Assembly: GCA_947623455.1 (NCBI GenBank)
Contig: OX392527.1
Location: 26,962,201-27,026,200 of the forward strand
Direction: 5' to 3'
Origin: Mimachlamys varia
Taxonomy: Eukaryota > Mollusca > Bivalvia > Pectinida > Pectinidae
DNA: 64,000 nt
Shown here: positions 1-64,000 of the stretch, piece by piece
Layout: every line of letters starts with the position of its first letter
Numbering within the stretch: the stretch's first letter is position 1
Notes under the pieces: model-generated
The model's database searches: none
The model's input: only the letters and a program-made list of their open reading frames with translations
Told to the model about the DNA's origin: nothing
Program-made: the position numbers and the translations under genes

Positions 1-844
1 TGGGGGGAAAACATAGCAATAATAATATAACAGAAAGATTATTAAAATAAGGCGCAATCAATCTTGAACATATTAAATTATACTCAAAAAGGAGGTTGGT
101 CAAGATGACCGAACGTATGCGATATTGCACGAGTTATCTCCACGGGTTTGTAGTGACAAGGTTTCCAAATTACAGATCAGAAAGTAACAGTCTAGTATAT
201 TATTTTCAAAAATAGTCATATAAAAAAAAAACTTAAAAAAAACACACAAATATCAGCTTCACTTTAAGCTAATATACCGTATACATAACATATAGTTTAC
301 TTGAACAAGTCATTTCTTGCAAGAGAGGTGGGTCGCTTTATGGTATTGGTCATGTAGCCTGAATATAGTTTAGTGACAAAAACAAACAGTTTGCACACAT
401 GACTATCTACGTTTGGACGTACTTTATGTATGCTCACTAAATAAAGCGGCATATATTTATGGCGTGAAAATCATGAGAACTTCGTGTTTGTCTTAACAAA
501 ATGTCTCTTTCATGTTTGATTAAGAGATATGAAGATTACCAGCAAAAATGCCTTTCATAAAAGTAAAATGACGACACACATACAAACGCAGGTAATGAAC
601 TATTAATTGGAAAAAATGCAAATGAAGTTAAGCAGTTGTTCTATAGTAAAAATGTAAATATATGGATTGAAAGTCATTTTTTTAAACTTTCATAGTGCTA
701 TGAAAGGTCAGCCGTTACATCCATATTGAATGAAGCCCGCAAGTACATTTTCACTTGGTCCCTAAGATTGAAACATTTCCTGTAGTTTCATTGAAATTTG
801 TTCAGTGTGGAGATTTCCGGACAAAATGTTACACAAAAAACATA
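1..844. other. Intergenic, no gene seen
   Basis: AT-rich sequence with short homopolymer runs. I found no coding exon, RNA gene or clear repeat boundary. Confidence 0.5.
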
Positions 845-1313
845 CAGTGAAACCTCGCTTAAAGACCACCTCAGAATTAAGACCACCTCGCTATTAAGAC
901 CACTTCATTTCAGTCCCAAAAAATTATTTTATATATCTTTGTATTTTAAGCTTCAATATTGAGACCACCTCACTATTAAGACCACCTTGCTATTAAGACC
1001 AGTTTTGAAAAGTCCCAAATACCACCTTTGCACGAAGTTTCACCTCACTACTCAGACCACCGACCAAACACAAAGTCACTTGGTGTGTATTCCACTGTGT
1101 ACACCTGTCAAGTACGTGTACGATCAGTAAGCTGTATTTTGGTGTCCGATTGGCTAATTATAACAGTTATAACTACTGTGTGTTTAACGATATTAAGCTT
1201 ATATCTTAGTTAATTTGTCACGAAAACATGTCAAAATGTGGATTAAAGAGAAATCTGTCTGCATGGTCTCCTCGGTATTAAGACTATTAAGACCACTAAG
1301 AGAGGTTTCACTG
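845..1313. mobile_element. Short terminal-inverted-repeat DNA transposon (MITE)
   Basis: The left end reads CAGTGAAACCTCGCTTA. The reverse complement of the right end reads CAGTGAAACCTCTCTTA, one mismatch in 17. Just inside both ends the motif 'ttaagaccacctc' or its relatives recurs. The left flank is TA but the right flank is TG, so a Tc1/mariner or pogo-like TA duplication is possible but imperfect. The interior has a 61-codon frame with no recognisable transposase, so this is probably non-autonomous. The superfamily is inferred from the style of the ends only. Confidence 0.65.
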
Positions 1314-1955
1314 TGTTGTTTAGTGACCGGGTAACCATGGCAACCGAAACTTCAGAAGAAAAACCTGCATGGACATCTACACCTGGTGCCTACCATTCCT
1401 GTGTAATATTATTGAAATAGGTTCACAAGTTTAGGAGATCTTCGCACAAGTTACTGTTGACGACATCTAACAGACCCCTAAAATGTCCTTTATGGGCCCA
1501 GATTTGCTGTAGTATCACTGCACAGTACAAAGACAACATGATAAAGGTGTATGAATCTCTAAGCTGAAACAATAACACGGACAGGTCAGCAAGGGCCCCG
1601 TCTTGTGACGAATTATCTCCCGTAATCATCAAGCCTCGAGCTTTGGACCCATGCAGTGATCAAACCCAGCGATGTCGATCTATGGTCAATTAACATCTTG
1701 TGAAATTCTTACCAACTTTGCTTCATGGTGTCATAAGGAAGTATTCATCACTGAAAATTAACAAAATGTGACATTGTCTTATTGATTACAATGTGAACAT
1801 GATGTTTTGCCATTTGACTTGTTAAATTCTGACAAAGTTGGCTTCATAATGTCATAAGAAAATTGTGTTTCCGGTTTTTCGACCGATCCTAGTTTTTAAC
1901 ACAAAATATTTCGTTTTATCCGCCCCCGCATTCAATGCACGTTTCAGTTTTTATT
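1314..1955. other. Intergenic, no gene seen
   Basis: No exon or RNA gene recognised. Short open frames here show no family signature. Confidence 0.45.
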
Positions 1956-2010
1956 CGTCCTTAAATGACCCTGGCTTTTAATAGAACGTAAAAAACAATC
2001 AACCAACCAA
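1956..2010 (+). mobile_element. 5'-truncated SINE tail
   Basis: The stretch 'cgtccttaaatgaccctggc' followed by an A-rich end with 'caaccaacc' closely resembles the 3' tail of the complete SINE at 12537-12758 ('cgtccttaaatgactttggc', then 'aaataaacc'). No tRNA-like head is present, so this looks like a truncated copy. Confidence 0.5.
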
Positions 2011-2269
2011 CTATTCGTCTCACTGGGCATTATCATCCATTTAAACAGCATGGCGATCATCGTCAGGTAATCGAAATGAAGCTGAAAAAAAATTCACTTG
2101 TTGCTGAAAGGTCAATAATGACGGTGGTTGCGAACGACACATTGATCGAAGATTTATTCCGTCTTTATCACGATGATACGACGAAGACAACCACACGTGT
2201 GGCACAGGGGCTAGGCACGGACCTATATCACTATGAAATGATTGTCAGATATTTTGTTTTTACCTTTTT

Positions 2270-2336
2270 CGAATTTAGCCCCTCACATTACTATATATCT
2301 TTGACAGATATATAGCAGTGTGAGGGGCTATATTCG
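2270..2336. repeat. Near-perfect 31-bp hairpin
   Basis: Arms at 2270-2300 and 2306-2336 are reverse complements with very few mismatches, separated by a 5-base loop (ttgac). The arms contain 'tagcccctcacat' and its complement. No flanking direct repeat was found. Confidence 0.75.
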
Positions 2337-4498
2337 TAATTCCATTTCGCTTGCGCAGACAGATGGACAGAGTAATTACTATAGGGCATATGTATCTACG
2401 TACGAGACCCTAATAAGTGACGAAATCGAAAATGCCACTCAAATTTAACCGTAGAAAATGGCCCCACGGCCCACACACCCTCAAAATGTCCACCACAGGT
2501 CCCAATTCCCAATTATAACATGTCTAGCATTAATATACAATAGAAAAATGAAATGAAATAATAATAAACTGTGAGCAGAAATCAGCAACAAAATAGAAAC
2601 TTGCACCAAAACTTGCACCTGTGACGCCGCCGATACCGGGTGACAACTTAGTTCCCCTCTCCGAAGGAGAGCCGAGCTTAATATGAATTCATCACACAAT
2701 GGAAATTATTCTTAAAGCATCAGGTTTATTTTCAAAATAAATGGGCATGTGTATTTCTGCTACATCCATCCCAGGTCATTGCTGCATCAGATGGATCTGT
2801 AGATCTATGCGGACATCACGGATGAACAGCTTTCCTAAAATATGAAAAAAAAACAATACTTATCCGGAAGCATGATACATTATTCGTACAATAACATAGT
2901 GAAAGTCTATCATAATTGGCGATAACACTTTCTAGAGCAAATATCACAGGTACATTTCCAGCTCCTGACATCGCCGTGTATTATGCCTATAATGGAACAG
3001 ATGAGTGAATTCACGATGAACGGCCAGGTAAGGTATCGTATTGGAACTTGTTTGTGTCTTTACAAAATGTCCACCTGTCAACACAACATCGACTTCTATC
3101 GAAATAGCCCATTATCAAAATAATAGGTTTCTTGTCTAGTTCAGAGGTGTATTAAATGGGGTCACCGTTGAGATAGGGTCAGAAAAGAGTTTTAGTTGTG
3201 ATACATCGTGCTTCATATAAAAGACGAAACAGTCGATACAGACTCCCTTTATTTTACGTCACATAACTCAAGAGAGGGTGAAAAAATACAAAGAAAACAT
3301 ACAAAAAAATCAATTGAGGAAACTCGCAGAAAAGTAACATTGTCTCGGACTGATAAAAAAATGTTCTACCTTAACAATATTACAAATGTATCCGAATTTA
3401 CCACAACATTTTATGCATTCGGATGGAATTCACTTTATAAATTAAATGTCACCATTATATTATAACGTACAACATCAAACTTTCATAAAATAACAACTTG
3501 TGCCGTAGCTCGGGATCATAAATTAGACAATACCCAGAGCTTAACAGATTCTACAAAACACGATGATATGTTCCTACCGGATAAAATTATGAGAAATTGC
3601 ACGCCATCATTCATGTTCATAATAAAGCATTTAATAGCTAAATTGAAGTTTTACAAATGTCATTTGACCCTTTATTAAGCGTATTCGTTGAGTAAAACAA
3701 ACCAGCAGACGACAACCGATTGAAGTATGGCGAAAACTAGGCTAGGCCTACATGGGTCAAGCCTAATACGATTTACCAAACTAACAAAATGAAAATATAT
3801 GAATTAACAAGAAAACAAGCATCATATATATATTATGCAATAAACCACACAGTAATTATCAATACTTACTCTTTAGGGAGGCCCGTATAGCCGAAAACAA
3901 TAGTAGTCCGCTTCCACATGGTAGACATAAGGAACTTGCAACTAATATACTAATATGCGGATAGAGACGGGCTCAAATATCCGGACAGCATATTCCAAAC
4001 TTGGACCGCGCGGCCGTAACAGCACGGACTAAGTAATACGTAAATTAATTAGGTCCCATAAAATGATATCTGTCTGACAATGTGTGTGTACATTAGATGC
4101 GTTTGGGATATCTTAATGGCTTTCTCTTATGTTTGATAAGCAGTCATAACATATATGTACAAAAGCACTAAATAGGAAGTATTCGCCGATTTACGTTTAA
4201 TTTGTTCTTACTTGTGAAGAAATTGGTATTTCTGTTGACTTATTTTCTAACTGAGTATTAAATGGCTGGAAATCAATTATAATCATTAAAACTGGTAAAG
4301 GAACGATGTTCTAAATTTAAAATAAACCTTTTGTTTTGACTTCAATAGGTGAATTTCTCGTTATGGCTCTCTGGCAGCCAGTTTTGGCACACGCATATGG
4401 AAGGCCTGGTATTTGATTGCACATTTTTTTTACAAAACTATCATTCTTTGCAATTACTAATTTCCGGGTAAGGATACGTTTGAAACATTTAATTAGTT
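2337..4498. other. Intergenic, no gene seen
   Basis: Non-coding-looking sequence with no splice-framed exon I could recognise and no RNA gene. Confidence 0.4.
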
Positions 4499-4499
4499 T

Positions 4500-4587
4500 C
4501 ACAGGGGCCTGAGAATTTGTTACAGGTAATTGCATACCTTACCTGAGCTTAAATGGCCAGTGAAGGGGACATTTTTATCGAAAATTA
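4500..4587 (+). repeat. Left flank of the 27-bp minisatellite: shared repeat motifs
   Basis: Two motifs recur elsewhere in the window. 'cctgagaatttgttac' near 4508 reappears inverted at 7049-7062 and 53162-53176, and directly near 11655. 'catttttatcgaaaatt' (4570-4586) reappears at 53082-53098. This suggests a dispersed repeat hosting the minisatellite. Confidence 0.55.
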
Positions 4588-4593
4588 AAATCG

Positions 4594-7009
4594 ATCTAAC
4601 CGCATATAAGTCCCTGATCTGACCCAGATCATAAACGTCCCTGATCTGACCCAGATCATATACGTTCCTGATCTTACCAAGGACATATACGTCCCTGATC
4701 TAACCAACGACATATATGTCCCTGATCTAACCAATGACATATATGTCCCTAATCTAACCAAGGACATATACGTCGCTGGTCTAACCAAGGACATATACGT
4801 CCCTGATCTAACCAAGGACGTATACATCCCTGATCTGTCCAAGGACATATACGTCCCTGATCTGACCAAGGACATATACGTCCCTGATCTGACCAAGAAC
4901 ATATACGTCGCTGATCTGACCAAGGACATATATACGTCCCTAATCTAGCCAAGTACTTATACGTCTCTGGTTTAGCCAAGGACGTATACATCCCTGATCT
5001 GTCCAAGGACATATACGTCCCTGATCTAACCAAGGACATATATGTCCCTGATCTAACCAAGGACATTTACGTCCCTGATCTAACCAAGGACATATATGTC
5101 CCTGATCTAAACAAGGGCATATACGTCCCTGATCTAGCCAAGGACATATACGTCCCTGATCTAACCAAGGACATATTCGTCCCTGATCTAGCTAAGGACA
5201 TATACGTCGCTGATCTGACCAAGGACATATATGTCCCTGATCTAACCAACGACATATACGTCCCTGATCTAGTCAAGGACATATACGTCCCTGATCTGTC
5301 CAAGGATATATACGTCCCTGATCTAGCCAAGGACATATACGTCCCTGTTTTAGCCAAGGACATATACGTCCCTGATCTAGCCAAGGACATATACGTCCCT
5401 GATCTAACCAAGGACATATACATCCCTGATCTGTCCAAGGATATATACGTCCCTAATCTAACCAAGGACATATACGTCCCTGATCTAACCAAGGACATAT
5501 TCGTCCCTGATCTAACCAAGGACATATATACGTCCCTAATCTAGCCAAGTACTTATACGTCTCTGGTTTAGCCAAGGACATATACGTCCCTGATCTAACC
5601 AAGGACATATATGTCCCTGATCTAACCAGGGACATTTATGTCCCTGATCTAACCAAGGACATATATGTCGCTGATCTGACCAAGGACATATATACGTCCC
5701 TAATCTAGCCAAGTACGTATACGTCCCTGGTTTAGCCAAGGACATATACGTCCCTGATCTAACCAAGGACATATATGTCCCTGATCTAACCAAGGACATT
5801 TACGTCCCTGATCTAACCAAGGACATATACGTCCCTGATCTAGCCAAGAACATATACGTCCCTGATCTAACCAAGGACGTATACATCCCTGATCTAACCA
5901 AGGACGTATACATCCCTGATCTGTCCAAGGACATATACGTCCCTGATCTGACCAAGGACATATACGTCCCTGATCTGACCAAGAACATATACGTCGCTGA
6001 TCTGACCAAGGACATATATACGTCCCTAATCTAGCCAAGTACGTATACGTCCCTGGTTTAGCCAAGGACATATACGTCCCTGATCTAACCAAGGACATAT
6101 ATGTCCCTGATCTAACCAAGGACATTTACGTCCCTGATCTAACCAAGGACATTTACGTCCCTGATCTAACCAAGGACATATACGTCCCTGATCTAAACAA
6201 GGACATATACGTCCCTGATCTAGCCAAGGACATATACGTCCCTGATCTAACCAAGGACGTATACATCCCTGATCTGTCCAAGGACATATACGTCCCTGAT
6301 CTAACCAAGGACATATACGTCCCTGATCTGACCAAGAACATATACGTCGCTGATCTGACCAAGGACATATATACGTCCCTAATCTAGCCAAGTACTTATA
6401 CGTCCCTGGTTTAGCCAAGGACATATACGTCCCTGATCTAACCAAGGACATATATGTCCCTGATCTAACCAAGGACATTTACGTCCCTGATCTAACCAAG
6501 GACATATATGTCCCTGATCTAAACAAGGACATATACGTCCCTGATCTAGCCAAGGACATATACGTCCCTGATCTAACCAAGGACATATACGTCCCTGATC
6601 TAGCTAAGGACATATACGTCGCTGATCTGACCAAGGACATATATGTCCCTGATCTAACCAACGACATATACGTCCCTGATCTAGTCAAGGACATATACGT
6701 CCCTGATCTGTCCAAGGATATATACGTCCCTGATCTAACCAAGGACATATACGTCCATGATCTAACCAAGGACATATACGTCCCTGATCTAACCAAGGAC
6801 ATATACGTCCCTGATCTGTCCAAGGACATATACGTCCCTGATCTAACCAAGGACATATACGTCCCTGATCTGACCAAGAACATATACGTCCCTGATCTAA
6901 CCAAGGACATATACGTCCATGATCTAAACAAGGACATATACATCCCTGATCTGACCAAGAACATATACGTCCCTGATCTGTCCGAGGATATATACGTCCC
7001 TGATCTAAC
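4594..7009. repeat. 27-bp minisatellite, about 90 units
   Basis: The unit is a 20-bp near-palindrome, CAAGGACATATACGTCCCTG, followed by a heptamer, ATCTGAC or ATCTAAC. The array begins and ends with the heptamer 'atctaac' (4594-4600 and 7003-7009). The first units are degenerate ('ccagatcat...'). Variant 29-bp units ('gacatatata') start near 4925, 5521, 5685, 6011 and 6364 and shift the reading frame. Because the period is nine codons, long frames stay open on the - strand in two registers (MSLVRSGTY and ICPWLDQGR repeats). I regard these as non-coding. Confidence 0.95.
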
Positions 7010-7032
7010 CAATGACTAATATATGTCAGTTC

Positions 7033-7076
7033 ATGTCTAAAACTAGTTTAACAAATTATCAGGCCCTGTCCCTGTG
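7033..7076 (-). repeat. Right flank of the minisatellite: inverted shared motif
   Basis: 'aaaactagtttaacaaatta' followed by 'tcaggcc' and 'ccctgtg' is an inverted counterpart of the motif at 4500-4523. It is also closely similar to 53150-53186 at the right edge of the 20-kb satellite. Confidence 0.55.
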
Positions 7077-8509
7077 TTCAGGCGCCATAAAGTATATGAA
7101 TATGTGTGTATTTTCGCATAGCATACTACAGGCACTGCGTGTTTGCCGTGTTTGCAGTGAGTCCGCGTAATGATGAAAATCTGAAAGTATGACTTTGACC
7201 ACAGTATTACACTGTAAAGTTTTATAGGTGCTTTGACATTCATGTTATTTTATAGCTATACATGTATCATGCATTCAGAATAATATCAGATACACTTATA
7301 TATCTGTAACGTAACTTTATTTATCTCCAAGTACAATATGTACCATCACAAACTTAGATAGCAGCTCTAATGTAATTCTGTGGTACCATATATATCTGTA
7401 CCTTTAATTCTCTCAAGATTTAGTAATTGTATGCTCCCGTGTTCCATATCTTTCTGCCATTATTTTGTTTCTGTAACATAATTAACTCCTCCATGGATAG
7501 ATATATTGAACCATTACTTTGGTAATATATGTAGTTGTATGAAGACGCAAATCAGGTTCTGGCTATTAGTCTACTTAAAGCTAAAGTTACATCGCTGACA
7601 TTGGAGAGCCTTTTCTCAGACCAGTGTATATTGTATTCGCTGGTATGCCATTTGAGCACCAACAGCTTTTCACTGTAAAACTGACTTATAAAACTAACTA
7701 AGCACTATCATAGTGTCACACATTACATCACATGTTACAAATACAAGTATGAGTAAAATGTACATTGGTAATCAAGACCACTTGAAATTGTTGAAAAGCC
7801 TTAATTGTCATATTAGGATCAAACTTATGTGTCAATATCTGTCAGCAGCCTGTACCTGCAATTATAAGTAAAGGTCATACATGTATACGGTGTGATGACC
7901 TGTTCCCAACTAACAATCAGGGGCCCCGGGGTTATTATCAGGCCTTTTAACCTGATACAGGTTGACCAGGAGGAGTTGAGGCCTGGGGGGGGGGGTCTTT
8001 ATCTAATTAGACGGCCAAGTGTAAGCCTGTCTAAATCTTCACATCTGATCTGACCTGATACAGACACAACATTGAATAGGGAGGGGACGGACAACACCCA
8101 ATTATCAAAAGCCATTCATTGTTTATTGTGTTTTGAGGTTGTTGTAGTTTGAAAACTTTCAAATGTGAAGCAGTAATTCTTCTTCACGTTATACTTGAAT
8201 GTCTAATGTTTTAATTAAAATATAACAGTCTTATAACATTATATATCCATTCTGATCAACTAATTTTATAACACATTTCATACAAAGATTAAACAGCAGG
8301 CATAGTCTATATTGCTAGTTAAACAACTAAGTAATGACACTTTATATAAACATATACAGCAACAAATATATTGATTGATTGATTTAAAAAGATACATATA
8401 CATGTATATATATTTTGTACTATCTACAATTTAAAATGTAATATGGATGTGGCCCTATATGTAGAGTATTAATGCCTGATAGGACTTCAGGTAGACTTGG
8501 CGTGGACCA
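7077..8509. other. Intergenic, no gene seen
   Basis: AT-rich, with an 11-base G run at 7985-7995. No exon recognised. Confidence 0.4.
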
Positions 8510-8620
8510 GGAGTGCACTCTTAGTTCATCTGGAGTCCAAACGGAGTGCACTCCAAGTTTACCTGGAGTCTAAAAGAGTGCACTCCAAGTCCAAACAGAG
8601 TGCACTCGGAGTGCACTTTG
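8510..8620. repeat. Cluster of GAGTGCACTC palindromes
   Basis: Five copies of the palindrome gagtgcactc or a close variant occur within about 110 bp, separated by 'aagtttacctggagtc'-like spacers. It looks like a small degenerate tandem repeat. Its function is unknown. Confidence 0.7.
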
Positions 8621-10497
8621 TGTAACCTTTAGTCTACACTCAAATGTAGTTCGTCAACATGTACGAAAACAAGCGATAGAGAGCAATATTACATCCAGAT
8701 CGTCAATCAAATATCTCTCGTTATATTAGCAGGGAGATATCCGGATTATCGAGGGTCCATTTTACATATTTCGGACGTATTGTCAAAAATAAGAAAAGCA
8801 AATTTATTCTTTAATCGGACAATGCAGATGTTTGTTTTCTTTGTATCTTTCTTTTCTGAGATTATCAGCATCACTGGAATGTGTCGTCAGGTACGTACAA
8901 ATAAACAGGAAACTATGTAATGGATGCTTTGATTAAAGCCTATTGAACAATGTGTCGAGAAAAGAATTTATTTTATAGACAATGTTTCTTAATAAACGTA
9001 TAAATAACTAAAAATGTCACTCACATTAAAAAGTTAAAATATTGACAAACAGTTACATCTTCTGTATCATTGAACAAGCATATAAATGGTACATAAATGT
9101 TGGGGTTTTTTCACGTGAATACCATGAATCTTACTTGATTATAGTCATCTTGAATGATTAAAAATGTGATTCTATTACGTCAGTTTAAAAGTTCATTGTC
9201 CGTTCACCGGGTACAGCTGATTACAGGTAAAACCCTACAGGTAAGATGCGTTGGTTGTCCCGTGGTCAGGGAAATAACAGCCCCGAGCACAATTCCATAC
9301 ATTCCCCCGTAATCAGGAGGTGTCCAAAATCAGTCAAGCGTTTCTGGTCGAGTGTGCCATTGAACACGTTATCTCCCAGTCCCCGATACGGTCGTTAGTG
9401 TTAATTGGTCAGCTGTGAATTGGACTTACGGATGCCAGAGACACTCAATTTGTAAAAGCCAGTAGGTAATGACTTCATGTCATATTCTAATGAAGGGAAG
9501 CTAATCTTTATTCTATCTTATGAAGAAAGTTATAGATCAAATAAATAAAAAATAAATAAATGTAGTGCCAGAGCCCTTGCATAAATCCTAAGCAGACAAA
9601 GACACTTGATTAATCATTAACAAATAATCATAACTGTTAGATTATTTCAGCATATTTTGTGTTTTAAATAGGTCTAATGTGTATTTGAACTTTTAACAAT
9701 GTATTGCGAGTTTTGTTAATATATATGTATCTGTACGTGCATCAGAGGTTTTACATATTATTGCATGTGTCGGTGTACATTTAAAATTTCATATATGAAG
9801 TTGTAGCAAATTACATCAACATGTATTGAGCACAAAGGAACAAAATGTCTTGTAGTTTTGCTACTCAATCTAATTTTGAGGTGTTGTCTGTAAATCGTCA
9901 GCGGTGCAATATCTTGACCAGCTCGGGTGATACGTTTTACCAGAGACTGCTTGTTTGTTTGAGTAGGGACGCTATCTTCTTCTTCCGTTTAAGTATCAGA
10001 CTCTAAGGAAAGAGTGCAATTGACACTAATGAGGGGTTCCGAATGAGGAGGTGGCAGGTAAAAGCTATATCTTACCAGTGACGTATTATCACTATAGATA
10101 TATGACTGTGGTCTTGACTTTTATTATAGAATACAGCATATTGTTTTATACATGATAAAACATTTAACATTCACATGTAATGTACAAGACGGCGGGGACG
10201 ATTCTATACAAATACATATATACGTGTCTGTTCTACGTGTGTTCAGTAGTACTTACAACGTGACCAGCATAGTGTGGTATGTTTCTGTACCGATGTTATC
10301 TGACATTGGCCCGGGCATTAGACACCTGTATCTTCGGTACTGTATACTCAGCAGCACATACCCCTCGGGGCATGCTACATGTATAACGTTTCTTTAGTAC
10401 CAGGGATCCGACAGATAAGATTTCCATATATATGATCGATAAAGAAATTGCATATAAAGACTTAAAAATTACATTAGTAAGTATACACATGTATTAT
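8621..10497. other. Intergenic, no gene seen
   Basis: AT-rich sequence including a short A/T simple repeat near 9540-9562. No exon or RNA gene recognised. Confidence 0.4.
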
Positions 10498-10504
10498 CTT
10501 TTTA

Positions 10505-10524
10505 CAGGGACGTATATGTCCCTG
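10505..10524. mobile_element. Hairpin micro-element A (20 bp, 7-bp TSD)
   Basis: The palindrome CAGGGACGTATATGTCCCTG is flanked on both sides by exact 'cttttta' (10498-10504 and 10525-10531). The reverse complement of the element differs by one base from the 20-bp core of the minisatellite at 4594-7009. Confidence 0.8.
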
Positions 10525-10734
10525 CTTTTTAATTGAAAATAGTTACCGACATGCACTACTTTGTCTTTCAAATTGAAAAGGGGAACGCGGTTATATGCTC
10601 AATGATACATGTATAACTTTCCTGTCGCTATAGACTTAAACAAGAACAAAAATAATTTATATAGATGAAATGTACAAACAAAACTGTTTTCTCAAAAAGA
10701 AATTTCTCACATATACGTCCCTGATCGGTAGCAC

Positions 10735-10764
10735 CACGGACTTAGATAGCAATCTAAGTCCGTG
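10735..10764. mobile_element. Hairpin micro-element B (30 bp, 7-bp TSD)
   Basis: Arms 'cacggacttagat' and 'atctaagtccgtg' surround a 4-base loop. The exact 7-bp direct repeat 'gtagcac' flanks it (10728-10734 and 10765-10771). The arm sequence differs from element A, but the CA...TG ends and the duplication length are the same. Confidence 0.85.
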
Positions 10765-11377
10765 GTAGCACAGATTTTCTTTCAGTCGGCCTTTTTGATT
10801 AAAAGACCGGTAGCCACTATAGGTTTCGATTTGGTAAGCAGGTAGAAATGCTTCTAACCGTAATAATTTATTACCTGTGTGTCGTCGCTTTAATCTGTTA
10901 GCATACCCATGACTAGTGTTTTTTTATGACAAATACGTTTAGTTAGTTACGTGTTTAACGCCACTATTTACACAGATATATATCCGTGATACGACCGGCT
11001 TTGTCGTTATGATTCAGGAGACATTTATTTTCATACACTCATACATTCTTCCTATGTACATGTATCGTGGATATATTCATTCCTTATATGCTTCCGCTTT
11101 TGTATAACCGTCATCCGTAACATTTGCTTAGGATTTCCTCAGCACTTCCGTACCGTTTGCGTCTTATTTGGAACAGCGAACGTGTATGCCTCTGTACTTG
11201 TCTAGCCACGTATATATCATTTAGCCATGGGGCATAACGATACCTACATGTACCTGTGAATTAACAGGTAAAGTATTTACCAATATGTGTTACCTCTTAC
11301 CTGAATATGCCATAGCCAAAGTGCATTTATAACAGGTACTCCAGTGTAGTATGAATTAGATATTTAAAATGTTTTAC

Positions 11378-11389
11378 CAGAGACGCATA
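11378..11389. repeat. Half arm of a hairpin micro-element
   Basis: 'cagagacgcata' matches the left arm of elements C and G. No matching right arm follows. Element C lies just downstream and may have inserted next to it. Confidence 0.4.
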
Positions 11390-11398
11390 ACCTTACAT

Positions 11399-11429
11399 CA
11401 GAGACGTATAAAGGCTTAATACGTCTCTG
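11399..11429. mobile_element. Hairpin micro-element C (31 bp, 7-bp TSD)
   Basis: Arms 'cagagacgtat' and 'atacgtctctg' flank a short loop. The exact direct repeat 'cttacat' lies on both sides (11392-11398 and 11430-11436). Confidence 0.85.
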
Positions 11430-11436
11430 CTTACAT

Positions 11437-12527
11437 GCAACCGGTCCGGATTTTCCTTTTAATTTGGGGTAATGGGACAATATTTCAGATTTGAGGAGCT
11501 ACGTCTCGCATCAATAATGATAGGAGCTAAACAGGAAATTGATTGATTAAATAGTACGATGAGGAATCGAAACGGTACTGTTGCTGCCTATATACCAGAA
11601 GTAGTGTTACCTATATGCGGGTACTGACAAAACACACGTGTACTGCACAGGGACCTGAGAAATTGTTACTGCACGGAGCTATATTATTGCTAACGACCAT
11701 TAAGACATATAATAAAAATATAACATAAACAATATTTAACAGGCCGTAAAGATGCACTATTACATGTAATTATAACCAGAAAAATATTGATTGTGTTTCA
11801 TATAGATACGCCCCTCTCATTTTGCTACACTCTTCATTGTACAAAATGTATTATACATCAATGTACTTAGGAGTTAGATGAGGTTATCATTGCTATCCCC
11901 ATGCCCTAACTAGTAAGCCATTCACATCTTAAGAAATACATAGTACAATACAGATAACTTGTCTCAGATTCAATTCATTTCAATTTATTTTCGTAAGTTT
12001 AACAACTTCTAGGATAAACATTTTTTACATATATGGAACAAACAACAGCATCATCTTCATCACTGACTAATCGTCATTATTGTATACGTCCGATACAATC
12101 AATCCATAATGTTTAATCTAAGTATCGCAAGAATATCACTCATTGGATTGGAGATTTCTCTGTCACACCCTCATCATCATTATCAGCAGCAGCAACATCA
12201 TCATCATACTGATATATATGGGTTTCAAAGGAGAGGCTATATGCCATCTTCAGATATATACATATTGAGTTCAGGTTCTGTTTATATATATATACGCCCT
12301 GTCCGTTATATTGTAATTTACATCAATGCTCACATGTAATTTCATCTCGTATAACGTTATAATTTTATACTTATTGCTATAGTGTATGTTCTTACATTTA
12401 CATTCCGACAGAGGCGGAATGTAACAATTGTCTCCACCTCATACAGCCGTCGGTTTAAAATAAACCGAACATATCTGCCAAAAACCTTGGTGGTTTTAAC
12501 TGTAAGCAACATGTGTTTGACACTATT
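11437..12527. other. Intergenic, no gene seen
   Basis: Contains 'cagggacctgagaaattg' near 11650, related to the motif flanking the minisatellite and satellite, and a CAT/CAG-rich stretch at about 12168-12208. No exon recognised. Confidence 0.4.
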
Positions 12528-12536
12528 ACTTTCTCA

Positions 12537-12758
12537 CGGGCCGCGCGCGGTGGCTGAGTGGTTAAGGTGTCCCGACATTCTTCCACTAGCCCTCCACCTC
12601 TGGGTTGCGAATTCGAATCCCACATGGGGCAATTGCCAGGTTCTGACTGTAGGTCGGTGGTTTTTCTCCGGGTACTCCGGCTTTCCTTCACCTCAAAAAA
12701 CCTGACACGTCCTTAAATGACTTTGGCTGTCATTAGGATATAAAACTAAATAAACCAA
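12537..12758 (+). mobile_element. Complete tRNA-derived SINE
   Basis: The head is tRNA-like: an A-box-like 'tggctgagtgg' near 12550 and a B-box-like 'gaattcgaatcc' near 12609. A central region contains 'ctccgggtactccggctttc', and the tail is A-rich. The insertion lies between exact 9-bp direct repeats 'actttctca' (12528-12536 and 12759-12767), the expected product of target-primed retroposition. A related SINE lies at 24536-24775. Short frames read across it are not genes. Confidence 0.88.
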
Positions 12759-13070
12759 ACTTTCTCATACAAAGATCAATCCATAGCATGCCGAAAGTGT
12801 TCCGATGTATAGTAGCCACCTAAAAATGAAAATACTGAGTTGCCGGAGTTGTAGGTCTGACTATCTGCCTTAGTCTGACAAACTCCAACATATTAAGAAA
12901 CGACATCTTACATTATTTAGCTTGTATATCAGCGCACAACGAACAATTATAATCTTATTACTGTCTTGAATACATCGTCATTGGTCACCACTTGAATAGA
13001 CGCTATCGTTTTTGTTGTTCGATGTTGTCGCTTTGCTTCTCCGGATATAGACAGGATCGGTAGCTTAGCT

Positions 13071-13231
13071 CACAGTTGCTTGAGTTTCTGTCAGTAAATA
13101 AAATAAAATATATATATAGGCATAGGCCTATATATAAGGAACCCCCCCCCCCCCCATTATAGTAATGGGCGGTTCCTTATATATATAAAAAATATATATA
13201 TTATTTACTGACAGAAACTCAAGTAACTGTG
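13071..13231. mobile_element. Hairpin element D (161 bp, 7-bp TSD)
   Basis: Long arms begin 'cacagttgcttgagtttctg' and end with the near-exact complement 'cagaaactcaagtaactgtg'. An AT-rich inner inverted repeat ('tatataaggaacc' and 'ggttccttatata') surrounds a 14-base C run. The exact heptamer 'cttagct' flanks it (13064-13070 and 13232-13238). It has the same CA...TG ends and duplication length as the micro-elements nearby and could be their larger relative. Confidence 0.9.
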
Positions 13232-13238
13232 CTTAGCT

Positions 13239-13805
13239 ACATACCGGTATATCGTGTCGATTCCCCAATGTGAAGAGCGGCAGTACCGGCATATTGGTAT
13301 ACTCATTTATGATTGGTAACTGAACAGTTTGTTGAATGAATATGTGTAAAGCCTATAATTTTATATGAAATGTGCAGGATTACGTGAGTTACGTCTCGGC
13401 ATATATGTGTAAGATAGCGGACAGTGTTCTCCGTGTAAGAGTTCGTGTTTAGATTGTTTTGTGTAGGACGGTGTATAAAAATAGTACATGTATATATGTA
13501 TATGAAGCACGTTTTGTACCATACATGGTACATCATATTCTTCTTATGAATTAAAACTGGTTCAGCGTTAATGTCTTAGCTGTAGCACTAGAAGACCAAC
13601 TCTCTGTAGCTTTGTTATTATATGTACGGATACCTATTATCAGAACGATTTCATGACTTTTCAGTGACGAGCTATACAGCTAAACTATACAGTCGCTTTG
13701 TGGTCGGACTCCAACCTAGGCACGGCTAATTACATGTACACTGTTACGTGGAGACACGACCTTGCATAGCAATATCAGAAAATTACAAACCATGCGAACC
13801 AGTCG
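13239..13805. other. Intergenic, no gene seen
   Basis: AT-rich sequence with no recognised exon or RNA gene. Confidence 0.4.
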
Positions 13806-13882
13806 GAACCTGTTGGTCTGATGGTAACGTCCTGGTTTTATGACATAGAGACCCCGGGTTCGCGCCCCGCTCGTCTCATTAG
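13806..13882 (+). repeat. tRNA-like head of a SINE or tRNA relic
   Basis: 'ttggtctgatggtaacg' resembles an A box and 'ccccgggttcgcgcccc' resembles a T arm with B box, at roughly tRNA spacing. I could not fold a convincing acceptor stem and anticodon loop, so a SINE head or tRNA pseudogene is more likely than a working tRNA. Confidence 0.4.
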
Positions 13883-14910
13883 ATTCATTTCTTCTCGTTC
13901 TTGTAAAATATTGGTTATTTCCCAGGTCGGGATGTGTTTTTTCATTACAATATGTACTAATTATAACAAATGATATTTTCTTAAATATCATATCATTTCA
14001 GCTCCTGGTAATAGATTCAATGTTACGTCGTGACGGATCTGTTTGATTTGAATGCCTTCGTTAGGTTCTTTACAGTTGACTTCACGTTTCGTAACAATAC
14101 TAAAACCCGGGGCCAACTCGTTATTCACCCGAACATTGTGACCGCCGTTCAATGGAGTTTAAAACAATCAAGTCATAATATCAGTTCTCACGACTCTCGG
14201 TTAAATGGAACATGGTGATTATAGTAGTCAACTTTTACTATAATAGAATATACTTTTCTGATCAACATATTGGTTTTTCATTTCGTCACGAGTACAAATA
14301 CAGTAGTATCTCAAACTTCCAATGGAATTGAATTATTCTGTACGTAGATATGATACTCCGTACATTGTCGATCAACTGACGACATCAAACACTTTTTATT
14401 TTCCAAATTTGTAATGTGCAAATTTGTCTACTAAATAATCAGATCTGTAAGTATTAGCAGAACATAATTTATTTGATTCGTGAACTTAACAGCAATAACA
14501 ACTTCTTCCTTGATTAAAATATTATTAATTTGTAACCATCTATATTAATATAAGCTATGATTTTAATGACGTTTTGTATATGTATCAGATATTATTAAAC
14601 AAAGAATTTGAATCTATCTCGAGACAAATAATAATCCACTCCTACCATTTCCCAGGTAATTCAACTGTTATCTAAGCGTTTGTCATTATGAAACAAATAA
14701 AGTTGTGTATTACAGTCTAAAAGTTTTAGTTGATAATTTGCAAATTATAAAATAAAAACCAAATCCTGTGGTAAAAATTGTGAAGTGCATAATTGTTCTA
14801 TCAAATTCAGAACGAATAATTATTCATTGTTTCTATATTGGTAACCATCATATTTTGCATTCGTGATTTGTGCATTTTAATACGGACTTAATCTACCTCT
14901 GTGGTTTAAT
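13883..14910. other. Intergenic, no gene seen
   Basis: AT-rich sequence with no recognised feature. Confidence 0.4.
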
Positions 14911-14917
14911 GTAAAAA

Positions 14918-14946
14918 CAAAGACATAGATGAGTTATACGTCTCTG
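14918..14946. mobile_element. Degenerate hairpin micro-element E (29 bp, 7-bp TSD)
   Basis: Begins 'caaagaca' and ends 'atacgtctctg', a decayed palindrome of the same type as C and G. The exact heptamer 'gtaaaaa' flanks it (14911-14917 and 14947-14953). Confidence 0.7.
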
Positions 14947-15578
14947 GTAAAAACAATGGTTGCAGAATTATGATTTGGTTGAAATTGTTTATGAAGTTTT
15001 CTTTCATTTTGTTTTTCAATTACAAAGTATCTTCTTTTGTAGTTGGCGTAGTTTAACTTGGAAATATAAAAATAACATGTGAATTATATTTGTAAATATT
15101 GAAATAGTCTATACTCAGGTAAATACATGTAATGTTGTTTTAAGATCTTGGCTGAATGGGAATATAACACCTGTTGGGCAGTTTAGGTGTCAAGATGTAT
15201 TGTCACGCCCTGTCAAATTCATACCCGATCTGTCACAGTTAACAATTACATGTAGGACTATTAGTGAAGTTAAGCTTAGATAATTAACGTCGAACGAACG
15301 AACATCAACAGTAAAGTATATTTGTAGGCAAAACCAGCCAGTGGGCATCAAAACTGTAAGAATAGAACAATGGTTGTTTACAATCCGAGTTTGAAATACA
15401 AACTGTATTTGATATAAGTATGCGGACTGTACATGTTTTTTGCCCGTATATATTTACTGTAAGTAAATAGTAAAAACAAAAACAAACACAAACTATGTGC
15501 CATATATATAAGCATCGAGACAAGAAATAGGATTTCTGGCATAAAAGCAATGATGTTTTCTGACAAATTTAGACTGAT

Positions 15579-15607
15579 CAGAGACGTATATATGCCATAC
15601 GTCTCTG
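15579..15607. mobile_element. Hairpin micro-element F (29 bp)
   Basis: Arms 'cagagacgtat' and 'atacgtctctg'. The flanking heptamers are 'gactgat' (15572-15578) and 'gactgac' (15608-15614), matching at six of seven positions. Confidence 0.75.
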
Positions 15608-16331
15608 GACTGACAGATATCTCAATTTTAAAATAGCGTTAAAAAACGTTTTTGTGTGGAATCAATCAGATTGGATTACATGAATATGTTTAACAGATGA
15701 AGATATGCACAATTGATCATATATGTACGTTTCTCGTGTCAAGATGTGGTAGCAATTGAAACGGAAGTACTGAAGTGTGACGAGAATAGCGGTCCCGTGC
15801 GAGGCTTGTCAATCAACGCTTGGGAGGAGCATCGACCAATAGAAATCACGAAGAGCTCGCGATACCGTGTAATTGACAAGAAATCCAACTTATCAAAATG
15901 TTAGGTATGCAGATGATCCGATTCAGATACTAATTCTTCATTTGTATTTTATTGGACATCAGTACAGAATATACCGGATGCATGTCCACGAAAGATGTAA
16001 CAGTAAATAGTTAAAAGCTGATTGCTTTGGTTCTGAACCCTTTGAAGATGTACTTTTTACGATCGCTTGTGTTAACGCAAAGTCAGCCTCGGAGCTTGTT
16101 GGCTAATAGATTGAAATCGCTCTGTGATTGGCTAGCCATTTGAAGAGGTAACTTTGGAAAGAGGCGGGGCTTGGTGATACACCAAGTTATAGATACATGA
16201 TAAAGACAAAAAATCAGTAGGTTTTTTTATCGTCATCACTTGCTAGTTACACTTTCTTTATTCTGGGATAACGACTCGGAGAAAGAAAATTTAACAGTTT
16301 CACTTCCAAAAATGAAATTGATTAGTTGAAA

Positions 16332-16370
16332 CAGAGACGTATAAAGCCAGAGTGGCTTTATACGTCTCTG
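16332..16370. mobile_element. Hairpin micro-element G (39 bp, 7-bp TSD)
   Basis: Perfect 18-bp arms (cagagacgtataaagcca and its complement) around the 3-base loop 'gag'. The exact heptamer 'gttgaaa' flanks it (16325-16331 and 16371-16377). This is the cleanest member. Confidence 0.92.
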
Positions 16371-16444
16371 GTTGAAACATGAATATTTCCCGACATTATT
16401 CTCCGTGTCGTGTTATTCACCTGTAAACAAGAAGAAAACGAAAG

Positions 16445-16468
16445 CAGAGATATATAGATACGTCTCTG
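16445..16468. mobile_element. Hairpin micro-element H (24 bp)
   Basis: Begins 'cagagata' and ends 'acgtctctg'. The flanking heptamers are 'acgaaag' (16438-16444) and 'acgaaat' (16469-16475), six of seven matching. Confidence 0.65.
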
Positions 16469-16725
16469 ACGAAATAAAGCGTGCCTTTAAATCAGATTGA
16501 ACATTTAAACATTAAGGTCGCAGATATTTCTTATCAAAGCTTCCGATATCAGCTGAAGTGTTTACAAATCTCTCTTGTTTAATGACACTTTTAAATTTTC
16601 CAAAAACGTTCTCGGCCGGATTAAAATCTGGACTGTTTGTATTTTCTAATCTAATGGGATGCTCTGTACTGTTTTATAAAAAAAGTTCGTTTGATTAAAT
16701 GACTTGCATTTGAGTTTATACTCAA

Positions 16726-16740
16726 CAGAGACGTATAAAG
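16726..16740. repeat. Half arm of a hairpin micro-element
   Basis: 'cagagacgtataaag' equals the left arm of element G. No right arm follows, so it is probably a decayed or excised copy. Confidence 0.45.
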
Positions 16741-16869
16741 TGAAAATCGTCCGTTTTGTTCCAAGTTGTATATAAGAAAGAAAATTAGAGTGATCTTGTA
16801 TTTTGATTCCTGTAACTTCGTTAACATATGTTACATGAAATACCGGGTAGCTATCTTACGAACGTACCT

Positions 16870-17270
16870 TAAGGCCCAGTCCCATATAGGTGCCGGATCA
16901 CATTCGGCACGATCCGGCGTGTGAACCGTGTAGTTCCACAGCAATCTTGTTGGTCCTGGAACATCCGGGGATGCGCGTGGCGGCTCCGGGACCCACACGG
17001 CAGTTATAGGAAGTTCAAAACTAAACTTCCGTGACGGTTCGGGGAGATGGCAACATCCGGGGTGGTTCGTGCAGCTGCCGTGAAGGGTCCCGGGACAGCC
17101 CTATCTCTGTCTTGATTGTCCGTGTGCGTCCTTGACAGTCCGGGGACAAAACTCAGTTCCCGGACCATCAAGGGTCATAACGGCAGAGGTACAGTTGTCC
17201 TCGGACCATCCATGGTGTTTACAAGGAACGAACACGGAATTACTACCGACCAAGACGGCGCAAACATTCA
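16870..17270. other. GC-rich island of unknown nature
   Basis: Base composition jumps from AT-rich to GC-rich for about 400 bp, with repeated 'atccgggg', 'cggcac' and 'ccgtg' words. It starts with 'aaggcccagtcccata', which resembles the end of a DNA transposon, but no matching inverted end was found. The short + frame here has no family signature. It may be a transposon fragment or a CpG-rich regulatory segment. Confidence 0.35.
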
Positions 17271-17310
17271 CGACGTCATGATTTTACCCACACCACACAA
17301 CATTTATTAG

Positions 17311-20300
17311 TTGCTGCCATTACTTAGACTTGCAGATGATACATAAATATGTTTTGGGCTTGTCAGAATGATATAGGTATCGGATAAGTTGTGCCTCAAT
17401 GATGTCACTCATAACGTGACCTATACAAGAATTCGATAAAAACATGCATAATCACTAGGCTGATATAAATTGGGCGCCACCTGACTTTTTTTGAAGGTCG
17501 TCTGTGTCTGTATCGGCGTTAATCCAGTAACTACAACCATCCTGTCCATTATTCGACAATGAGGGAGACGGGGTATCGGTCATATGCAATAATGAAATGT
17601 CGTTGCTAAAAACCTTATTCTTCCTTCAACACAGGACAATTCCGAAGTTGGAAGTTAAATTTACGATGAAACTTACGAACGCTTTAGTAAAACACACAGA
17701 TCGTAACTTAGCTTGTAAAAGAAACTTATTGAAATATTCGTAACTTTTAACCTAAACCTATAATATACAAGAAACTAAGTTTAAAATCATTACCGCAAAA
17801 CTCAATTCAAAATGACCAATTGATCATTATTCATCGGCAATGCCTACAATTCATTTTTTTTTCATTTTTTTTTTCAATTTTATTTCATTCCGTATGCAAC
17901 AGCATATAGGATTACAATACACATACATATTAAATCATATATAATTTTGCAAGATGTCGGAGACCGCAGCCAACATGAACAAAATAATATTTATAATACA
18001 GCTCACTACGACAATAAGTAATGGCTTTATCGTGAAAAAAGTCGTACATGCATACAAATGAATACCAAGCACAGAATGTAACATGTATACATCTTATTTT
18101 TTTATTTTTTTTTATAATGGTAACCGTTATGGAACGATGTCTTGTGGGAACAATATGTATTGCATTATATCGGAAAATCAAGATAGCTTTCGAAAGATTT
18201 ACTTAACGCTGAATCTTATTTATCTATTTCATTACAAATGTGATAGGGTAAAATACATATACTGTACATGTTGAGAAAAAAAACCGTGAAAAGCAATTGA
18301 CAATGTAATAAGTTGTAAACCAATCTACTGACAATACAGTGTTTTTTATTAGAAAAAAGTGAATAATATGATTTTCAAAATAATTCAACAGGTATATTGA
18401 TACATGAGAATTAGTCAGGCGTATATGTTATTAGTAGCTTTTTTTCAACCTGTAACATGTGCTTTGGCACAGACTAAAATAGGACACCGTGCTGATGGAT
18501 CACTGCAGACTTATAGCTATTGTCACAAAAAACGCATTTCTGTAACGCTGTATGATGGACTTGTTTTCCGTTGTGTGACCCATATCTCATTACAATAAGC
18601 TTCTTCATGGAGTAACCTCTACCTTTTCTGAATTGATATAAAAATAGTGACACGTGATTTGTGGCTAATTGTAGCGTACTATACAAAACTAAAACAGTTT
18701 GTAAAACTCATGCTAATTAAGACAAGTAATGCGATATTCTGTAAAAGCTGAAATAAACACGTAAAATTATCTAGGATTTTTTTAATCCGTATGCTATTTG
18801 GGAATAAGTAAGTTCTATAAAGAGTATTTTAATGCAAGTATTTTTTCACGGACTAGCTAATAGCTAGTATAACTCTGTGACATAACTCAGGATGAGGATG
18901 CGATATGTTTCTACTTATGAATAATGTACAAAAAGCATCGTAAGATATAAATGTTGAATGAAATTTGCAAGCTATCGTATCATCTTATCACAGACATATA
19001 ATATATGGCTTCGTACATAATATTGTATGCCTATGATCTGACTGATCTGATCGGTGAACCATCTGATCGTCTCCTGGTCTCGATTTTACAGGTAAATATG
19101 GAGGCGACAGCTCGCGCCTCAGTGAGCACAGTGGGTCACCGTGAGTCTTGCTGACGCTTGATGATCGATCTCGTAACAGTCGCGGTGAAACGCGATGGTC
19201 TCTCACGTCATCACAATCTTTCGTGACTTAATTTTGATGATCCTTCAACATCATTTCCGATCATCAAGGGTTATGGCGGTTTATCAAACGCGGTGAAAAA
19301 GTTACACTGACTAATGTGTGATCTGTATATGTACATAAACACATATAACAGTTCCTAGTTCAAATAGCATCATTAACTACTTCCAGTCACATACTGCTTA
19401 TTCCCGTCAGATAAAAGATATTTCAGAATCAATCTTCCTAATAAAAAAAAATCTGCTTCTGACGTCCGCAGATGAAATGTTCGTACAACTTATAATTTCA
19501 CAAGTATTCACTGTCTCTCTTTGACTTCCAATAGTTAAAACATAGAACCGTCCCTTTCTCGTTGATCAGTGACGTAGACTGTCGTTTGATCTAAATGGTT
19601 GGTGTAGAGGAAACTTCTCTATAGATGTACTCCCATTCTCAGCTTTCGCCGACACCAATTTATAACTCAGCAAAGTGATTAGCTTACCTGACCTTTTTCA
19701 TTCTCACATGCATTATTATTGATGCGTTCAGTTCTCCATGAATTATCTCAAATAACACATTAGTTTTCTTTATTTTTCAAAAACTATCATTTTCACTCGA
19801 ACTTTTATGAATTGACAAATAACTTTTGTTTTTGTTCTTTTTTTCTAGTTTAACCTTTCTATCATTATCTAATAATAGTTCTTTTTGTTTTCTATTTTAA
19901 CTTTTTTTTACAATTACATCTTTTATCCTTACTTTTGTTTTGCTTTTCTGTTTTCATCATCCTGTTATTGAGCAAGAGATTGAATCTCACGTGCCGACGG
20001 CTGATTGGTACGAGAGAGTTCTTTCTTTAAACTCCATAACTTTTTTTACTGTGATTCCAAATAAAGAAACTTTTAAATTTCCTCATCAACTGACATATAA
20101 TCTGAACTATCTTCACTTATTTGGTCATCTTGGTTATCATCTTGCTTCATATCGTTACTTGAACTATTCTGTTCCTCATTACGACTCTAATCTAGATTTT
20201 CTTTCTATTAAACGTTTGCATAACTCATCATCATCTGAGCTTGGCTCTGAATCAAAATGATGTTATCAATACATATACACATGTAATCGATACCCATACG

Positions 20301-21483
20301 CGATGTTCTCATTATGATATTGCATCACCGCTCTCTCGGTATACTCCAACTAATTGCTCAACATCTTGGAAGGATATGCTATCCATAATCAAGTAATTGA
20401 CATATTCCACCACTATACTATAGTAATTATGTGAGACTTACAATAGAGACAACATGAATATCGTATTTAAACAAAGCCTATATGTATCCACAACTCGCTA
20501 ATATCTTAAGCCATAATTAAGTCTGACACAAGGTTTCACTAACTTTGTCTATAGTGAACAACATTTTTATGAACACATCTAATACTAGCTAATTACAAGC
20601 AATCTATTTCCTTAATCAATTTTGGTTCTGGTTTTTAAAGTTTTATCAACTTCCTATCTGTATTAATTAAAATAAGTCTCTTGCTTTTTAATTCTATTTT
20701 TACACGAATTGGGCTCCCTGCTGGTTCTATCTTATAACTTGGGATTTTGTTTTTGTTTTTATCCTTTTCATAGGATTAATTTTCTTCCTGTGAATTGATT
20801 TTCTATTTTTCTTTTCTGCTGGCATCTAGCTTTTATTTCACTCCATCTATCTGTCAACTTATAAACAGAGTGTTATACTTTCCCTTTATTGTGTTTTATG
20901 CCTTATTCTCCCTACAGTTTCTTTGTATATGTCCTGTCCGCCCACAATGCCAACATATTTTGTTTTGACAATTTCTTTTTAAATGTCCCCTTTTTTGCAT
21001 TATCCGGTTAACTGATGTAATAGACAGAGACCTAATTAACCACTAGTTTACTCCGACAACACAATTCCAATCAGCACAGCACCTAGGCTAATTAATTATT
21101 TCCAGATGGTACAGCTACCGTGATATATCATATCAACATGCCTACTTTGTTACATCACCTCGCATATATTCGAATTTGTTCGGGCAATACCTCGACTTCA
21201 AAAACACTCACACGAAAAGTTCCGGAGAAAATGGTGTCCAAAAGAAGTATACCCGTCTTCCCATGACCTGGTGCGATTGCATGTTTTATATAAACATGCG
21301 GCACAATTTAAGTTGATATGAATATTATAGTATTGGAAATCTCAACATGCCTAATATGTATTTTTTCCTTCAAAGCAGTATCTGTGCAAAATATTGATTC
21401 TGGAAAAGTACTCTGTATGCGCTTAACACAATCAGTACTTTTCAAAACACTTTCTTATTTTTCTTTTAATTGTATGATCACAG
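17311..21483. other. No exon recognised; should hold 5' exon(s) of the trypsin gene
   Basis: T-rich tracts dominate 19.8-20.9 kb. The signal peptide and activation-site (IVGG-type) exons of the downstream protease must lie here or further upstream, but I could not identify them. Short frames such as 19940-20260 lack any recognisable domain. Confidence 0.4.
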
Positions 21484-30386
<8,903 letters not shown>

Positions 30387-30416
30387 ACTTAGCTTTACAC
30401 CTTGAAAAGTGAAAGA

Positions 30417-30422
30417 AATAAA
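30417..30422 (+). terminator. Polyadenylation signal AATAAA
   Basis: AATAAA about 30 bases after the stop codon of the trypsin-like gene. It implies a very short 3' untranslated region. Confidence 0.7.
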
Positions 30423-30997
30423 GCTGATGAAATTTTTTCAATTTTATAGCATTTTACATCCAAATAACATTGTGTGAATCGAGCTGCGTTTAATATAACA
30501 AAACTTTCAAACATACATATAAGAAACCATATGCATATATAGTATTGACAATAAACCTTAAGCACCTTGCAAGCCTACCTTCTTCAGTTTGATAAACATT
30601 TAATGAAGTGGCCATTGTCGCGCAAAAGTTGCGGTTCATTAGTTGATAATAACATCTTTAGATGATATATATCGGAAAAAACTGGTATTTACAGGTTATG
30701 TTTGATATTTTTTTATATTTGTTGTGAGTACAGTGAAAAATAAAATAAATCTCTTCTTCCAATGTATGTTGTAACCTCCACTGAGACCAAATTACCCGAG
30801 AATCTCTAGCAGTCTCAGTCCGTAAAATAAGGTTACATGAACTTATTCTCATTTATGCTAGACGTTGTCTGTTCTCAAAATTTAGCAATGATATAAAAGA
30901 GATTTAAACTGTATAATATTTTTTCATATATCAACTAGGAAACATCTTATGACATGCGATTCATATGGTGGTATATTTCTGCCTTCGTGTTATTTTA
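30423..30997. other. Intergenic, no gene seen
   Basis: AT-rich, no exon recognised. Confidence 0.4.
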
Positions 30998-31245
30998 GGT
31001 CGTGTTATAGCGTAACACGACTTGACGAGATAATTATGTCGACAAGTTGTGTTATTAACGGGAATGTTCACAAACTTATCTCGGCAAGTCGTGTTACCGT
31101 AACGCGACCAGTCAAGTTAGATTATCACGGAGCACGACCTAAGTCCTGCGTTTGCCAAGATATGCCATCGAGTTACTTTCTGTCTAGATAAGTTACAGAC
31201 ATTAGGCCATTCCGGAACACGACGGGCTTTACACTACGTGATGGT
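30998..31245. repeat. Palindrome-rich dispersed-repeat candidate
   Basis: Contains the palindrome cgtgttatagcgtaacacg (31001-31019) and several 'gtcgtgtta', 'aagtcgtg' and 'acgacc' words in both orientations. It looks like a foldback or MITE fragment. The short frame across it is not a gene. Confidence 0.45.
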
Positions 31246-31690
31246 AGTGGGTCTGAAGCCGCCGCAAGTGCAACTTTCATAAAACAATACAATTAATTTA
31301 AATATTAATTAGTGTCAAGCATAAGCATATATTCATATCTTACTCAATTAACAATATTTACTGATACAACATTAATTGAATACAAAAAGATGAGATTCTT
31401 GAAGTACTTTATTGAGCTGGTTTGATTATTTTTCAATATAGAAACTCAATGATACTAAGATACTATGGCAAAATAAATTTTAACCCTGCTCTTCCGCTTT
31501 CCGTTTTCACATACCCCAACCCCCTCGGGCAATCAGAGAAACAGGCCTTCGGAATACTAGACAGACACCATATTCCCCCTAACCCCGTCACACAATATAC
31601 ATTTTATTTTTATTATTATTTAACGTCGCATATTTAAAACAATATGTAAAACAGTACGTATTACTAATGATTGTTAAAGCGATTCGCATT
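31246..31690. other. Intergenic, no gene seen
   Basis: No exon or RNA gene recognised. Confidence 0.4.
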
Positions 31691-32705
31691 GTAATATGCA
31701 TACATGCTAAAAAATTAATCGGATATACCCCCCGCAAAGACGTTAAGGGGTATACTGGAATCACCGTCTGTCTGGATGTCGTCCGCATTAACTTGTGCGG
31801 AGATTTCCTCCTTAACTATCAGGCAGATTTCGATGGCACTTAACATAAATGATCAATATGTCATGTAGTTGTGCATCGGCATTTTTATTTCCAATTTCGA
31901 CCCTCTTTTAGGGGATTATGACATTTTCCCCACAGTTACAGTGCAATTTATTTAAAACATAATCTTACATAATAATAATAATTAGCTCGTGTTTGGACCA
32001 ATTTCTAAATGAAATACATTTTCTGAAGGCAAATGTTATTTTAAGAAGGAAAATCAAGGTCTCAGTTGTGTCAATTAACCGGAAAGTACCTTAAAACGGC
32101 ATTATTTGCTAAATTTGGTGCTCGTCTGCTCAATTTCGCCGCCGCCATTCGACTAATTATAGGAATCTCAACATGGTACGACATGAAAATTTTCTATAAT
32201 TTTTTTAACCAAAACAGTTTAGATTATCAAACAATAACATATTTATGTAATATCAAGATTTATTACTTAGCACATCAGTACCATAATTCTATTTTTATTA
32301 TCGTTTGCTATGTTAAAAAAACATTTCTTGTGTTTTCTTGCGAATTGGCACGGAGCCGGGAGCAGGATAGTGGTCATATGATTCGAAAAAAAACACGTGA
32401 TTTCTCGAATAAAAATAGAACGGGAAGTGCAAATGTCAGGTAGCCGCGATAAACAAATATTGGCTGACGAAAACAGAGTCACAAGCTAAGACTAGACAAG
32501 AAAGAAGCTGAAAGAGACTATTGAAAGATCGGAACAGATGCATCTGACAAACAAAAAGAAATACAACACTATCAAAGAAGACGAAGAGCGTGGTGGGACG
32601 AAGTGTGGTTGAGTTGACAGTGCTTTCGGAAAACAAAAACGTACAGCTGATACTTTAACGAAAATACTGTCTTCATTCACGTACACTGTAAGATTATGTT
32701 CGGTA
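31691..32705. other. Intergenic with a possible dispersed-repeat fragment
   Basis: 'ggggtatactggaatcaccg' followed by 'tctgtctgg' near 31746 has the look of repeats common in molluscan genomes, but its ends are not visible. No exon recognised. Confidence 0.3.
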
Positions 32706-32880
32706 AAGCTTGTAATAATAATAATAATAATAAAATCTTTTATTTAACCAGGGTTACATATTTAGACAAAGTCAAATTTACAATATGGCCCTCAAAGATA
32801 TTAGGGGGTAATGGGTCTGTGTTGTGTACGTGCATGAGGGGTAGGGATTTAATTTCATTATTGACCTCACTTTGATACAA
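32706..32880 (-). mobile_element. 3' end of a non-LTR-type retroelement (microsatellite tail)
   Basis: A (TAA)n run at 32713-32733 abuts 'aaaatcttttatttaaccag' and 'ggttacatatttagac'. Read on the - strand this is a retroelement 3' end with a (TTA)n tail. The body is too short to name a family. Confidence 0.45.
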
Positions 32881-32940
32881 CTCAATTCTTAACTTTTCTT
32901 CATAACTTATATGTATGGTGTTCTTCGCATAAAAAACTGA

Positions 32941-33437
32941 CCTTATACCTTATACAAAAGTGTACAATATTACCATACCTACACCTAATACAACAGTGTA
33001 CAATAGTACCATACCTACACCTTATACAACAGTGTACTATAGTACCATACCTACACCTTATACAACAGTGTACAATAGTACCATACCTACACCTTATACA
33101 ACAGTGTATAATAGTATCATACCTACACCTTATACAACAGTGTACAATAGTACCATACCTTATACAACAGTGTACAATATTACCATACCTACACCTAATA
33201 CAACAGTATACAATAGTATCATACCTACACCTAATACAACAGTGTACAATAGTACCATACCTAATACAACAGTGTACAATATTACCATACCTACACCTAA
33301 TACAACAGTGTACAATATTACCATACCTACACCTAATACAACAGTGTACAATAGTACCATACCTACACCTAATACAACAGTGTACAATAGTACCATACTT
33401 AATACAACAGTGTACAATAGTACCATACCTACACCTA
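32941..33437. repeat. 30/36-bp satellite, left outlying block
   Basis: The same unit as the main array ('tacaacagtgtacaatagta' plus 'ccatacct'), with the 36-bp form carrying an extra 'acctac'. It is cut off abruptly at 33437 by a 28S rDNA fragment. Confidence 0.95.
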
Positions 33438-33611
33438 ACTGGTACGAACCAGGGGAATCCTAATTTAAACAAAGCATTGCGATGGCCGTAACCTGGTTTT
33501 GGTGCAATGTGATTTCTGCTCAGTGCTCTGAATGTCAAAGTGAAGAAATTCAATCAAGCGCGGGTAAACGGCGGGAGTAGCTATGACTCTCTTAAGGAAA
33601 ATCAAATGCAT
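33438..33611 (+). pseudogene. 28S rRNA gene fragment embedded in satellite
   Basis: Contains strongly conserved large-subunit rRNA words in the right order: 'actggtacgaaccagggg', 'aaacaaagcattgcgatggc', 'gcaatgtgatttctgc', 'gtgctctgaatgtcaaagtg', 'aagaaattcaatcaagcgcg', 'ggtaaacggcgggagtagct' and 'atgactctcttaagg'. This is the highly conserved 28S stretch upstream of the R2 retrotransposon target. After 'cttaagg' the expected 'tagccaaatgcc' is altered to 'aaaatcaaatgc', and then satellite resumes. At about 175 bp it cannot be a working rRNA. The middle ('gtaacctggttttggt') is diverged. Confidence 0.92.
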
Positions 33612-33620
33612 TATGTAATA

Positions 33621-36600
33621 ATGTACAATAGTACCATACCTACACCTTATACAACAGTGTACTATAGTACCATACCTAATACAACAGTGTACAATAGTAC
33701 CATACCTACACCTTATACAACAGTGTACAATAGTACCATACCTAATACAACAGTGTACAATAGTACCATACCTAATACAACAGTGTACAATAGTACCATA
33801 CCTTATACAACAGTTAACAATAGTACCATACCTAAACCTAATACAACAGTGTACAATAGTACCATACCTAAACCTAATACAACAGTGTACTATAGTACCA
33901 TACCTAATACAACAGTTTAAATAGTACCATACCTACACCTTATACAACAGTTAACAATAGTACCATACCTTATACAACAGTTAACAATAGTACCATACCT
34001 TACACAACAGTGTACAATAGTGCCATACCTTATCCAACTGTGCACAATAGAACCATACCTTATACAACAGTTAACAATAGTACCATACCTTATACAACAG
34101 TTAACAATAGTACCATACCTACACCTATTACAACAGTGTACAATAGTACCATACCTTATACAACAGTTAACAATAGTACCATACCTTATACAACAGTGTA
34201 CAATAGTACCATACTTAATACAACAGTGTACAATAGTACCATACCTTATAAAACAGTGTACAATAGTACCATACCTTATACAACAGTGTATAATAGTACC
34301 ATACCTTATACAACAGTGTACAATAGTACCATACCTACACCTAATACAACAGTGTACAATAGTGCCATACCTACACCTAATACAACAGTGTACAATAGTA
34401 CCATACCTTATACAACAGTTAACAATAGAACCATACCTAATACAACAGTGTACAATAGTACTATACCTAATACAACAGTGAACAATAGTACCATACCTTA
34501 TCCAACAGTGTACAATAGAACCATACCTACACCTTATACAACAGTGTACAATAGTACCATACCTTATTTGTACAATAGTACCATACCTTATACAACAGTG
34601 TACAATAGTATCATACCTTATACAACAGTGTACAATAGTACCATACCTTATACAACAGTGTACAATAGTACCATACCTTATACAACCGTGTACACTAGTA
34701 CCATACCTTATACAACCGTGTACAATAGTACCATACCTTATCCAACAGTGTACAATAGAACCATACCTTATACAACAGTGTACAATTGTACCATACCTAA
34801 TACAAGAGTGTACAATAGAACCATACCTACACCCTATAAAACAGTTAACAATAGTACCATACCTTATACAACAGTGTACAATAGTATCACACCTTATACA
34901 ACAGTGTACAATAGTATCATACCTAATACAACAGTGTACAATAGTACCATACCTAATACAACAGTGTACAATAGTACCATACCTAATACAACAGTGTACA
35001 ATAGTACCATACCTACACCTTATACAACAGTGTACAATAGTACCATACCTACACTTTAAACAACAGTGTACAATAGTATCATACCTTATACAACAGTGTA
35101 CAATAGAACCATACCTACACCTAATACAACAGTGTACAATAGTACCATACCTACACTTTATACAACAGTGTACAATAGTATCATACCTACACCTAATACA
35201 ACAGTGTACAATAGTACCATACCTAATACAACAGTGTACAATAGAACCATACCTACACTTTATACAACAGTGTACAATAGTATCATACCTACATCTAATA
35301 CAACAGTGTACAATAGTACCATACCTAATACAACAGTGTACAATAGTACCATACCTACTTCTTATACAACAGTGTACAATAGTATTATACCTTATACAAC
35401 AGTGTACAATAGAACCATACCTACACTTTATACAACAGTGTACAATAGTATCATACCTAATACAACAGTGTACAATAGTACCATACCTACACCTAATACA
35501 ACATTGTACAATAGTACCATACCTACACCTAATACAACATTGTACAATAGTACCATACCTACACCTAATACAACATTGTACAATAGTACCATACCTACAC
35601 CTTATACAACAGTGTACAATAGTACCATACCTACACCTAATACAACATTGTACAATAGTACCATACCTTATACAACACTGTACAATAGTACCATACCTAC
35701 ACCTTATACAACAGTGTACAATAGTACCATACCTTATACAACAGTGTACAATAGTACCATACCTACACCTTATACAACAGTGTACAATAGTACCATACCT
35801 ACACCTTATACAACAGTGTACAATAGTACCATACCTACACCTTATACAACAGTGTACAATAGTATCATACCTACACATTATACAACAGTGTACAATAGTA
35901 TCACACCTTATACAACAGTGTGCAATAGTACCATACCTAATACAACAGCGTACAATAGTACCATACCTTATACAACAGTGTACAATAGTATCATACCTTA
36001 TACAACAGTGTACAATAGTATCACACCTTATACAACAGTGTGCAATAGTACCATACCTCATACAACAGCGTACAATAGAATCATACCTTATACAACAGTG
36101 TACAATAGTATCATACCTTATACAACAGTGTACAATAATATCATACCTTATACAACAGTGTACAATAGTATCATACCTTATACAACAGTGTACAATAGTA
36201 TCATACCTTATACAACAGTGTACAATAGTATCATACCTTATACAACAGCGTACAATAGTACCATACCTTATACAACAGTGTACAATAGTACCATACCTTA
36301 TGCAACAGTGTGCAATAGTACCATACCTAATACAACAGCGTACAATAGTACCATACCTTATACAACAGTTTACAATAGAACCATACCTAATACAACAGTG
36401 TACAATAGTACCATACCTACACCTAATACAACAGTGTACAATAGTATCATACCTTATACAACAGTGTGCAATAGTACCATACCTTATTCAACAGTATGCA
36501 ATAGTACCATACCTAATACAACAGTGTACAATAGTACCATACCTACACCTAATACAACAGTGTACAATAGTATCATACCTTATACAACAGTGTGCAATAG

Positions 36601-39600
36601 TACCATACCTAATACAACAGTGTACAATAGTACCATACTTAATACAACAGTGTGCAATAGTACCATACCTAATACAACAGCGTACAATAGTACCATACCT
36701 TATTCAACAGTATGCAATAGTACCATACCTAATACAACAGTGTACATTAGTACCATACCTACACCTAATACAACAGTGTACAATAGTATCATACCTTATA
36801 CAACAGTGTGCAATAGTACCATACCTAATACAACAGTGTACAATAGTACCATACCTACACCTAATACAACAGTGTACAATAGTATCATACCTTATACAAC
36901 TGTGTTCAATAGTACCATACCTACACCTAATACAACAGTGTACAATAGTATCATACCTTATACAACAGTGTACAATAGTACCATACCTAATACAACAGTG
37001 TACAATAGTACCATACCTACACCTAATACAACAGTGTACAATAGTACCATACCTACACCTAATACAACAATGTACAAGAGTACCATACCTACACCTAATA
37101 CAACATTGTACAATAGTACCATACCTACACATTATACAACAGTGTACAATAGTATCACACCTTATACAACAGTGTACAATAGTATCATACCTAATACAAC
37201 AGTGTACAATAGTACCATACCTACACCTAATACAACATTGTACAATAGTACCATACCTACACCTAATACAACATTGTACAATAGTACCATACCTACACCT
37301 AATACAACATTGTACAATAGTACCATACCTACACCTTATACAACAGTGTACAATAGTATCACACCTTATACAACAGTGTGCAATAGTACCATACCTAATA
37401 CAACAGCGTACAATAGTACCATACCTTATACAACAGTGTACAATAGTACCATACCTACACCTAATACAACATTGTACAATAGTACCATACCTTATACAAC
37501 ACTGTACAATAGTACCATACCTACACCTTATACAACAGTGTACAATAGTACCATACCTTATACAACAGTGTACAATAGTACCATACCTACACATTATACA
37601 ACAGTGTATAATAGTATCACACCTTATACAACAGTGTACAATAGTACCATACCTACACCTTATACAACAGTGTACAATAGTACCATACCTACACCTGATA
37701 CAACAGTGTACAATAGTACCATACCTACACCTTATACAACAGTGTACAATAGTATCATACCTACACATTATACAACAGTGTACAATAGTATCACACCTTA
37801 TACAACAGTGTGCAATAGTACCATACCCAATACAACAGCGTACAATAGTACCATACCTTATACAACAGTGTACAATAGTATCATACCTTATACAACAGTG
37901 TACAATAGTATCACACCTTATACAACAGTGTGCAATAGTACCATACCTTATACAACAGCGTACAATAGTATCATACCTTATACAACAGTGTACAATAGTA
38001 TCATACCTTATACAACAGTGTACAATAGTATCATACCTTATACAACAGTGTACAATAGTATCATACCTTATACAACAGTGTACAATAGTATCATACCTTA
38101 TACAACAGTGTACAATAGTATCATACCTTATACAACAGTGTACAATAGTATCATACCTTATACAACAGCGTACAATAGTACCATACCTTATACAACAGTG
38201 TACAATAGTACCATACCTTATACAACAGTGTGCAATAGTACCATACCTAATACAACAGCGTACAATAGTACCATACCTTATACAACAGTTTACAATAGAA
38301 CCATACCTAATACAACAGTGTACAATAGTACCATACCTACACCTTATACAACAGTGTACAATAGTATCATACCTTATACAACAGTGTGCAATAGTACCAT
38401 ACCTTATTCAACAGTATGCAATAGTACCATACCTAATACAACAGTGTACAATAGTACCATACCTACACCTAATACAACAGTGTACAATAGTATCATACCT
38501 TATACAACAGTGTGCAATAGTACCATACCTAATACAACAGTGTACAATAGTACCATACTTAATACAACAGTGTGCAATAGTACCATACCTAATACAACAG
38601 CGTACAATAGTACCATACCTTATTCAACAGTATGCAATAGTACCATACCTAATACAACAGTGTACATTAGTACCATACCTACACCTAATACAACAGTGTA
38701 CAATAGTATCATACCTTATACAACAGTGTGCAATAGTACCATACCTAATACAACAGTGTACAATAGTACCATTCCTACACCTAATACAACAGTGTACAAT
38801 AGTATCATACCTTATACAACAGTGTTCAATAGTACCATACCTACACCTAATACAACAGTGTACAATAGTATCATACCTTATACAACAGTGTACAATAGTA
38901 CCATACCTAATACAACAGTGTACAATAGTACCATACCTACACCTAATACAACAGTGTACAATAGTACCATACCTACACCTAATACAACAAAGTACAAGAG
39001 TACCATACCTACACCTAATACAACATTGTACAATAGTACCATACCTACACATTATACAACAGTGTACAATAGTATCACACCTTATACAACAGTGTACAAT
39101 AGTATCATACCTAATACAACAGTGTACAATAGTACCATACCTACACCTAATACAACATTGTACAATAGTACCATACCTACACCTAATACAACATTGTACA
39201 ATAGTACCATACCTTCACCTAATACAACATTGTACAATAGTACCATACCTACACCTTATACAACATTGTACAATAGTATCACACCTTATACAACAGTGTG
39301 CAATAGTACCATACCTAATACAACAGCGTACAATAGTACCATACCTTATACAACAGTGTACAATAGTACCATACCTACACCTAATACAACATTGTACAAT
39401 AGTACCATACCTTATACAACACTGTACAATAGTACCATACCTACACCTTATACAACAGTGTACAATAGTACCATACCTTATACAACAGTGTACAATAGTA
39501 CCATACCTACACATTATACAACAGTGTATAATAGTATCACACCTTATACAACAGTGTACAATAGTACCATACCTACACCTTATACAACAGTGTACAATAG

Positions 39601-42600
39601 TACCATACCTACACCTTATACAACAGTGTACAATAGTACCATACCTACACCTTATACAACAGTGTACAATAGTATCATACCTACACATTATACAACAGTG
39701 TACAATAGTATCACACCTTATACAACAGTGTGCAATAGTACCATACCTAATACAACAGCGTACAATAGTAAAATACCTTATACAACAGTGTACAATAGTA
39801 TCATACCTTATACAACAGTGTACAATAGTATCACACCTTATACAACAGTGTGCAATAGTACCATACCTTATACAACAGCGTACAATAGTATCATACCTTA
39901 TACAACAGTGTACAATAGTATCATACCTTATACAACAGTGTACAATAGTATCATACCTTATACAACAGTGTACAATAGTATCATACCTTATACAACAGTG
40001 TACAATAGTATCATACCTTATACAACAGTGTACAATAGTATCATACCTTATACAACAGTGTACAATAGTATCATACCTTATACAACAGCGTACAATAGTA
40101 CCATACCTTATACAACAGTGTACAATAGTACCATACCTTATACAACAGTGTGCAATAGTACCATACCTAATACAACAGCGTACAATAGTACCATACCTTA
40201 TACAACAGTTTACAATAGAACCATACCTAATACAACAGTGTACAATAGTACCATACCTACACCTAATACAACAGTGTACAATAGTATCATACCTTATACA
40301 ACAGTGTGCAATAGTACCATACCTTATTCAACAGTATGCAATAGTACCATACCTAATACAACAGTGTACAATAGTACCATACCTACACCTAATACAACAG
40401 TGTACAATAGTATCATACCTTATACAACAGTGTACAATAGTACCATACCTAATACAACAGTGTACAATAGTACCATACTTAATACAACAGTGTGCAATAG
40501 TACCATACCTAATACAACAGCGTACAATAGTACCATACCTTATTCAACAGTATGCAATAGTACCATACCTAATACAACAGTGTACATTAGTACCATACCT
40601 ACACCTAATACAACAGTGTACAATAGTATCATACCTTATACAACAGTGTGCAATAGTACCATACCTAATACAACAGTGTACAATAGTACCATACCTACAC
40701 CTAATACAACAGTGTACAATAGTATCATACCTTATACAACAGTGTTCAATAGTACCATACCTACACCTAATACAACAGTGTACAATAGTATCATACCTTA
40801 TACAACAGTGTACAATAGTACCATACCTAATACAACAGTGTACAATAGTACCATACCTACACCTTATACAACAGTGTGCAATAGTACCATACCTAATACA
40901 ACAGTGTACAATAGTACCATACCTACACCTAATACAACAGTGTACAATAGTATCATACCTTATACAACAGTGTACAATAGTACCATACCTACACATTATA
41001 CAACAGTGTACAATAGTATCACACCTTATACAACAGTGTACAATAGTATCATACCTAATAAAACAGTGTACAATAGTATCATACCTTATACAACAGTGTA
41101 CAATAGTACCATACCTACACATTATACAACAGTGTACAATAGTATCACACCTTATACAACAGTGTACAATAGTATCATACCTAATAAAACAGTGTACAAT
41201 AGTATCATACCTTATACAACAGTGTACAATAGTACCATACCTAATACAACAGTGTACAATAGTACCATACCTTATACAACAGTGTACAATAGTATCACAC
41301 CTTATACAACAGTGTACAATAGTAGCACACCTTATACAACAGTGTACAATAGTATCACACCTTATACAACAGTGTACAATAGTATCACACCTTATACAAC
41401 AGTGTACAATAGTATCATACCTAATACAACAGTGTACAATAGTACCATACCTACACCTTATACAACAGTGTACAATAGTATTATACCTTATACAACAGTG
41501 TACAATAGTACCATACCTACACATTATACAACAGTGTACAATAGTATCACACCTTATACAACAGTGTACAATAATATCATACCCAATACAACAGTGTACA
41601 ATAGTATCATACCTTATACAACAGTGTACAATAGTACCATACCTAATACAATAGTGTACAATAGTACCATACCTTATACAACAGTGTACAATAGTATCAC
41701 ACCTTATACAACAGTGTACAATAGTATCATACCTAATACAACAGTGTACAATAGTACCATACCTTATACAACAGTGTACAATAGTATCACACCTTATGCA
41801 ACAGTGTACAATAGTATCACACCTTATAAAACAGTGTACAATAGTATCACACCTTATACAACAGTGTACAATAGTATCACACCTTATACAACAGTGTACA
41901 ATAGTATCACACCTTATACAACAGTGTACAATAGTATCACATCTTATACAACAGTGTACAATAGTATCATACCTAATACAACAGTGTACAATAGTACCAT
42001 ACCTTATACAACAGTGTACAATAGTATCACACCTTATACAACAGTGTACAATAGTATCACACCTTATAAAACAGTGTACAATAGTATCACACCTTATAAA
42101 ACAGTGTACAATAGTATCACACCTTATACAACAGTGTACAATAGTATCACACCTTATACAACAGTGTACAATAGTATCACACCTTATACAACAGTGTACA
42201 ATAGTATCACACCTTATACAACAGTGTACAATAGTATCACACATTATACAACAGTGTACTATAGTATCACACCTTATAAAACAGTGTACAATAGTATCAC
42301 ACCTTATAAAACAGTGTACAATAGTATCACACCTTATACAACAGTGTACAATAGTATCACACCTTATACAACAGTGTACAATAGTATCACACCTTATACA
42401 ACAGTGTACAATAGTACCATACCTTATACAACAGTGTACAATAGTACCATACCTTATACAACATTGTACAATAGTACCATACCTTATACAACAGTGTAGA
42501 ATAGTACCATACATTATACAACAGTGTACAATAGTACCATACCTACACCTTATACAACATTGTACAATAGTACCATACCTTATACAACAGTGTACAATAG

Positions 42601-45600
42601 TACCATACCTACACCTTATACAACAGTGTACAATAGTACCATACCTACACATTATACAACAGTGTACAATAGTACCATACCTACACCTTATACAACATTG
42701 TACAATAGTTTCATACCTTATACAACAGTGTACAATAGTACCATACCTAATACAACAGTGTACAATAGTACCATACCTTATACAACAGTGTACAATAGTA
42801 CCATACCTTATACAACAGTGTACAATAGTACCATACCTACACATTATACAACAGTGTACAATAGTATCCCACCTTATACAACAGTGTACAATAGTATCAT
42901 ACCTAATACAACAGTGTACAATAGTACCATACCTACACCTAATACAACAATGTACAAGAGTACCATACCTACACCTAATACAACATTGTACAATAGTACC
43001 ATACCTACACATTATACAACAGTGTACAATAGTATCACACCTTATACAACAGTGTACAATAGTATCATACCTAATACAACAGTGTACAATAGTACCATAC
43101 CTACACCTAATACAACATTGTACAATAGTACCATACCTACACCAAATACAACATTGTACAATAGTACCATACCTACACCTAATACAACATTGTACAATAG
43201 TACCATACCTACACCTTATACAACAGTGTACAATAGTACCATACCTACACCTAATACAACATTGTACAATAGTACCATACCTTATACAACACTGTACAAT
43301 AGTACCATACCTACACCTTATACAACAGTGTACAATAGTACCATACCTTATACAACAGTGTACAATAGTACCATACCTACACATTATACAACAGTGTATA
43401 ATAGTCTCACACCTTATACAACAGTGTACAATAGTACCATACCTACACCTTATACAACAGTGTACAATAGTACCATACCTACACCTTATACAACAGTGTA
43501 CAATAGTACCATACCTACACCTTATACAACAGTGTACAATAGTATCATACCTACACATTATACAACAGTGTACAATAGTATCACACCTTATACAACAGTG
43601 TGCAATAGTACCATACCTAATACAACAGCGTACAATAGTACCATACCTTATACAACAGTGTACAATAGTATCATACCTTATACAACAGTGTACAATAGTA
43701 TCACACCTTATACAACAGTGTGCAATAGTACTATACCTTATACAACAGCGTACAATAGTATCATACCTTATACAACAGTGTACAATAGTATCATACCTTA
43801 TACAACAGTGTACAATAGTATCATACCTTATGCAACAGTGTACAATAGTATCATACCTTATACAACAGTGTACAATAGTATCATACCTTATACAACAGTG
43901 TACAATAGTATCATACCTTATACAACAGTGTACAATAGTATCATACCTTATACAACAGCGTACAATAGTACCATACCTTATACAACAGTGTACAACAGTA
44001 CCATACCTTATACAACAGTGTGCAATAGTTCCATACCTAATACAACAGCGTACAATAGTACCATACCTTATACAACAGTTTACAATAGAACCATACCTAA
44101 TACAACAGTGTACAATAGTACCATACCTACACCTAATACAACAGTGTACAATAGTATCATACCTTATACAACAGTGTGCAATAGTACCATACCTTATTCA
44201 ACAGTATGCAATAGTACCATACCTAATACAACAGTGTACAATAGTACCATACCTACACCTAATTCAACAGTGTACACTAGTATCATACCTTATACAACAG
44301 TGTGCAATAGTACCATACCTAATACAACAGTGTACAATAGTACCATACTTAATACAACAGTGTGCAATAGTACCATACCTAATACAACAGCGTACAATAG
44401 TACCATACCTTATTCAACAGTATGCAATAGTACCATACCTAATACAACAGTGTACAATAGTACCATACCTACACTGATACAACAGTGTACAATAGTATCA
44501 TACCTTATACAACAGTGTGCAATAGTACCATACCTAATACAACAGTGTACAATAGTACCATACCTACACCTAATACAACAGTGTACAATAGTATCATACT
44601 TTATACAACAGTGTACAATAGTACCATACCTACACCTAATACAACAGTGTACAATAGTATCATACCTTATACAACAGTGTACAATAGTACCATACCTTAT
44701 ACAACAGTGTACAATAGTACCATACCTACACCTTATACAACAGTGTACAATAGTACCATACCTTATACAACAGTGTACAATAGTACCATACCTACACCTT
44801 ATACAACAGTGTACAATAGTACCATACCTACACATTATACAACAGTGTACAATAGTACCATACCTACACCTTATACAACATTGTACAATAGTTTCATACC
44901 TTATACAACAGTGTACAATAGTACCATACCTAATACAACAGTGTACAATAGTACCATACCTTATACAACAGTGTACAATAGTACCATACCTTATACAACA
45001 GTGTACAATAGTACCATACCTACACATTATACAACAGTGTACAATAGTATCCCACCTTATACAACAGTGTACAATAGTATCATACCTAATACAACAGTGT
45101 ACAATAGTACCATACCTACACCTAATACAACAATGTACAGGAGTACCATACCTACACCTAATACAACATTGTACAATAGTACCATACCTACACATTATAC
45201 AACAGTGTACAATAGTATCACACCTTATACAACAGTGTACAATAGTATCATACCTAATACAACAGTGTACAATAGTACCATACCTACACCTAATACAACA
45301 TTGTACAATAGTACCATACCTACACCTAATACAACATTGTACAATAGTACCATACCTACACCTAATACAACATTGTACAATAGTACCATACCTACACCTT
45401 ATACAACAGTGTACAATAGTACCATACCTACACCTAATACAACATTGTACAATAGTACCATACCTTATACAACACTGTACAATAGTACCATACCTACACC
45501 TTATACAACAGTGTACAATAGTACCATACCTTATACAACAGTGTACAATAGTACCATACCTACACCTTATACAACAGTGTACAATAGTACCATACCTACA

Positions 45601-48600
45601 CCTTATACAACAGTGTACAATAGTACCATACCTACACCTTATACAACAGTGTACAATAGTATCATACCTACACATTATACAACAGTGTACAATAGTATCA
45701 CACCTTATACAACAGTGTGCAATAGTACCATACCTAATACAACAGCGTACAATAGTACCATACCTTATACAACAGTGTACAATAGTATCATACCTTATAC
45801 AACAGTGTACAATAGTATCACACCTTATACAACAGTGTGCAATAGTACCATACCTTATACAACAGCGTACAATAGAATCATACCTTATACAACAGTGTAC
45901 AATAGTATCATACCTTATACAACAGTGTACAATAGTATCATACCTTATACAACAGTGTACAATAGTATCATACCTTATACAACAGTGTACAATAGTATCA
46001 TACCTTATACAACAGTGTACAATAGCATCATACCTTATACAACAGTGTACAATAGTATCATACCTTATACAACAGCGTACAATAGTACCATACCTTATAC
46101 AACAGTGTACAATAGTACCATACCTTATACAACAGTGTGCAATAGTACCATACCTAATACAACAGCGTACAATAGTACCATACCTTATACAACAGTTTAC
46201 AATAGAACCATACCTAATACAACAGTGTACAATAGTACCATACCTACACCTAATACAACAGTGTACAATAGTATCATACCTTATACAACAGTGTGCAATA
46301 GTACCATACCTTATTCAACAGTATGCAATAGTACCATACCTAATACAACAGTGTACAATAGTACCATACCTACACCTAATACAACAGTGTACAATAGTAT
46401 CATACCTTATACAACAGTGTGCAATAGTACCATACCTAATACAACAGTGTACAATAGTACCATACTTAATACAACAGTGTGCAATAGTACCATACCTAAT
46501 ACAACAGCGTACAATAGTACCATACCTTATTCAACAGTATGCAATAGTACCATACCTAATACAACAGTGTACATTAGTACCATACCTACACCTAATACAA
46601 CAGTGTACAATAGTATCATACCTTATACAACAGTGTGCAATAGTACCATACCTAATACAACAGTGTACAATAGTACCATACCTACACCTAATACAACAGT
46701 GTACAATAGTATCATACCTTATACAACAGTGTTCAATAGTACCATACCTACACCTAATACAACAGTGTACAATAGTATCACACCTTATACAACAGTGTAC
46801 AATAGTACCATACCTAATACAACAGTGTACAATAGTACCATACCTACACCTAATACAACAGTGTACAATAGTACCATACCTACACCTAATACAACAATGT
46901 ACAAGAGTACCATACCTACACCTAATACAACATTGTACAATAGTACCATACCTACACATTATACAACAGTGTACAATAGTATCACACCTTATACAACAGT
47001 GTACAATAGTATCATACCTAATACAACAGTGTACAATAGTACCATACCTACACCTAATACAACATTGTACAATAGTACCATACCTACACCTAATACAACA
47101 TTGTACAATAGTACCATACCTACACCTAATACAACATTGTACAATAGTACCATACCTACACCTTATACAACAGTGTACAATAGTATCACACCTTATACAA
47201 CAGTGTGCAATAGTACCATACCTAATACAACAGCGTACAATAGTACCATACCTTATACAACAGTGTACAATAGTACCATACCTACACCTAATACAACATT
47301 GTACAATAGTACCATACCTTATACAACACTGTACAATAGTACCATACCTACACCTTATACAACAGTGTACAATAGTACCATACCTTATACAACAGTGTAC
47401 AATAGTACCATACCTACACATTATACAACAGTGTATAATAGTATCACACCTTATACAACAGTGTACAATAGTACCATACCTACACCTTATACAACAGTGT
47501 ACAATAGTACCATACCTACACCTTATACAACAGTGTACAATAGTACCATACCTACACCTTATACAACAGTGTACAATAGTATCATACCTACACATTATAC
47601 AACAGTGTACAATAGTATCACACCTTATACAACAGTGTGCAATAGTACCATACCTAATACAACAGCGTACAATAGTACCATACCTTATACAACAGTGTAC
47701 AATAGTATCATACCTTATACAACAGTGTACAATAGTATCACACCTTATACAACAGTGTGCAATAGTACCATACCTTATACAACAGCGTACAATAGTATCA
47801 TACCTTATACAACAGTGTACAATAGTATCATACCTTATACAACAGTGTACAATAGTATCATACCTTATACAACAGTGTACAATAGTATCATACCTTATAC
47901 AACAGTGTACAATAGTATCATACCTTATACAACAGTGTACAATAGTATCATACCTTATACAACAGTGTACAATAGTATCATACCTTATACAACAGCGTAC
48001 AATAGTACCATACCTTATACAACAGTGTACAATAGTACCATACCTTATACAACAGTGTGCGATAGTACCATACCTAATACAACAGCGTACAATAGTACCA
48101 TACCTTATACAACAGTTTACAATAGAACCATACCTAATACAACAGTGTACAATAGTACCATACCTACACCTTATACAACAGTGTACAATAGTATCATACC
48201 TTATACAACAGTGTGCAATAGTACCATACCTTATTCAACAGTATGCAATAGTACCATACCTAATACAACAGTGTACAATAGTACCATACCTACACCTAAT
48301 ACAACAGTGTACAATAGTATCATACCTTATACAACAGTGTGCAATAGTACCATACCTAATACAACAGTGTACAATAGTACCATACTTAATACAACAGTGT
48401 GCAATAGTACCATACCTAATACAACAGCGTACAATAGTACCATACCTTATTCAACAGTATGCAATAGTACCATACCTAATACAACAGTGTACATTAGTAC
48501 CATACCTACACCTAATACAACAGTGTACAATAGTATCATACCTTATACAACAGTGTGCAATAATACCATACCTAATACAACAGTGTACAATAGTACCATA

Positions 48601-51600
48601 CCTACACCTAATACAACAGTGTACAATAGTATCATACCTTATACAACAGTGTTCAATAGTACCATACCTACACCTAATACAACAGTGTACAATAGTATCA
48701 TACCTTATACAACAGTGTACAATAGTACCATACCTAATACAACAGTGTACAATAGTACCATACCTACACCTAATACAACAGTGTACAATAGTACCATACC
48801 TACACCTAATACAACAATGTACAAGAGTACCATACCTACACCTAATACAACATTGTACAATAGTACCATACCTACACATTATACAACAGTGTACAATAGT
48901 ATCACACCTTATACAACAGTGTACAATAGTATCATACCTAATACAACAGTGTACAATAGTACCATACCTACACCTAATACAACATTGTACAATAGTACCA
49001 TACCTACACCTAATACAACATTGTACAATAGTACCATACCTACACCTAATACAACATTGTACAATAGTACCATACCTACACCTTATACAACATTGTACAA
49101 TAGTATCACACCTTATACAACAGTGTGCAATAGTACCATACCTAATACAACAGCGTACAATAGTACCATACCTTATACAACAGTGTACAATAGTACCATA
49201 CCTACACCTAATACAACATTGTACAATAGTACCATACCTTATACAACACTGTACAATAGTACCATACCTACACCTTATACAACAGTGTACAATAGTACCA
49301 TACCTTATACAACAGTGTACAATAGTACCATACCTACACATTATACAACAGTGTATAATAGTATCACACCTTATACAACAGTGTACAATAGTACCATACC
49401 TACACCTTATACAACAGTGTACAATAGTACCATACCTACACCTTATACAACAGTGTACAATAGTACCATACCTACACCTTATACAACAGTGTACAATAGT
49501 ATCATACCTACACATTATACAACAGTGTACAATAGTATCACACCTTATACAACAGTGTGCAATAGTACCATACCTAATACAACAGCGTACAATAGTACCA
49601 TACCTTATACAACAGTGTACAATAGTATCATACCTTATACAACAGTGTACAATAGTATCACACCTTATACAACAGTGTGCAATAGTACCATACCTTATAC
49701 AACAGCGTACAATAGTATCATACCTTATACAACAGTGTACAATAGTATCATACCTTATACAACAGTGTACAATAGTATCATACCTTATACAACAGTGTAC
49801 AATAGTATCATACCTTATACAACAGTGTACAATAGTATCATACCTTATACAACAGTGTACAATAGTATCATACCTTATACAACAGTGTACAATAGTATCA
49901 TACCTTATACAACAGCGTACAATAGTACCATACCTTATACAACAGTGTACAATAGTACCATACCTTATACAACAGTGTGCAATAGTACCATACCTAATAC
50001 AACAGCGTACAATAGTACCATACCTTATACAACAGTTTACAATAGAACCATACCTAATACAACAGTGTACAATAGTACCATACCTACACCTAATACAACA
50101 GTGTACAATAGTATCATACCTTATACAACAGTGTGCAATAGTACCATACCTTATTCAACAGTATGCAATAGTACCATACCTAATACAACAGTGTACAATA
50201 GTACCATACCTACACCTAATACAACAGTGTACAATAGTATCATACCTTATACAACAGTGTACAATAGTACCATACCTAATACAACAGTGTACAATAGTAC
50301 CATACTTAATACAACAGTGTGCAATAGTACCATACCTAATACAACAGCGTACAATAGTACCATACCTTATTCAACAGTATGCAATAGTACCATACCTAAT
50401 ACAACAGTGTACATTAGTACCATACCTACACCTAATACAACAGTGTACAATAGTATCATACCTTATACAACAGTGTGCAATAGTACCATACCTAATACAA
50501 CAGTGTACAATAGTACCATACCTACACCTAATACAACAGTGTACAATAGTATCATACCTTATACAACAGTGTTCAATAGTACCATACCTACACCTAATAC
50601 AACAGTGTACAATAGTATCATACCTTATACAACAGTGTACAATAGTACCATACCTAATACAACAGTGTACAATAGTACCATACCTACACCTTATACAACA
50701 GTGTGCAATAGTACCATACCTAATACAACAGTGTACAATAGTACCATACCTACACCTAATACAACAGTGTACAATAGTATCATACCTTATACAACAGTGT
50801 ACAATAGTACCATACCTACACATTATACAACAGTGTACAATAGTATCACACCTTATACAACAGTGTACAATAGTATCATACATGTACCTAATAAAACAGT
50901 GTACAATAGTATCATACCTTATACAACAGTGTACAATAGTACCATACCTAATACAACAGTGTACAATAGTACCATACCTTATACAACAGTGTACAATAGT
51001 ATCACACCTTATACAACAGTGTACAATAGTAGCACACCTTATACAACAGTGTACAATAGTATCACACCTTATACAACAGTGTACAATAGTATCACACCTT
51101 ATACAACAGTGTACAAAAGTATCATACCTAATACAACAGTGTACAATAGTACCATACCTACACCTTATACAACAGTGTACAATAGTATCATACCCAATAC
51201 AACAGTGTACAATAGTATCATACCTTATACAACAGTGTACAATAGTACCATACCTAATACAACAGTGTACAATAGTACCATACCTTATACAACAGTGTAC
51301 AATAGTATCACACCTTATACAACAGTGTACAATAGTATCATACCTAATACAACAGTGTACAATAGTACCATACCTTATACAACAGTGTACAATAATATCA
51401 CACCTTATGCAACAGTGTACAATAGTATCACACCTTATAAAACAGTGTACAATAGTATCACACCTTATACAACAGTGTACAATAGTATCACACCTTATAC
51501 AACTGTGTACTATAGTATCACACCTTATACAACAGTGTACAATAGTATCACATCTTATACAACAGTGTACAATAGTATCATACCTAATACAACAGTGTAC

Positions 51601-52853
51601 AATAGTACCATACCTTATACAACAGTGTACAATAGTATCACACCTTATACAACAGTGTACAATAGTATCACACCTTATAAAACAGTGTACAATAGTATCA
51701 CACCTTATAAAACAGTGTACAATAGTATCACACCTTATACAACAGTGTACAATAGTATCACACCTTATACAACAGTGTACAATAGTATCACACCTTATAC
51801 AACAGTGTACAATAGTATCACACCTTATACAACAGTGTACAATAGTATCATACCTTATACAACAGTGTACAATAGTACCATACCTAATACAACAGTGTAC
51901 AATAGTACCATACCTACACCTAATACAACAGTGTACAATAGTACCATACCTACACCTATTACAACAGTGTACAATAGTACCATACCTACACCTAATACAA
52001 CAGTGTACAATAATACCTACACCTAATACAACAGTGTACAATAGTACCATACCTAATACAACAGTGTACAATAGTACCATACCTAATACAACAGTGTACA
52101 ATAGTACCATACCTTATACAACAGTGTACAATAGTATCACACCTTATACAACAGTGTACAATAGTATCATACCTAATACAACAGTGTACAATAGTACCAT
52201 ACCTTATACAACAGTGTCCAATAGTATCACACCTTATACAACAGTGTACAATAGTATCACACCTTATAAAACAGTGTACAATAGTACCACACCTTATAAA
52301 ACAGTGTACAATAGTATCACACCTTATACAACAGTGTACAATAGTATCACACCTTATACAACAGTGTACAATAGTATCACACCATATACAACAGTGTACA
52401 ATAGTATCACACCTTATACAACAGTGTACAATAGTATCATACCTTATACAACAGTGTACAATAGTATCATACCTAATACAACAGTGTACAATAGTACCAT
52501 ACCTACACCTAATACAACAGTGTACAATAGTACCATACCTAATACAACAGTGTACAATAGTACCATACCTAATACAACAGTGTACAATAGTACCATACCT
52601 ACACCTAATACAACAGTGTACAATAGTACCATACCTAATACAACAGTGTACAATAGTACCATACCTAATACAACAGTGTACAATAGTACCATACCTAATA
52701 CAACAGTGTACAATAGTACCATACCTAATACAACAGTGTACAATAGTACCATACCTTATACAACAGTGTACAATAGTACCATACCTAATACAACAGTGTA
52801 CAATAGTACCATACTTTATACAACCGTGTACACTAGTACCATACCTTATACAA
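33621..52853. repeat. Main 30/36-bp satellite array with higher-order structure
   Basis: About 19 kb of the 30-bp unit 'tacaacagtgtacaatagta' plus 'ccatacctta', and of a 36-bp form with an extra 'acctac'. Variants (tgcaat, acagcg, acattg, atcaca) are arranged in higher-order repeats. The landmark 'accttattcaacagtatgca' sits at 36481, 38401 and 40321, then 46308, 48228 and 50148, spaced exactly 1,920 bp within each triplet. The two triplets are offset by 9,827 bp. Another copy is at 44191. Because both unit lengths are multiples of three and lack stops in several frames, open frames up to 3,462 codons appear on both strands (YNSTIPYTTV, IQQCTIVPYL, RYGTIVHCCI). I judge them non-coding. Confidence 0.97.
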
Positions 52854-53146
52854 CGCGGGAGACGTTTTTTGAGGAAATTGAGATTATTTCTGCGGAAGGA
52901 GGATACGTTTGACTTGCATTTAATGGGTTTATGAAATAACAATTATCCATCTTTCCAACGGTACCAAGCGTTTTTTCGTACCTCAACTAGAAATGTGATT
53001 TTTGATGCAAGAAAGGTAGGTGGGGTCGATTTTTCGATCTGGAAAGCTTTCCACCCTTTAGCATTTATGACCATTGAGGGGCATTTTTATCGAAAATTGA
53101 TCTTAACCCCCCAAATGTGTAAAATTACTCTTAACACCCTATTTTA
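52854..53146. other. Right flank of the satellite
   Basis: Unique-looking sequence followed at 53082-53098 by 'catttttatcgaaaatt', which also lies at the left edge of the 27-bp minisatellite (4570-4586). No exon recognised. Confidence 0.5.
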
Positions 53147-53186
53147 GGTCCAAAACTAGCTGTAACAAATTCTCAGGTCCCTGTGG
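53147..53186 (-). repeat. Shared terminal motif next to the satellite
   Basis: 'aaaactagctgtaacaaatt' followed by 'ctcaggtccctgtgg' matches 7037-7076 at the right edge of the 27-bp minisatellite and is inverted relative to 4500-4523. Confidence 0.6.
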
Positions 53187-53193
53187 TATACAG

Positions 53194-53276
53194 TCGATAT
53201 GAATACAATTTGGGTGACAGATAACTAGAATGTCGCTATGATTATTTATCTGTCACCAAAATTGTATTCATATCGA
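53194..53276. repeat. 30-bp inverted repeat (hairpin)
   Basis: Arms at 53194-53223 and 53247-53276 ('tcgatatgaatacaattt' and its complement) with about two mismatches and a 23-base loop. It lies eight bases beyond the shared motif. No direct repeat flanks it. Confidence 0.8.
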
Positions 53277-53448
53277 ATTTATACTACATCTGGTAACAGT
53301 TCAATAATTATATTTACATTACGGATAATTTCAAAATATTCCCTTGTCTATTTCTTCGGGATATAGTCATTAAGCATTCTCCCTTTTCCGTGTGTGTATC
53401 TTTCCTTGAAGAGCTTGACATTATTCAACGTCATCTGCGCTATTGACT

Positions 53449-53662
53449 TAAAGCCATTGTACATGTTATCTGGGGCGGGATACAAACCGTTGACGTAACG
53501 TAGTCCAATATGGCGCCAGACATGACGTCACAATAGCCTGATTTAAATCAGTGTCATCTAAGCGATTGATTCAAAGCTATTATACATGTTATCTGAGGCG
53601 GAGTGCAAAGCTTTGATATTACGTAGTCCAACATGGCGTCAGAAATTACGTCATGTGATGCG
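53449..53662. repeat. 119-bp tandem duplication
   Basis: Two diverged copies: 'gacttaaagccattgtacat' near 53445 and 'gattcaaagctattatacat' near 53564. Each continues 'gttatctg.ggcgg', 'acgtagtccaa.atggcg' and 'acgtca'. Confidence 0.75.
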
Positions 53663-54990
53663 GATTGCAAATTGTAGTATACAGTGTGATATACTACAAT
53701 TTGGCTTACTAATAATATATAGGCGAATGCAACACAGAATGTAATATATGTTTATATCTGACATAACAAGTAATGTCACATGTATGTATCTAACGTCAAA
53801 CATAGCTTCACCTAAATGTGCATATCTGCCGTTACACATGGTGCCACCTACATGTGTATATTTACATTTGCGCTGCAGTGTCACTACATAAACCAAGTAA
53901 ATTCCATTTCGGTTCATAGGACTGTAACCAGAAACGAGTATGAATATGAACGTGAGATGAGAGTTAAAAAACAATGCATATCACGCCGAACTCTCGTTTG
54001 GACGAGAAACTATAGACAATTTATTGGCTTTATATATTCCATTTAAATCAGTTATTGAATAAAATCGAATTAACATAATTAAACATTGAAAAGCGTCGTC
54101 ATTACATGTATAAGCTTTTAACAACTCACTGTCTGCCATGAAGAGGGTGTTCCCCTCCGTGATTCCCGGGATGTGCAGTATTGTTTCAGTAGCTATATAT
54201 CGTCCGAAATAATGCATTGTCAACAATCTAACACAACGTACATACATGTATATATGTAGAAAGACGATTTGTATCCCTATTAGCAGTGAAGTTGGCCAAA
54301 ATATAGCATACATGCATTAGGGTTCTTATGCAACGCTGCAACAAACAATGCGACGCTGACAACTTTTTTCATGGCGGACCATCTAATTCATTTTCAAATT
54401 CAGCGGACATGCCTCCGAAGTATGACGTCATAAATACTCGTTGTCATTTATAATGACGACAATTATTTCAAGTGTTATTTAGACAGAAACAGTGCAAATA
54501 AAAAGAAAAAAGTTTCAAATATTTTCATAATAAAATCCTTGTACGGTAGCTGCTTTCCATGGACTCTATTTCAAGGTCACCGTTCCAGAAATCACTGAAT
54601 CGTTTCCGTCTCTCAAAAACGAGCACGCGCTACGGGCTGTTCTGCCAATTCAACATACCAGTGTTTCTTGGAGCTACAATTTGATTTATCTTATGGTCGA
54701 AATTATTTTTTCGGGTATGGTTAGAAGTGAAAATGTAAATATAAGCATTAAACTGCATTCTGTTTCGAGTTATAGGCGATATGAACGCACACTGCATTAC
54801 AGGAAAATAAAACATGAACCGCTAGCGCGGTTCATGCTACTATCCTATTACCAATATATCTGACTTAACTTACAATGTATGGTATATTTGCTGTTATGGC
54901 GTATTTTACATTTTTGCCTATTTGCCTCATGTTTCAGTTTCTGGTTACAAAGCCGAGACTATAACATAACAGGCAATATTTAAAAATTCG
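53663..54990. other. Intergenic, no gene seen
   Basis: No exon recognised. Contains the palindrome catgaaccgc-tagc-gcggttcatg at 54813-54836, which lacks flanking duplications. Confidence 0.4.
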
Positions 54991-54996
54991 TTTATT
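54991..54996 (-). terminator. Polyadenylation signal (AATAAA on - strand)
   Basis: TTTATT on + reads AATAAA on -, about 110 bases after the stop codon of the second protease gene. Confidence 0.6.
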
Positions 54997-55104
54997 TCTT
55001 TCAAAATGACAAATTTCATACAGCTGCATAAGGTCAGTAGATAGAAGTCTCCGTCGTTTTCGGCTTGTTGTAACAGAAGCACACTTTTGGATCTCTTAAC
55101 ATTT

Positions 55105-55232
55105 CTAAAGGCGCCAATGGGAATACATTGAGGCGAGGACCCAATGGTAGTATCCCGATACTTTAGTATAGACTCCGGGCTGATCCGCTTCCGCACAGCC
55201 TTTGTGGTCCGCACCTCCCCAACTGGTGATAC
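55105..55232 (-). CDS. Second trypsin-like gene, terminal exon
   Basis: After the acceptor 'tgttgtag' the frame reads [35 protein letters not shown], then YSHWRL and TAG (revcomp of 55105-55107). The loop between Trp215 and Cys220 is longer than in the + strand gene. Confidence 0.93.
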
Positions 55233-58200
55233 CTACAACATTGACTTGTGTTACCAAGAAATCCACACCACAAAACTTTCACAAACATTTATACATGAAA
55301 ACCATTCCATAATTAAGCATTGAAAATCGATAATCTTAACATTAATTACAACAACGATATCATGTAGATAACTGGATAGTGTTCACTGAGATGATACGGC
55401 CTCTGTGCTATTAAACAGGTTTTCGGATGGCTTCGTTCTTTATATAACCAATTAATTTATCGTTCACTCCCTTATAATTAAGTGCAGCCTTTGTTAACCG
55501 ACTTTCAAAACTCACTCACCATATCAAAATCATCGTGGAAGAGTTTGAAGACAAGATAATATGTTTCTTTGTCAGCTCGTGCATCGTACAAGGATCATAC
55601 TCCAAAACAAACCTCATCATAATTCTCACCTGAAATCACAACAAAAGAAATGACTTACCTGTAAGTGACCACCTTCCATCCTGTGTCTGTTGGCAGAGTA
55701 GAGGCCCTCCGCTGTCCCCCTGAACAGAAAGGGGTGAACTCATATCGTGTAATACTACCATTCGTATAAAAAAAACACTCACAAGTTAATTAGGAAAACT
55801 ATTAAACACAAATTATAAATACTATCTATAACATATGTGACATCCCGTGAATGTTGTCCTCTGAGTCTCTGGCGACTCATACTAACGACAACAGTATCGT
55901 AACTAGATTTAATCAAGAACAAAACGTGATCGAGAAATGTTCTCAGACTGAAAATTGACGATCGCTTTTAGACGTTTTTCCTTCGCTTTCCTTCTCTTTT
56001 CTTATAATCATCAATGGTTTACTTTAGATAGGGAATAGGTCGGTGTGTTTCATCCGAATTTCAGAGTAAGTTCTAAAGAAATAATGAATACAGCGTTTTC
56101 CTCGCTAAAACAAAACAAAAATGGTTTTTTTTTTTAAATGATGATCACATTTGACCGCAATTGAAAATGTAATAATATGACATTTCTTCTCATTACTTGT
56201 AAAAAGAAAAATTAGTCCCGGCCATTTTCTACATATTTGTTTTATTGTAGACAAAACTCGGTACGATTAATGGTTTGACTTATGACGCCATGGCGGCCAT
56301 ATTTGGATTTATTTCGTACCTGAACATTTCGCATTTAGACCGCCATGGAAATCCCTAATTAGAAACAAGATCTGTTTAACATAAATGTCCCCCTCACCTG
56401 GTTCACACAGATTATCAGAACGCACGACGTATTGGTAAATAACAATAATAACCAGTGGATCAAATTGACCTGAAAATACTGAAGTAGTTTAAAGAGCTGT
56501 TCGTCATTTTATTTCGTCATGTTATGGTTAATGGTTGTGAAAGCATCTGAAACAAACTGCTTTCAATTTTCAATTAAACTTTTAAGAAAATTTCGGTCAT
56601 TTAGGCCCCGAAACTTTGTCATGATCTTATACTGAAATCATACAGTACACGCACATATTAAAATACATTCACTTCAACCTATGTAAGCACTATTATTAAT
56701 TTGTTCATTAAAAAAAATTGTTTCTAGTGTGATGGAATATTCATAAATAAGCGGAAATTTGCCTTTGAGAAGACAAGCGTACATTATCAGGACGGGTAAC
56801 AAAAACCTTGCCAAATCTTTCCATTTCACTTTCAGATATATCGACGATGTGTTGTCTATAAACAACCAGAAGTTTGCTGACCTAGTCGATCTTATATGCC
56901 CTACTGAACTTGAGATTAAAGACACAACAGACTCTCCTACATCAGCTCGATCTTTACTTAAGCTATTACCAACACGGGCAACTTACTATATGTACTAAGC
57001 TGCATGACAAACGTGACGATTTCGATTTAACGATCGTGAACTTTCCCTTTATTGATAGTAGCATCCCTGCTTCTCAATCCTATGGCGTTTACATGTCGCA
57101 GTTGATTCGTTATTCTAGGGCTTGCTTTGAATATCGAGATTTTCGTGATGGATGCCAACTGCTGAGGAACAAACTTACGGGATTCGAGAGATGCAGGTTG
57201 ATGAAGACTATGGGCAAGTTTTATTGACGCCATCTTGATATCATCGAGAAATATTCTGTATCTTTGTGTGATATGAAGATGGACGTTTTCGAGTTTGCTT
57301 GTTAGTGTTTACTTGTTGTGATGACAATGATGACTCGGTTCTCATTTTGAGGATTGATGCTTACTTGGATGTGACCTAGATTTACATCGCGGGTGTCGTC
57401 GATGAAGCAGAAGACGCTTACTCTTCCGGAACACCTGGTCTTATTCTCTTGTGCTTTTACGAGAGTCTCCATGTAAATATTTCCTTTGTTTCTATTTTGT
57501 CCCTAGTTTAATCGATTTTGAGTTTGGATTATGCTTTTTTTGACGCTTTGGTATTCTCTGGGTTTTTTTATTGTATCTCTGCCGTCTACTTTTGAAAAAA
57601 TCAGGCCCAGATAAGATTTTCCTGAAAATATAACTGGCCTAATTATTACAGCAACTGCCTTCTGCTAAATTTTCAATCCGACCCCATAGTTGGAAATGAT
57701 GCTTGGATGGAGTTGTGAATTCCCTTATACTGTATGTAAAGTTTAACCAATGGCTTAGTTTGTTAGTAATGTTAAGAGAATACCCTTTGACCTTAGAAAC
57801 ATTTGATTGAGGTAAGGTGTTAAATATAATATTATGACCACGATGTTTGAGCGGTTATTTTTACTTGTAACCTGACACGGTGGAGGACCATTGGCTTCAT
57901 CTTGGCGTACACTTTTATTGCGCAGAAACTAGCTTTATCTATATAAGTTAATTGCATTTCAAAGAACCTGAAAGTCAATAGGGGCCATTTACAACCAATG
58001 AACAACTCAAATATGAAATAACAATCAAGTGAAGTATTCTTAAGATATTGATTGGGCAAGATTTGGTCTACAGACCAATCGATCAACCGACCAACCAAAC
58101 GAGAGGGAGAGGGCCATCACCATGGTAATGAACTCCATCGGCCCATTGACACGACCTTGTCTTGATTTTGACTTAACATTGAAGAGGACAGTACTTGGAG

Positions 58201-58568
58201 CGCCAATAGCACCAGAATTTCACACATTCTTAATTAACGCTTAAAGGTCAATTGGTCTGTTAATCCTAAGGGAAACGTTTATTGTCATATCACAAAAAAC
58301 GACACGACATTCAATGATGCTAAAACCATAACAAGCAAATAATACTCGGAACACCTCGACGTGGACAAGCAGGTACAAGATGTACTTACGTTACACGCGT
58401 CCACATTTCCGTCAAGGTATCCAGCACAAATCATGTGACTGGTCAGTTTGTCCTTATACAATTCGCCACAATCTGTGTGGTCAATAACAGGAACAGCAGC
58501 TTGTTTAAGGATATTTGGCCAAGCCGACGGGTCAAGTTTTGGTGGACCACCTGACGCAGCAACGGGTT
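55105..58568 (-). CDS. Second trypsin-like S1 serine protease, partial gene (last three exons)
   Basis: On the - strand three exons join in frame: 58568-58390, 55719-55659 and 55232-55105, giving 121 residues to the stop. All junctions have GT..AG. The frame reads [17 protein letters not shown], then [52 protein letters not shown], and stops after MYSHWRL. Ser195, Asp189 (VDACNGDS), Gly216 and Gly226 are visible, so trypsin-like specificity is expected. Exon phases around Ser195 equal those of the + strand gene, so the two are paralogues. The exon before Ser195 is 36 bp longer. The His and Asp exons are not in the readable upstream part and may lie beyond the 15-bp array. Function as a secreted protease is inferred from the family. 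Confidence 0.9.
55659..55719 (-). CDS. Second trypsin-like gene, Ser195 exon
   Basis: Reads [11 protein letters not shown], then TQDGRWSLT and one base of Gly. Acceptor 'ctgttcag', donor 'gtaagt'. It is 61 bp, against 64 bp for the homologous exon on the + strand. Confidence 0.95.
55720..56758 (-). other. Intron sequence of the second trypsin-like gene
   Basis: No exon recognised between the Ser195 exon and the retroelement relic. Confidence 0.5.
56759..57560 (+). mobile_element. Reverse-transcriptase retroelement relic (Penelope-like or related)
   Basis: A + strand frame reads [20 protein letters not shown], then [21 protein letters not shown] is the reverse-transcriptase catalytic box. 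Around 56940-56980 the homology moves to another frame ([40 protein letters not shown]). A TGA at 57225-57227 interrupts it before [13 protein letters not shown]. The 3' part includes 'gatgaagcagaagacgctta', which I recall as a common tail of such elements. It is a broken copy in the intron of the second protease, antisense to that gene. Assignment to the Penelope-like group is tentative; a LINE is the alternative. Confidence 0.75.
57561..58389 (-). other. Intron sequence of the second trypsin-like gene
   Basis: No exon recognised between the retroelement relic and the exon at 58390. Confidence 0.5.
58390..58568 (-). CDS. Second trypsin-like gene, exon before Ser195
   Basis: Begins with two bases completing a codon, then [49 protein letters not shown] and [10 protein letters not shown]. 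Acceptor 'attttcag', donor 'gtaagt'. The start phase (2) and end phase (0) match the homologous + strand exon. Confidence 0.93.
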
Positions 58569-58659
58569 CTGAAAATATCATCCGAAAAAAATGCGGTTAA
58601 TTTTACAGTTAAACCAACAAGAGATACCAGAGGGACCTTGGCACCCACCAACGATTATC

Positions 58660-59436
58660 TTCATTTGTTCTTTAACAGTTAGAGCTTTTCCTTTTTATTC
58701 ATATGGCATTCTATTCTTAATCCATCAGCCTTTTAGTTTTCTAGATCATTGCCAAATAAATTAGATATGGGACCCTACACTGTTTTGGGAAAGATCCATT
58801 ATGTATTTTACAAGAAATAGACAAAATAAATTTCATAGTAAAAGATGGCCACTTGTCAGCCATATTGTTTTTCCGGTCAATTAAAAACCTGAACAATGCA
58901 CAACATTGGACCAAGGAGAACCTGTATCCAGTACATGTCAAGAAATAGCAGTTACAAAATATTACTCCCAAAATCCAAGATGGTGGCCTGTTGGCCGTGT
59001 TGTTTTCCTAAGATGCCCGAAAATGAGACAATGCGCCACTACAGACCAAGGGAAACCTGCGTATGAAATTTGAAAATGTTCCATTCGTAACTTGCCAAAA
59101 CAGAGGTAAAAGATTATTACTGTCAAAATCCAAATTGGCTACCTGTCGGTCATATTGTTTTTTTTTCTGATCAGTCCGAAAAGTAGGACAAAGTGCAAAC
59201 AAGGACCAAGGAAAACCTTCACCTTAATTCCCTTTATTGCTTCAAAATCCAAGATGGCCGCATATCGGCCATGTTGTTTTTCTGATCAGTTCGAAAATTA
59301 GACAATGCGCAACTTGGTTCTTACGGGAACCTATATAAAAAATGATAATGATCCTTCCAGCACCTCAAGAAATAGCGGTAACAAAAATCGTTTAAGGACG
59401 GATGACGTACGGACGGACAACGGACGATGGGCTAAA
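58660..59436. repeat. Dispersed element with four internal tandem units
   Basis: 'caaaatccaagatggc' followed by '..cggccatgttgtttttc' recurs in diverged form near 58840, 58971, 59124 and 59245, each followed by 'gacaatgcgcaac' and 'gaccaaggaaaacc'-like text. It ends with a GGAC-rich stretch ('ggacggacaacggacgatgg'), typical of a repeat widespread in molluscs as far as I recall. Short frames on it are not genes. Confidence 0.65.
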
Positions 59437-60412
59437 AATCGACACCTGTATGTGTACAGTTTACGCCAGAATATTCTATTTACAGGTAAAAATTATTTTG
59501 TATTATACATAAATTAATCTTGTTTTTACGAACTATTGTGTGACCTTGAAAACATTACAAGCATGGCCAAAAATATGAAAATAAAAAAAAATCAATGACT
59601 AAAATTTACAGATAGGATAAGGGCCTAAACCAACTACAGGCTAGTGCGTTAGATTTCACTGGTCACACCTACATGTAACAAGGTTTCAATGTAATGGGTG
59701 TGTTACTTCTTTTGCATTGTATATAATTTCGAGAAGCTCGTGATCAAGATAAAGTTACGACCGGGATGACTCGCTTTAAATAATATTTTGAGTTATGACT
59801 ATAAATGTACAATAAATGTTTTGCGAAAATTGATAATCGCGAACTATTTCGTGAAAGTAAGAAGCCGCCGCAAAAAAGCTTGTTTTACAGCTTCTAAACC
59901 CTGACTGACTTTCTAATGTTAATTTGTGATGGGTTAAAATGGTTATGTTTGTGTTTTTCAAGACTTTTTGGATAAGAATGGTAAAATAAATAATAGTGTG
60001 AAGTTACTATTACTTGTTCTACACTAGAGGAATTGGATTGCTTTGACAATTTTTACAACGACTCGGAAAACAATTAATATCGAAATTCTTTATAAGACAA
60101 AGTATCGTCGCATATTATTTAACACAGCAGTTAAACCAACATAAACCTCGCCAAATCATATCATACTGGAGTAAAATAAAACAATTTCATGTTTATCTAT
60201 AACACGTCCAAAATCGTGAATGACGTAAATCAAGGGTTCGCAGTGGCCTAGTATACGTCAGAATCCCGATTACAGCTGTCAAAACTGCTCAGGTATTACA
60301 GTAGCTTACTTCAAAATGATAAATCATAAAGAATCATTAACGTATCTATGAGAATTAAACGTACTGTTCGACACTGCCACAAAAAAACATCAATTGTGGG
60401 GAGATAACGTCC
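59437..60412. other. No gene seen
   Basis: Upstream part of the second protease locus. I found no revcomp of a TAAHC or DIAL-type exon here. Confidence 0.4.
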
Positions 60413-60419
60413 TCACCAG

Positions 60420-63400
60420 CTAAATAGAGACAGTGACACAAACACCACCACAACAATTAACACCACAAAAATCAACACCACAACAATCAACATAACCACA
60501 ATCAACACCACCACAAACACCACCACCACAATCAACACCACCACCACAATCAACACCACCACCACAATCAACACCACCACAATCAACACCACCACAATCA
60601 ACACCACCACAATCAACACCACCACAATCAATATCACCACAATCAACACCACCACAATCAACACCACCACAATCAACACCACCACCACAATCAACACCAC
60701 CACCACAATCAACACCACCACAATCAACACCACCACAATCAACACCACCACAATCAACACCACCACAATCAACACCACCACAATCAACACCACCACAATC
60801 AATATCACCACAATCAACACCACCACAATCAACACCACCACAATCAACATCACCACAATCAACACCACCACAATCAACATCACCACAATCAACATCACCA
60901 CAATCAACATCACCACAATCAACACCACCACAATCAACACCACCACCACAATCAACACCACCACCACAATCAACACCACCACCACAATCAACACCACAAC
61001 AATCAACACCACATCAATCAACACCACCACAATCAACACCATCACAATCAACACCACCACAACAATCAACACCACCACAATCAACATCACCACAATCAAC
61101 ATCACCACAATCAACACCACCACAATCAACACCACCACAATCAACATCACCACAATCAACATCACCACAATCAACATCACCACAATCAACACCACCACAA
61201 TCAACATCACCACAATCAACATCACCACAACAATCAACACCACTACAATCAACACCACCACCACAATCAACATCACCACCACAATCAACACCACAACAAT
61301 CAACACCACCACAATCAACACCACAACAATAAACACCACAGCAGTCAACACCACCACAATCAACACCACCACAACAATCAACACCACCACCACAATCAAC
61401 ACCACCACCACAATTAACACCACCACCACAATCAACACCACAACAATCAACAACACCACCACAATCAACACCACCACAATCAACACCACCACAATCAACA
61501 CCACTACAATCAACATAACCACAATCAACACCACCACAAACACCACCACCACAATCAACACCACCACCACAATCAACACCACCACCACAATCAACACCAC
61601 CACAATCAACACCACCACCACAATCAACACCACCACAATCAATATCACCACAATCAACACCACCACAATCAACACCACCACAATCAACACCACCACCACA
61701 ATCAACACCACCACCACAATCAACACCACCACAATCAACACCACCACAATCAACACCACCACAATCAACACCACCACAATCAACACCACCACAATCAACA
61801 CCACCACCACAATCAACACCACCACCACAATCAACACCACCACCACAATCAACACCACAACAATCAACACCACATCAATCAACACCACCACAATCAACAC
61901 CATCACAATCAACACCACCACAACAATCAACACCACCACAATCAACATCACCACAATCAACATCACCACAATCAACACCACCACAATCAACACCACCACA
62001 ATCAACATCACCACAATCAACATCACCACAATCAACATCACCACAATCAACACCACCACAATCAACATCACCACAATCAACATCACCACAACAATCAACA
62101 CCACTACAATCAACACCACCACCACAATCAACATCACCACCACAATCAACACCACAACAATCAACACCACAACAATCAACACCACCACAATCAACATCAC
62201 CACAATCAACACCACCACAATCAACACCACCACCACAATCAACACCACAACAATCAACACCACATCAATCAACACCACCACAATCAACACCACCACAATC
62301 AACACCACTACAATCAACACCACCACAATCAACACCACCACAATCAACACCACTACAATCAACACCACTACAATCAACACCACCACAAACAACATAACCA
62401 CAATCAACACCACAACAATCAACACCACCACAATCAACACCACAACAATCAACACCACCACCACAATCAACATCACCACCACAATCAACATCACCAGCAC
62501 AATCAACACCACCACCACAATCAACACCACCACCACAATCAACACCACAACAATCAACAACACCACCACAATCAACACCACCACAATCAACACCACCACA
62601 ATCAACACCACCACAATCAACACCACTACAATCAACACCACCACAATCAACACCACCACAATCAACACCACTACAATCAACACCACTACAATCAACACCA
62701 CCACAAACAACATAACCACAATCAACACCACAACAATCAACACCACCACCACCACAATCAACACCACAACAATCAACACCACCACCACAATCAACATCAC
62801 CAGCACAATCAACACCACCACCACAATCAACACCACCACCACAATCAATACCACCACAATCAACATCACCACAATCAACACCACCACAATCAACACCACC
62901 ACCACAATCAACACCACCACCACAATCAACACCACCACAATCAACATCACCACAATCAACACCACCACCACAATCAACACCACCACCACAATCAACACCA
63001 CCACAATCAACACCACCACCACAATCAACACCACCACAATCAACACCACCACAATCAACACCACAACAATCAACACCACCACTACAATCAACACCATCAC
63101 AATCAACACCACCACAATCAACACCACCACCACAATCAACACCACCACAATCAACACCACCACCACAATCAACATCACCACAATCAACACCACCACCACA
63201 ATCAACACCACCACAATCAACACCACCACAATCAACATCACAACAATCAACACCACCACCACCACAATCAACACCACCACCACCACAATCAACATCACCA
63301 CAATCAACAACAACACCATAATTAACACCACCACAATCAACACCACCACAATCAACACCACCACCACAAACAACACCACCACCACAATCAACACCACCAC

Positions 63401-64000
63401 AATCAACACCACCACAATCAACACCACCACAATCAACACCACCACAATCAACACCACCACAATCAACACCACCACAATCAACACCACCACCACAATCAAC
63501 ACCACCAAGATCAACATCACCACCACAATCAACATCACCACCACAATCAACACCACCACAATCAACACCACCACAATCAACACCACCACAATCAACACCA
63601 CCACAATCAACACCACCACAACAATCAACACCACCACAACAATGAATATCACTACAATCAACATCAACACAATCAACATCACCACAATCAACACAACCAC
63701 CACAATCAACACCACCACAATCAACACCACCACAATCAACACCACCACCACAATCAACACCACCACCACAATCAACACCACCACAATAATGAATATCACC
63801 ACAATCAACACAACCACCACAATCAACACCACCACAATCAACACCACCACAATCAACACCACCACCACAATCAACACCACCACCACAATCAACATCACCA
63901 CCACAATCAATATCACCACAATCAACACCACCACCACAACCAACACCACCACAATCAACACCACCACCACAATCAATACCACCACAATCAACATCACCAC
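60420..64000. repeat. 15/18-bp G-poor tandem array, continues past the window
   Basis: The unit is 'acaccaccacaatca' (15 bp) with 18-bp and 12-bp variants. The + strand is almost free of G over 3.5 kb. Longer duplications are visible: 'cataaccaca' with its neighbours near 60491 recurs near 61514, about 1,023 bp later. The - strand stays open as a VVLIV repeat frame of 1,195 codons, which reflects the period and not a gene. Confidence 0.95.

Follow-up and report, generated by a model that had tools for sequence, protein, structure and literature searches.

How a minisatellite begins is difficult to observe, since expansion of the array erases the seed it grew from. The 64,000-nucleotide stretch of Mimachlamys varia DNA analysed here (the window) raises the question in concrete form. 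It contains a 27-bp tandem array for which the original prediction proposed a direct route from transposon insertion to minisatellite: a 20-bp transposing micro-element inserted with a 7-bp target duplication, both then being amplified together. Our analysis retains the insertion with its duplications and routes it through an excision footprint that was duplicated between two target copies. The window array is probably a tandemly amplified excision footprint together with its target duplication.

4594..7009, plus strand: 27-bp minisatellite of about 89 units, each a heptamer (mostly ATCTAAC) and a 20-bp hairpin core CAAGGACATATACGTCCCTG

Tandem Repeats Finder calls the array at 4603-7016 with period 27 and 89 copies, and reading it in heptamer phase shifts the limits to 4594 and 7009 with about the same number of units. 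Cutting the array at the heptamer yields 85 pieces, 71 with 20-bp cores and 5 with 22-bp cores; six others contain two units each, the heptamer between them being too degenerate, and three are edge pieces. ATCTAAC is found in 39 pieces, ATCTGAC in 15, ATCTAGC in 13 and ATCTGTC in 9, and the most frequent core is CAAGGACATATACGTCCCTG (25 of 85 pieces). The proposed split of the unit into a 20-bp CA...TG palindrome and a heptamer is thus correct, except that the palindrome is imperfect because 8 of its 10 positions pair. Compared with the reverse complement of element A (10505-10524), the core shows, as predicted, a single mismatch (19 of 20 bases matching); element A itself lies between two copies of CTTTTTA. 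A coding role of the array was considered and rejected; the nine-codon period keeps frames open in stretches and the 22-bp cores break them.

Element A is one of several single hairpins in the window that are enclosed by short direct repeats, and a lone transposon end lies close to it:

10498..10531, no strand assigned: element A footprint, CTTTTTA + CAGGGACGTATATGTCCCTG (10505-10524) + CTTTTTA
10705..10723, minus-strand reading: lone full 19-nt transposon end CAGGGACGTATATGTGAGA
10728..10771, no strand assigned: third-family footprint, GTAGCAC + 30 bp (10735-10764) + GTAGCAC
11392..11436, no strand assigned: family B footprint, CTTACAT + 31 bp (11399-11429) + CTTACAT
15572..15614, no strand assigned: family B-like footprint, GACTGAT + 29 bp (15579-15607) + GACTGAC, 6 of 7 bases matching
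16325..16377, no strand assigned: family B footprint, GTTGAAA + 39 bp (16332-16370) + GTTGAAA

No partner for the 19-nt end was found within the window. The 39-bp hairpin at 16332-16370 consists of 21 nt of one parental end and 18 nt of the other. Outside arrays the window has 34,178 bases; in these, exact direct repeats of 5, 6, 7, 8 and 9 bases enclose 0, 0, 4, 0 and 0 CA..TG hairpins, respectively, and none with 7-bp repeats arose in 100 second-order Markov simulations. When the CA..TG condition is dropped, 4 hairpins with 7-bp repeats compare with a simulated mean of 0.11. An excess then also appears at lengths 5 (6 vs 1.64), 6 (4 vs 0.55) and 8 (2 vs 0.04), derived in part from low-complexity and tandem sequence. 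Transposons of the hAT type generate 8-bp target duplications; assignment of the hairpins to this group was rejected, their duplications being 7 bp long and CA..TG hairpins flanked by 8-bp repeats numbering zero in the window. A longer inverted-repeat element of 161 bp (CACAGTTGCTTGAG...) at 13064-13238 lies between two copies of CTTAGCT, also a 7-bp duplication.

The remainder of the window is rich in tandem sequence. A 19-kb array of period 30 (33644-52854) can be read on both strands for thousands of codons without a stop; such frames need not be genes because the period is divisible by three. Long arrays of periods 35 and 15 occupy 25630-28737 and 60437-64000. A Pfam search of seven window ORFs returned nothing beyond one trypsin-like coding fragment (22771-23148, PF00089, E 1.1e-14), which points to animal DNA, and two viral_contigs scans gave 0 matches.

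To investigate the distribution of the hairpins, we searched the genome (975.3 Mb in 71 contigs). The 20-mer hairpin pattern occurs at 486 exact places and its reversed control at none. Among 15 distinct places read (from 17 rows, L012 and L013 overlapping), 11 show perfect 7-bp duplications, one matches at 6/7, one at 5/7 and two at 3/7, one of the latter (L004) becoming perfect if one spare base is allowed. Single copies of the 20-mer with 7-bp duplications are thus dispersed through the genome, in line with the expectation. A looser pattern with the outer 9 positions fixed gave 2286 places and no control matches. Across 35 places, drawn from the looser-pattern list and a few further 20-mers, 15 duplications are perfect, 8 match at 6/7 and 12 match at fewer bases. 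The last group counts against a footprint origin, and five of its members belong to a single locus, present in repeated copies with a spare base. One place (L069) fits an 8-bp duplication; in the window and at most places read the length is 7 bp.

The source of the hairpins is visible in the same genome. The 19-nt end CAGGGACGTATATGTGAGA occurs at 1107 exact places, some of them convergent pairs. Six of seven examined pairs delimit elements of 2.6-3.1 kb with perfect 7-bp duplications, and the seventh (L048, 1.5 kb) has a duplication matching at 2/7. The six parents are 97-99% alike in the main alignments, carry identical 33-bp terminal inverted repeats (TIRs), have internal tandem repeats in common and contain no open frame longer than 129 aa; they therefore appear, from these sequences, to be a young non-autonomous family (family A). 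The internal tandem repeats, of about 212 bp, vary in copy number between the parent elements (L046-L052). Family B (CAGAGACGTATAAAGCCAGAGATTGGCAACTC) has a similar make-up. Inspection of printed flanks showed perfect 7-bp duplications at 3 of 5 family B end pairs, 6/7 at L098 and none at L090/L091. Family B hairpins retain up to 21 nt of an end, and 24 nt in L094, a hairpin without clear duplication.

Most family A hairpins are the start of the TIR joined to the reverse complement of the TIR start. Of 49 distinct family A contexts, 41 have duplications of at least 6/7 (30 perfect), representing 40 events once identical contexts and copies sharing duplication and hairpin are merged; one spare base was allowed, lengths were limited to 14-60 bp, and one event (L083) sits inside an array. 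The ends overlap in 22 events, meet bluntly in 3 and are separated by 1 to 20 bp of filler in 15, so that lengths range between 14 and 50 bp and joins are of many kinds, the 20-mer alone recurring often. Four-nucleotide microhomology between two identical family A ends predicts products of 14, 20 (symmetric) and 22 bp, and all three were found with duplications. No event retains more than 19 parental nt per side and eight retain exactly 19. Thirty loci were chosen for holding the 19-nt end, which biases the share of 19-nt tips; the 35 places chosen on outer bases alone show the same maximum.

The hairpins are best explained as excision footprints and not as transposons, because their interiors are not constant: at different sites the two tips of a single long parent are joined differently, with at most 19 nt per side. 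A MITE or micro-transposon would be recognized by an interior and a length conserved across sites, and the hairpins show no such conservation. The claim that the 20-mer is a transposing micro-element was thus not upheld. Were the hairpin itself a minute non-autonomous transposon, generating 7-bp duplications on insertion and tandemly amplified from one such insertion, this would account for the asymmetric form of the 20-mer at about ten distinct duplications outside arrays and for its frequency (42 of 50 listed places), which exceeds the prediction from simple end overlap. We nevertheless regard it as quite unlikely. The 20-mer belongs to a broad set of end joins from a known parental TIR, interiors are unconserved, some 20-mers (L001, L002, element A) travel within larger repeats instead of marking new insertions, and deleted fly P elements are described as requiring 138 and 216 bp of terminal sequence for mobility (PMC1562414). 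Short internal-deletion derivatives, produced by interrupted gap repair after excision and not by direct end joining, would likewise place TIR tips between intact duplications and could supply fillers of up to 20 bp. This origin, which would seed the array identically, gives no reason to stop at 19 nt, a limit exceeded in none of the 40 events (14-60 bp), and we consider it unlikely.

The asymmetric 20-mer is the least well explained of the footprints. It makes up 42 of 50 listed 20-mer places (486 in total), the symmetric form accounting for the other 8, and at its junction two standard ends overlap by GT only. Such over-representation without good reason counts against the footprint model. 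An origin from G and A variant ends via a 7-nt overlap was weakened as a candidate by the rarity of the variant A end (46 exact places vs 1107 standard ends). Snap-back synthesis from a 15-nt tail would also yield this form, which we offer only as a suggestion. Part of the excess comes from copies carried along by larger repeats, as with element A, L001 and L002, which have flanks in common. That the 20-bp hairpin is now mobile itself, either as a minimal substrate or through copying by template switching into new 7-bp sites, is very unlikely; it retains some standing because about ten distinct target duplications go beyond what end overlap predicts. If true, the hairpin would be an extremely small transposing unit.

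The array heptamer was compared with the target preference of the transposon. Forty-eight duplications gave the consensus GTWNWAC, the array heptamer ATCTAAC being left out when the target matrix was built. On this matrix ATCTAAC falls in the 98.6-98.9th percentile of random window heptamers, and it is the best-fitting of the 27 seven-base stretches in the circular unit. Judged by this fit, the predicted identity of the heptamer is supported: it behaves as a target-site duplication.

A second, independent array, built on a different footprint, supports the same plan. We searched for a hairpin end, 3-20 bases and a hairpin start, and found 99 genome places against 2 in the control. The number found in this way is a lower bound, since an array whose hairpin ends have mutated, as in the window, escapes the pattern. 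Of 65 listed places, a single array at C4:18.161-18.164 Mb accounts for 64, each with a 7-base spacer, and the remaining one (C2:29450028) has a spacer of 13. The C4 unit is ACTGTAC + CAGGGACGTCCTCTCACATATACGTCCCTG, its period of 37 corresponding to a 30-bp footprint plus 7, so that the proposed search for other minisatellites of period hairpin plus 7 was successful. Coordinates indicate about 94 units, and both ends were read: on the left GCTGTAC immediately precedes ACTGTAC and the core, and on the right the core is followed by ATTGTAC and CAAACTCCC. ACTGTAC is the best-fitting of the 37 stretches of the unit, the identical duplication L062 being excluded from the matrix. The core is a lopsided footprint of 21 nt (or 19 + 2) of one end and 9 nt of the other, and retention of 21 nt (or 19 + 2) counts against the footprint model. 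In a third array (L097, C2:50063600-50063990) a 31-bp family B hairpin recurs with period 71-72, and CCTATAC stands on both sides of the last hairpin; hairpin plus 7 is therefore not the sole outcome, which also counts against the model. Independent slippage within the host repeat, with a coincidental or secondary likeness to the hairpins, would suit the unclean right border of the window array and the frequent start of minisatellites inside repeats. It is exceedingly improbable, since the core matches at 19/20 a dispersed hairpin that has 486 exact relatives, the unit is precisely one hairpin plus 7, the heptamer fits the target consensus, and a second array follows an equal plan.

The array sits inside a diverged copy of an abundant repeat with the ends CACAGGG...CCCTGTG, here called the host repeat:

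4500..4593, plus strand: left part of the diverged host repeat (CACAGGGGCCTGAGAATTTGTTACAG ... TATCGAAAATTAAAATCG)
4594..4600, plus strand: first heptamer ATCTAAC, a clean left border against the host repeat
7003..7009, plus strand: last heptamer ATCTAAC, then CAATGAC
7018..7076, plus strand: right part of the diverged host repeat, terminating ...CTAGTTTAACAAATTATCAGGCCCTGTCCCTGTG
53029..53185, plus strand: host-repeat copy without array, GATCTTAAC once at the position of the array in the other copy

The array had been said to start and end with the heptamer. This holds on the left, where the same border is found in four other young copies and in one diverged paralog, and is weaker evidence on the right, where the last heptamer may belong to a partial unit. 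The CAATGAC that follows may be host sequence or part of a unit; the window reads ATCTAAC CAATGACTAATATATG and the diverged paralog ends CCCTG AT TCAATATATC. This blurred border counts against a footprint-derived origin. Six distinct array-free host-repeat copies were read. Four contain GATCTTAAC once (53098 in the window, L011 = L041, L004 and L099), the other two GATCTACC (L034) and GATCAGCC (L024), and none has an exact ATCTAAC at the array site. GATCTTAAC is one base longer than GATCTAAC, which, like the two copies that read otherwise, again counts against the model. These copies are paralogs and show the site without array, not the ancestral allele; no single-footprint allele of the window array site was seen. 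Single footprints do occur at other sites of the genome. In L099 the host-repeat copy comes with an 8-bp duplication, GTCTCGGA; the corresponding position of the window, 3338, is unoccupied. An independent 20-bp footprint between two TCTCAAA lies a few bases downstream in the L004 copy.

The array has since spread. Its right flank (7018-7300) has 195 candidate copies in the genome, and the 40 of these that were scored are 98-100% identical and distributed over 17 contigs. At all 10 right-flank junctions read the array is present with an identical right border, and the array is therefore older than the spread of its carrier repeat. Five young copies, the window included, contain 65, 85, 89, 91 and 92 units behind identical left borders, and the diverged, older paralog, which lies at a distance of 668 kb and is 94.5% alike across 1.2 kb, has about 31. 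The interval 3342-12239 matches other genome places piecewise. A large carrier repeat holding the array and several footprints is likely; it is predicted from the copies, and its ends were not found.

Combining these observations, we propose the following origin. A cut-and-paste transposon with 7-bp duplications (ends CAGGGACGTATATGTGAGA..., target GTWNWAC) would have inserted at ATCTAAC in a host-repeat copy. Its transposase, like P transposase, would cut one strand well inside the TIR, and excision would thus leave the first nucleotides of both ends between two target copies. End joining would close the gap to give ATCTAAC, a 20-bp hairpin footprint and ATCTAAC. Slippage or unequal exchange between the 7-bp direct repeats would then duplicate the footprint with one heptamer, the 27-bp unit would expand to tens of copies, and a larger, recently amplified repeat would later distribute the array widely. 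Footprints, parents, target consensus, a second array of equal plan and length variation between copies are all directly observed, while we infer where the transposase cuts, how the break is repaired, the slippage step and the P type of the transposase.

The footprints share their anatomy with excision products of the Drosophila P element. P transposase cleaves 17 nt inside the terminal repeat (PMC7776569), and end-joined P{wa} excision products in flies are described with an 8-bp duplication, at most 17 nt per end and a short overlap or AT-rich filler, one junction recurring in up to 14 isolates (PMC2895639 and its Table 1). Scallop footprints have the same order of target duplication, TIR tips, short overlap or AT-rich filler (for example the 50-mer in L011/L041) and target duplication. 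They differ from the Drosophila products as given in that source in having duplications of 7 instead of 8 bp and in retaining as many as 19 nt (21 in one core) where the fly products retain at most 17, and in being natural, present at thousands of places and in two cases turned into arrays. The 7-8 bp target duplications typical of the P superfamily occur in 6 of 7 family A pairs and 3 of 5 family B end pairs. Galileo, a P-superfamily element of Drosophila, is reported to make 7-bp duplications at the palindromic target consensus GTAGTAC (PMC2775673), which scores in the 99.8-99.9th percentile of random window heptamers on the scallop matrix; the comparison with Galileo covers duplications and target. 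The P-type transposase RNase H family PF21787 has 24 matches in the genome, all above cut-off, and none in 14 control genomes. An inverted pair of CAGGGACG ends was absent from 8 of the 24 P-type loci within stretches of 5.3-6.9 kb, where ends farther out would be missed. By analogy, the transposon may thus work like a P element, yet we do not file it as a member of the group because no transposase with matching ends was found in the stretches examined.

Two of the P-type transposase genes (L116, L117) have open frames of 841 aa; their copies agree at 99.6% over 6.8 kb, are adjoined by another long open frame (596-606 aa) and apparently belong to a larger, recently copied element. P-type transposase element copies at L118 and L119 start at CACAGGGGCTCGG, which resembles the host-repeat ends (CACAGGG...); judging by these ends, the host repeat may be P-like too.

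One genome holds the stages of minisatellite birth side by side: the parent transposon, its scars in the thousands, and two arrays with a period of scar plus duplication. The short flanking repeats required by the slippage model thereby gain a named natural source, and the footprints record, naturally and on a large scale, how the germline joins ends at transposon breaks. The proposal predicts that other transposons leaving their tips between target duplications give rise to arrays whose period is the footprint plus the duplication length.

Haber and Louis (1998, cited in PMC6947457) proposed that short direct repeats around a motif seed minisatellites; in that account a motif flanked by direct repeats of 5-10 bp is duplicated with one repeat and expands. 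Both arrays described here have units of this type, a motif and one flanking direct repeat (20 + 7 in the window, 30 + 7 on C4), and go beyond the model in that motif and repeats have a named source, an excision footprint and its target duplication. Transposons are known more generally as seeds of tandem repeats (PMC9659126, PMC6947457), and expansion of rejoined target duplications by slippage has been proposed (PMC9659126). We noticed no report of a minisatellite unit made of excision footprint and target duplication in the open-access PubMed Central literature, the scope of our search, with subscription journals outside it. In the cases reviewed in those two sources, as far as they are set out there, parts of elements or duplication dimers are amplified, whereas here the unit is a post-excision scar with one duplication.
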